Shown in pieces: positions 1 to 64,000 of a DNA stretch of 64,000 bases (its first letter is position 1; every line of letters starts with the position of its first letter). The stretch comes from Saxidomus purpurata (Eukaryota; Mollusca; Bivalvia; Venerida; Veneridae). The notes beneath the pieces are model-generated. The model worked only from the letters and a program-made list of their open reading frames with translations. It was not told the origin of the DNA and made no database searches. Location: the NCBI GenBank assembly GCA_022818135.1, contig JAFMSR010000008.1, forward strand, positions 27,874,003 through 27,938,002, written 5' to 3'. Position numbers and translations under genes: made by a program.

Positions 1-956
1 GGAAATCCGTATAAAACGTTTGATTTTGAAGGTGTTTTTAAATTTGTAAGACCACAATCCTGATTTTCATGTATATAGTTTTAATTAAGTAATTGACTGT
101 AAATGGGTAAGGTATATTCGTACAAAATGTTAATTTTGATAGTGTCTTTATATATCTGATGACTCACTTTCCCTGTGTTATGTGTATCGTTTAACGAATG
201 CTGTACTTAATGGTGTATTTCCGATGATTACTGGTTAAAACTGTTTTGGCGAAGATAGATCAAAGATCAGTCTAATGTTAAGATAGCATACAGTTCGCGC
301 GCTAATATCTTTTAACGAAAAGCATGTTGAAAGTTTAAAGTGATTCACATTGGTTAAAATGGTTGAAACATCGGACAAGCTAAACGTGAGTCGTTGATTT
401 GGACATTTTAGAGAAATTTGTTTCTTCGGGAGAATATTGCTAAACCCAATTTACTCTGCTTTAAATGTGAATCATCCACTTTTTAACTTACTAGGGAAAC
501 ATTTAATCACAAGACAAAATTGTTAAAGTAAAACTAGCACACGGTTTTATCTTTGAAGTCACTTTTCAACTTTTGCAAACGCTGGTTGGTAACGTACAAT
601 TGACAACATTAAAAGACGGCATTTAATGAAAAATGCAGAAAGCATTAAATAGGCAAAAAAAAAAACAAAACAACCAGAACCAACATCTTCCAGCTTTAAG
701 GAGTGCATATGTTATATAATACCTAAACATGCAGACTTGTTTCTTGTTATTTTGATGAAATGTTGCTTCCATTTCGACACCTTTTGTGTCGTTTCTGCTG
801 CAATAACGCAAGCTAAAAAGAATAACAACTGAATTTGGAAATGTAGCTATAACAATATTTTCCTCAGTGGAAATATTTTATAGTAATGTAGGTGGATATA
901 TATTTCAGGCAAACATAAAACATATTTTGTATCATGGTTTTATGCGCTGAGGAGAT
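1..956. other. Intergenic AT-rich DNA, no gene seen
   Basis: No coding homology, RNA gene or clear repeat was recognised here. The only ORF (minus strand, 623-811) is 62 codons long and of low-complexity composition, with no family resemblance. Confidence 0.5.
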
Positions 957-2240
957 ACAATTATTGCAATTTATCATATACTTTCATATTGCCCCGTTCA
1001 CTTTGCCTTAGAGAGTTCGTTCAGTATTTAAGAAATAATCTATGGTTGGGAGTGCTTTATCGAAATTGAAGCATTCTCTAGAGGTGATGTGCCTGCGTAA
1101 TAATTCACGAGGGCGAAGCCCGAGTGAATTATTACGCAGGCACATTGCCGACGGGAAATGCTTCGATTTCGATAAAGCACTCCAAGACATAGATTATTTC
1201 GATTCTTAGAAGCCGATTTTTTGAAAACTTTCGTACCTACTACTGACCTTTTTTTAGTTCGGCGGTAATGTGTAAAACAGCATAAATAGTAGCTGTTGGA
1301 ATTCACTCCCCTATTCGGGCAACCATTCAAGATATCAAACATAACTATATTATACAAACTTATTTTAGTTTAATCATCTAATACATAAAATATAAAAAGA
1401 AATACCTGACTGACATTATGCAGAAGACGTCAGATTCAGAACCTAACAAAGCAGCCATTCGATTTAAATGCGTACCGTTAATTTGAGCTGTACAACGTTT
1501 TACCGTGGAGTAATGACGTCAGTATGATGACGTTAACCTTTTCATTCATTGTTTTGTCTCCCAGAATCAAAACATTGTATGACTGTTAATCCTGAATGTC
1601 TTGGTCTTTTTTAAGGAAAACAAGGTGAGGGTATTCTAAGGCTTACTTGACGCAATCAAAAATAATATTTAGGTTCTTAAACAAATCTTTTTCATGCGAC
1701 TGATGTATTTATACTGATATTATTTCCATTTCTATATTTTATTTTTGCGCGGGAGTAAATTAGAAAAGTCGGAACGAGCTACTTCCATGTCCGAAACTTC
1801 GCCTATTTTTCCAAGTGCTTTAATCATATTAATGCACTTGAATTGACTATAGAAATATACCGTAGGCATATTAGAATTTACGGTACGGTACGTTGGCAAG
1901 GAATGATACTGAACGTTGGCAAGGGAGGGCGGTCCTAGCGATCAGCTGTATGGACTATTTTATTTGTTTGCAAACATCGTTTCAATCAGGTTTCTATGTC
2001 AAAGTTTGATAGCTTTTTACAATCAAATAAACTGCGGTCTTAAAATAAAAAAGAAACTTTAATCATTTTCAAATAGATGTAAAAGAGTTTCATTTTTAAA
2101 ATGGTTCGATTTTTTTAGGGCACGCAATACCAGTTCTGTTTAGTTACGAAAGTTACTGGTACGTATATCAGCCAAGTATTGATAAAGAAAAGGAATGAGG
2201 TTTTACATGTAGTCATAAGAAAGAGAAAACATTTTTAGGA
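957..2240 (+). repeat. Long, interrupted copy of the internal part of the 62-bp-TIR element
   Basis: Positions 978-1029 match 34783-34833 almost base for base (shared 'ttgccccgttcactttgcc'), and 1875-2240 matches 34830-35182 (shared 'ttggcaaggaatgatactga'). Between these blocks this copy has about 845 bp that the 34.7-kb copy lacks, including a nested foldback. The 34.7-kb copy therefore looks like an internal-deletion derivative of a longer element. No transposase frame was recognised in the extra segment. No left terminal repeat is present at about 900-957. Confidence 0.75.
1030..1208. repeat. 180-bp foldback MITE
   Basis: A long imperfect palindrome. The left arm runs 'agaaataatctatg ... 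agtgctttatcgaaat ... gtgcctgcgtaataattcac' and the right arm is its reverse complement, with the centre near 1113-1118. Arms are about 80 bp each. It interrupts sequence that is continuous in the 34.7-kb relative (after 'gttcgttcagtatt'). A foldback MITE nested in an older element is the simplest reading. Confidence 0.85.
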
Positions 2241-2542
2241 ACGTATATCAAGTTATTTCAAAGTACAAACCTGCATCCGTAGGAAAAGTCTTGCGTTTTT
2301 CAAAACAAGATGGCGGACGGCAATTGAAAATTCTTACCGTATAATTGGCCTCAACGTTTCTCCTAACAAATGACGTCACGTATAAACAAAAATATTGAAT
2401 CGAGTCTATTAATACGCAATAAAGAAGATTAACATGGTAAAATAGTACGCTAGTTGTCAGCGAAATTTCAAGATTTATTTATTGTTTTTTTTGCTAACAG
2501 AATGCCATTTTGTTCATATTCAATATGAAAGTATATAATAAA

Positions 2543-2670
2543 GTTTTTGAACTTGTATAGCGAAATATTACTTGAACACCTTGATTTGGCGGGAACAACT
2601 CCAGTTCGTTGTTCCCGCCAAATCAACTCCTTCCATGTAATATTTCACCATACAAGTTCAATAACCTATA
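2543..2670. repeat. Foldback made of the two 62-bp terminal repeats
   Basis: Left arm 2543-2599 and right arm 2609-2670 are inverted copies of the terminal repeat that bounds the element at 34691-35246 (shared core 'gatttggcgggaacaa'), separated by only about 9 bp. It looks like an element that has lost its whole interior. Immediately to the left, 'caatatgaaagtatataata' is the inverse of sequence found just inside the left terminus of the 34.7-kb copy, so the locus has also been rearranged. Confidence 0.85.
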
Positions 2671-3309
2671 GTATAATTATGATGTTGGCTGTAGCTTTAA
2701 ATTTTTGTAAGTTAAAAGTTTTCTTATTCAATATCATAGCAGACCAAACCTTCAAAATCGCCAAGCTTGAAATTCCACACTGTTTCTTTCATTTATTTTC
2801 GGCATTGTTTATTAAGCTGGCTAATGACCTATTGTTTTGGAAAAATAAAATATTAAGAACGGAATCTAATTTGAATACGGCCCTCTTGATAAAGAAAGCT
2901 TCATTAATGAATACGCCTAGCGGCCGGCATATACATATAAAACCAAGATTTGTGTGAAACATAGAACTACGTATTTACAGTATTCTTCGCTGATATTTTG
3001 TTAGTAGATATAATGTCATCATGAAAATTACTGCAAACAATGCCACTTGCGCAACAAATCCTACCTACCTAAAACTAGAATGCCATTCATGCTTTCGGTG
3101 TAAACAGTATAAACAGTCCGCATGTTTTATAAATGGAATGCTACTTGCTGCTGGTGCGAGTTGGCATATCCGGCTCTTGGGTATCTTATTCGGCCAAACG
3201 CCGTTTATCTATTTAAAATATATCTCTTTCTTTGGTTACCTATTTTTATAATGTAAAATTGTGTACGACACCCGCGATAAAAATTATTACTCAGACAGGT
3301 TCCATCATT
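2671..3309. other. No gene seen
   Basis: Two short plus-strand ORFs occur (2547-2957, overlapping the foldback, and 3021-3251). Neither resembles a known family. Nothing else was recognised. Confidence 0.4.
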
Positions 3310-3310
3310 A

Positions 3311-3350
3311 GCTCGACTTTTCGAAGAAAAGGGGAGCTATCCTACTCGCC

Positions 3351-3382
<32 letters not shown>

Positions 3383-4246
3383 CGCGTTGGTGTCACACCT
3401 TGGTTAAGTTTTTCGTACCACCCCACTTTATTTCAAAACTATTAGAGGTATGGCTTTGAAACTTACCATACTTGTTTACCATCATAACCTCCATCTACAA
3501 AAAAAAGCTTTTTGACAGAACTATGGCCCCTTTTTACTTAGAAAGTGTAATGAGCTTGGTTAAGTTTTTCGTACCACCTCACTTTATTTCAAAACCATAA
3601 GAGGTATTGCTTTGAAACTAACCATACTTGTTTACCATCATGACCTACATCAACAGACAAGAGTACATAACTCTGTCAAGCTTTTTGACAGAATTATGCC
3701 TCTTTTTTACTTAGAAAATACATTGAATAATGTTAAAATCCACTTATTGCCTTAACCCTTTGAGATATTGCTTTGAAACTTTGAATGCTTGTTTACACCA
3801 TTACCCCAATCTGTAGGCAAAGAAGGTAACTCTGTCAGGGATTTGTTTAAAAATTAATGCCCTTTATCGACTTAGAATCTTGGTTAAGTTTTTTGTACCA
3901 GTCCACTTTTTGAGATATTAATTTGAAAGTTTGAGTACTTGTTTACCATCATGATCCCCAAACATGGGCAGGAGAAGGTAATTCTGTCAAGGATTCTATT
4001 TGAATTATTTTTGACTTAGAAACTCAGTTAAAATGTTCATTCTTCTCCACTTGTTGACTTAACCATTTGAGATATTACTTTGAAAGTTGGAGTACTTATG
4101 TACCATCATGAGACCTATCTGTAAGCAAGAGAAAATAACTCTGTGAAAATGTTTCTTGATTTGTACTTAGAAATTCCTAGTTAAAGTCTTGTATACACAT
4201 AACTGTCAAAGTTTTGTTTTATTGACAAGCACTAAAAAAGTCGAGC
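3311..4246 (+). repeat. Composite tandem-repeat element with short terminal inverted repeats
   Basis: It is bounded by 'gctcgactttt' (3311-3321) and the inverse 'aaaagtcgagc' (4236-4246). After the left end comes a (GGCGTC)n run, then about five diverged units of 145-170 bp. The early units begin 'ttggttaagtttttcgtacc' (3397, 3555, 3879) and all contain a 'ttgagatattgctttgaaa'-like core and 'taactctgtcaagg'-like segments. Similar arrays behind a GGCGTC run are, to my knowledge, common in bivalve genomes. No coding capacity. Confidence 0.8.
3353..3382 (+). repeat. (GGCGTC)5 microsatellite
   Basis: Five perfect hexamer copies inside the left end of the composite element, followed by a degenerate copy. 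This is a sharply GC-rich island in AT-rich surroundings. Confidence 0.95.
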
Positions 4247-4379
4247 ACGTCGTCCTACTGACAGCTCTTGTTTTCAAATATGCTTTTCACAAATTAATGG
4301 CCCTTCAATTCATAATGTTTATTGGATTATATTTGTAATTTATTTTAGTCACTGAAGATAAAGCATTGAATTAAGAGCA

Positions 4380-4930
4380 GAAACAAAATTAATTACTCTG
4401 ACATCTGAAATGTCTCTTCAGGAACATTTCAGCACAATTCTTCTCCAATTTATAAAAACAATGACGATTTGCACAAACAATGTTTCTTGTCCCAGGGCGT
4501 TAGTACATTTTGTTTTATATGTTTTGATCTTTCAACCATAACATTGTCCGTGTATACACAACGAACTGATTAGAAAAGAAGATCGGATTCTAGACAATCA
4601 GTACTTGATGAAACTCCTCTCCTTTGCACTTGATACACTACATACCTATGTTTAACTGATGAAGAACAGAGACTATGGCTATTATAAATAAGCTATTCTG
4701 AGATATTTATGACAATGCTGGATATAAATATTTGGCTTCATGGCATTTATTAAGTCCTAAATTGTTTCTTCTGTAAAACCCATTTTAGAATGATTGACAA
4801 GCCTCATAAAACTTTGTTCATAAGCAACAACATGTTAATGTACTACCAGCCAGCATCGTTTTTTAATGGTATCTTTCCTGTCAAATGCTTTTTAAAGATA
4901 CATTATTCATATTTATTGTAACAAAAAGAC
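4380..4930 (+). repeat. Old dispersed repeat family F1, copy 1
   Basis: Shares 'ctattataaataagctat', 'atttatgacaatgctg' and the following 'cattttagaatgattgacaa' block with copies at 8520-9330 and 24420-24840, in the same orientation and order. The copies are diverged and edges are approximate. No ORF. The family is not identified. Confidence 0.6.
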
Positions 4931-5094
4931 TGCAAACGCGCTGATTGATGCCATAGTCAGCGTTACATGAATGATACTGATAGTACTATAACGACATTTT
5001 TACTTAGACAGTCTCCGCCCATACCATCACAACAGACCAACACATAATAGTCATTAAAACGGCACTTGCACAACTCTATCTACTTGTAATCGTT

Positions 5095-5450
5095 CCTGTA
5101 AACTCTCACGACCCTAACTCAAATACTTTTGTAGATAGACGCGATACAAAGTTTGTGACGGAGAGACAGACAGACAGACAGACAGAAAGACATATAAAAA
5201 CTCCTGGTGCACAACTTTACATCTTGATAAACATTTTAAAATCTTTTATGACTCTAACTCAAATACTTTTGGAGATACCCGCAGCACAAAGTTTGTGACG
5301 GACAGACAGACAGACAGACTAGCAGACAGATAGACAAAATTCCCAGGTGCACAACTTTACATGTTGATTAACATCCCTGTAAACTTTCATGACTCAAACT
5401 CAAAAATATTTTAGGCATACGCGCGACTCAAAATTTGGGACGGACAAACA
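5095..5450 (+). repeat. Tandem repeat of about 175 bp with GACA tracts
   Basis: Roughly 2.3 units, each holding 'actctaactcaaatactttt', a 'gatacaaagtttgtgacgga' segment, a (GACA)n run and 'ggtgcacaactttaca'. Typical of a repeat class seen in bivalves. Confidence 0.85.
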
Positions 5451-6240
5451 TATGGTGTTTAACATTCCTTATATGTTCATGACTGTAACTAAAATAAAAT
5501 ATTTTCTTGTATACATATGACACAAGTTGAAAATTACAAATGTTCACAAAGTCAATTCACAAATAATCAACATTGAAACCTTTTTTTTTAAATCGCTATC
5601 CAGCCCCACTTCACCTAGGTACTATTACAGATACTCTGCTGCGCTAACGTAATATTGCAGGTATTAGAAGAGCACTTACATCAGCCAAAAATGTAAAGTT
5701 ACAAGCTAAATGGCATATCTTCCTTTCGTTGGCTCATAGATTCTTCAAGCCCTGTGCATCCATATAAATATACAAATACTTTCGTTGTTGCTATCGGATC
5801 ACTTCGGTTCTTATCTTGTATTATCCCTTTTTCTTCATCCCATAATTTTGACCTTTTAGTTGCGAGAATATTCTATTTAGTCTTGATTTAATTAGATATA
5901 TGGATACTAAGAAGGTTCCATGACCTTTTATCTTGTCATGTATTTAGATAATTCTTCTATTCGATATTTGTTCATAGGTTCGAAGACCTTTCATTTTGCA
6001 GTCATTATTTCTTGTTGTTATTTTATATACATTGTCAAAACTCAGGTATTTACAGCTTTTGGAAAATTCCACGGTCTTTAAGTAGCAAAAGACAAAACTG
6101 CAAACTATGAATAAAAGCAAGGGTGCAACTATTAACTGTAGTGTTTCACTTACAAAAAGCATTTATTAAATATATTTATATTTGTTTTATTTATAGTTTT
6201 ATTTACTTCCGGTAACTGTATGTTTCAAATAAATTTGTTG
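5451..6240. other. No gene seen
   Basis: AT-rich sequence with no recognised coding or RNA feature. The minus-strand ORF at 5944-6162 is short and shows no family resemblance. Confidence 0.4.
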
Positions 6241-6246
6241 CTGGAA

Positions 6247-6440
6247 TAGATTTGCCTTTATTTGTCCGTCTGTCTGTCAGCGAGTGTGTGACATTTTGTG
6301 TCGCATGTAAATCCAAAAGTATATGACATTGTCAAGAAACATTACGTTTAATTTAATCACAACGTAAAGATGTTCACCATGGGTTTTGTTTCTGGCTGCA
6401 CCCCATAAAGAGTTATGGTCTTTGAAAATGTGAAAATTTG
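6247..6440 (-). repeat. Single inverted remnant of the GACA-type repeat
   Basis: 'tgtccgtctgtctgtcag' followed by 'gtgtgacattttgtgtcgcatg' and 'atccaaaagtatatgac' is the reverse-complement order of the unit seen at 5095-5450. Confidence 0.5.
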
Positions 6441-6579
6441 AATGTTTGAACTTGTGTTGCGTGTAACGCCTAAAACATTTAACACAGAGCCGTGAAAAGT
6501 CACAGTAATATTGCTTAGTAAAATTGTGCACCGGTATTTAATTCGTTGTTGCGCGCTTTAAAAGCGGAGTTATGAATCT

Positions 6580-7290
6580 TGATTAAGCGATTTTTTTTGG
6601 GCGGGGGGCAGGGGGGAGGGGGCTCATATGTTCACGTAGATTATTATATATTTGCTGTATATGCTAACATACTGCATACATTTTTATCCCATAACTGTTC
6701 TCTTAATGATTGTAGGTTGCACGATGCGCAATGTCTTTGTCTTTCAAGAAACAGGTCAATTTCAAAACGAAAGTCCAGCTGATCCAAGGGTATCTTGCTA
6801 TATCGGGTAGTGTTTTTTTATTGAAGCAACCACAGTTTCGTATGTGTTCAGTTCATCCCAAAGCGTTTAATATCATCTAAGCATGGAATGCTATTGTCAA
6901 CCTTTGCGATATGGATTGGCCCTTCATTCTTTGATAACTGTAACAAACGTATTTGTAATCAATCATTATGACACATTTTGCTAGAATAGTTGTCGTTATC
7001 AAAACTAAGTAAAACGTTTTCAAGAATAAGTGTATTGTCTTAAATAGTATATTGTTTATTATGTAAACCTTTGTTATGTTATTCATTAGTTGATGTATGT
7101 TAACTGTTTTCTGCATACAAATTGTTGTAACATCAGTATATTATATTCATCCCAAATGTCTCAGAATACTATTTCTAGAATAGTTTTTTGTCATTTTTTT
7201 ACGGTTAGTTAATTGCCTACTTGTGCTTTCAGCTCTTTGATTTAGTACATCACCGTTTTTGTTCTGATTAATGGTACTTGAAAGCATTGT
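6580..7290. other. No gene seen
   Basis: Contains a G-rich run (6597-6621) and AT-rich sequence. Short ORFs at 6579-6782 (+) and 6877-7116 (-) show no recognisable similarity. Confidence 0.4.
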
Positions 7291-7299
7291 GATATGTTT

Positions 7300-7700
7300 A
7301 CTGCCTCAAAATGCTTATAATGTTAAATTGGCGTGCAACATTTCGCACATAAAACTAACATCTTTTGAGTTCTGAAGCGGATGCCAACCATTTAAATGGT
7401 TTTGTTAGATGTTATAGAAAGCAAGACAAGAATGTTTTGATTGCAAAGATTTCTGGTACATTTGATTTAATTAAACATGTGGGTTTTGAAACTGCTTGTA
7501 AAACTAAACTGGTTTTCAGACATACATACAATAATTGCAGTTTATTACGCAGTTACAGCATCGATATGAATTTTTTTGTAAAACTTAATTGATTTCTTTA
7601 GTAATTTGAGATCATGAATTACCTAAAGACATTCACAGAAAATGTTTGGTTTGGTATTTTAATTTATATTTCATAACCGGTCTGGCCAAGCCAAATGAAA
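7300..7700 (+). repeat. Dispersed repeat family F2, copy 1
   Basis: Matches 60980-61200: shared 'gcgtgcaaca', 'ctgaagcggatg', 'tttctggtacatt' and 'aacatgtgg' in the same order. The 75-codon ORF at 7365-7592 lies in the repeat and is not open in the other copy, so I do not call it a gene. Confidence 0.6.
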
Positions 7701-8519
7701 TATTTAGATTACATCAATTTCTAGTTGTTTTTTTGTTTTCTCTTAGAAAAAGACTTATTTGAATATAAATGTAATTGCAGTTTGTTGTAAATAGTGTGGA
7801 AAGTTTTCATAAATTTCACAAGAACAATTTTCGAGCAATTGCTTTAGTTCTTTAACTGGTCATATATGAAGACATGCACATCGGTTTCAGTAAATCAGTG
7901 TAATATGAACAAAACTTTAGTGTCGTTAAAACACCGTAGACACTACTTGATAGTCATTGGTCTGGACATAGTAATTACACTGTTTCTCACAACGTTTTAG
8001 TATAATCCAAATAGGGTTAACGCGGCACGTTTTAACACCTGCAGAATCCCGAGGGATGGTTGATGCCCTAGCCCGTAACATGTTATAACACGAACACACG
8101 TTGGTTAACGCTATTCTAGCATAAAACGTAATAAAAATAAGAATAAAACGCTCTTACTGGAACGACGTTCAAACAATATTTATGACGTCACTAGCGGTTT
8201 AAGCCCGGCACTGTTGACGTCGTCACTAATGCGCATAAATGAACACGGGTTATAACAAGGAGTGAATCTCCCCGTTAAAACACATTTTCCCTCCTGTTAA
8301 AACACCGGCAAAATGGGTACAAACCAGCACATTTTATTCTAGAATAAGCAATAACGTTAACTTAACACTTTTCTCCTGGTATATTACAGAGGCCGGTCTA
8401 CTTATTAATTGGTAATGTACTACTTTTAATTTGAATAAAGTGCCTTTCAGTTAAACATCTAAAAAGGTAACACATCCTTTGTCTTAAAAAGGTGATCTTA
8501 TTTTAACATGAATATGTGA
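7701..8519. other. No gene seen
   Basis: AT-rich. 8000-8300 repeats the motif 'gttaaaacac' several times, but no family was identified. Confidence 0.35.
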
Positions 8520-9330
8520 TGTGTTTTTAATCACAAAAGATCAATTATTGAATAAGAACAGAGACACAATATTAAGAACACTGACAGCCGAAATGGTGCC
8601 TCCAGAGTATTGATTTAAACCGTTTTTTTAAGTTCCAAACTAATCACTTATCAATTAATGAAGACAGTCGAGTCCCATAATTTGACGTTAGGCAACGTTC
8701 TGTCATTTATAACAGTCATGTGGATTTGTCAGAAGCGTAATTTGACTTGCAGTTTTTAATGCGTCGGGATCGTTAATTCATTTCAGTCTTTTTGTCCGTG
8801 TAACCATGTTTGAAATCACACAGCTAATTTTCTTTTCTACACAGTGAATCCATTCAGAGAAATAATGAAACTGCAATGAAAAGAAGAACATAATAAAAGA
8901 ACCGTGACGCTAATGGCATTAGGTATATAGTAGCAATTCCAGACACATTAGTAAAATTGTAACTGATACAATATCCATGCACTTGGGTATATATTACAAA
9001 ACCTTCTAAATGGCTTCGGTTGTAATTTTGACAGCTTGGAGTTGATGGCAGCTATAAATAAGCTATCCCGGGGTATTTATCACAATGCTTAGTATGAAAT
9101 AATGTTTTACGGCATTTATAATCAACCCTACGGTGTTTTAAAACCATTTAAGAATAATTGACACGTCTGATAAATCTTTGCGCAGGTTCAACAGTCAGTT
9201 GAATTGAACTGAATTCTTTCGGTGCGATAAAATACAATAATGATATTGGCTTAGCGAATGCATTATGAAACGGTTATTTTAATCACACATTTCCTATTAT
9301 CTGACAATACATGCAAATGTGTCGCTTCCT
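8520..9330 (+). repeat. Dispersed repeat family F1, copy 2
   Basis: Closest to the copy at 24420-24840: shared 'atgcacttgggta', 'gcagctataaataagctatc', 'ggtgttttaaaaccattt', 'attgacacgtctga' and 'cggttattttaat' in the same order. Copy 1 at 4.4 kb is more diverged. Confidence 0.7.
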
Positions 9331-10063
9331 CATGACGAGTCCATAGAAGCATCAGGCTATATATTTATTATTTCAGTTTTTTTTTGTAATATACATTTTG
9401 TCGTATTGCATGTTTTCTATACCTCACAACCGACATCACTGTTCTTTACAACTGATATATAGACGCTTTGAGTACTATTTACAAAGAATACTTTAATGAG
9501 AGAAAAATAAGACTTGAAAAGTCATCAAAATTAGAGGATATTTTCATATATTCACAAACTTTAAAGGAAACATTCGTAATTACAAGAAAATTACCGTTTT
9601 CCGTAACCTTAATGTGCTTTCATTTTAGGTTTATGATTTCCATAAGCTTATGCCGTCAATTAATATGTACGATTTCCGTAAGCTCATGTCGTCATTTTCA
9701 GTATATGTTTTTATTATATACCTACTAATGTTTATCTGAATTTTCTTCAGTATATGTGCAGTAAAATACAACATCCAGTAAAACATTTTCCGTATCGGAT
9801 GAATTTAGCCGTATCTTATCTGTCCATCGTGTAAGTTGTACACAAATGCATATTCATATCATACAAATGTATTCCTACGCTAAAAGTTGAAAAATAGATC
9901 CACATTGCTGCAGTAAAATAAGTTTAGTTTTATTGTCGTCACATTTTTTAATGTCACATTTGAAGACAAATCAATGCGATGTCTCTTTCGCATTAAATAA
10001 ACCAGAAATATGTTTGCATTTACTTTTTATTACTGTTGTTTGTTTACACTCGGAAGACACAAG

Positions 10064-10086
10064 TGACGTCACTGACGTCATATAAA
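10064..10086 (+). promoter_or_regulatory. Two tandem CRE palindromes abutting a TATA box
   Basis: Perfect TGACGTCA at 10064-10071 and again at 10073-10080, followed at once by TATAAA at 10081-10086. TGACGTCA is the consensus CREB/ATF site. No coding region follows closely. It may be a decayed promoter, one from a mobile element, or chance. Confidence 0.4.
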
Positions 10087-10348
10087 ACGCGAAACGAAAT
10101 AGCGCGTTATGTTGATTTTACGCCATTAATGACACGAATTAACGTTTATATAAAATCTAACATGATATTCGGTAAAAGGTATATAATAAAAGGTATATCA
10201 TAACAGTCGGTTGATCTGCGTGCGTACCTTTCTCGTTGGCTGCATAGATCAGGATCACACTCGAGGCTCCGTCTGATAAATAAACGTAAAGAGAACACTT
10301 CTTATTTCGGTAAAAGATGCTACTAGGCTTTTATACTTTTAGCTCATC

Positions 10349-10394
10349 TGAGCACGAAGGACTCAAAGGTGAGCTATTGTGATCGCCTGGGGGT
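10349..10394 (+). repeat. Terminal hairpin of a bivalve 'agctca' repeat
   Basis: 'agctcatctgagcac' pairs imperfectly with 'gactcaaaggtgagct', followed by 'attgtgatcgcc'. I know this as a recurrent start of a dispersed bivalve element. The opposite end was not found. Confidence 0.55.
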
Positions 10395-11059
10395 CGTTTT
10401 ATCAACATGTCGCAGTCAAAGACATTGTCGTACGACCGTTTTTCGAAAGGTGTCACAGACTGTAATGTCGCAGACTTTGTCGTAGACCGAAATTCACGCA
10501 AGACACAGTCAAATCACTTGTTTCCTGTGACGTCATTTTCACGGTATTGCTAAGTTTTGACCAAAAGTCAATACAAAAGTATAATAAAAAGGGAATGTAC
10601 AGCGAAAAGAGATGAACAACAATGCTTAAGAAATTCCATGTGCAAACGACAGGTAAATCTGGATCATTTGCTCCCAAAATTATATTTCGCAGAAGCCAAA
10701 ATACTTCAAAGAAAATTGAACTAAAATTCGGATATGACATTATCGGATCAGATATTGAAGTGGGTAGGTAGCCGGTATTCCAAAATATAAGACCAGACAT
10801 AACTGTTTTTACATTTGGATGTTTTCCTGTTATGTCAGGGACAAGGAACAGTGCCTGCAGCAAAATCACCATAAATGGAATACCTATTTTGACAACGTCA
10901 AAGGCCATAGCTCAGTTAATTATAAAATATCATGGTATAAAAACCAAGCGTACAGCTTCTCAACCCAATAAACATTTGTATGAAGTTGGTGACACAAGGC
11001 CAATTAGTGAAGAGCAGTGAATGTCGCAAGATTTTCGGGAGGTCCTACAGAAAGGAGGT
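10395..11059. other. Unassigned sequence before the LINE
   Basis: Holds a 151-codon minus-strand ORF (10453-10908) with hydrophobic stretches but no family match. It may be antisense to degraded LINE sequence. Two near-copies of 'atgtcgcag...ttgtcgta' occur at 10407-10490. Confidence 0.35.
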
Positions 11060-13490
11060 CAAGTCTGGTCCATAATTTTATCATGCTGAACCCAAATCTT
11101 CATTTATCCAAGTACTGTCAAGAAATATGCAAGATAAAGATGTTTTTGTTTAACTCCTTTTCAAGGAATATTAAACTAGGAACTATAACATGCATACATA
11201 AGGAGGAGAACAAACCTAAACAATTTTTAAAAAACTGGAGACCAATAACACTGTTAAATGTTTTATATAAACTGGCATCAGGTAGCATAGCAAACAGGTT
11301 GAAAAAAGTATTAAATTCACTTGTTTCAAAAGACCAAACCGGATTTGTTAAAGGTCGATTTATTGGTGAAAACACAAGACTACTATATGACATTATGCAT
11401 TACACTGAGGCAAATAATATTCCTGGACTAGTAATGCTGATAGATTTTGAAAAGGCTTTTGATTCAATATCATATATATTATATATATATTATTGAAAAA
11501 ACATTAAATTTCTTTAACTTTGGTAACATGTTTAAGAAATGGATTCACCTGTTCTTACATAATACAGAAGTTTGTGTACAACTGAATGGATTTTTATCAT
11601 TTTTTTTTCAAAGTTGAAAGAGGCTGCAGACAAGGAGATCCATTTCACCTTACATTTTTATATTATGTGCAGAAATTCTAGCGATCAAAATACGACAAAA
11701 TAAAGATATTACAGGAATAAAGATTAAAGATGAAGAATATAAAATATCTCAGTTTGCAGATGACACTTCTTTACTACTTAATGGAACTGATAAGTCAGTG
11801 AACTCTGTCTTAGATGTGCTACATAGATTTTCATTGATATCTGGCCTAAATATAAACTTTGAAAAGACTAAATTGATATGGATAGGCTCTCTCAAATATA
11901 GTACAAGGTCGATTAAAACAAGATGGAAGCTTTCATTGGGTGATACTCAATTCAAATTACTAGGCATACTTTTTGATGTTGATTTAAAAAAGATGCATGA
12001 CTTAAATTTTAAGGATAAACTACTTAAAATGAGGAACAGTATCAAATACTGGAAAAGACGCAAGCTAACACCAATAGGTAGAATAGCTGTTATTAAAACA
12101 ATGTTACTTCACTTGTTGACTCATTTATTTGTAAGTCTCCCAACTCCCAATGAGAAGTTCATCAAGAATCTTACTGATATGCTAAATGAATTTGTATGGT
12201 GTGGCAAAAACAGAATAAAGAATACAGTACTGATCAAAGGTTACACTGAAGGTGGGTTAAAAATGATTGATATTCCAAGTTACATGAAGAGCCTTAAAAT
12301 TAAGTGGTTAAGAAACTATTTTAGAAATAGTAGCAGTAAATGCTACAATTTGATAAATTCTATGTTTAACATGGATAAACTATTTAACTGTGGTAAAATA
12401 TATTGTGAAACCATTATAGACTAGACAATATTAAGAATGATTTTTGGATAGATGTACTAAAGGCTTACATGTGCTACATAGATAAGTTGCCTATTGGTAA
12501 TACAACACAACTTCTTAATATGCCACTCTTTTATAATGATAACTTCCTCATAAATAAAAAAACATGTATTTTTACATGTATTCGAATGGGATAAGATTTG
12601 TTCAAGATATAATTGATGATAATGGAAAGTTTGTAAGTTTGAACTATTTAGAAGAAACAACTGGGAGAACACAAAATTTCCTTCAATTTTATGGCTTAAG
12701 AAATGCTGAAAGTAGTTACATCAAGAAAAATAATGTACTATTTGAAAAAATTAAAGAATTCCTTAATCCAAATATAAGTTGCTACATGCATCCAATTTTA
12801 TTAAGGACAGACATTAATAAATTTATATATAAAATTCTTGTAAAAATAATGATAAACCTACAAGTCAAATTAAGTGGGTATGCATGAGTGAAAACACTAT
12901 AAATTGGAATTTAATGTATAGTTATGTTTTTAAGTGTACAAGAGATACATATATACAGTGGTTACAGACAAGAATTTTACATAGAATTTTAGCAACAAAT
13001 TCCTTACTATGCAAAATGAAGATCAAGAATGATAATTTTTGCACCTTCTGTAAGAGCCACGAGGAAACCTTATCCCACCTCCTTTTTTGGGAATGTCACA
13101 AAATCAAACCAATTATACAATATTTAATGAATGAATTAGATAATTTGAATCAAAATTTTGAAATAAACAAGTTAACAGTTTTGTTAGGGTCGGGAAAACA
13201 AGATTACATGTTAGACTTCTATTTTCTGTCAGACAGATAGATCCCATTGTTTGTTTTTTTGGTTGTTTTTCCAATATTAAAAGTAGGGGTTACACATCAA
13301 GGTATTTACATGTATACTTGTGAGTCTTATAAAACAGGGAATTAAACATGTAATATATGTATTTTATGTATATTTCATATAAAATATGTTCTTACATCAA
13401 TGTTAATATAGTCTTTGAAAAAGCCATAGAGCTTGTTTGTGATTATATACATGTGCTATGAAATAAAATTATCCCCCCTTAAAAAAATCA
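11060..13490 (+). mobile_element. 5'-truncated L1/Tx1-like LINE
   Basis: Covers a reverse transcriptase, its C-terminal zinc-knuckle-like region and a 3' tail. The 3' end is suggested by AATAAA at 13462-13467 and a short A-run at 13482-13488. No endonuclease domain was found upstream, as expected for 5'-truncated or decayed LINE copies. The left edge is uncertain, because similarity fades before about 11100. No target-site duplication was identified. Confidence 0.9.
11100..13240 (+). pseudogene. Broken LINE ORF2 (reverse transcriptase)
   Basis: The protein would copy the element's RNA into DNA at the target site. In order the sequence shows: NWRPITLLN (11233-11259), the fingers block DQTGFVKGRF, DFEKAFDS (11443-11466, first catalytic Asp), RQGDP, FADD (11753-11764, the catalytic FxDD box), the thumb-like RRKLTPIGRIAVIK, and near the C-terminus CTFC with HLLFWEC, a CxxC...H...C knuckle typical of L1/Tx1-type ORF2. 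Breaks: an AT dinucleotide run inserted just after FDS (about 11468-11497), frameshifts around the T-run near 11602-11625 and after GDP, a stop at 12421-12423, a shift near 12570, and a further shift near 12870. The element is dead. Family assignment within the L1/Tx1 group is inferred from these motifs. Confidence 0.9.
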
Positions 13491-14037
13491 AGATGTACCT
13501 ACCTATGTGTGAAAGTGTTTTTTTTCATATGACAAATATGTATGAAGTAATATGAGTGCAAGCAACATTTACCATGATAACATAAACACCCATTTGATAC
13601 TAATATATTGATTGAAAGCAAAGATGTCCTGGTTTGTTTCAGCAATGTTAAACTTTCTTGACAAACATCCTACATGTGTATGATAAACTTTGACTTGAAC
13701 TCAAGGCAGACGTCTGAGGATTTACTTCATGTACCATGGACCCTCCAATGTTTAGGTTTGATACATATCAGCAAAACATTTGCTATTTCAGTGTCACATT
13801 TTCATAATGACAGTCATTTCTGTAGCTAAATGACAATTTGGAACAAAACTGTTCACAGTATGTGGACATTGATAAGTGTCAAAGTGAAAAATGCAATAAC
13901 GCCATTGAAGACCAGAAAAATGTGGATAGATCTTCCGGAGAATGTACCCAAACGTCATGAAAAGAAAGTGCTTTATTACCAAATTACTAGTACAAGTGAA
14001 TGTTATTTATGTTGTTTGTTTACTTTGGCAACTGTAA
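13491..14037. other. No gene seen
   Basis: AT-rich sequence between the LINE tail and the next transposon. The ORF at 13830-14093 is partly inside the transposon terminus and is not considered coding. Confidence 0.4.
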
Positions 14038-14830
14038 CAGTCTGGTGTTACCTGCCCCTACCCATACGGTACGGGTCAGGCAAAGCTCAATAATGGCGGT
14101 GCCCACACTATCAAATTTGTACATTGAGTTAATAGGGGGTTTTGTGTAGGAGTTGATCATTCAAAAAACCTAACAGTATGTGATTTGTCAATACAAACCC
14201 AATGTAAATTGCTATTAATATTTGATTGACCAGTAAAATATAACGAGAAATAAGCAACAGGAAAAATAACCGTGTTTTCGGACGTGGTATATATTCGTTG
14301 GCATTTCGGATATTTAGTATGTATACTATTTTGTTCGTAGCTGTTTTATATATAGGAATTGGATATTCATGTCTTATTTAAGTAGTCACTTTTAAATCAT
14401 TCCCCATGGCCCAGTGGGTAAGTCATGGTCGCTCTAATTTTACGGGCGAGGTTCGAATCCCATTGGCGACACTTTCTTTTTTCTCCTTTTGTTTTTGTTC
14501 CTTTTCATATCTAAATTTGAAAATTTTAGGCTCGACTATGGCGAAAAAATACCATAAAAAATGTCATATCCGAAATGTCTTCCTTAAGTAAATTGTCCGA
14601 AATATAGTACACTTATTGGTCCAACTTTTTTCAACGTTTACAACGTTCACAGATTGAGCATTAAAAAGACCTTACGATTCTTAAAGCTATGTCAATAACT
14701 ATTTCAAATTAACACATTAGTTTTGAATGATCAATACTTGTATCATTTTCACTATATAAACAATATACACTGGACGCCGCCATTATTGAGCTTTGCCTGA
14801 TGTACTGTAGTACGACAGGGAACCAGACTA
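14038..14830. mobile_element. Non-autonomous DNA transposon with ~58-bp inverted ends
   Basis: Left end 'cagtctggt...' at 14038 and right end '...aaccagacta' finishing at 14830 are inverted repeats, strongest over 'caggcaaagctcaataatgg' (about 14077-14096) and its inverse (about 14777-14796). The interior has no transposase. It carries a tRNA-like sequence at 14403-14472. Target-site duplication is unclear and the superfamily is not assigned. Confidence 0.8.
14403..14472 (+). repeat. tRNA-like (SINE head) sequence inside the transposon
   Basis: Carries an A-box-like 'tggcccagtggg' (14407-14418) and a canonical B-box GGTTCGAATCC (14450-14460) at about the spacing of a tRNA gene. The acceptor stem does not close well, so I read it as a tRNA-derived SINE head rather than a working tRNA gene. 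Confidence 0.65.
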
Positions 14831-15009
14831 TACAACATCTAGCTATGCCTGTCATTCACGAGTTTAAATTTACTGTGCAGCTCAGAAATTCTGTTCTACA
14901 TAAATATATATATAACAGTACGGTTCTGTAGTTGTACACGTCTATTATCCAGTTTTCCTAGTTTTGGATTACGGTAGTATTAATAGTTGTCGACTTGCAG
15001 ATATTGCAA

Positions 15010-15330
15010 ATACTTACAGGCGGACAGCCACGTGACTGGCATGTATGTATTTTAGAATTTTATTGTTAGTACTGGATAGTCCATATGACCAACGCCCCCA
15101 GAAGAATTTAGTTAATTTAGGTTTCGGGGGATAGTGCAAATACAGAAAGCGTCCCGTTCCAGAGACACCCTTAGGATCTTTAACATGCCCGGTGTACAGC
15201 ACCGATATATCGGACCTCGGATTTAGGTCTCATATGAAAGACCATTAGTTATTTTAGTGGGGGAGCGGGGGATCGAACCTGCAATACCTGGACTGGCAGT
15301 ATTGCGGGTTTCAGTTTATTGATAATGGAA
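15010..15330 (-). repeat. tRNA-derived SINE remnant
   Basis: On the minus strand a B-box 'ggttcgatcc' (15270-15279) is followed by 'gtgctgtacaccgggcatg' and 'gttaaagatcctaagggtg', a block I recognise as recurrent in molluscan SINEs. The A-box is not clear. The minus-strand ORF at 15014-15202 is just this repeat read through. Confidence 0.6.
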
Positions 15331-16005
15331 CAGTCTATATAAAACAGTACCAGTACCAACATTTCTAATCTACATCATGGACCTATATACATTTCCGTCT
15401 GTTTGTGTGTACATATGGCTGAAGGTCAATGGTCCTGTATGTTCAATTTTAATCTTCATTTCATCATAAGAAATAATTATTCTCCCAGCATCAGCTTTTC
15501 TAAACAAATGGGAAAGAATCTTCATTCAAACTGAATAAATAGTTTGAATGCCAAACACGTTATGTTATAGGGCTATCTTGTTATGTTCATGGACATAACC
15601 GATTGGATGCTTTTTAAGCAGCCAACTTGTTACTTTTACTAGTACTCTTTATGGCTTCATCAAATACATGTATGTCGTTATTACTGACATTTTGTTGACT
15701 CTGAATCAGACATAAAAATTTAGGGGGTTTTACTAATACTTACATTCTAGAAATACTTATGAAAAGCGTTACACATTTCTTACTAAAATGAAACAGGGAA
15801 ATAAATTAATCGAAAGACCTCGTTCATAAGTACTTGAAATTAACAGTATAAATTCTATTTGCTAATTGGTTTAGTATTTCTGGTAGATAGCATACACGCG
15901 CTATCATTTCAGGATACTAAATACTTAGCTGACAACATTAATTTCCTCGTGAAATATATTTAAACACATTTTGCGGAACGATTAGTTAGTATCGTTAGTA
16001 TCGGA
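15331..16005. other. Upstream region of the cGAS-like gene
   Basis: AT-rich with no recognised repeat. No convincing TATA box at a fixed distance from the gene could be chosen. Confidence 0.35.
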
Positions 16006-16038
16006 ATGGACACACGACAATACAAAATGGTTCCCTGA
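16006..16038 (+). promoter_or_regulatory. Possible 10-codon upstream ORF, or mis-spliced first exon
   Basis: ATG at 16006-16008 opens a 10-codon frame that stops at 16036-16038, in a different frame from the main ORF. If transcribed unspliced it would act as a uORF. Alternatively this ATG is the true first exon and splicing joins it to the main frame; 'gttttaatag' (16051-16060) and 'actaccacag' (16066-16075) could serve as 3' splice sites. Confidence 0.3.
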
Positions 16039-16076
16039 TTGTGAGGCCAGTTTTAATAGCGTTTAACTACCACAGA

Positions 16077-17459
16077 ATGGCTCTCTCAAAGGAAGTGTCG
16101 CTTTATGTATCCGAACTGATGGATCGTCTAGGGTATAGTTATGATCAGATCAAATGCAGACAACACATATATTCTGAATATGATAAACGAGTTAATGATA
16201 AATATGCATGCTGCAAACGTGTCACCACAGGTGGTAGAGGTGAAGGAACAACGACATATTTAGAGAGTGACATGGACGCGATGCTTGTTATACAAGGCGT
16301 TGCCTGTGCTGACAATCCACAACACTACATCAGCCGAAAGAACATAACTTTATTCCAGACTGAGAGACAATCAACTGCACCTGGATATACTAGGCTGAAA
16401 TTGGTGGAATTTCATGGGAATCATCATATAAAAGAGATTAGATCGTCCCTATTTGAGTCAGAGACATGTTCAAGGTATTTGTCAAGTGCATTCTTCCTTG
16501 ACGAAGTAGAAGCAACTAATATTGTTCCAGATGGATCTCAGCCTGAAGCAAACAGTGGACCATCTACACCCTACAGTAACAAGTATGAAAGTTATGATAT
16601 AGTAAAATGCTTCAAAGCTGATTGTCCAGATATTATAGAACGCTGGGTATCTAGATCTCGCTATAATGGATGGCCCACTTCTGAGACCATACATGAAATA
16701 TCTCTGCTTGATGGACATGTTGTTCCAATAGGGTGCAAGGGATCTACGGACATGTACAGAGAATGGAGAATATGTTACTCGTTGGCAGAATTGCGCCTAT
16801 TGCGGGATTTAAATGAAACCCAATTGAAAGTTTACATAATTTTGAAAAAGATTTGTAAGTCAGTATTGAAACCAGTTTGCAAAGAACTGACTTCTTACAT
16901 TATGAAAAACGTTGTTTTATGGATATGTGAAACAAAAGGTAAAATTATGTTTACACGGGGCCTGACACTGGACAGATTATTTGAATGCATTGCATTTCTA
17001 TCTGAGTGCGTCGGTGTGAACAATCTCCCAAGTTACATGATTCCTGAAAGGAAATTGCTGGCTGGAAGACTGGACATGCAACAGAGAAAACAACTAACCA
17101 GTCTCTTGAGTGATCTTCTACATGAAGAAGGAAGAATCCTTCTGAGAATCAGCAAGTTTCGTGAAGCTATGATCATAATGTACAAGACACCGAGCATGTT
17201 CAGACGGTTTGGAGAGAAAAGGGATGAATTAGAGAGTCTGAAGCTGGTTTCCGTTTGTATATACGAAGCGACAAGAAAACCAGGCATGTCTACAGCGGAA
17301 CTAGTTCGACTACTATCACAAAACAGATTATATAAAGATATTACAGATAATGCATTTCATGTTCTCTTGCCTGATGTACAAGCATTGAAGCAGAGCGGCA
17401 AAACTAATGACGGAATTCTAGATGTGTGGCTAAGGAGATATAAGTTGTTGTTCTCTTAA
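16077..17459 (+). CDS. Mab-21 / cGAS-like (cGLR-type) protein
   Basis: Proteins of this family share the cGAS nucleotidyltransferase fold. Several animal cGLRs make cyclic dinucleotides that activate STING, while others (MAB21L) are not known to be enzymes. The frame is open from a GTG-initiated position at 16041; I start at the first ATG (460 codons), but residues FNYHR just before it look coding, so a spliced first exon is possible. Near the N-terminus GGRGEG then ESDMDAM matches the glycine-rich loop and acidic metal-site motif. The C-terminal half has the Mab-21 signature: GPSTPY, IIERWVSRSR, REWRICYSLAE, LNETQLKVY and ELTSYIMKNVVLW, then MIPERKLLAG. Oddities: the loop reads GG where active cGAS has GS, the motif is DxD rather than ExD, and I see no clear third catalytic acid. 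No introns or frameshifts interrupt it. It stands alone, flanked by repeats. Large lineage expansions of this family are known in bivalves. Confidence 0.85.
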   Translation: MALSKEVSLYVSELMDRLGYSYDQIKCRQHIYSEYDKRVNDKYACCKRVTTGGRGEGTTTYLESDMDAMLVIQGVACADNPQHYISRKNITLFQTERQSTAPGYTRLKLVEFHGNHHIKEIRSSLFESETCSRYLSSAFFLDEVEATNIVPDGSQPEANSGPSTPYSNKYESYDIVKCFKADCPDIIERWVSRSRYNGWPTSETIHEISLLDGHVVPIGCKGSTDMYREWRICYSLAELRLLRDLNETQLKVYIILKKICKSVLKPVCKELTSYIMKNVVLWICETKGKIMFTRGLTLDRLFECIAFLSECVGVNNLPSYMIPERKLLAGRLDMQQRKQLTSLLSDLLHEEGRILLRISKFREAMIIMYKTPSMFRRFGEKRDELESLKLVSVCIYEATRKPGMSTAELVRLLSQNRLYKDITDNAFHVLLPDVQALKQSGKTNDGILDVWLRRYKLLFS

Positions 17460-17861
17460 CTGATTTGCGAAAACAAGTTCGAGTTGACAATTGTGCTGCT
17501 CTAGAACATTTCGCAATGATTTAATGTGAAAAAAACAAACATTTGGTAAATTTAAGAATTTGTCAGCATAGAATCTAGCACAATCGTTCGGAAAATAATC
17601 GAAATGATAAAAAACAATGAAATTTTCCAAGCTAACAGTGTTTTTCAAATGTCAGTTGTTTGCACATGCACAACGGGTATTTGAAAGGGAACGTGTCAGC
17701 TGTATATCGATGAACTCGTTGTCAAAAGAAACAAATATAGACAATGCTTAAATTACAGACTTCTCATATTTCATATACAGTCGTCTTTCTTGCTCAAATG
17801 TCATTGGGTGAGTTAAAAAAACAGAAAAGATGTACAAGCAAAATATTGACATTTTGTGACA

Positions 17862-17867
17862 AATAAA
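17862..17867 (+). terminator. Candidate polyadenylation signal
   Basis: AATAAA about 400 bp after the stop of the Mab-21-like gene. A second AATAAA lies at 18217-18222. Which one is used, if either, cannot be told from sequence. Confidence 0.4.
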
Positions 17868-18734
17868 TTAAGTTCAGTTTGCGAAATTTCCACATCAATA
17901 TTTTGATTTCTAACGATACTATAATTATTTTCTCTTACCGATATAATAAATGTAATGATAGAATGATTATGAAACTGTCTTTTCACTCTGCAACTGTCTT
18001 GACGTTTGCCTATCTGTCGCATCTATAATGTTTGGCGCTATTTCATGAAACAGTATTGTCAGAAAGCTTTTCTAATTTTTGCAATATCAAGACATGTTCT
18101 TATAGCATGTTATTTCGATTTAAAAAGCAACATTGGTATTGAGGGATTTTGTGCATAATCTATTTTAACAGTTAACTTCGCCTTTAAGACTTCTTTCCAG
18201 GTAAAGTAAATGTTTCAATAAAATGTTACAAAGTTATAACAGTACTTTTAAAGTTCCTATCCGAATAACATTCTTTTGCTCAAACGAAAATCTAATTTCT
18301 GAGCAGCTAGAATTCATATTGAATGGAATACTGCTTTTAATTTTGCCATAATTATGTCAGTATTAATGACTGATATTTCATGAATATAACAGGTAGAAGT
18401 ATGATATTTCATGATGTTTTATATTGCATGTCAATGTTGATTATTTCAAGATGTATATTTCACATATATCAGGTGGCCAATGTAGATGTTAATTAAACAT
18501 TAACTCAAGTTTTCCTTCCACCATGTGTACTTTTTAGTATAAATGAACCTAGATAATTGAAATTCGTCGGTGTTATCTTTATATCTCCTTTAATTTGTAG
18601 AAATAATTATACAGGGAATACATTACCCAGAATAAAGGAAAATATTCAGTGACATCAGAAAGTAAGAGTCATTTGATTTCTATTAGTTGTTGTTGTATGA
18701 GTTAACGCCCATTCAACCGTATAGTTTAGGAACA

Positions 18735-18916
18735 TTTACAGGTGGCAATCGTTCCTGGGATAACCAGTACTGGAACTCTATCCTCCGTAAGAAACTGCTA
18801 ACTTTCTCACATAAAGAGACATGGTCGGTAGCAGGACTCTAATTCACGACCCTAAATCAATGAGACGTTTGCGGTGATTTCGAGACAGTGACTCTAACCA
18901 CTCGAACACGGAGGCG
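18735..18916 (-). repeat. tRNA-derived SINE
   Basis: On the minus strand 'gcctccgtgttcgagtggtt' followed by 'agagtcac' (18887-18914) is a tRNA-Leu/Ser-like 5' half with A-box. A degenerate B-box (ggtcgtgaattagagtcc) follows at about 18840-18857. The tail extends toward 18735. A molluscan SINE head is likely. Confidence 0.65.
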
Positions 18917-21900
18917 GTACTACAGAAGGTTGGCGAATGAAGAAAGTGGGAGTAAGGGACGTTGTCTTTACATACTCATCTTTCATAGATAATAATTAAC
19001 GTATGAAGTATCCACTAAAAACTGTACTTAAAACAAAGGAAACGATCGGTATCAACTGGAATGTAACTGATTTAGGATAAATAGCGAGCATTATAAAGAA
19101 GGAAACTCATTTCGTTTGTTTCTAGTGTGATATGACATGTACTGAACTGCCCTGTAATTTTATCAAAAACTAAACCTAATTAATACCTTATCATAAAAAA
19201 ATACAAAAAACAATGTCAAAAGATCATTTTCTGACAAACCCGCGTATACACTGTTATGTATAATACACTGTGTTATATGTTATATATTTATAATAAAGAA
19301 CAATGTACATGTATATGTACTTTTTGCCAATGTTTTATCAAAGGGGCAGATCAACGGACAGACATGTACGTTGGCAAGACTGAAGAAGACGTTAAGTTCA
19401 CAAAATTTTGTCTTAACGACAGAGTAATTGTACCTCAACACTAATCGCAGATATTGCTTTGACCAAACAAAATCGGCAGCTACATCATTTATCAATGAAG
19501 CGATCACGTGATATACATGTATACCACTTAAAATTTGGAAGCAGAATTAATATTGAGAAGTGGTATAAAAAGGTTATTACAATGTAAGAGAGTATCAAAA
19601 ACAAAGGAACTAGGTAAAATGAGTGTGTAAACTACTGAAACTCCTTCTGCATGATTGTTTCATTCACCATTGTTTAGCTATAAATCCCTTACCAAACAAA
19701 CGGCTTTCAGCTCACCTTCCGGTGTGAAGCTTTTACAATGTCAGCGAAATGTGTAAATTCAAAGAGAAATATCGGTTACTACTTTAGAAAGAAAAATAAT
19801 GAACATACTTTCCTTACAAAAATAAGCTTTATAAAATTTAGGAGGTTTTTCCAATGACGTTCGACTTGTAAGTAAATGGTTGATGACGTATGTATTATAA
19901 TAGAGTAAACTATATTCCTTGTTTCGTATTATAGATTGCGTTAATGGAAAACCCCTGTTAATAATTATATACACAAACAATGTATATTAATATGATAGGC
20001 TTAAAGTAGGTTTTCATTTTAACACTGGATACGGGATTGGATTTTTTTGTCATGTGACACATAGTTTTAGTTATCCCGGACAGTGATGCAAACCAAGATG
20101 TTAATGACGACCTTCAACCAGCACTACAGTGGCTCTTGCAGGCATCAAACGGTCTTTAATCAGTAGCACGTCCTCCTTCTTCAGAATACCTTTAACTCAA
20201 TTCATCAAATGGATCTCGAGTTAAGCTCAGAACAAACATATGGCAGGCGAATAAACAAACAGACGGACGAAGTGCCGACTCTGGGAAACACAAAATTGGA
20301 CGACCTAACACCATAAGAGTGGGCATAATTACGTTACAGAGAGCAACAGCTATATATACGGATTCAGACAAAATAATGGGCCCGAATGGAAAACCCGGAA
20401 AGAAAATTTGTCAAATAGCCAAACCTGCAAAGAAAGTTACAGAAAAAATGAAGTAGACGTTCATCGTCTGACTATTATAAATTCTGATTTGAGAATACCT
20501 AGTTAATGAATTCTGTCAATAAGTATCATCAGTTCCTAATAAACATAGAAATAACTCGTTAGTTGTACGTGAAAATATTTCTCTAAATACGAAATCGGTG
20601 ATTTGTTTATTTCAGGCTGTGTAAATTCGAAGCACGAAGCGTTTACCAAGTTAAGCCCATATAGTCATATGCTACGTTCACCTGTTTTAAAGTTCCATGG
20701 TCATGAATTTACTGAGAGAATATTGGGAGAACGGTGTTCTATTTACTCAAACTTTTGTAGTTTTGCCGTGAAGACATCTTATTTCGTATAATATTAGTGT
20801 TGTTACAGAGAACTGTAAAGTCAATAGTAAGCACTGGCCTTTAAACGAGGCAAATTTACCTGAAACCTTCAACTGGTTACATACCAGGTTCCGCTGTATA
20901 TATTATGTCCTGTTGTGGAGACATTCCTTATGTTTCACTTAATAATGTCCCGTAGAACTTTGATATAATCTGTAAGCCACAATCGTTCGTAAAATCTACT
21001 TGACTTGCCATATATACACAACAATACTGAGTATTATGAATGTGGAAGAAAACATAAAAGTACCGGGACCATTACCCAAACTGTGACGTGAGTATATTCC
21101 AAAAAATTAAGCAAATTCTGGGTTGTCTGTGCTATTGAACGATGTATTTCACATTTTCGGCCTTGTTTCTGAGAATGGGAGTCTAAACTTTGACGAAAGC
21201 ATTTGCTACGGTTGACATCTTTTTTGTGTTTCCCTTCAAGAAAAATGTGCAAACTTCTTTCGTTCACAATGTACATAAACCAACGGATTCCCTTGAAAAT
21301 GGTTAAAATCGTATTTATCGCTTTATCTTCTAAATATTCAAAGTTTATCTAAATCAAAGACCCTACGTCATATCTGCGTTCATAAATTAGAGATATACAT
21401 AATCAAAAAGTGCACTCTTTCCTTGACAATAGCTATAGTTTTTTAAAGAAGTCTTTGACTTGGTTTGCAATACAATGTCTTGGAAGAAATGACTGCTTAG
21501 TCTTGGTTTGCAATACTATGACTTTGGGTGAAATGACTTTTGGTATCTTATTAAAATGCTGTCATGCTAGAAAATATTGACCTGAAAGCTTTCTGTCTTT
21601 TGTTCTTTGTTTTTCTCGTCCTTTCTCCTTTCTCATCAATTTTCTCATCAATTTCATTTCTTGTCACTTACTGTGTACCGTTTAGAACTGATAACATTTG
21701 ATTCCGTGTCATATTTTCGGAATTTAAGCACGCGGAAACGCTTAAATCACACGGGTGTTTCCAAACTATATTTCCGAGTATCTTGAAGCTGGATTGCGTT
21801 GTATTCTGTCATCATAATAGTGATTATACAAAAGTGACAACTCTAGTGTTTCTGTTTCTCACCCACAAAGCGTTACTTCACTTGATCGGTACAGCAACTT

Positions 21901-22375
21901 CAGCCACCACGCAGATTCAGCCGAAATGGGCAAATGTTTTGAAAGCTGTCCTATATTGACTTTTGCATTTACGGATGTGTCAAGTTACATGTACATAGCA
22001 GAATATGTAGGCAGCCATGTAACGATCTACAAATGTAGTTAGTGACATTTCAATCTACGGTAAACTGTGATAAGATGTTGTCACTTTAGACTTGTAGCAC
22101 AATATACTCAGGGTTACTAGATTAGTAGTTTTTCTTACACACAAAACTTTTCTTAAAAATTTACAATGAACAAGTTCAATATCTTTACTGTCATAAAAAT
22201 AAAGACCTCAGCACCATTTATCACAAGAAGATAATTCTGATACAACTGATTAAATCCATGACTAGATTATGTAAAGCAAAATTGGAATGTTGTGCTAATC
22301 GGTTTTGAGTCTGGTACCATCCAACATTTTTATATAAATGTATACCCAAATATTTGAAAGTATTTACACAGCAAA
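18917..22375. other. Long interval with no gene seen
   Basis: AT-rich. Short ORFs on both strands (for example 19256-19444, 19759-19980, 20603-20791, 21034-21276) lack similarity to known families. A small palindrome 'tttaagc...gcttaaa' sits at about 21723-21747. No RNA gene recognised. Confidence 0.4.
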
Positions 22376-22379
22376 AATT

Positions 22380-22755
22380 GCCCCATATGTAAAACTCATG
22401 TAAAACACATGTTTTTCATATGGTGAAAAACATATGTTTTCCCCAAGAAAAGCACACCGTATGTTTTACATATGTTGCAACCGCATGTTTTTCACATGTT
22501 TTACATATGGACCCATATGAATATCATATGTTTTTCATATGGTTCAGCGATATATGAAAAACAGGTAAAAAGCACACCCTATGGTTTACACATGTTTTAC
22601 ATGTGGACACATATGAATATCATATGTTTTTCATACGGTCAGCAATATATGAAAAACAGGTAAAAAGCACACCCTATGGTTTACACATGTTTTACATGTG
22701 GACACATATGAATATCATATGTTTTTCATACGGTCAGCAATATATGAAAAAATGG
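22380..22755 (+). repeat. CATATG/ACATGT-rich tandem repeat
   Basis: Two nearly identical 95-bp units begin at 22566 and 22661 ('taaaaagcacaccctatgg'), preceded by a longer diverged unit (about 22440-22565) and an irregular leader. Every unit is dense in the palindromes CATATG, ACATGT and ATATAT. The short ORFs here only read through the repeat. Confidence 0.9.
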
Positions 22756-23329
22756 TACATGTAAGTAGCACAGTTTGCCGTCAGAAAGTTTGCTTGTTTC
22801 TTTCTGTATTATTACATCATACATACTTCAAGTGCTTCCACCACAGAAGTTGGGACACCACTTTTAGCTTGCTAAAGCAAGTGTTAATCATATCAAAAGG
22901 AACTTACTTTTAAAATGACAATAAATAAGATAGTCTGTAAAGTCTCTGTGTTAATTGGATGTTTTCAACAAGGAATATACAGTGTAGTTAAGATATTAGG
23001 ATAAGGAGTTATTTAGAACAAATTTCGCAAGATACTTGTGTCATTGAAAAAAAATGGGTGTTTTAAATCAAATTTCTTGTTTCAATATCAATTATGATGA
23101 AAAGAGAACTCTGTTGAAGTTTCAAGTCTTTATTCAATTCTTTCTGTCACACAGAATGTCAGATAACAGTTCCATCATGATGGACATATGAGTATGTGTC
23201 TGCAATAACAATAAAAATAACCACATAATAATAACAATATCAATTGGCACTGCATTATTTGAGTCGCCCGCTAAGATAAGGGACATTACAATTTTGATAA
23301 GAAATAAACTTTAAAACTGTCAAAAATGA

Positions 23330-24050
23330 TGAAACAAGAGATGTCCCTTGTAAGTGATGAATGCCCCCAAACCGGTATCCCACATTATGTGACATTGACC
23401 TTCCAGTTTGTAGACCTGGTACTTGTGCATAACACTATATCCCTATGTGCTGAAGATTTTTTCCAATTCATTTTCAAATCTCTCAATATATAACCGAGTT
23501 ACAATCTGGACAAAAAAAATGTAAATATTTCAGGATTCTAAAACCTCATGGTAAGGACATGGGACTTGCCTGTGATACATCAACTCAATGTGCGTAACAA
23601 TAGAGCCATGTAACTTTAACCTCATTGCATGCACAACAGATTTACCATGAATACAGTATGCCATGACCTTTAAACTCCAAGAGTGACCTTGACCTTTGAG
23701 GTAGGGACATGGGTCTTGCATGAAACATGTTGTCTTAATGTGGTTAACATTTGTATCATATGATTTGAAAATCCCTTCATGCATGACAAATGTACAGCCT
23801 GCACACAACAAAATGGAATACCATACACTGGGAGAGACTGTACTAAAATTGGCAGTTGTGTCACTATTTCTTTTGTTCTCTGTATTGTTCTTTTTAGCCA
23901 CATAAGCCATAAAATAGGCACATAACCAAAAACACAATGAACGATTTCAAAGAGAATTTACTGTTACCTATTGTTGCCATAGCCTCTTAAGTCCAACTTT
24001 TAGGGCACAGACAGATAGACAGACAGTGGGAATTTAATGGGCATAAAATG
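23330..24050 (+). repeat. Dispersed repeat with TGACCTTGACCT motif
   Basis: Contains 'gtgaccttgacctttgagg' (about 23684), 'gggacatgggtcttgcatg' and a terminal 'cagacagatagacagacag' run at about 24009. Related modules are at 61870-62200 and 62860-63600. The minus-strand ORF at 23530-23937 is repeat read-through. Confidence 0.75.
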
Positions 24051-24419
24051 TCTATTTTAATAATAAGAACTGTTAAGAACACATTTAAAAATTCTTGTAT
24101 ATTAAATACGTTCTAAAAACAATATGACCTTTGTTGACAATTGTTTTTAAAGATTTACCACTTGGTTGCCTTTGCATTGAATTCTATTAACAACTTTGGT
24201 ATAGCTTTTATTACGCAAGGAATATACTCATTACTGTGAAGTTTATTTACATTGGTTCAGTGGCTTTAGAGGAGATGTTTGAAAGCAATTGTGAACACTT
24301 TTTTGTTACAACTTAATTTCCTGAATTTTGAGAATTAAATATTTTCAAATATATGTACCTCTTTAAAGTCCTTTTGGGTCATTTTCTTTTAAATCTCCCA
24401 CTCATTTTGTCTATTATCC

Positions 24420-24840
24420 TCAGGGAACATCCTATTGTACTGCCTCAATGCCTCCTGGCTCCAAGACTTCCCTTCAGTATAGCTGATCTCTGAATCGTAT
24501 TTTTAAAAGGTATCTTAAGTGGAATTATGTGCATTTTTTCAATATCATGCACTTGGGTAAATATAACAAAACCATCTACATGGACAGCTTAGAGTGTATT
24601 GCAGCTATTAATAAGCTATCCTGGTGGTGTTTATGAGAATGCTGAATATAAATATCTGGTTTTACGGTATTTATTATCAACCCCTCCGGTGTTTTAAAAC
24701 CATTTCAGATCAATTGACACGTCTGAGGAATCTTCGCGCACTGGTAAAGCGAATAGATTATAAAACGGTTATTTTAATATCACATTTCCTATTATCCAAC
24801 AGTGCATGCAAGTGTGTCGCTTCTGCATGATAAGTAACGT
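24420..24840 (+). repeat. Dispersed repeat family F1, copy 3
   Basis: Matches 8930-9330: 'atgcacttgggtaaatata', 'gcagctattaataagctatc', 'ggtgttttaaaaccattt', 'attgacacgtctga'. The 68-codon ORF at 24624-24830 is not conserved between copies. Confidence 0.7.
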
Positions 24841-25269
24841 AAAACTGGCTTTAGAAGGCTCATTCTATATACTTTTATTTGTTTTTTGTGGTATGAAACA
24901 CGCGCGTTGGTAAGTTATTACAATCACATCATGTTTAAATCAATTGAAATGCATGCATGCAAACAACAGCAAGACACTGTGTGAATTAGAACTGAACATG
25001 GGAAAGAAGTGATGCAAATAAATGTTGCATGTTTTACAAAACAAACTAATTCAGGACGTGATGATTAAATACGTCTTTTCGAAATGTTTTTTTTCTACAA
25101 TAAAATATGTTTACAATGTAACCCGTCAATTTGAAATGCAAATAACAAGGAGGATTATTGCAGTCGAGAAAGACATTTCTTGTTTGAATTAAATACACAT
25201 TATGTACTTGCTTGACTTAGAAAACAAGAAACATTTTGCGTTCAAGCCTCTATCAAAACATGGTTAAAA
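24841..25269. other. No gene seen
   Basis: AT-rich sequence with no recognised feature. Confidence 0.4.
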
Positions 25270-25517
25270 GTATGTGTGTAGGACCCGAAATGTGGAAGTG
25301 GTCACTCTGACGCGTAACCTAACCCTAACTCAAATGTGAAATAGATTTACACCATATGCAAAACCTTTCGTTAGCATAGAAACATGTTTACATATAGGGA
25401 GGGTTATGGTTAGAGTTTCACCTATTCGGAAGCTTTAACATACTTGGTAATGCTTTTTCAGGTTTGCAACCATTTTTATCTTTGTGACAATCTTCACATT
25501 TGGTGGTCCTACATATG
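25270..25517. repeat. ~240-bp MITE
   Basis: Inverted ends: 'gtaggacccgaaatgtggaag' class sequence at 25278-25298 and its imperfect inverse ending 'aatgtga'/'ggtcctac' at 25493-25512. Inside, 'taacctaaccctaactc' and 'gagggttatggttagagtt' form a second inverted pair, so most of the element can fold back. No ORF. Confidence 0.75.
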
Positions 25518-26155
25518 CGCGTAAGCAACCATTGCTTACATCTTCACTACTTCAAAAAGATGTCCTAAGGGTACATGTATCAGACAACTAGATTACAATT
25601 AAATCTTTGCCTGTCTACTAAAATTGTTTGGAATTTACCAATAAAAGCTTTTTGAAAAGTCGAGACACCCTTTGCTGATCTAATAATGATTGTTTTCTTT
25701 ATTCATTGTAAGTTTATATATAACTTTCAATTTATTCTTTTTTCTTTATTCGTTTATTTCCTTTAGAAACGCGAAATTATATTCAGTACTTTTAGTAAGG
25801 ATTTTCTTGACGTGATTACACACATAAATGATCAAAACAAAAAATATAAATACTAACTGCTGGTACCATAATTATGTTAAACAAGGAGTTATAAATGATG
25901 GTGCACTCAGCATTACGCCAAAACCATTGAAACAGGAAGTCTGGGTTATCGTTGGCATCAATATGCACGAGAGAAATGGATTCTAGCATTCCATGATACA
26001 GAATAGCTATGAATAAGGATAATTATAGATTTGAAATAAATTGTAAAAGTTTAGTTGAGTTTACTCATTTCAAATATCAATAGCAATTTCAAGAATTATA
26101 GACTTGCGCACAAACTACAAAAAAATCACAGCCTTTATACATCATCAATTGTATA
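25518..26155. other. No gene seen
   Basis: AT-rich sequence with no recognised feature. Confidence 0.4.
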
Positions 26156-26996
26156 CAGTAAACTCCCTGAAAACCGGACTCTCAGAAAACCGGAATCCTC
26201 AGAAAATCGGACGATTTTCGAAGTCCTGTAATTTCTTCTATTAAATTCATTGTAAAAAACTCTCAGAATACTGGACTCTCAGAATTCCGGATTCCGGACG
26301 ATTTTTTGTAGATTCTTAACGATTTTAAACGATATTTTATTCCTGAAAACCGGACGCTACATGTCATGTTCAAGTGTCAAAAGTTTTACTGTGTATTCAC
26401 GATTCGGCCATATGGTTGGTATCATCAACTCAACACATGTCATTTTCAATTGTTTACTATTTATCGGTCGCGCATGTAATCTTTAAGGCATGAAAAATAC
26501 TTGTAGGTGTGATAGTACAATTCGCCGACTTCGATTAATGTTGCTTGAATAATTGCTTAATTACGCCACTCATTAAATACGGCCGTAACTTTTGATCTTT
26601 TGTTGTAGAGATATATTTTAAGACAAACATCATTAGCATTATAAGTAACTATTCATCGAATTAGCGCCGATTTATTTGCTAAGGTTTGTATTTACTTAAT
26701 TAATTGAGGTCTTCATTCTGCATACCATTGGGTGTATCAAAATGACCAATGAAAAAATAAGAAGTTTGAGTAAAACATGATGTTAGATTTTGTTTAATAG
26801 GGTATGGTGTATTTCCTAAAATAAAATTATAGTTGTTTACTTAAACATTGTTTATGTTCTTTGTTTCAATTAAAAGAGTCAGTCAAGAAGTCCAATTCTG
26901 AGCAAATTTTAATCTGTTGATAAGTTTCCTGAAAACCGGAACTCTCAGAATACCGGACTTTTTCCCTTGTCGGTCCGGTTTTCAGGGAGTTTACTG
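26156..26996. mobile_element. Non-autonomous pogo/Tigger-like element
   Basis: Inverted ends 'cagtaaactccctgaaaacc' at 26156 and its exact inverse ending at 26996, flanked on both sides by TA (26154-26155 and 26997-26998), the duplication expected of Tc1/mariner-pogo transposition. The subterminal zones repeat a 'ctctcagaa..ccgga' motif several times on both sides, possibly transposase binding sites. The 841-bp interior has no transposase frame. Confidence 0.9.
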
Positions 26997-26999
26997 TAT

Positions 27000-28725
27000 T
27001 ACTTTTTTCAGAATTTAAAGATAACAAGTGTCAGCAACCCATTCATAGAAAAAGAATAAATGGAACTGTCATACTTTTTCTGACCGCCCACACTCCCAAC
27101 ACAAGCACGGCCAAGCGTATGATCTAAAATAATTGTAACGTCTGGTATCACTTGTAACATAAATTCATGTAATATAAGGTCCTGTGGCAGTGTATTGACC
27201 CGTAAAGAGGATTACTGACTACGAAACCATAAGGGAACACATAATTATGAAGCATTTGTACTTTAGAGCTTGTGAATCTTTCGTCTAAGGCATATAATTT
27301 TCGTATCATCTAGCGCTGACGTAAATAGACGCAGTTTTAACTTTAGAGCCATGAATATCTCAGAAACATGCACTTGTTGCGTTTTCTTCGCTATCTTATC
27401 ATCCTATATTTCCTTGGATTATCTACAATCCCCGATATTTCTATTACATTATTTCTGTTCATATGTACAGAAATAATGTTCTAAACCCCTAGCTTCGCAC
27501 AAAAATACGTACAACGAGTACCTTAAATTCATTGCAGTGTGCATTATTTAATTTCCCACTGGTAAGTGTTCTTTAAATAATTATTTTATAAACAAATAAT
27601 GAATTTAGTGAAAAAATTGTAAATGCTGGTAGAATATTTAACGTGTTTTTCACGCAATGTTTAGATCAAACTGAAAATTTCACGATCTACTTTATATCAA
27701 CTCAATGAATAACACGACAAGCATATCGTTAATCATTTGTATGCCGATATGAAACAACATTTTAAGGAAAAGAGAAACCACAGATAACATGTAAAGCGTG
27801 TGCTGAAATGAGATAAAGATATTTATCAAAGTTACAAAAAGGAAATTTGATTCTGTAGCTCACGTGATTGGACTTAATTAAAACTAACAAGAACTTAAAT
27901 TTGACAACAAATCCATTTAGGAGCACATGTTAACTAAATGAGATTATTTTCCATACAAAATTCATGTTTTTTCTGTTGATACCTTACCAATTAAAACCGC
28001 AGCTTAGAAGGCAAACTACACACAGATCTTTCTCGTAATCGGGAAGATACAATTCGTCATACGGCACAGATTTGTTTGTACAGTTATCTTTCCCTGAAAC
28101 CAAGAACAATCGAAGCTGTGTCCGAATTGTATTACCCTAAAATTTCACATTAACGCTTAATCTCCAACTTATATGGATATTGTTATTAAAAGCTTTCCTT
28201 TATAATTTTGTCAGTTTATATTTTTTAAATTTATCCAAATTGGAAATTACACAGTTTAAGGCATAACCTTAACACGGAAATTTTTATGAGATAAACATAT
28301 TTATTGACAGTGTTTTCTGAAACTATTGGCCCTGATTTTATGAAAATTGCTCAGCTGAGTACGTTATTTCAAAGTAAATTTTTTACTAAAATAAGGATAT
28401 TTCTTGTTGTCATTTTCACTTCGTAAACAAAAACGTGACTTGTTCATTACTGAAGCTAGCGGGATGAGTTACAATAAAGGGGCTTACATTCTGATTTACT
28501 AGTGCATGTAAACAGAATGATCGTTAGTAAAAAGAATTTTATAGGAGACATTTGATAAGGATTTATTAAAGTGACGTCTCTTTTGTTAAAATACAGCCGT
28601 GGCTATAATCCTGTCGCATTCCACATTAGTTTAACTACGTCTACGCACCTTTCTTTCTGACAAAAAACCGATACATGTGTCGATACATCAAGTGGAAGAA
28701 TCCATCATAGAATTACCGCTTAAAT
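27000..28725. other. No gene seen
   Basis: AT-rich, with no long ORF and no recognised repeat. A 'ttatttctgttcatatgtacagaaataa' palindrome-like stretch lies near 27448-27476. Confidence 0.4.
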
Positions 28726-28729
28726 TAGG

Positions 28730-30420
28730 GGTGTCATTAGTACGTTACCGTCGTTAGTACATGCGCTTAAATTGCGTCTTGGGTAGATCGTATTTTCAAG
28801 GTAAAAAAAATCAGTGGATTCAAAATTACTAGTGATTGACAATGTAGTCAATAGCTTAGAAGGGAACGGAGATACGGCATTTTTGAAGCGTAGGTTGCAC
28901 GCAATTCAAGATCACTATAAAATACCTGTGTTACTCAATTATAATTGTAAATAGGTTTTGCCGTAAAACCAATCTTCTCTACCATAGTTTGATACTTCTT
29001 ACGAGGTCACAAGAAGGTTTCTGAATTTCGAAAAATGAAAATGAAGCACAACATTATACTACCGAGTGACCTGTGTATTTGTAATATTTACAGTCCGTTG
29101 CAAAAAAACGAAACAGTCGGAAGTCGCTACAATCCGTCGTGATGTTGTTTATATTGGAGAAAATACATATACCAGGGGGTAGTATTCCTGTGGTGATCAT
29201 TACTTTGTGAATGATTCAAGGATATCTCTAGCTATGATTATCTTTTAAAATCGCTACCGCAAGTTAATAAATTATTATAAATGCATTACATGTATGTTCC
29301 CGGAACCTTACGCTAAAAGTAGTTAACACACCTTTGAGTACATATTGAATTGTCTTCATGTGTATGACAATATTTGTTGACACATGTTTATACAATTTAG
29401 TGCTTCAAGATATAACGAACAGTATTTGCTGCTAAATTACAGTTATAACTGCAGTAACATATGTCATCCTACATCATTGGTGATCATTGCGATATTTTTT
29501 TCATAAAAAGGCCTATTCACATCGTCCTGACTATGTTTTGCCAAAATGAAAAAGTCAAATTTATGAAATTATCAGTATTTGAATACTAGATCGTTACGTA
29601 TTTCGCAGCACTTGTTATTTATTCGAACACTCTAGTGTCGTATTCTTTTGACAATCCAATGCCTTTATAATACCTGCCTGCCGAAATCTACTTGTTCATA
29701 AGTGAAAATACTGAGATAAATCAAATTCCCAGTATCTATTTCCAGTCTACATCTAATGCAATCCCGAAAGTGAACACGGAACTTTTCCAACGTGCATTGT
29801 CGGTTTTACTTTCACAGCCTATAAGGGCTGGGGTGTTGAGTAACAGAAAAAAATGCAAATCAATAAAAAAATGGACATGAAACGAGACATGACAGACGGG
29901 TAATTTTATCTGGTATACAATTTGTTTATTTTATTTACATGTACACGTTTCATACATGATGAAACTATGGAAATTCGTGAATGAAGTAACAACAATATTA
30001 ACTGCTCGCATTACAAAAAATCATGTGACAGCGTACATAAAATCACAGCGGGACGTGTTGAGCCAGACCTAGTTATAACTCTTTAACTAACTATATAATT
30101 ATGTTTACTTTACGTTTTGGTGTAAAACATACAAATGAATGAAAAAGAAAATATATTTTAACGAATTTCATTACGGGAAAACGAAACGACAAACTATGTG
30201 TGCTTAAAAACTGAATGCTTTTAACAGAAATGTACATGTCGTCAGTGTGACCGTTACATATGTTGTCGCGTGCAAACTTTTCGGTGTCATTCGTTATTAC
30301 GATAGTGATTAGTATTACAGTTCTAAAGCATATCAACTCACTGGCTGCACGCAAGTTGGTGAGATCACAATAATAAGTTCACGGATTTATTTCATGTATG
30401 TTATAAAATGTATAGACGAG
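28730..30420 (+). repeat. Large dispersed repeat F3, copy 1
   Basis: Runs parallel to 46050-47400: both begin with 'aggggtgt...gtcgttagtaca', and later share 'ctagtgtcgtattct', 'ctgcctgcc.aaatct', 'ctctttaactaacta', 'gtcgtcagt' and 'attagta..acagttct' in order. The ORF at 29692-29880 does not keep its frame convincingly in the other copy. Family unknown. Confidence 0.7.
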
Positions 30421-30868
30421 TAGATCAACAACAAAAAAACAACAGAAGAATAACCTTTGTACTCATTCGATCACATTCCGGGCGGGAAAATTTCTGTAGA
30501 CACTCAACGATGTAACACTTCTTTTTGCATAAATGATGTCTGTTCACACCATGCTCGTAAAACATGCCTGCACAGATCTATTTAAATATGTCCATTTTAC
30601 ATTGGCACCATCAGAATGGGATTGTAATATTGTTTTGATTCGTGCGATCGTATTCTATTCAGTCACGGAAATTTTGTTACGAATTTTGTTAAACAACATC
30701 AAGGCTTTACTATGGACGACAAACAGCATTGAGATGTACATGCATTTATTTAATTACTTTTTTTAAAGCAACTCATAAAGGTCAATTAGTACACTTACTG
30801 ACGTTGTATTTACCGATCGATACCTAGCTACTGAGGTATATGGTACACCCCTATTTTTAGCGTTTATT

Positions 30869-30892
30869 GGCGCTGTGCGGAAGCACAGTGCC
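30869..30892 (+). other. Perfect-loop hairpin with GGAA tetraloop
   Basis: 'ggcgctgtgc' pairs with 'gcacagtgcc' (9 Watson-Crick pairs plus one G/A mismatch) around GGAA, a GNRA-type loop if transcribed. It is GC-rich in AT-rich surroundings. Function unknown. Confidence 0.45.
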
Positions 30893-33800
30893 AGTATTGA
30901 ATAGGTTTTAATTTTGTACCATGGGGTTGCATAATCGAATAGGGAGCAGCCAACATTATTATTGTAATAAAAACTATGTATTATGTTTGAACAAACTCCC
31001 TATAATGAATAAATAAATAGTATTAACTGATTACAAACAATACTATACCAGATGCATACGTCTTCGACCGTTAATTCAAAACGTTTGACATACTCATAGG
31101 ATATTTAATAACTTTTCCACAAACCTGAAGGTTACGGTTTTTTTATTGCTTTGTTTACGGACCCTACGGCCAGATTAATCAACGTTCAGAAAAAAGCGAA
31201 TCGATAGTTGTTTTGCTATCTCTAAACATTTTGAAGTTTAAATACATATGTTGTCAACGTGAATAATTAATGAAAACCCATTTTAATTACTACATACTAA
31301 AGTAAAATGTAGGCATTATAAATAAGACCGTTCACCTAACTATGCGATACATGGGGTCTCAATGAAATTTATGTAAAGCATCACTAACAACTGACCAATA
31401 GTAAAGACAAAATGTCATCGTACTATTATACGGAAGGTTGTTTTATGATTCGTTTATTTTTTGGTTAAACTGTAGTAAATGTGGTTTTTTACTTATTATG
31501 ATAACAGTTACATATACCATAATGTATTTGGTTTTTCCCGTTGATAGGTTGTTTACTGATATTCTAAAATGACGCTGATTCCTTTAAATCATGTTTCAAA
31601 ACATGCGCAGCAGCGCCTTTGATGCTTTGCATCAAAATTTGTCTTGTTTATAATAGAATATTCCATTTAAAGTTGTATCGGATTTTATGTAGTGTACAGC
31701 GTCTGTGTATGATAGTATACTATAGCGAAATGTGACAGGATAACGGCCACGGCTGTAGGGTTATGACAAATCCAAAATATCGACCTTTCCTCGAATCATT
31801 CAAGAAATACACAAATCATATGACTTTTTTCAGACATCATGTCTGTTACACCGACACGTCAATTAATTACTTATTATGTCGACACCGAGGCCTTAAGCAT
31901 GCTGCATTATGTTTTGATAAACGATGTTCTCAAGTATTGTTTGCTATATCGATATTGTGTGTTGCTTAATAACAGCAATTACTCGAATTGTCTCGTGTTT
32001 GCTATACACCACATAAATAGTTCTTAAAACTTAAGAAATAAAAAAGTCGCCATGGCTTTGACTAGTAGATTACTTGAGTTTTAAATATGCGCATCTTCCG
32101 ACGTCATCATTAAATCTGTGAGACATAACAATAAACAGGTACACCCGACCATTCATTCCTTGGACTCTTCCAATCGTTAAACAGATTTAATGTTTCAAAT
32201 TTGAATTCTTCTAGAAGTTTTTAGTGACTTTTTGACCTGACGAAAACGTACGCCAACATCCTTTCTACTATATTTAAAGAATTGCATGTATGAGGTCATT
32301 CGATCTCTTGATATCAGCCCTTCTCTATGGGTCAACAAAATGAATACAGGTTTCATCACGTATCAGTTATTTTGAAATGACGTAACTGTTACAGTTACCT
32401 CATAGATACATTTAAGCGCTCGTTCGTTTGTTTGAGATACACAGCACTTTTCGTAAGTGTAAATGCCCACTGCCTAATATACTTATACAAAACCAACTAT
32501 ACCCTGCACCGAAAATCACCCTTACAACTGTGATGTTTTTAAAAAAGATGTTTTTGATGTTTTGGATCTACCAAGACGGGTGGCAGGAAAGATGCATATT
32601 TTGCGTGTAATTTACATGTTGTTAAAGCTGTCAACGGTATACAGAAGAGCGACTTTTCAGAGCAGGCTTTCGTGTCTTGCTTTTTCGGTCTTAACTCCGA
32701 TGCAAAGTTAAACCTGATTAAAGAAAGGCGGTTAACCTGACTGTTTAGCAAGATCTGATAAGTATCAGGATATGCCAATAAAGTGCCAAGCTGTGATGAG
32801 TTCTATGCAGACCAAAGATAATGTCTTGTCTGACACTACAAGTGTTCTATGGAATTTGGACGAGACATCTTTACAGCGTAGACAGTTTTTTTTTTCATTT
32901 TATGTCAAGACGTGCATCTTTTCTACTGTATGCGTCACTCTTGTGAAGCTTAGAATCTTTTGTTGTAAAGTACAGAAACAGAGTAGTATGTTGAATGTTA
33001 AAGGTCCAATACTAAGTCTCTAAGGGATATAATTTTCCATCAAATATTTTCATATTGTATCTAATAATTAGCTTATGCATGTTATGTAGTTCAGATTGTT
33101 GCCACTTTTACAAGACTGTAGAGGTTTATACATTAATATTTTGACTTTTTTTCAGCAAAACAGTAAAAAGACCAATCGTGTCTTGTTAAGTTTCTACATG
33201 TATATATCTATGTAAAATACTTGAATGAGACTAAATTATATACCATTTTAGCTGAATACACTGTGTATATTACATCTGTATTAATTTCTCTTAGCTTCCC
33301 GTAAAACCGAGGTTATTTCCTTTAAGCAACATGTTTCGTAAGAAACAAATACTCGTCAGATTCAATATTATAGTCTTTTCTTTGCAAAAAGTTTGTGGCA
33401 CATACAAATCACAGGTTTTCTTCAATTATTAACGCATTTCATGGAGCGAAAATGTTAATTGAATTCATTTCTCCGTGACAACTAAAGCACAAGGCGTCGG
33501 ATCTATTGAACCAGGTCAAGTGAAAGATTTCTCTAGATATTAGTTGATATATGAGCTTAGCTTTATTGAACAGTAACTTGTTTTCTAGGACAAAATGTTG
33601 TATTTCTCTTGCATTTTGAATGCTTTTGATGACGTCCAAAGAGCACGTATTCTGTATAGGAGCGTATACGATAAGTAACTTGTAAGCTGTACTTCGACAT
33701 ATTTAGCAAATATTTTACAACAGCTTCAAGAATAGAATGCTTTTCGAACTAGTTCTTGAACCAAACAGTAAGACTCACTTACGAAGGGAGTTTGATTTGG

Positions 33801-34690
33801 GACTGATGCAGGCTAAAACGGCTTTAAACCTTTGACTGTATTATACAACTATTTAAGTTTCATTTCTGATCCGGCTGGTGCTATCACATATGCACCGAAT
33901 TTTAGCCCGAATCTGTGGTAATACTTTCAATGTTTTAAAGGAAATACCGGTAAGGTCAGTTGAACATATTATATATGCCCATAAGTTATTTATCCATTTA
34001 TTCTTTAATTATTTCCGCAAATAGAAAATGAAATACAGAAATTCATTTCATGTGTGCACTTACTTCTCTGTGTAAACATTATTGGTGGTGCTGTATCATC
34101 TGAACTTAGTTGACTATGGTGCCTGACTATTACACACTAACAGATATACCTACTCACTAACGCAAGAACGTATTTATAGCACGCACTTACAAACATAAAC
34201 ATAACGTTCAGTATGAAAATAACTTCAGTGAAAACAGCTCTTTCAGGCAAGTGATCGTTTCTTGCAATTACTGTTTTCCATTCTTAGAAAACCTCTCAAT
34301 GGAAAAGGAATAAATCGTTTTGCTTTGCTTTCATCAATAGCACCACAACAACTGTTTCCTATACGTATTCACGTCTGGTCTGCCATTCATCTGAATAATG
34401 CTGATATCTCATCATTTTCTTCTGTGAAGTGTACGAGATGTCTTTTAAATTAGTGGAATATAGCCAATTTCACGTCACAAATAAATAATACAAGTTTAAA
34501 ATGAAAACATAAAGTTGCATGAAATTTAATTAAAGTTGATATTATTAGACCATCAATTTACTACATTTATTATCGTTTCGCTGATTAAAAGAATTCGGTA
34601 CCTCAAAAAATATAAAACAAACCATCAACATGTTCCATAAATTAAGATACGGATAAGTGGATCGTAAATAAATATCAGAAAGTTCAATAA
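30893..34690. other. Long interval with no gene seen
   Basis: AT-rich. ORFs such as 31763-31969, 32428-32610, 32772-33023 (+) and 33439-33639 (-) are short and unrecognised. No RNA gene or clear repeat identified. Confidence 0.4.
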
Positions 34691-35246
34691 TATAGGTTAT
34701 TGAACTTGTATGGTGAAATATTACTTGGAACGAGTTGATTTGGCGGGAACAAAGAGCTTGCGATATATTATTATATACTTTCATATTGCCCCGTTCACTT
34801 TGCCTTAGAGAGTTCGTTCAGTATTCTACGGTACTGCACGTTGGCAAGGAATGATACTGAACGTTGGCAAGGGGGCGGTCCTAGCGATCAGCTGTACGGA
34901 CTATTTTATTTGTTTGCAAACGTCGTTTTATTGAGGTTTATATGTCGAAGTGTGACCATTTTTTACAATTAAATAAACTACGGTCATAAAATAAAAAAGA
35001 AACTTCAATCGTTTTCAAGTAGACGTAAAAAAGTTTCATTTTTTAAAAGGTTCGAATTTTTTAGGGCACGCAATACCATTTCTGGTTACGAAAATTACTG
35101 GTACGTATTTTAGCCAAGTATTGATAAACAAAAGGAACGATGTTTTGCATGTAGTCATAAGAAAGAGAAAACATTTTTAGGAAGTTGTTCCCGCCAAATC
35201 AACTCGTTCCAAGTAATATTTCGCCATACAAGTTCAATAACCTATA
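34691..35246. mobile_element. 556-bp DNA element with near-perfect 62-bp inverted ends
   Basis: Left end 34691-34752 and right end 35185-35246 are inverted copies with a single mismatch that I can find (61 of 62). It starts 'tataggttattgaacttgta' and the inner end of the repeat is 'gatttggcgggaacaa'. TA lies at both borders, compatible with a TA duplication but not decisive. The interior matches parts of 957-2240. There is no transposase, so it is non-autonomous and probably fairly recent. Confidence 0.9.
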
Positions 35247-37499
35247 ATATATTTTAGGCAATCCAAACTGTGTATTTGGACAATGAAATTATTTTTTCAT
35301 CGCTCAGCGGAAATGACCATGATAGCAGGTAGTTGATTGGGTCCGATGTGTCCGGACATGACTGACCAGGCCGAGTACCTGCCACACATTTGAAATTGGT
35401 GTTTGGAATTGAGGTGATTGCGACTCTAGCCTTATTTACATCACATTTACTCTTCAAAGTGTAAAAGTGACCAGTTTAGATACTACTTACCTTACATCAA
35501 CATAATCTTTTTTACAGAATTCTACGATTTTTTGGAAAGCCCTCATATAGACTTTACAGGAACAGACACACACGAAATAGGCATAATGTGGCAACAGTAG
35601 TGCCTGTCGAACAAAAGTACTTTCATACAAAATATCAACTGCGAGCTTATATCGAAACCCCTCCCCCTATTTCTTGTTTTTTTTTCCAGATAATTATGTA
35701 TTATTGAAACTAAGGTAGATGTAAAACTACCGACAGTACACTCAATAGATCATGAACTACATGTAACTAATTTGAATTTCGTTTTTCCACTGTAAATGCA
35801 GTGTGTTTATGGTAGCAATCAACTTAAATTTATACAGTCACATCGAAGTAGTTTCATAATATGTATGACCAATATAGGAAAAGGTATCATTGTTATAAAC
35901 AAGTAATGAGAACATGTACTTTATGGTATTGATGACACCTCGAATTCAATTAATTGCGACGCTTCATCAAAGTTTTCACTTACAATGTAGGTCAAAAATT
36001 TCAGGTCTGTTGAATGTCAGTGTCTAAATATCGTTATGCTGTTAAGTTATTGTCGTAGGTTTACTTTCTGTTCTGTGATGGGGCATGTGTTTACCAGGCC
36101 TGCAAAGGCACAATTACACAAGGAAATGAATAATTTCTGGTGGAAAGAAGAAAAAGTCAGGCGTAAGCCATATCGACTGTATTCCAAGTGCGCATGCGCC
36201 GGGTGAAAACCCGGGAATGTCAAAAATCGTGAAAGAGGCCCGTCATGCAAAATTAGTCGTTAGGTAATGAAATGAGATGAATGTTAATGTGGATGAAGAA
36301 AAATTAAATGAGTGGGATTTATAGGATGTATGGTCTGGTAAAGGACGTATGGCCTGTAATATTACATATACTGACAAATACAACAGATATATATACAAGA
36401 GACATGGACAGAACATATACTTAGGAACAAAGACATATAACATATAAGCAAAATTAATGTGGTGTTCAACCTCGTGACATTATCATTAGTAATTCGGCTG
36501 CAAGTTAACTCGTTTGAATGACTTCTAGTTTTAAGACATTCAGAAATATACCATTTCTAAGTAGGAAAAAACGAGGAGTATCAATCAGCATTTCGTTTTG
36601 GTGGTGTATCAATGAAGATTAATATTGCGAGCAAGTTTTTGTTTCAGAAACTATCTAGCAATATCTTAGTCTCTATAAAAAACAGAGACAATTAAATTTC
36701 TTGTTATACTGATGTTCACCAATGGGCTCCCTTAAAGGGAACATATCACATTTGCTGTTTGGGACTTGGGAAGTTGCCAGAACGTTCTTTTAATCATTCA
36801 AACAGATTCATAGCTTAGACATATTGGCCGTAACACGATCTACTAATGCAAATATAGTTATTCAGAAGACACACTCTTTAAGGAACATTAAAATGAAATG
36901 AAATGAAATGATTTTAACAACTGTTCACAACTGTCCTTTTTTACATTGGTATCCATATTGAAAATACAGTCTGGAGTTTTGTTGTAAATATTACGTAAGA
37001 CATACATGTACAGAATAGATACATATTTGTAAAGACTGTATAAAAATGCTGGAAATTTTGTAATTGTGTTTTAATGTTGCAATGCACTCAATCCCGACCA
37101 GTATCGGACTGAAAATGAAAATGGACGAACACCTTTTTGTTTTAAAACATAACGTTTAGTGCTACCTATGGGCTATATCTCAATTCCCATGTTTATATCT
37201 GATTCAATCATTTGCCTTGCATAGGTCAAAATCCTTAACTGTATAGACTGAGTTAATAATTCGGAGTTTTGATTCAAGAAGGCATACATTATTAGATTTG
37301 AATTGCACGCATCTATTTATTGCCTACCTTAATTAGATAGGGATACATGTAGGGATACATGTAAACAAACATCAAGATCCCTGAAGAGAAAGCAATTATA
37401 TTACATTATATTTAGTTTATACTAGTTTATTTTAGGTCGATTGTGAAACAAGTTATACAACTTATATGAATCACTCTCGACACCTTATTCCTGCTGGTA

Positions 37500-37592
37500 G
37501 GTATAAGACATATATATTACATATAATCAATATAATAAATTAATATATTACATATATATTACATATATTACATTAATATATTACATATATTT
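37500..37592 (+). repeat. 'ttacatatat' low-complexity tandem repeat
   Basis: Irregular tandem copies of 'attacatatat' and 'attaatat'. Confidence 0.8.
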
Positions 37593-38454
37593 GTTTAAGA
37601 AATATATTTACTGCAAGGAGTAATGTTCTTGTAATATATCCCGGTCGGTCTTCTCGCGCTGAATTGTTAATGTTTTAGGACCTCAGTAAAAACACTAGTA
37701 TGTCACCTATTTAATAGTTTAAAAAGTCTTTTAAACAGTTTTAAAGATTAGCTTTGTTATGGCAGTTTTACAGTATTTTCCCGACATTGCTTCTAATTAT
37801 TTTCTGTTTGTATTTGACACACAATTTCTTTAAAATCATGAAAAGAATATAATTTTTTCCACGGCAGCTGACTGAATGGAATACTTGCTCGGTTTAACAG
37901 TGTTGAAAATCAGAAACTCAGTCTGTTGTGTTGAAACGTCACGTGACTACAATTCGGACAACATCTTCTATTCTTAGAAAATTTCAGTCACTGACAGCCC
38001 AAATTTAGTCTTCAAGCACATGTATAAAAACTGTAGTTAACTTTCTGTGTCCATATGTATCAGTTCAAAATTATCGCACTGTCCCTAACTCTCAATATTT
38101 CATTGAAACAGCGTAGTTCATTCGACCGCACGTTGAGGAGATGATAAACCATAAGATGCCAATAATCGTATTACAATCGTAGGAAATCCAATTTGTCAGT
38201 CATTACATATCTGTTGAGGAACATTTTGTTTACTGCTAAACTATTTCTAAAACGCTGTTAACCTTGTTACTTTTTCTAGGAAACTACTGCTTTTCAAGTG
38301 TCAAGTACACCGTATAACTTGATTAAATCACTTTCTGAGATTCCTGATAAGTGTTTATTACCAGTAAGACACACATGCATTAATTAAGAAATAACAAATG
38401 TGTCCCTGTATTTTGTCGTTGAATAAAATACAGTCACAAGTTATAATGCTTAGT

Positions 38455-38492
38455 AATTAAATCACGAATGCGTATCACGAGTGATTTAATTT
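38455..38492. repeat. Short palindrome
   Basis: 'aattaaatcac' and its inverse 'gtgatttaatt' separated by about 15 bp. It may be the remnant of a foldback element. Confidence 0.5.
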
Positions 38493-38849
38493 TTCGCATT
38501 CGAGCGACTATGTTCTACAAAGTTAAGTCGTAATTTAATTTTATAGATTTTAAGCTAGTCATATATAAGCTAAATCTAACATGTTACAGCCTAAAATATT
38601 AACGACAGAATTCACTTGTCCAACTTAAAATAATAAAACGAGAACTTTGTGTTTTTTGGTTATTAAAGGGACATACCCTACATCTAGCCGATTATATTAT
38701 TGAAACATAGATCATATGTTCAGTGAACGTAAAATGATAAATAAATACAATTTCAAAGAAGAACCTATGGCGAAAAATGCCTCATTTTACCATTTATAGG
38801 TATCATTCTCAAAACCTTTTAAAATAATGTAATACCTAATACACCTTTA

Positions 38850-39189
38850 AAGCTGCTCGCTCTCAGACTTTGATGAAAACTCAAAGTTCTTCAAACTATA
38901 TGAAAATATAAATATAAGTATGTTTGAGTATAAATTCCTGTACAGTATATCTGTTGATTTGAAATAATACGCTACCAAATAACAATGTATAAAGTTACGC
39001 TTTTGAAAATTCAATATAAACATATAGTGTAGTGTTGCCATAAAACCAACATTTGCAATCGATTTTTGCAGATTCCTATCTAAATTGTTACTTATATTAT
39101 TAATTCTAGCCTTTAATTATATATTTTATGTATATAAAGTTTATCATTGTTTAAATTTTTTTTCAACGGCAACTGTGAGCGAGCAACTT
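38850..39189. repeat. 340-bp MITE with TA target site, copy 1
   Basis: Ends 'aagctgctcgctctcag' (38850) and the imperfect inverse 'ctgtgagcgagcaactt' (to 39189), with TA on both sides (38848-38849, 39190-39191). Its partner at 55701-56052 is alignable along its whole length. Size and TA duplication fit a Tc1/mariner-type MITE. No coding capacity. Confidence 0.9.
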
Positions 39190-39191
39190 TA

Positions 39192-40441
39192 AAAGATAAA
39201 TTAGAAAAAAGAAACAAATGTATCACAATACGGGCAGATAATGTTGTTTCTATAGGTATAGCTAACGTGAACTACCGTACTTTTGGATGTTTTTTTTTGG
39301 TAGGTAAAATTTTCGCCTATTTTACCCAAAACATGGTGGTTTTATTTTGGAGTGTTATTATCGAGGTGACATTAACTGGAATGACATTATTTTAACAAAA
39401 TCCATTAAGATTGGGACAATTTAATTACTGCAAATAATTTTAATCTAGGAAATCGAATCACAGCGAAAATATTTCATGGCTTGTAATGGAATACAAAAAT
39501 CACGGCATGGCACTACCATCAGCAGATACCAATCAATTTCATTGAAATATCAAATCCATTAAATGTTAATATTTAATTCCCTGTTGTATGTCAAGATTGT
39601 AAGTACTTCTGTTCATGCAATTATGTGAATTGATTAAAAATAACGCAAGAACGCACTCAAGTACAAAACTAAACTAGAAAACTCTCATTATGATTCATTA
39701 CAACATGAAAAAACTTGGAAATTCCCGCTCTTTTTTAAATAAGGATTGTTCATTTCAGTTATTTCTTTCACTCCCAGAATAAATTGGCTCCCTATGGCAA
39801 ATTAAGTCTGTTTAACTTAACTGCTACGGTCACGAGGATTGTCCTATATGTGACACGGTCTCAAAGTATTCGATATGCCCTTTAGTGGAAAATAAAGCAT
39901 ACGAGTTTAGAAAAGAAACTGCAGGTTGTGTCTGGAACAATGCATTTATAACCTTAAGATTCGAATCCTTTCTGATCATCCTTATACCGTTCAACATTTT
40001 GTTTTGCTGTTAAAGTGAACCCGCTACTTTATATTTGTTTAAAAAGAAAAACAAATCTTCACTTGAATTCATTTCTTAATGTAAATAATATGGTTACGAT
40101 AGCTGTATAGCATTTTAAAATGATATTACCGTTTTAGCTTACCATCATACTTTTGAATTAGACATTATTTACTGATTTCTACTCCTTAGATAATGTAAAT
40201 TGCCAAAGTTACAAAGAAAATATATAAATCTGTTCAACAGTTTTCTTCCCAATGGATGAAGAGAAAATATTTAAAAATCTGTATTTTGTCTGTTTATTTT
40301 AAATTAAATAGATGTCATTTAAGAATCAAATAGGTGTAAAAATAATTATCATTCTTTAAATAAGCATCACTTATACGAATATACTAAATGAAAATTCAAA
40401 TGGTTTTAACTTTAAAAGACACCAAGAATTGAAATGCTTAC
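39192..40441. other. No gene seen
   Basis: AT-rich. The plus-strand ORF starting in the MITE end (39147-39395) has no recognised similarity. Confidence 0.4.
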
Positions 40442-40600
40442 AGTTTACTCTTTGAGTGATTTACCGGTTAGTATGTTACTGTCCGTCGTTAGGAAGCTTC
40501 GTAATTAATCATTGAGGCCCTTGGCCTTCGTGACTATATTACTACTCATCTAATATCCACATAGTGATAGACTAACCGGTATATCACTCAAAAGTAAACT
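40442..40600. repeat. 159-bp MITE
   Basis: Inverted ends 'agtttactctttgagtgat' at 40442 and the inverse of 'agtttacttttgagtgata' ending at 40600, both continuing into 'accggttagt'. The terminal repeat is about 34 bp. No coding capacity. Confidence 0.85.
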
Positions 40601-40929
40601 CTATTTCCTAATAATCAACCTCCAACCGATAAAATATGAAAATATATCAGTGATAAAACACAGTTTTTCATTAGTTAGCATAAAAAATGAATACATTTAT
40701 ACAATTAACACACAGTGACTCACGACTATAATATTAAATATAAAGATAACCTTTTTTAAATACCCTGGTTCCCGCTGTGTTTGTGATGCTATATCTGTAT
40801 AAACTTTGTAGAACCATGATACACAATCTTACTCTTTGAAACCAGATGCGAATTTTCATAGCAATTTTTCATTTCTCATTTCAGGGAGATTCTTTGTTTT
40901 CTTCTTCTTATTCTTTCATATTTCTTGTG

Positions 40930-41175
40930 CGTAGGCAATGGCCTGTGTATCATTATTCTTTGAAGTTGTTGACCTTCTTCACTAAATCTCCACCAATAAG
41001 ATTTCTCACAAAGGACAATGTAGTTTGTACAGATTGTATTCGAGTACACTTGAATTTGATTGAAAATGAGAAACACAATATCGTGTCTTCCTTGCAAACA
41101 TTAAATGTTATTTGTGTTGATGAATTAGTAATTGTGCGTAAAAGCAAGCAGTGGCCCGTTTAAAAAACACACGAC
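40930..41175 (-). pseudogene. Possible intron and next exon of the HSPA12-like fragment
   Basis: Directly downstream (minus strand) of the HSPA12-like exon. About 120-130 bp of apparent intron leads to a frame reading NLIGGDLVKKVNNFKE at about 40975-41022, plausible as the helix that follows VD.xF..L in HSPA12. The whole stretch is also present, diverged, at 54230-54545. A splice acceptor is not clear-cut. A weak call. Confidence 0.35.
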
Positions 41176-41300
41176 TTTGAGGAAGGGATAGAAATTGTCG
41201 TCAACTTTTGTTCCTCCCCATGCCCCACCACTGGCCTTGTGAAGTTCTTTGAGTGCTCCACCACGCATAACTTCATGTACTGTAATATCCACAGTTCCAC
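41176..41300 (-). pseudogene. HSPA12-like Hsp70 exon (isolated)
   Basis: HSPA12 proteins are divergent Hsp70 ATPases, known to be greatly expanded in bivalves. The 125-bp exon reads GTVDITVHEV then LKELHKASGGAWGGTKVDD, which is the phosphate-2 loop and following strand of the HSPA12 ATPase domain. On the minus strand it is preceded by a good acceptor (a T-rich tract ending 'cttttacag' at 41301-41309) in the phase expected for a split Gly codon of the GGG motif, and followed by a possible GT donor at 41174-41175. I found no upstream exon (the GTTYSGY region) or C-terminal exons in correct order, so it is most likely a gene fragment; exons of a very long-intron gene cannot be excluded. Confidence 0.8.
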
Positions 41301-41309
41301 CTGTAAAAG

Positions 41310-42184
41310 AAAAAAAGAACATTTAAGAAAGTTAGCTGAAGTTTTGTCTGTATTTTTGCAGTACAGTATTAATTGCACAGCTTTGTATTAATACTGAATA
41401 TGTCTGGTACCACTGTTTCATAGAAAGTTTGCTGAAAATGAAGCAAACCTGGAAGCTGAAAATAAAGAACACTACATTAAGGTTTCATACTCGATTTTGT
41501 TAAGTCAATTCTCGGAAATTATTTTTAAAAGTAACGGCTCTGTTTAGTCACCGACAATGTGCTTATTATGCTATGGATTAAGATCTAGAAGATTATTTAA
41601 AATTCAAAGCAATAACAGACAAATTACCATACGTCATTACAAAAAAAATGTCTCATCTGCAGTCCTATGGCTTAAAGTAATCACAAAGTGCTGTATGGCG
41701 GCCCTTTGCTTTGATGTAGTTTTTCTATCCCATTTTGATCATCTGACAAACATTAAAGAATATTGTGTTTGAAGATGCAAGTTTTTAGTTTTCATGATTT
41801 ACATTGGATGACTGTACCTTGTATTTGCTTTTAGATATTTTTTGTCTTTCAAAAGTTTCGAATAATGAGCAGCTGTCTTGTTTAAAGAGACACACATCCT
41901 TGTTTCCTCAATTTTCGTATCATCAAGTTACCATGGTTTCTTGTATTCTCGTAATTAACATAAATGACTCACATTAAAGCTTCTTACACGTACAGCTATC
42001 TTTCACATTCTATTTAGCTACAGGGCAAGCTGCAACAGTCTCGGTCATACATCAAATATGCCAGATCCACTTTCCTTTCAGTCATGCAAATAATCTTTTC
42101 AAAACTAAACAAAAGTAAGAAGGATATATGTACACAAACCTTAAAGAGGTTGATAATAAGTAGCGTTATGGCACTATAGGTTAG
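41310..42184. other. No gene seen
   Basis: AT-rich sequence. The ORF at 41557-41772 is unrecognised. Confidence 0.4.
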
Positions 42185-42345
42185 TAGTGTGGAAGGAGAA
42201 AGTTTATCTGGCAAGGCGGAGAAATTTATAGGGTGAGCCGAAGGCGAACTCGATAAAAAAAATAATATCAAACAGGGAATGCCACGTACCAAAAACGCAG
42301 CCTCCCCAAAACGAGCCCCACAGCACCCAGAAGTGCACACCACCA

Positions 42346-42377
<32 letters not shown>

Positions 42378-42579
42378 ACACACACACATATATACTACCG
42401 ACACACACTAGCATACAAAGCAAACACACGAGGACAAAACGAACAATTAAAGGAACACAGTGGGGCACCGCCTTGGAACGGTCAGTGGCAAAAACACCAC
42501 TGGGGAGCTTAAACCGGTTTATGGTGCGCACCCAACCTCACTCTTACTCGATAAAGATAAACTTTCTCCATTCACGCTA
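42185..42579 (-). repeat. CA-microsatellite-bearing element with inverted ends
   Basis: Ends: 'tagtgtggaaggagaaag' at 42185 and the inverse of 'tagcgtgaatggagaaag' ending 42579, continuing into 'tttatct' on both. The interior holds a (CA)n run at about 42349-42389 and the block 'cacttctgggtg.tgtgggg' on the minus strand. The same interior recurs, without the ends, on the plus strand at 52250-52535. The ORFs here are microsatellite read-through. Confidence 0.8.
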
Positions 42580-43439
42580 CCAAACTATTTCTCTATTTAT
42601 CATGTCATTCGTTCTCACATTGAAAACAAACCTTGAAATGTCTGGTTTTATTGTGAAACTACCTTAAAGTTTAACATTAGTAAACAATATGTTGACTGAA
42701 ATGTTATGACTGTGATAAATGGGATCCTGTGACAAAACATGATAATTATGTTTATGTGGACAGCATGAATTTGGTCTTATAATGGGCCTCTCCCTTGAGA
42801 AATTTCAAAATTTTGTATGCTTTTAAATGTGTTTATATTAAATGCATCCTGGGTGTGTTTTCAGATTGTAATTTCAGATTTTGTTTTTATATTTTAGAAG
42901 AACTGTTTGAAATATAAGGTTAATTTTAAGCTAGCTGATTTATATTCTTGCATTTCTTAGACAGATACAACATATCAAGTAAAATACTTCCAGGAATCAT
43001 GCTTTTTTAAGGATCGACGCAATAACATGATTGAGTTTCAAGTTTGAAAATCCATTAAGAATGCAAGATTTGTAGAGATAGGCAGCTAAGACCTAATGCA
43101 AGGTCATTATCTTCACAATGATGCATAACAAAGCAACTATTGTCAATATTTTCCTAATCAATGAAAACTGAAAACCTCTTTTCACTGGGCGTTTCTATCG
43201 AAAGATTAGCAGGAGTTTTGGGACCAGAGGTATATATAATAATGAAACATTCTAACACGAATAGCTGTGTTTCCTATATAAACATAACTATAGCGAACAA
43301 GCTTTATTTTACGATAAAATATTGCAAGTTCTTCCCAGGGACGACGTTCTGTAAATAACGCCGGGATGTGACGTACGTAAACAAATGCGTTCAATCACAT
43401 TTCGGAATTTAAAATTACAATGATGTACTGGTACGCGTT
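42580..43439. other. No gene seen
   Basis: AT-rich sequence with no recognised feature. Confidence 0.4.
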
Positions 43440-43690
43440 CGATAAATGGCGAAAACTGCCTTATTTTACCACAATGAATCAATATAGAGGCTTTCTGTAA
43501 TAAATTGTATCCACCCATTAATTGTTCAACATATACTTTACATAGATTATTTAATGGTTTACGGTACTGCAGTATAATTTTAACCGCTGATTTTATCGAT
43601 AATGACTGGGAATGCATAGCTGAAAGTTTAAGGTTAAGGTGTATTACTTCCAAAGAGTCTATTTTCTATGTTTTGAAGGTTATTTGCTTG
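43440..43690 (+). repeat. Dispersed repeat F4, uninterrupted copy
   Basis: Shares 'gaggctttctgtaat', 'ttgtatccacc', 'acatagattattta', 'cggtactgcagt' and 'gattttatcgataatgactg' with 52820-53160, and the inverted first part with 61740-61860. This copy shows the uninterrupted 'tttacggtactgcag' site. Confidence 0.85.
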
Positions 43691-43739
43691 ACATCAGTTA
43701 TAGGGTACGTCCTTTTGTGTGTTTCCCTTTCGAGCAAGA

Positions 43740-43880
43740 TTTTTTCTGATGTGCCGAAAGATTTAATTTCCACATTCATTCTCTTTTCCGCTGAGGCCAA
43801 CAATGGTGCTTGGTCCATTGGGGTCCTCAATCAGCTCTTGGACATGTTCCATTACTTTATGAATAACCAAACTGGCTGAT
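43740..43880 (-). pseudogene. Short coding-like fragment, possibly HSPA12 C-terminal lobe
   Basis: A minus-strand frame reads VMEHVQELIEDPNGPSTIVG, reminiscent of the helix and strand before the VGGF motif in HSPA12 proteins. The frame is broken right after, where GGF would be expected, and continues open only in another frame. It lies upstream of the 41.3-kb exon, the wrong order for one gene. The identification is tentative. Confidence 0.3.
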
Positions 43881-44029
43881 CAATAAATCCGCCATCTCAA
43901 TGGCCTTTTGTTTGTACTGTGACCAGAGGGTAGGCTATTTTTTCTTTGGATCCTAAGACCTATAAATTTGCCGCATGAATCTAAATTTACCCAATACCTT
44001 TGACAGAAAATTTGCCCTTTCTTTATTTA

Positions 44030-45490
44030 TCCCCCGCCAAAGGCGAAGGGGATATTAGAAATGCTCTTCGTCCGTCCGTCCGTGCGTCCGTCCCAATTTT
44101 GTCCGGAGCATAACTCCAAAAGTACTTGAGCTATTTTCTTCAAACTTCATACACTGACAGAGCACATTGGGAGGAAGTGCAGTGTGTAAGAACAATAACT
44201 CTACCTTGCCTACTTTTAGAGTTATTCCCCTTTTATCAGATTTACTTGAAAAACTTTGTCCGGAGCATAACTCCAAAAGTACTTGAGGGATTTTCTTCAA
44301 ACTTAATACACTGACATAGCACATTGGTAGGAAGTGCAGTGTGCAAGAACAATAACTCTACCTTGCCTACTTTTAGAGTTATTCCCCTTTATCAGATTTA
44401 CTCTAAAAGTTTTGTCCAGAGCATAACTCCAAAAGTACTTGAGGGATTTACTTCAAACTTAATACACTGACATAGCACATTGGTAGGAAGTGCAGTGTGC
44501 AAGAACAATAACTCTACCTTGCCTACTTTTAGAGTTATTCCCCTTTATCAGATTTACTTGTCCGAAGCATAACTCCAAAAGTACTTGAGGGATTTTCTTC
44601 AAACTTAATACACTGACATAGCACATTGGTAGGAAGTGCAGTGTGCAAGAACAATAACTCTACCTTGCCTACTTTTAGAGTTATTCCCCTTTATCAGATT
44701 TACTTTAAAAGTTATGTCCGGAGCATAACTCCAAAAGTACTTGAGGGATTTACTTCAAACTTAATACACTGACATAGCACATTGGTAGGAAGTGCAGTGT
44801 GCAAGAACAATAACTCTACCTTGCCTACTTTTAGAGTTATTCCCCTTTATCAGATTTACTTGTCCGAAGCATAACTCCAAAAGTACTTGAGGGATTTTCT
44901 TCAAACTTAATACACTGACATAGCACATTGGTAGGAAGTGCAGTGTGCAAGAACAATAACTCTACCTTGCCTATTTTAGAGTTATTCCCCTTGATCAGAT
45001 TTACTTGTCCGAGGCATAACTCCAAAAGTACTTGAGGGATTTACTTCAAACTTAATACACTGACATAGCACATTGGTAGGAAGTGCAGTGTGTAAGAACA
45101 ATAACTCTACCTTGCCTACTTTTAGAGTTATTCCCCTTTATCAGATTTACTTGAAAAACTTTGTCCGGAGCATAACTCCAAAAGTACTTGAGGGATTTTC
45201 TTCAAACTTAATACACTGACATAGCACATTGGTAGGAAGTGCAGTGTGCAAGAACAATAACTCTACCTTGTCTACTTTTAGTCAAATAGAAAAATATCAT
45301 ACCTATACTGATAATGAACATTAATATAGTTTTGCAAACCTTCTCTTCATTGCCTTATTCTTTTTCCACTTACTTGAAAACTGTACTCAGCATGACCATA
45401 ACTTTACGGCTTTTTAAGGATTTCCTCTCACCAAGTAAAATGTATGAAAGTACAACCTTCAGGTAACTTTTTCCTGGCGGGGGATTAACC
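44030..45490 (+). repeat. Eight-unit ~150-bp tandem array in a bivalve repeat frame
   Basis: 'gcataactccaaaagtactt' recurs at about 44107, 44265, 44421, 44567, 44724, 44870, 45013 and 45168. Later units are over 95% alike by eye, with two subtypes that differ by an ~11-bp segment before 'gcataactcc'. The array is preceded by 'cccgccaaaggcgaagggg' and a (CGTC)n run, and closed by 'cctggcgggggatt'. Recent unequal crossover is likely. ORFs here are read-through. Confidence 0.95.
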
Positions 45491-45614
45491 ATGTGTAACA
45501 TGGCTCTTGTTACTTAATAAAGCTAATATTGTTGATTCATGCTTTTTATCAAAAAGGACTCGGGCATAATTACCGGGCATCATAAGTTCAGGATTGATTC
45601 CTGTTGTTTTTTTT

Positions 45615-45740
45615 ACAACGCGTTGCAGTTGGGTTTGCCCGCACGCTATCTTGGCAATCAATACAGTTATAATCTTACGTCACTCAAAGCGCAATTTTGA
45701 AACTATTTTAGAGCTAGTTTATAGGTTAACTCCTCCCTAT
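45615..45740 (+). repeat. 125-bp 'caacgcgttg' module, copy B
   Basis: Begins 'tacaacgcgttgcag' and ends at 'ggttaactcctccc'. It aligns, at roughly 75-80% by eye, with the reverse complement of 48150-48276, the sequence that abuts the end of the RAG1-like pseudogene. It includes 'cttacgtcac' (CRE-like) and 'gcaatcaata'. Both copies have an open frame starting TRCSW in this strand, but no family was recognised. Confidence 0.75.
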
Positions 45741-46049
45741 TCAAGGACATTTAGGTACGAGCGTTCAGCTTCTTACTCATGTCGTCAATTTGCTCCGCCC
45801 AAAAACTTGCATGGTAAGCTACTGAACGATCTTCACTTGTGTATTTTATGCAAGTGGCAAGGTTGAATATAGGTTTCCTCGCGTATTTTGGAGTGACTTC
45901 GAGAGAAATTGTATAGATCTAGACTATTTTATTTAAAATGTTGATTATACTCCTTTAAACGAGATCTCTTTTAATCACAGCGAATGCGCTACGGTATCAT
46001 TCATTGCATTTAATTTAAGTGTACTACAAAGGAAGAGTCCCATTTAAAA
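45741..46049. other. No gene seen
   Basis: The ORF 45594-45866 spans the 125-bp module and continues here. It is unrecognised. Confidence 0.4.
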
Positions 46050-47400
46050 CCACCGAAATAGGGGTGTACCCGTCGTTAGTACAGGTCCGTCGTAAGTACA
46101 TGTAAATTATGTTCGCGGAACTATACATAATTCATAATGACGTCTGGTGAACAAAAATATATTGTAATGCTTTTTTTCATAAAATGTGGTTTTAGTCTGT
46201 TTCTCATACAAAATGTCAACGAAACCAACGAAATTTACGAAATTATTAATATTTGAGAACATCGATAACTGATATTGCAGCACCTATCTGTAAACGTGAA
46301 AAATATGTTTGTCTCCGGCAGTAACTCTGGAACTGGAACTCTGAACCTTTATTTCGCAAAGCGTCACCACAAAAGCAAGGTCATGGGCAAGAGTAGAAGT
46401 GTCGTATTCTACTGACATACTAGTATCTAGTGCCGTATTCTACCAACATACTAGTATCTAGTGTCATATTCTAATGACATATCACGTTCATCTGAAAATG
46501 CTTGCCTGCCAAAATCTTAACTTGTGTACAAGTGAATTTACGGACATTTTCTGTTGTGTTATCACAACCAAGTTTCCTTTCTATACTGCAGACAGTGAAC
46601 ACGGATATTTTCGCTTATGAACTGTGTTTTTACTTTCAAAGTCAATGGTTTCTCCCTTCCTTCAATCTTTGGAGTGGGGTCGGAGTGTTGAATCTGAGAA
46701 AAAATTGCAAACCAGTGAACAGAGACGTAGTTACTTTGGACATAAAAATGAAATGGCAGGCATGACAGTCGGACCGGTAGTTTATTGACGATTATGTAAT
46801 TGATTGTACTTTATCTCATATATATTTACATGTATTTCCATTCTTTTATATTCCAAGCCATAAAGTGTATGGTGGATGTCTAAAAGTAAACTGTTCCAGT
46901 TGGCAAGATGCGTGTAGGATACTGCACCTTGACCAATGCAATTTACAACCAGGTGTCACGCATGAGCGAAATGTTGGGCACATGACTTCAGAGTTACACG
47001 ATTACTCAACACATTGTTATACCTCTTTAACTAACTACATTTTTTTTTCGGCTGTTGTTCACATTTTGGTGCAGAAACATTCGGCCAATGATAAAGAAAA
47101 CATTTAAAGAATCTGCGAGAGTCAAACATTTTGTTTTGCACTGACCGCTGTGTCGTCAGTTTCACTGAAGTAAAATGTACACACTAATCTTAGACTAATA
47201 AATCCTCGATATACTTATGCACACTAATTTATTTCCAGTGTCAATGGCTATCCACATATCCATAATTATGATAATCATTAGTAAAGTTCTAGGACATATG
47301 ATTAACTCGCGCATGCACGCGAGACGGTGAACTCACAAGAAGTTCTCGCAAAGACATTTAATGTTCACATGTAGTTATTTATAGTAATGTATATAGTAAA
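46050..47400 (+). repeat. Large dispersed repeat F3, copy 2
   Basis: Parallel to 28730-30420 (see that entry for the shared landmarks). This copy contains a minisatellite expansion where the other has a single unit. ORFs 46502-46765 and 46865-47107 are not clearly conserved in copy 1. Confidence 0.7.
46399..46484 (+). repeat. 31-bp minisatellite, about 2.8 copies
   Basis: Units start 'gtgtcgtattct' (46399), 'gtgccgtattct' (46430) and 'gtgtcatattct' (46461), each followed by '...gacatactagtatcta' or a variant. The corresponding site in F3 copy 1 (about 29635) has one unit. Confidence 0.9.
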
Positions 47401-48149
47401 TTGTACGTATACGAGAACTTGTGCATATTAATTACACTTGAAATAAACAAATACAAGTCATATGTGACGATTATGTTGGTGGAGTGCTGCTGTATATGTC
47501 CAACCGATAGTACAGCAGGGGTGTGGAACTCCTATGTCCGACCTGTCTGACATGGGATTTTCTCTGCCGTCGGACAAGCGGATTTTTCTGTCCAGGTTGT
47601 CCGCAGACAAGCCGAAATTTTGAGGAGAAAATAAGAAACGAATAAATAATGTACGAAAGTCATGTTGACGCCGAGACCCTCTATATCTATTTGCACTATT
47701 GGGAAAACCTTTTAATTTTGACAGCGCGCTGTTTGTGTTTTGCTATTTTTTTTGTATGTTCATGTATTTCCTCGTGGATTAGCCTCAATATTTCGACTGC
47801 AAGACAAACCCATTTTACAACTAACGTTACATCTAGTCTGCCTTTGCTAAGAGCGGCCACCGTATATAGCAAAAAGCTCTTGCGCATAATGAGTTGGGCT
47901 ACTCGTGGAGGTACGCAATAAACTTTTCATAGTCCATTTCGTAAAGTTTGGAGAAAGTTCCATCTAGCTACTCCATTGTAATTAAAGTGCAAATCAATAT
48001 CCGATATTGATTCTGTCATGACTTTAATTTTTTTCCACGTTTTTCGGATCAAATGAGTGCATGAATGCGGTTTAGGAAGAACGTGACGTCAGAATTAAAT
48101 TAAGACTGATCGCGTGCGCCCCTATTGGCCTTGTCATTGAAAGTACGGA
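47401..48149. other. No gene seen
   Basis: 'cagcaggggtgtggaactcc' (47513-47532) resembles a hAT-type terminus, but no matching right end was found. The ORF 47649-47921 is unrecognised. Confidence 0.35.
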
Positions 48150-48276
48150 GGGGAGGAGTTAACCGATATATACATGCTCTATTAATAGTTTCAGATTCGC
48201 CTTTGTGTGACGTAAGTTTGTAACTATATTGATTGCTAAAACAGCGTACGGGAAAAGCCAGCTGCAACGCGTTGTA
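48150..48276 (-). repeat. 125-bp 'caacgcgttg' module, copy A, abutting RAG1L
   Basis: Read on the minus strand it starts 'tacaacgcgttgcag' exactly where RAG1 similarity stops (48276/48277), and it aligns with 45615-45740. It may be a mobile fragment that truncated RAG1L, or flanking sequence duplicated elsewhere. Confidence 0.75.
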
Positions 48277-50647
48277 GATGGATGTCAAACTTAACCGCAG
48301 CTGTTTTAATTAACGCTTTTAATTCTTCTGTGACATCCCATTGTGACACACAAGCTATTTCTTTAACTATAATTTTGCGGAAGAAAGAACCAAGATTGAT
48401 ATCTGCATGTGTAGCATCTAAACCTTTTTCTTTAGCATCAGTCCTCATTAGAGGAGTTTGTGTTATGCCCTTGGAAAGCTTTTCCAAGGCTGACTGTGAC
48501 AATTTGTCAGGGTCGATTCGAATGTATTCGACCACAGCTTTTGTACCCTCATCAGTTCTGGTAACTTGAAAGGTACTAACATTTTTAACAGCCATTTCCC
48601 TTGCGGCTTCACAGAGGGCACATAAGAATTTTGACCCACTTCCACTTAACCCACCCTCACTTTGTTCTAACTTTTCATCAATCATACTGTTGTAGAATTT
48701 CAATCAATGTCTGCGACAACCATTTTCATTTTGAACTCTCATGATCTTATCTTTCATTAAGGTTCGTTCATTTTCAATGGGCAACAGACAAACACAAGTA
48801 GAAAGGGAGTTGTTTTCATCGCAAAGTGCTTCTAAAAGAGGTCTACATGTATTTGTTTTTACAGAATTTGGTGTTGATTCACTGTAAATTTCAAATGTTT
48901 CAGAATTTTCAGTATCGTCTTCAATTTTAAAAATGCAAAAAGAAAACCTTAAAGCTTTGTTAGGTAAAAACCGATCTGACATTTCACGATTCACTGAAAC
49001 GTCTCCCAGACCATCTGCTCCATCTTTTATACTTGAAATTAGTTATACATTTGGATATAAAGGGTTAATGCCATTCTTTTGAAGACCAGAGATAATTTCA
49101 GGCTCTAATTCATGCAATGTATTAGCAACAGCATCCTGGTAATACCAACGGACCCCCTTTACATTAGGTGTGCAAAACTCTGGCATTGATTGACTCAAAT
49201 CTTCCAGGATGTCAATTGGTTCAAAACTAGTATTTGCATTAGATGTACGACTATATTTGTTATGTTTTGTTTTAGCTGGTGTAGTGGTCAATGTATTCGA
49301 AACATTCAACTGAGTATCTAAATGAGGGTGGGGTAAAGAGATTCTCAATGACATCAACAGCACTTGGGGGTTGTAAAGGACAATTTGTAGTTTTCTTTAG
49401 AACATTATACTGTGCTTGATACTGAGTTTTGCTTTGTAGAGTAGCAATTCTCATTGCTAAACACTGACTTGGAGACAGTCTAGAGATTTGGCCTTCGTCT
49501 CTGATGTTATGGCACGATACCTAGCATCATCAGTGTCTCTCAAATGTTGCTGTAACATAAAAAATAGAACATCCCCTTTGTCTTCATTTTTAGTTTTACA
49601 AAAGTCATTTACAGATTTAATTACTTCTTTGAGTCTTGTTTGCTTTAGATATTTTCTGTTAGTCGTATATTGGGCTTTTGTTTAAATTTAATTTGTTGGA
49701 TGTTTTTGTTCGTTCAGAAAAAAGTCTTTGGTATTTGCCATATTTGCATGCATTATCATGGCCGCTAAAAGTGCTCATTGTTGAAATACAAATTGCTTCA
49801 TAGAGCAGGGCTAACTGGCTTTTTAATTGCTCTATTTCTTCAGAGCACACATATGACATACAGAGTGGACAAGCATTTGCTGTATTAAGCCAGGCTACTA
49901 TACATGAATGAAAAAAAGTGTGAGAGCACTTGGTAATTACAGGCTTGGTTGGTATACCTTTGCACGTTGTGCATGCAAATATATTTGCCATACTAACTTC
50001 AATAATGCGGTCAGTGTCAAGGCTTGTTAGTGTTGATGCCATTGAGTAATCTACTACATCTTCAGTTTCAGAGAAAGCTAATTCTTTTGAGGCTGAACAA
50101 GATGGTAAATCTGCTTGTTCATTACACTTAAATTTGGTATTATTATGTCTGTTTCTTGCTCAGCTATGTGACTTTTGTCAGTAGATTTGAAGCTGTGTGT
50201 GATTACAGCAGATTGTGCAAAATAATTGGAAGAAATGGAACTTGATGAAGCTTCAGGCTCAAGATTGTCTAGCATTTGAGCACTTTCTTCTTTTTGCATT
50301 GATCTTTTTTCTGTCTTTTTTTTTAAGAGTCTACCGACCTTTGAAATAATATTAGATTGATCACACACTAAGCATGAAATGTCATTATGTGGGGGAAACT
50401 GGAAGGGCTTTGTTGAGAACTGATCTGTAACAAAACTTTTTTCATTTTTCTCTGATAAAGATTTGTATCTTAGCAGTTTTCCTCTGCAAGATCCGCATAT
50501 ATGAGAGGGATAAATAAAACTATCCTCTTCAAGTACAGATATTTTAAATAATATCTGAATTTCATTGACAAATTCTGTTTTGTTTCCTATTTTTGTCTTT
50601 AATATTTCAACATAGCCTTTCAAGTGCACTCTTATGATTATTTTCAT
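48277..50647 (-). pseudogene. RAG1L: RAG1-like (RAGL) recombinase relic
   Basis: RAG1 is the DDE recombinase that cuts V(D)J signal sequences; RAG1L is the transposase of RAG-like transposons. Domain order, all collinear with vertebrate RAG1: CGSC and CLVC zinc pairs (50363-50497); RING finger from CTTC (49962-49973) to CPLC (49860-49871); a nonamer-binding-like stretch RLKEVIKSVNDF; CLAMRIATLQ; GVRWYYQDAV; then KDGADGLGDVS, whose Asp (49013-49015) matches mouse D600; ALRFSF; ALCDEN, whose Asp (48818-48820) matches D708; DEKLEQ; and CALC (48611-48622) of the zinc region. It ends near DIHLQR (mouse DKHLRK), so the ZnH2 histidines, E962 and C-terminus are missing. Breaks: frameshifts near 50600, 50130, 49665, 49470, 49330 and 48705-48725, and an in-frame stop at 49043-49045. 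No RAG2L or RAG-type ends were found. Identity is firm; transposon versus host origin is inference. Confidence 0.9.
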
Positions 50648-51055
50648 TCATTTTGAGTGGAGGATGTTTGTAACTTTATGACTAATTTCAATTCTTCAAT
50701 TTTTTCTGTCTTTATTTTCTGTAACTAAAGAAGCATTTGTGTTCTTTTCAAGCTCTTCATTTTTTTTTCTTTAATAAAAATTTGTTATTTTCTCTTATCA
50801 ATTCTTTGTTTTTCTCTTCAAGAGATTTACTGGTAACAGGGGTACTTTTACCTTTAGTAGCACTGTGACTATTGCTTGAAGTACTAGGTGCAGTACAGAG
50901 TAAATTGTAATCCCCTTATTAGGGTCAATATACTCGTCCCATTACTGACCATAAGATGAATCGATTAAGGATGATGGGGACTTCTCAAGACTTGAAAAAA
51001 GGTCTTGAGACAGGTCTTCTTTTTTCTGGGGTAACATAAAGGTCTTGAGAAGCTG
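50648..51055 (-). pseudogene. Decayed N-terminal extension of RAG1L, coiled-coil-like
   Basis: Minus-strand coding-like sequence running into the RAG1L relic. It reads LSQDLFSSLEKSPSSLIDSS, then after a stop at 50943-50945 and a shift at the C-run 50912-50915, DYNLLCTAPSTSSNSHSA and a charged, heptad-like SLEEKNKELIRENNKFLL. More shifts occur at the homopolymer near 50759-50769, near 50700 and near 50650. It may be the amino end of RAG1L or part of a neighbouring gene. A possible 3' splice site ('taatccag') lies at about 51055. Confidence 0.45.
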
Positions 51056-51600
51056 GATTAGGTGACTCAACCTAAATTTACACAGATAAAGAAAATGTTA
51101 GTATTGCATGTAAATCCCTGAAGAGCCTCTTTCCCATAGACATCGACAGCAAAAAATAATAACTGATCATTATATTGGTGCATTATATTGTGTTATACAA
51201 TTTTTGCTTTATATAAGAGTTCTTTTGCTTCTAAAACAATATAAAACTAGAATCGGGTGAGTTTAATCAATTATTTTCAAATAAATCAGCTTATTTAGAA
51301 TGTTATGGGGTTTTCTTGGATTGTAGAGAAATTTAAGCAAGGGAGTCTGATGACCATTTTATTAATTTAGTGAAGCCTTATTAGCTGGAGAATGTGAAGA
51401 TAAATTCTATTTCATCAGCAGCTGCTTTAAGACACTACAGATATAACAAGAGCGTCATAGAACAGTATGCTCTACTAGTCGAAGTGCTTGCAAAACAGAA
51501 AAGCAAGTGAAGAAAATGAGCTAATGTTGCAAAGATAATAAAATATTAACAAATGACACTGACGCCAGGGCAAGTAAAATATCCCTTTTTAATCTTTTAA
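51056..51600. other. No gene seen
   Basis: AT-rich sequence. No inverted terminal repeat matching the far side of RAG1L was found here. Confidence 0.4.
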
Positions 51601-51667
51601 ATAGTTGTGCTTATAGAAATATTTTCCAGAAATACACGTAGACAGGTAACAACAAACTCTTCGGTAA

Positions 51668-51742
51668 GGTACGAGTGGGACTCGAACCCACGATCTTTGG
51701 AGTAGATCCAAATGCTTTTAACCACTGAGCTATCAACCTGGC
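51668..51742 (-). repeat. tRNA-like SINE head or tRNA pseudogene
   Basis: Minus strand: A-box 'tagctcagtggtta', a five-pair T-arm (GTGGG/CCCAC) around TTCGAGT with B-box at about 51677-51689, and an anticodon stem TTTGG/CCAAA around a 7-nt loop whose anticodon would be CTA. The acceptor stem is only partly paired. A CTA anticodon and weak acceptor argue against a working tRNA. Confidence 0.7.
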
Positions 51743-52249
51743 AAATCAGAGTTATGCGTCCGTTGTCTAAAGCCTTCAAAAAACGTTTTGTATTTTATGC
51801 TAGATTTTCAATCCCTGAAAGCAATTTTAGCATTCTGTTTCCTTACTAAGCATGTAAAAAAACTAAATTTCTAACTAAACAGAAGTGTGTTTAATACAAG
51901 CTTCGTCAAAATCTGGTTTTGACCATTTTAGTGCTATGTTATACTGTCTGCATTATAATTTGGAGGGTAATAATTTTTCAGCCATCTTAAAGCAGCTTAT
52001 GATTATTACAAGCTTCTTACTTTATGCAGGCACAGATTATCTGGGTACATTTGTATCTGGACTAGATTTCATGATAACTAAATAAAATATATGGCTTATA
52101 AATTATTTACATTGCTGGTTATCTTTGATTTCACTTCTTGACCAACTTTATATGCTATCTCAATATGTGGCTGTTTTCAATACCCTTTTAAAAAAACATG
52201 AAACTGAAGGTAGAAGAAAAAATTGGATAGACCCTGGACAGACACAAGG
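51743..52249. other. No gene seen
   Basis: The ORF at 51885-52085 is unrecognised; the rest is AT-rich. Confidence 0.4.
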
Positions 52250-52535
52250 TGATCACAAGAGCTCCCCTTGAGCACTTTATGCTGAGGAAAACAATAAACA
52301 TGTTTTAGTGCCCCACTGTGTTCCTTTGGTGTTCGTTTAGTCCTCGTGTGTTTGCTTTGTAACAGTGTGTGTTGGTGGTGTATAGTGTGTGTGTACATGA
52401 TTGTGTGTGTGTGTGTCGTGTGTGTGTGTGTGTGTGTTGGTGGTGTGCACTTCTGGGTGATGTGGGGCTCGTTTTGGGGAGGCTGCGTTTTTGGTACGTG
52501 GCATTCCCTGTTTGATATTATTTTTGTTTTTTTGA
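52250..52535 (+). repeat. GT-microsatellite-bearing element, second copy
   Basis: Reverse-complement relative of 42240-42490: shared 'gtgccccactgtgttcctt', 'cctcgtgtgtttgctttgta', (GT)n, then 'ggtggtgtgcacttctgggt' and 'gaggctgcgtttttggtacg'. The terminal inverted repeats seen at 42 kb are not evident here. Confidence 0.85.
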
Positions 52536-52819
52536 GTATGTTATCATTTACGACAACTCAGGATATATCACTTTTATGTAACAAAATGCGGCAAGAACAT
52601 ACACAGTACCAACAAACATGTAACTTGAAAGAAAACAGCTGTTTCACCCCCTAGTCCTTTCACCCCCTCAGAAACTTAGATAATTCAACCCTATTAACTA
52701 AATATAATGCTTGTGTTTCTATAAAGGAGGAATATAATTTTTTTCATTACATCTTTAATTAGAAATTTCAAGTTTTTAAAAGAATTTTATGACATCTATA
52801 TCGCTTATTAATAAATTTC

Positions 52820-53160
52820 AACAATTCAATAGAGAGGCTTTCTGTAATGAATTGCATCCACCAAATATTGTACAACAACTCTACATAGATTATTGAATGG
52901 TTTACGTGTTGTTAGTGGTGTGCACCTCCGGTGGTGTGCACTTCGGGGGGGGGGGGGGCCTTGTTGGGGGGGGGTTGGTTTTGTGTATGTGCCTTTTCTT
53001 TTTTTTTTTTTTTTTTTTTTACGGTACTGCAGTTTATTTTAAACCGCTGATTTTATCGATAATGACTGGGAATGCATAGCTGAAACTTATGTTAAGTTAT
53101 AATACTTCCAAAGATTCTATTATTTATATTTTGGCGTTATTTAATCGGTGTCAAGGTTTC
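52820..53160 (+). repeat. Dispersed repeat F4, copy split by an insertion
   Basis: Matches 43480-43690 on both sides of a 117-bp insert (52907-53023, counting one copy of the target site). Confidence 0.85.
52907..53023 (+). repeat. Low-complexity insert with target-site duplication
   Basis: Absent from the F4 copy at 43.5 kb. Flanked by 'tttacg' at 52901-52906 and again at 53018-53023. The insert contains 'gtggtgtgcacttc' (as in the GT element nearby), two long G-runs and a terminal T-run of about 20. The T-run next to the second 'tttacg' means the first three bases of the duplication are ambiguous. Confidence 0.75.
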
Positions 53161-54229
53161 GCTATAATTCAAATTATGCGAAGAAAATGTCATTCTAAGC
53201 AGACGTCATGTTACTAATAGCATTAAAAGCAGCACATATTTTGTTCTTTTAAAGTATTGAATACGTTAGACAAGATTTTATAGGCATAGAGTAATATTCG
53301 GCGTATACGTGTTCATTCTGAATAAGTGATAAAAATAGAGCCTGAGTAATATATAACTCAGTACGTTCCAAATGGACCCTTGCATCATTTCGTTATAGAT
53401 GAACAGACGTCAGTAAGTTTAGTAAATTCTGTGCTAGACTATTTCATTGTTCTCCATAAAGCTAAATGGCTATGTTGTAACATAGAAAGAATTGAATACA
53501 TTAAGTTCCGCTGAATTGTATTTGTTTCATACAGTGTCATCTAAAATAGGGACGGAGTAACGGCCGTGCTACGAGTTACCGATTTGCACTTTACAACGTT
53601 CTAAGGTATCCTAGATCTTTCTTCTTAATGACGTGTTAAAACACACCATACGCTGTAAAAGTTTTAAATAGCTGTCCAATATCGGTCATGTATATTTTTT
53701 CATATACAGACTTTTTAAAAAGTAGATTTTTCAGATTGCGTAGTGCTACACAGCAGTAGTTTTTGATTTTAGTATTTGATTTGATCTCATCAACATGCAC
53801 ATATCTAATGTTAAGGTTATGAATATAAAATATTGGCTCTTCCGTTCAGCCTTACATACAAATGGTCTTGGCGTTACTCGTCGTTACTTGAATGTGGTAC
53901 AAAGACAATAATTGAGTAGTTGAATAAAACTAGGTACAACCGTTAGAAATACGGTCTGGAAAAATTAGGTCAGACTGCTTAGTTGGCTGTAATAACACCT
54001 AACACTATTGAACATAACACTTGAATGAAGATAACCCCATTCAAAATATGGGCCAAGTGGGTATATAAACGATATGAACACCTACCGAATCTATTTCTTG
54101 GAAACCTCTGACCTCAAACTTGTACATTTTGCTTGTTTTTGATAACTACATGCTACTTTCCCTACACCTTTTTTTCACATAAATATAGTTTTACTTGAAA
54201 CTGATAAATGCCATTTTAATGAATTTCAA
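53161..54229. other. No gene seen
   Basis: AT-rich sequence with no long ORF and no recognised repeat. Confidence 0.4.
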
Positions 54230-54545
54230 TAGGGCTAGAGGTCGTTCTTATCTCCTCCCATGTCCGTAGTTAAATTGCCTGTGAATCATTATTCGTTGAA
54301 GTTGGAATTTCCATTCATCTCTGCTAATAACATTTCCCACACAAGAAAATGTAGTTTGTTCAACCGTTTAGTTAAGGGCACTTAGGGAACACACACTTTG
54401 GATTGAAAGTGAGAAAACCAATATCTTGTCCTTCTAGCAAATTAAATGTTCTTGGTTTGCTGAAATAGTGATAATGCGTTAGGCAAACATTGAACCATTT
54501 TAATGAAACGACTTTGACGAAATACATGTTGTGTGTCTCCTTGTA
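54230..54545 (-). pseudogene. Second, decayed copy of the HSPA12-like fragment
   Basis: On the minus strand it parallels 40930-41185: 'cgtcaaagtcgt' (end of the HSPA12 exon plus donor), 'aacatttaat', 'gatattg.gtttctca.tttcaat', 'gaacaaactacatt' and 'ggaaatgttatta'. The diagnostic GTVD part of the exon is not recognisable, so the assignment depends on similarity to the 41-kb copy. Confidence 0.5.
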
Positions 54546-55259
54546 CTACTGCTTTCATATTGATGTGTCTGAGGTATTAAACAATATTAAAACTCTATCT
54601 AAACTAAAAACTAAACTAACTAAATCAGTACCTTTTCAATTAAAATAGAGAGCAATTATTTTTATAACATGACCAATGGCACAGGAGTGTAATAAACCAG
54701 TTGTTTATTTTATGTATTCAACGGATCAGTAATACACTAGCGTAATAAATTTGCTAATGAGCCGAATAACTTATATCACTGCCTGCTGTCAAAAACCAAA
54801 ACAAACATGGTGTCAAATGACATATGACAGAATAGACGGTGAAGGGCTTGGCATCGTCAGTGAGGTGATGTTCCGAGGATTTTCTGGCATTGTGATTAGA
54901 TAATGTACAGTACTGTAGTAGCCTACTATCTAATCGCGAAATACCTTGTCCAGAAATTAAATAATAGTAGATCTAATATTTTACCAAACCAGATAAGAAT
55001 AATGCATTCTCTCATTAAACAGAATCGGCACTGGCAAATATCCGACATCCTCATCCTGTTCTATGTAATCCTTTTCCAACATAATCTAACACAGCAAATG
55101 TCAGCCTGGTGGCTTCCAAAGCATTTCCAGCGCTCCCATACATAGTGGAATGTTTAATGTTCATCAAACTGATTTAACAGCCTCACCAAGATACAAGCGT
55201 TTAAAATGCATTGGCAGTGATGTCGAATAAAATTCAAATTCCTGTGTATTGAGCATTTA
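54546..55259. other. No gene seen
   Basis: The ORF at 54903-55145 (80 codons) is unrecognised. Confidence 0.4.
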
Positions 55260-56330
55260 ATAAACTTAACATACATGTATATGCAAATTTTCTAACAATT
55301 TTCACAGAAATTGTTGAGGTAAATCATTTTGGTTAAAAAACACCTCTTATAGTTCTTGAGTTATCTCCCATTGTCTACATAACTTTTGTGAGATAGAATA
55401 AACCTAAATGTGACTAGGGTAATGTTAACAAATTTTCTAACATTTTTCACCAAAAATACTTAAGTAGATTACTGTGGTTAAAAACTTCTTGTAATTATTG
55501 AATCATCTCTCCTTGTCCACTTCTTTCAAGTAAGAATTTGTCCGACGCATTTCTCAAAATCCTTTCAAGGAATTTAGTTATATAGATAGTAATTTTAAAT
55601 TGTGGAACATTTTAAACTAATAACTCTTGGCTATCTATCTGTTTTCTTCAAATTCATTTATTCCAAAGCTTATCTCAGAAACTACTGAAACGAAAACTTA
55701 AAGCTGCTCGCTCTCAGATTTTGATAAAAAATAAAGTTCTTCAAACTGTATGTAAATAACGTATTTTAATATGAATATATAGTCATATAAATAGGCTCCA
55801 GTATAAATTCTTGTCACGTATATCTCTGAATTAAAAAAAATACTCTACCAAATTCAAAAGCGTTGCAGTCTCTTTTGAAATTTTAATATAGACATATAGT
55901 ATAGCGGTGCCATGTAACCGACATATTTCTGCAAATTCCTACCTTGATTTTTCCTTTTATTTTGCTTCTAGCCTTTAGTTTTATATTTATGTATAATTAT
56001 GTCAATTTAAAAAAAACAATTTTTTTCAACGGTAACTGAGAGCGAGCAGCTTTAAAATATTAATAGATGGCAATGTGAGGTTATGCACAGTGTAAGAATG
56101 ACAACTATTTGATATTTCCTAGCAAATGCCCCCTTGTTCATTTTGATTTCAAAAGCAATACCTCAATATCTAGTAATAGGATGAAGCTGCCTTGTATGAG
56201 GATGATTAGCTTGCAATGTAACATTGCACATTGTATAAGACTAATAATTTTGAACCGAGTTTGAAAGTTTTCTCTGGATCTTTAACTTTTTCAAATGAAT
56301 TTGAAATTTTAAATAAATCCAATAAATTAA
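55260..56330 (+). repeat. Degenerate ~165-bp tandem repeat, interrupted by a MITE
   Basis: Diverged units share 'aattttctaacatttttcac', 'aagtagatt', 'ttcttgagttatctc' and 'ttgtcc' segments. The MITE at 55701-56052 is inserted in it, and similar sequence resumes after 56060. Confidence 0.6.
55701..56052. repeat. 352-bp MITE with TA target site, copy 2
   Basis: Ends 'aagctgctcgctctcag' (55701) and the exact inverse 'ctgagagcgagcagctt' (to 56052), TA on both sides (55699-55700, 56053-56054). Its terminal repeats are better preserved than those of copy 1 at 38850-39189. Confidence 0.92.
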
Positions 56331-59300
56331 AAACAAGGAATTAATTTCAATTGACCTTCGATTTTGAATGATCTTCGTACGTCCGTCCATCAATCCTATC
56401 GTTCGTCTGTTACAATTCTTATCCGAACCCTTTGCCGGATTTTCATTGTAATTGGGTTATGAAACAATTGTCAAGTTATGCACTGACTACCATTGATGTT
56501 CGTCCCGCGGCGCTCCTGTTAATCCTACTCTTCATGTACCAAACCATTCTCCGTGTGAAGAAGAGATATTCGTCTTCGATGCGGAGCTCGAAAACAACAT
56601 TTTTAGTTATTATTATTTTATTATTCGGTTAGTCACTAAATTATTGTGTAAAAGAAAGCTCTAACAGCCTAACTGTAATCTCCATAATTTATCCTTACGT
56701 CGGCAACCTCAATGACGTGCCTCAATTGTACTGTAATTTCCCAGAGGACCCCCCGTTAAGTTTGGATGTACAGATCATTTCAAATACGTTATGGATACTA
56801 AATATACAAGCTGTAAATTTCCAGATGGTTGCCCCGTCAAGTTCTAAAGTATAGATTATTGCAATTACGTCACGACCATTGACTTTACATCTTCAGTAAT
56901 TGTTGATAGCGTTGATTTATAGGACATGCTTTGTTATTTGACATAAATACCGTGACATTATCTTCCCACACTGACTTTAATATAAGACATCATTTATCAA
57001 TGTTCAAACAAAGGTTTATGGCTATTATCTAACTAATTTAATTGTATTTTGCCCCATGGGAAGAAACGAAACGATTTTTATGTATTTAGCAATACCCTTG
57101 TCTTAGACGTGCTAACATTATCTTTTTTGCTTAATGAGAAAGAACGTTTGTCCCGTATTGCTCAAATTTCACCCATTAACCTACTGAGCTGAATAGGAAA
57201 AGGTTGACCGAAATGAGTAACGCTCTAAGAATGTCAGGTCATTACATCGTTTCATATTGTTAACAGATAGCATAGGAAACAACGTACAATGTAAAGGTAT
57301 TTTTAGGACATAACGTCAAAGCTTTTCATGTCTTCCTTTTAAATAATTTTTTTCTTTTGTTTGTTTACAGGGAATGGTAGGCAGCATCAGACGGTGCGAT
57401 CTTATAAATGATTTATAATGTTGGTATTGTGTATGCGTTATGCTAACCGTACTTTTTTCAACTAAAAACATCCTTTAACTGAAAAGATGACCGTCGTAAT
57501 GAATCATTTTCAACTAAAAAATGTCTGAACCATTTTTTGCCAATGCTTAATTCATCATGGTAACTTTTTGCCACTTTTTTATTCAAATATTAATGATAAA
57601 CGATTCACTGCACAGCAGTTTCTGTCGTTCTAATCTGCACATGATATGATTTTTTCACTCATTCATTTAATTACAGCGCTTAAAACACATCATTGAATTG
57701 CTGCCTTTCTTGCACAGAGTGCAATCAAAGTAATTTTTAATCTTCTCTATTTTTGTTAATTTCTGTTTGTTGATTTTCATTTCGTTTCAATCTCGTTCGT
57801 TTGCAACAGCGCGAAATTTGATTTATCAAAGGTACAAAAACACTGAACTATGTTTGATATGATATACATGATCCACGATTGAACGCTAGATTTTGAGAAA
57901 AATTCTCTTTTTTATCAAAAAGTTGCATAACAACGTAACTGAAATCCTCATGATTTCTAAATGATTTTTTTTTCCAAAAATCGATTTATGTTCAAATATC
58001 TGTTACCTATTGTTATTATATAAGTTCCACTTTTATCTGAAAAGTATCAAATTTTGTTTTGTAGCAAACACTGATTAGGTTATGTTGACACAATCTGCAT
58101 GTTTTGTCCTGACACCTTAGGCAAGGTCTTCTGTGGTAAATCTGTGGACGAGCAGGAAAAACCGCTCAGTCATTTCGTATATTATTCCAACAATCTTCTG
58201 TTTTAAGGGTAAAATAAAATAGCAGTCAGTCACTTTGTCCTTCGTATCATACATAAATTAAAACAAGGACAAAAGTTCTGTACAGTATCATTAATTAATA
58301 CAAATGTTGAAATTAGATTGTAAAATTAAGAATTTTATCATTGTTGAAGCGATTAACAAATTAAAAATGTTCGTGACACTTACGTTGGCGTCAAATAAAA
58401 TGTTCATGTCCGTTCGGAACACACGTGTACCAGTTGTTGTAGGCTAATTGGCCTTAAGACGACCTAATGCACGCCAACTTCGTAATAACGTCATACATTG
58501 AGTATCTGTTAAACAATTTACGGCTTTCGATAGGATTACCTTCTCGTTAACAAAGCACTAAAATATATGTGATTATAAGCTTCAGGTTACATAAAATTGA
58601 AATAGACGTAAAATTCATTGGCGGTACAGGGACCTGAAAATGGAAAACGTGTCTGCACTTATTGTTCTAAACCCAAGGCTGGATTTTCATAAAACGTTAC
58701 AGGAAGCATCATCATTAAGTCTAGCTGGGCATATTTTACATGGGGTCACATGGGATTTGCAAACTCCGTGTAAATTGGTTACCATCTTTCATGAAATCGA
58801 TAATTTTGTTACTTAGGGAAACTCATATTTATGACGGAAATTCAAAGGTCTTACTTGAATACCTCTTCTTATTCAACTCATTATCCAAACTTCATAGTTC
58901 CGAAGAATAATAAGAATAATCACAGTCTTCATGTCTAAAATATATGTGTGACTCAGCCACAGTCTATACTCTTGATTTTAACCAGAGTCACGAGAATTAT
59001 GATAAAGTCGTGACAGCGAAATTAAGTTTGACAAATACAGGCTAGACATAGTGGTAAAGGATGAAATAACACAAAAAGTAAAGTTGGAAATATTCGTTTA
59101 TGCATTTTGGCACCAGTTTTAGGGAGTGCATCTTTTATCCATGTATTTTATGAAATAGGTTTAGAGATCGTAAGTAGCAATGAGCCTTTTCTGACTTTCC
59201 TTCTTATAAAACTGGCATATTTATAGTTTAGATGATATATCACATCTAAGTATCTCATACAACCAATTACTGGACTATATACTATTATCTATATATAGAG

Positions 59301-59594
59301 ACCTTAATAGCTTTTTATATTGCACTGAGCGAATGCAAAGGTGTCTTTCAAAACAGACGTATATCCAAGTAGAACTTTGGATATACAGAAAGTAACCTCG
59401 ATTATTTCTTCGAAATACTTGATGACACAGCATTCGTTAGTCGGTCAAACACACACTGCATATTTCTTGCATGCAATAGAACACAATGGCGAATTAGGTC
59501 AAAGCAGGTGACTTAGATATGAATATGTACAGAAAAATAAAAATCGAAATAAAGAAGATTTTCGATATCAAAATATTTCGAAGTATGATGACCT
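56331..59594. other. Long interval with no gene seen
   Basis: AT-rich. 'cgtccgtccatc' at 56380-56391 is the tail of the preceding repeat. The 66-codon ORF at 56432-56632 has a hydrophobic stretch but no recognised family. No RNA gene seen. Confidence 0.4.
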
Positions 59595-59876
59595 TCATAT
59601 TCTCACAAAACTCGACACACATTCTTTCAAATATTTCATAATTACGTCAATCATTGGATGAATGTTGTAGCGATTGGCATTGGGCGTGAGCACCAGTAAG
59701 GATTGTTCCTTTTCTTTCGTTATGCGCGGCCTATCTACTAGAAATAGAAACCGTTGTGTTGGACACAAACCAGCTGCTCGATATACGTCTTGGTAGGAAA
59801 CATTATGCACGGGAGGAAGCGAACGTTGTATTTGAAGTGTAATATGAGTAATAAAAACGACCATCAAGTAAGACAT
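59595..59876 (-). CDS. Possible small secreted protein or terminal exon (93 aa)
   Basis: An intact 93-codon frame. ATG is in a good context ('caagATGt'). The N-terminal MSYLMVVFITHITL is moderately hydrophobic and could be a weak signal peptide. The remainder has mixed polar composition with two Cys and no low complexity, and it lies outside the recognised repeats, which sets it apart from other short ORFs here. I do not recognise the family. The 'gacaag' before the ATG could also be a splice acceptor, making this a terminal exon. It may equally be chance. Confidence 0.3.
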   Translation of the reverse strand: MSYLMVVFITHITLQIQRSLPPVHNVSYQDVYRAAGLCPTQRFLFLVDRPRITKEKEQSLLVLTPNANRYNIHPMIDVIMKYLKECVSSFVRI

Positions 59877-60897
59877 CTTGTCGAATACGAATGATAATAA
59901 ACTAGCATAAAGTCTAAGATATAATCTAGTGTTTGTCTGTCGGAATATCTTTATTCAATTTTTTTTACATCTGATCGTGTTATGTGATTGTCTGATTTGC
60001 CAGACAAATGACCATTCTTATCGCTTTTATTTATTCAGCTTTCTATTTTAGACGACAGTTGATATACGACCAGAAGTATATATCGTTTTAGTATTAGGTT
60101 CTGTCATACCTGAAGTTGGTTAGTTTTGCTTTGGCACGGCAAATGGTACAGTATACCCTATGTAGTTAATGTACTTGATTTCAATTATGTCACATCGACG
60201 ACTGCATGCATGGAGTAGATATTTGATCACTACGCGACAAACATATAACTTGTGAAAATGTATACTTAGTATTCTGCTCATATAGAGAATAGGGTCAAAT
60301 TAAGCGCTAATGGACGGACATGGCGGCCTTTGTAAAAACATATAATATTTCTTTATTATAACAATAAGTGCTAATTAAATGATTGTATAACCTAATACAG
60401 GTTCAAAAGTTATGTTCCCTTTATAACAACAATAAATTATATAGTCTAGTACAGGGTGAAAAGTAAGGTTTCCTTTATTACAACAATAAATGCTAGATAA
60501 ATGATTGTATAAATCTACTGCGCTAGGGAAGTAAGCTTTAAAAACACTAGTTCATTAAGCCAGTTAAAACTGTCTAGTCATAAAACAACCTTCTCTACGC
60601 TAGTAATTGTTTGTATCAGAGCGAAATGGTCAGAGATGATGATTAATTATTCAAGTAATGAACTCTCTTGCAACGATGTGCGAAAGTTGACAACGTAGAG
60701 AACTGCCTGACTCCCATAAAATAAACTAATCACATCTTTAATAAAACGATGTATAAATAAAAATTGTTATAGTACAACGAAAAGACAAGATAGCTTTATG
60801 TCAAAAACAAGTATTTCGTGTTTTAATTTAGTTTCCCGGTTTCTGATATTTCGTTTCTCACTGGTACCATTAGTTTTCATTCTCAGCCTCTACTGAC
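59877..60897. other. No gene seen
   Basis: 'tttattacaacaataa.tgct' occurs twice (about 60352 and 60474), a weak local duplication. Otherwise AT-rich with no recognised feature. Confidence 0.4.
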
Positions 60898-61400
60898 TTG
60901 CAGTCTATTTTGATGTCTGCGTGTATGCACCGAAAGCACCAAGAAATGTTAAAACTGCATAGTAATGGTTCATAATTTTAATTTAGCGTGCAACACTGTG
61001 CAAATCAAAATCATTTATATTTTGGTCCTGAAGCGGATGTTAAGCAATTATATGTTTTGTAAACGTTACCATCGTTGATGTTTAGTATTTTTTAATTTTC
61101 AAGGTTTCTGGTACATTAAGTTTTAATTCTAACATGTGGTTAAATATAATAGCTTTTAAAGTTTAACGAGATTTCTAATAAACTGCAAATAAATGCCACT
61201 GTCAGTGCACCAAATCTGTTAATACATATTTTTTAAACAACAATGAAAGTGATAGAATTTATAATACTTTTAGTATACACTCTGATGACTCTAAATGTTG
61301 TCATTCATCAATATCATTTTACATTCTTATTGTTCCCGATTATATTGGTGTTTGTTGTTTCAAATTAATTTTGATATTATGAACCGATAAAACCTGTTTG
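60898..61400 (+). repeat. Dispersed repeat family F2, copy 2
   Basis: See the copy at 7300-7700; landmarks 'gcgtgcaacactgtgc', 'ctgaagcggatg', 'tttctggtacatt' and 'aacatgtgg' are in the same order. Confidence 0.6.
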
Positions 61401-61739
61401 ACATGGGTCATCATACACCTCTGATATATCTTTAACTTCCCTCTTCACGATATTCCAATGTTCAATATCTCAAGCTTATAAATCTGCCTTTGCTAAGATG
61501 AATTAGTACATGAATGTTAGCAAACGCCATCGGTATACAAAAGAGAAGTGTTTCGTCTAACGTCAAGAAAGACCCCAACACATTTAGAAATGTGCCGTTT
61601 CAGATGTAGGATGTTGCGATCATCCACAGTCTTTCTTCTGTAATGCCATATCTGTCTCAATAGCCAACGTCAATATACATTTCAAATGCTTTTCCTTTCC
61701 AGTGCAGTTTACTATAAATTCTGACTCAATAATATATGT
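61401..61739. other. No gene seen
   Basis: AT-rich sequence with no recognised feature. Confidence 0.4.
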
Positions 61740-61860
61740 AGAGTTGTTGTTGTACAATTTATGGGTGGATGCGATACATTACTGAAAACCTCTTATACAT
61801 AATATTGATTAATTGTGGTTAAATGAGGCATTTTCGCCATAGATTCTTCTTTGTAATTAT
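61740..61860 (-). repeat. Dispersed repeat F4, inverted partial copy
   Basis: The reverse complement carries 'catccacccataaattgtac' and 'ggcgaaaatgcctcattt', as in 43440-43530. Confidence 0.7.
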
Positions 61861-61869
61861 CATTCTAAG

Positions 61870-62215
61870 TGAGAACTTGACCTTTGATGTAGGGACGTGG
61901 GTCTTGCAAGCGACACGTCATCTTAATGTGCTGAACATCTGTGCGAAGTAATTTTAAAGTTTCAGCTGGACACGAATGCGTGCACATAAACGGCCGATTC
62001 CAATTACCTTTAAACCCTAAGTGTGACCTTGACCTTGAAGGTAGGGACGAAAGTCTTGCACGCGACACGTTGTCTTGGTCTACTGAACATTTGTGCCAAG
62101 TAATCTTACAATCCAATGCATGACAAAGTTACAGTCCGTACACAAAAATATGTAAGGACGGACGCACGGACGGACAGACGGACGGTGCGATTTTAATATG
62201 CCCATCTTTTGGGGG
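61870..62215 (+). repeat. TGACCTTGACCTTGA repeat with GACG tail
   Basis: About 1.7 units of 'gtgaccttgaccttgaaggt', 'agggacg...gtcttgca', 'gcgacacgt.gtctt', ending in a GACG-type run (about 62157-62185) and 'tttgggggtataacaa'. The ORFs 61865-62116 (-) and 61941-62123 (+) are read-through. Confidence 0.85.
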
Positions 62216-62859
62216 TATAACAAGGAAAACTGAATAATAGACGTATATAAGTACAAAACCGTATATGTATATATTTCTGTAAAACAGAATTCCTGAACTT
62301 CATGGTATTTAAAGTCGTGAATGACAGGTGAAGCTAGATGTGGTAAAGCAAACTCCTCACAGCGATTTGAATTGGCTAGCTCCCGCTCTCAAATCACTGG
62401 TATACTGAGAGGGTAAGCAACCGCTAGTTAGAAGCTTATCAATATTTATGATTTAATAAGCGCTCGGAGGAGAGAAGCTTTGATAATTGACTAGGTGCAT
62501 AAAAGAAACTCGCCACTATACTGGGCGATGCCCTCATGGCTTAGATTGGTGTTCAGTAGAACACTTGAGTCGCTCTGTTACGCTTTGTCAGAATAAAAAT
62601 AAATTTTGTGACAAAAAACAAAGTACAACAAGAGTGCCAAACTGTCACAAAATACGCCCGTCAAGGAGGCATAACTCAGTATCTGGCAGTTCATTTGTTT
62701 TGTAAAACCTGCTAGAACTATAGAGCAGACAAGGCTAATTCACCTGTTTGAACTATGAGCTGAGAAGGCTAATTTCATAATTTTCGATAATTCAAGGGCA
62801 ACAAGAGCACTGTAATCAAGAGCAAATGCAGAGCAATATCCACACAGTTATATGACGCT
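62216..62859. other. No gene seen
   Basis: The ORF at 62487-62705 is unrecognised. 62700-62790 repeats 'gctgagaaggctaat'-like text twice. Confidence 0.4.
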
Positions 62860-63600
62860 TGAACCCTAAGTGTGACCTTGACCTTGAAGTGAGCCATCCG
62901 GAACATGGCTTCTGCACATCGTCTCAATGTGGTAAACAATTGTGTCAGGTTTCTTCGAAATCCTTCACGGGGTTCAAGAGTTACAGAGCGGAAGGGAAAA
63001 AAAGTCCGAAATCCTTCACGGGGTTCAAGAGTTACAGACCGGAAGGGAAAAAAAGTCATATGACCTTTGAACCCCTAAGTTTGACCTTGACCTTGAAGAG
63101 AGCCATCCGGAACATGGCTTCTGCACATCGTCTCAATGTGTTAAACATTTGTGTCAGGTTTCTTCAAAATCATTCACGGGGTTCAAGAGTTACAGAGCGG
63201 AAGGGAAAAAAAGTCATATGACCTTTGACCCCTGAGTATGACCTTGACCTTGAATCCAGCCATCCGGAACATTGCTTCTGCACGTCATCTCAGTCTGGTT
63301 AACATTTGTGTCAGGTTTCTTCGAAATCCTTCACGGGGTTCAAGAGTTACAGGGCGGAAGGGAAACAAAATCATATAACCTTTGACCCCTAAGTATGACC
63401 TTGACCTTGAATCCAGCCATCCGGAACATTGCTTCTGCACGTCGTCTCAGTCTGGTTAACATTTGTGTCAGGTTTCTTCGAAATCCTTCAAGGGGTTCAA
63501 GAGTTACAGAGCGGAAGGGAAATTGCTAACGGACAGACGGACGGACGGACAGACGGACACCGAGGCGATAACATAATACGTCCCCTTCGGGCGTATAAAA
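62860..63600 (+). repeat. Four-unit ~160-bp array with nuclear-receptor-like half-sites
   Basis: Units begin at about 62870, 63077, 63235 and 63394 with 'tgaccttgaccttga', followed by 'gccatccggaacat', 'ttgtgtcaggtttcttc' and 'cacggggttcaagagttaca'. Unit 1 carries an extra internal ~50-bp duplication (about 62957-63055). The array ends in a GACG run (63531-63559) and 'cgtccccttcgggcgtataa'. Confidence 0.95.
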
Positions 63601-64000
63601 AGGGGCATGACATTGACCTACAAAATGTGGATGCATCACGAGCCTTTTGTCATAAGCAAAATGCAATTTAAAAGTTTGATGAAGAAGGCTAAAGAAGTGG
63701 CAAAGTTACAGCAATAGTCTAAGTACAAAAAGAGGCACAACTCCGTCAAATATGACTTTAACCTACAACATTTGGCGGAATCACGACCCTGGTGACCAAA
63801 GCAAACAATTGTAAAGTTTGATGAAGAAATATTAAGAAATGACAAAGTTATAACCAGCGTTAAGTTTATGTGAAGAACAGACGGACGGACGGATGGACAA
63901 AGCGATCCCTATGTATCTCCTTTTCTCCGACATGGCGACACACAAACTGTTGACTTCCCGTACTGCCGGCTTATATTAAATGAAAAAAGGGAATTGAAGA
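63601..64000 (+). repeat. Two-unit ~150-bp repeat with GACG tail
   Basis: 'acattgacctacaaaatgtgg' / 'actttaacctacaacatttgg', each followed by 'atcacga.cc', 'aaagtttgatgaagaa' and 'caaagttac/taa', then a (GACG)n run at about 63878-63898. The window ends about 100 bp later with nothing recognised. Confidence 0.8.

Follow-up and report, generated by a model that had tools for sequence, protein, structure and literature searches.

The minus strand at 48277-50647 of a 64,000-nucleotide stretch of the Saxidomus purpurata genome (the window; C8:27874003-27938002 in an assembly of 1.135 Gb and 4232 contigs, cited below by C number) carries a broken RAG1-like (RAG1L) gene, and the segment is almost certainly the fossil of a bivalve RAGL_B transposon, the host most likely being a heterodont clam. 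A relative of a RAG-like jumping gene became the vertebrate antibody-shuffling enzyme.

RAG1L is readable over 50647-48239 in five segments, the reading frame therefore shifting at least four times, and there are two in-frame stops, both in the last segment. With the frame breaks bridged for searching, the window copy yields an 805-residue query. Among the best 60 of the 131 chains returned at E≤10 by a phmmer search of solved structures, amphioxus RAG1L (PDB 6b40) matches residues 322-803 with E=1.4e-117, and vertebrate RAG1 (6xnx) matches residues 224-770, with the RING finger inside the match, at E=1.5e-42. The Pfam RAG1 model matches with E=6.4e-41, Pfam RING models exceed their cut-off over the RING segment, and Pfam RAG1_imp_bd scores E=4.2e-4 on the N-terminal segment alone, under its curated cut-off. 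Of 7992 candidates scored in the protein database, 23 are matches; the top relative, 43% identical across 97% of the query, carries both RING and RAG1 domains, and named RAG1L relatives are found in Mercenaria mercenaria, Pinctada imbricata and Branchiostoma lanceolatum. The motifs quoted in the initial annotation are on the minus strand where it placed them, and chance is excluded by the RAG1L, RAG1 and Pfam E-values. Its reading of a dead RAGL transposase gene in a mollusc, with a RING finger and most of the N-terminal zinc region, is supported by Pfam, structure matches, relatives and the tree: the profile that matches is RAG1, the RING finger has the position it has in RAG1, and the alignment takes in the two Asp motifs. 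The relic and the insertions that divide it are arranged as follows.

50648-52829, minus strand: element sequence 5′ to the readable RAG1L frame; DNA homology to the copy on C33 in pieces, 86-89%
50126-50647, minus strand: N-terminal RAG1L segment carrying the zinc pairs HICGSC and SCLVC, from motif reading; Pfam RAG1_imp_bd below cut-off
49662-50129, minus strand: RAG1L segment with the RING finger (ZDD*); Pfam RING, in register with vertebrate RAG1
49278-49663, minus strand: nonamer-binding-like and DDBD region of RAG1L, split between two frames (49663-49481, 49478-49278), from alignment
48272-49279, minus strand: RAG1L catalytic region with the D600, E662 and D708 sites, the FLCALC zinc pair and the active-site His; two in-frame stops
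45616-48274, no strand assigned: insertion 1, 2659 bp, splitting RAG1L; its ends are inverted (CAACGCGTTGCAG...) and each is flanked by TA
45507-45614, minus strand: RAG1L C-terminal piece 1 (KKTTGINPELMMPGNYARVLF...), from DNA comparison and protein search
44028-45506, no strand assigned: insertion 2 in RAG1L, holding a tandem array at 44098-45281
43715-44027, minus strand: RAG1L C-terminal piece 2 with the E962 equivalent (SGKENECGN), from DNA comparison and protein search

Mouse RAG1 residue numbers D600, E662 and D708 are used here for the aligned motifs to which we take them to belong. The placing of GADGLGDVS at D600 stands, whereas ALCDEN, previously assigned to D708, aligns with mouse LADESD, the E662 site; in the structure-match alignment the D708 equivalent is the D of MIDEKL. 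The corresponding positions in the relative P0001 are 594, 658, 704, 794 and 963, a spacing that agrees with amphioxus RAG1L, for which D701, E764, D811, H894 and E1063 are given as the catalytic residues in PMC7204232. Where mouse RAG1 has E649, the window copy has valine (PNSV). Among the N-terminal zinc motifs claimed for this copy, HICGSC and SCLVC, the two later pairs, can be read, but the first, just upstream of the N-terminal segment, is broken; it is intact in the sister copies on C33 and C7, where it reads LCRICGG or LCRLCGG.

The gene had been taken to end at 48277, but the C-terminal third, with the fourth catalytic acid, is located at 45507-45614 and 43715-44027. Compared at the DNA level with the C33 and C7 copies, the window gene is interrupted between 48272 and 45614 and between 45507 and 44027, and stops at 43715; the pieces past the insertions read GINPELMMPGNYARVLF and HKVMEHVQELIEDPNGPSTIVGLSGKENECGN, with the E962 equivalent included. 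Both pieces are also recovered by a genome-wide protein search with P0001 (C8:27919508-27919636 and C8:27917717-27917869). With these pieces found, the four acidic residues (the D600, E662, D708 and E962 equivalents) and the active-site His thus survive, five of the five RAG1L core residues, spread over ~6 kb. No CCGHC tail was found in the window copy, in which piece 2 stops before the tail position; the exact Cx2Cx3GHx4C pattern (CTT*) is present in one of six genome copies, that on C7, and in 17 of 23 relatives.

The inverted ends of insertion 1 are alike at 87 of 130 letters. A TA duplication flanks the insertion, the sister copy on C7 is uninterrupted at this place, and 45616-48274 has no open frame of 120 aa or longer. 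By its TA target only, it is perhaps a Tc1/mariner-like element, and given the short frames perhaps a non-autonomous one. Insertion 2 shows no clear target duplication. Its array has 7.8 copies of a 156-bp unit, and arrays 65-72% similar to it adjoin other RAG1L copies on C7 and C4. From the frame breaks, stops and the two insertions, we infer that the window copy yields no working protein now. No RAG2L was found in the 64-kb window with the sister RAG2L as the query, and the window copy has no proven TIR or target duplication. Homology to C33 extends upstream to ~52829. The sequence CACTAACAAC at 52917 was considered as a 5′-end and rejected, as its fit to C33 is confined to the first 10 letters and it is 88 bp beyond the homology, as against 1012 bp in C33.

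RAG1L sequences are dispersed in this genome. The Pfam RAG1 model gives 10 matches, on C33, C8, C2688, C7, C4 and C4197 (all 16 candidates scored), and the P0001 query at least 32 (44 of 95 candidates scored), with further decayed fragments on C18 (3.31 Mb) and at two sites on C2. Five of the P0001 matches cover the RING finger alone and may be unrelated genes. None of the 32 matches among the candidates scored covers the whole protein in one frame, and in all six copies compared RAG1L is broken by stops, frame changes or absent parts. A third of the window (31085-52662) recurs at 99.8% identity in the small contig C2688 (21,591 bases), and C4197 aligns piecewise with 43641-49067 at 97.5-99.3% identity. 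The two contigs probably represent alternative haplotypes or recent duplications of the window locus. A RAG2L query gives nine matches at six places, on C33, C7, C4, C13, C11 and C6 (all 16 candidates scored), and RAG2L adjoins RAG1L in the sister copies on C33, C7 and C4. It is full-length and free of stops only on C33; the C7 copy is truncated, and those on C4, C13, C11 and C6 have stops, deletions or are fragments. The Pfam RAG2 model has no match in the genome and is silent in control genomes too; RAG2L was recognized in the DNA beside the C33 RAG1L and then with a protein query. The inferred presence of the full RAG1 architecture in this lineage is upheld, with added support from the better copies in the same genome.

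The copy on C33 is structurally complete, with 10,494 bp at 9339-19832 (local coordinates counted from 436001). Its RAG1L is rightward and broken, and convergent to it is a leftward RAG2L at 19662-18286 with an intact frame of 458 codons. Both element ends begin CACTAACAACTT and CAGTG is present on both flanks, a 5-bp target duplication. The same end-and-flank test, in which at least 11 of 12 end letters and all five flank letters must agree, gave no hits in 60 shuffles of the C33 flanks that conserve base composition in 200-base blocks, not dinucleotides. Published TIR patterns gave scattered hits only, and a wider scan for matching ends gave 11 pairs, one of which is 9339/19832, with matching flanks. 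The other ten belong to an unrelated inverted repeat, with flanks that are unlike. The C4 copy matches the C33 5′-end from CACTAACAA inward over 53 bp, with no 3′-end found, and C13 matches the C33 3′-end from CACTAA inward, with different flanks. Agreement of the C33 ends with the TIR consensus published for protostomes is limited to the first 9 letters; they read AAC at positions 8-10, where AAA is stressed in PMC7204232.

The best solved match of the C33 RAG2L is amphioxus RAG2L (E=3.7e-29). Pfam kelch and PHD models match the protein, and the Pfam RAG2 model has no match to it at E≤1. Among 1659 candidates in the protein database, six match, with full-length relatives, 54% identical, in Ruditapes philippinarum and Mercenaria. 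In all seven RAG2L sequences tested, the PHD finger has the Cys-His spacing printed for invertebrate RAG2L in PMC7204232.

A tree was built from 29 rows (five genome copies, 23 database relatives and mouse RAG1), with C2688 omitted as a duplicate and a short wrong-frame stretch in the window row. The window copy forms one clade with C4197, C33 and C7 (100/100), sister to which is C4 with Mercenaria P0004 and P0003 (joint group 100/98); next outward are Pinctada P0006, P0002 and P0001 (joint group 100/98), and mouse RAG1 is a very long branch. The RAG1L copies therefore nest with RAGL_B (Pinctada, Mercenaria), within the limits of a test made without Transib and labelled family C/D rows. Mercenaria is placed in Venerida, Imparidentia, and the tree, together with the relatives of a Mab-21-type gene in the window, makes a heterodont clam the probable host. 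A search of the assembly for mitochondrial COX1 gave no match.

Three other histories were weighed against that of a fossil RAGL_B transposon. The core transposase fold and CAC ends are common to Transib elements (PMC7204232), and the window copy has no RAG2L, as would be the case for a Transib transposon to which a RING gene had come to adjoin by chance. Such an element would have neither a RAG1-type N-terminus nor a RAG2L; here, the RING finger and zinc pairs are in register, zinc pairs, RING and core follow one another in RAG1 order in several sister copies and database relatives alike, and RAG2L is beside RAG1L on C33, C7 and C4. The window RAG1L is 42% identical to amphioxus RAG1L, whereas the identity of Transib to RAG1 and RAG1L is given as below 22% in PMC7204232, and the chance that the relic is a Transib is negligible. 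It is also very improbable, if a little less so, that RAG1L was a domesticated host gene, recently decayed, and not a transposon copy: the TIR and target duplication are indeed unproven for the window copy, but several copies are dispersed in the genome, and one of them has both ends and a target duplication of 5 bp.

The remaining alternative, unlikely although the least so of the three, is that the RAGL transposon died and the host retained RAG2L on C33 as a chromatin-reading protein in its own right while RAG1L decays. Its RAG2L frame is intact over 458 codons next to the broken RAG1L, and annotated full-length RAG2L relatives are present in Ruditapes and Mercenaria. With changes counted on DNA-aligned codons, the C33 and C7 RAG1L genes differ by 19.5 silent and 51.5 replacement changes (dN/dS 0.69), and dN/dS for C7 and the window RAG1L is 0.65, small departures from neutrality (P=0.085 and 0.024). 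For RAG2L of the same pair (C33 L010, 8286-9662; C7 L016, 10-783) there are 8 silent and 5 replacement changes, dN/dS is 0.15, and the counts depart from neutrality (P=0.0013) and from those of RAG1L (Fisher P=0.027). RAG2L thus looks to have been constrained more than RAG1L, a lead from 13 changes in a comparison chosen after the data were seen, with a C7 copy that is truncated. Against a RAG2L kept by the host, five of the six RAG2L places, including C7, are truncated or broken, and a frame of this length may be intact through luck. Should this weak constraint be borne out by more data, it would bear on whether the two genes can be taken over separately by hosts. The fossil RAGL_B transposon is the reading retained in what follows.

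The window has several features besides the relic. A 486-aa open frame at 15999-17459 (plus strand) has a Mab-21 C-terminal domain (Pfam E=1.3e-7), a protein kind to which the cGAS-like receptors belong; its top relative is 53% identical, and the nearest named ones come from Mercenaria (up to 49% identity), Mactra (41%) and Ruditapes (up to 33%). At 11011-13240 (plus strand) is a broken LINE-type reverse transcriptase in three frames, with a match to Pfam RVT_1 and another, under cut-off, to zf-RVT. Within the 5′-part of the relic, 51667-51738 (minus strand) matches the Rfam tRNA model with 38.5 bits (E=1.5e-4) and is possibly a tRNA-derived repeat; no tRNA is predicted at this place by ARAGORN. 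A dispersed repeat whose core is (AC)n is present in opposite orientations on either side of the relic, at 42255-42547 and 52308-52531, and also on C33, C7, C4 and C4197; the copy at 52308-52531 is not sequence of the element.

From the observed gene content and order, catalytic residues, sister ends, target duplication and decay, the living element would have had RAG1L, a DDE transposase whose N-terminus carries zinc motifs and a RING finger, convergent with RAG2L, a kelch propeller with a PHD finger. By analogy with amphioxus ProtoRAG and vertebrate RAG, the two proteins would bind the CAC ends and cut as RAG does, and the element would insert with 5-bp staggering, giving 5-bp target duplications. 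In the window copy, RAG2L and the RAG1L tail have been lost, several frame breaks and stops are present, and two later insertions have split the gene.

The closest known systems are the bivalve RAGL_B elements. As described in the available part of PMC7204232, oysters, mussels and pearl oyster (Crassostrea, Saccostrea, Pinctada, Modiolus, Bathymodiolus) have RAGL_B pairs, intact and fossil, in which RAG1L has zinc motifs and a RING finger, as in the window, and is accompanied, as on C33, by a convergent RAG2L with an invertebrate-type PHD finger, CAC ends and 5-bp target duplications; in the tree, the copies described here stand next to Pinctada RAG1L. The bivalves named in that part of PMC7204232 are Pteriomorphia only, whereas the host here is a probable heterodont clam, the window copy is dead and its RAG2L is absent. 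As mollusc RAGL_B with the RING region, and with it the full RAG1-like architecture, was already published in 2020 (PMC7204232), the known picture is unchanged; what is added to the RAGL-carrying bivalves is a probable heterodont clam that holds a structurally complete element alongside several fossil ones, in keeping with a long residence of the family in bivalves. In the open-licence literature, a scope that most subscription papers fall outside, no paper on RAGL in heterodont clams was found. For Mercenaria, a RAG1-like protein is already listed under that name in a public database: M. mercenaria P0004 ('V(D)J recombination-activating protein 1-like' is the database name) is 57% identical over 52% of the query, is annotated as 610 aa without the N-terminal region, and clusters with C4 rather than with the window clade, the window copy being a pseudogene of a sister subfamily.

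Amphioxus ProtoRAG (BbRAG1L/BbRAG2L, 6b40) is the best solved match for both proteins, with identical catalytic residues, but amphioxus RAG2L is described in PMC7204232 as having no PHD finger, which the C33 RAG2L has. In sea urchins, RAGL genes have been domesticated (PMC9885083). With valine at the mouse E649 position, the window copy is unlike mouse and like most protostome RAG1L (PMC7204232). Vertebrate RAG1 has the same domain order as the window copy, including the RING finger, and the same catalytic residues, but is a family A host gene, unlike the transposon relic in the window.
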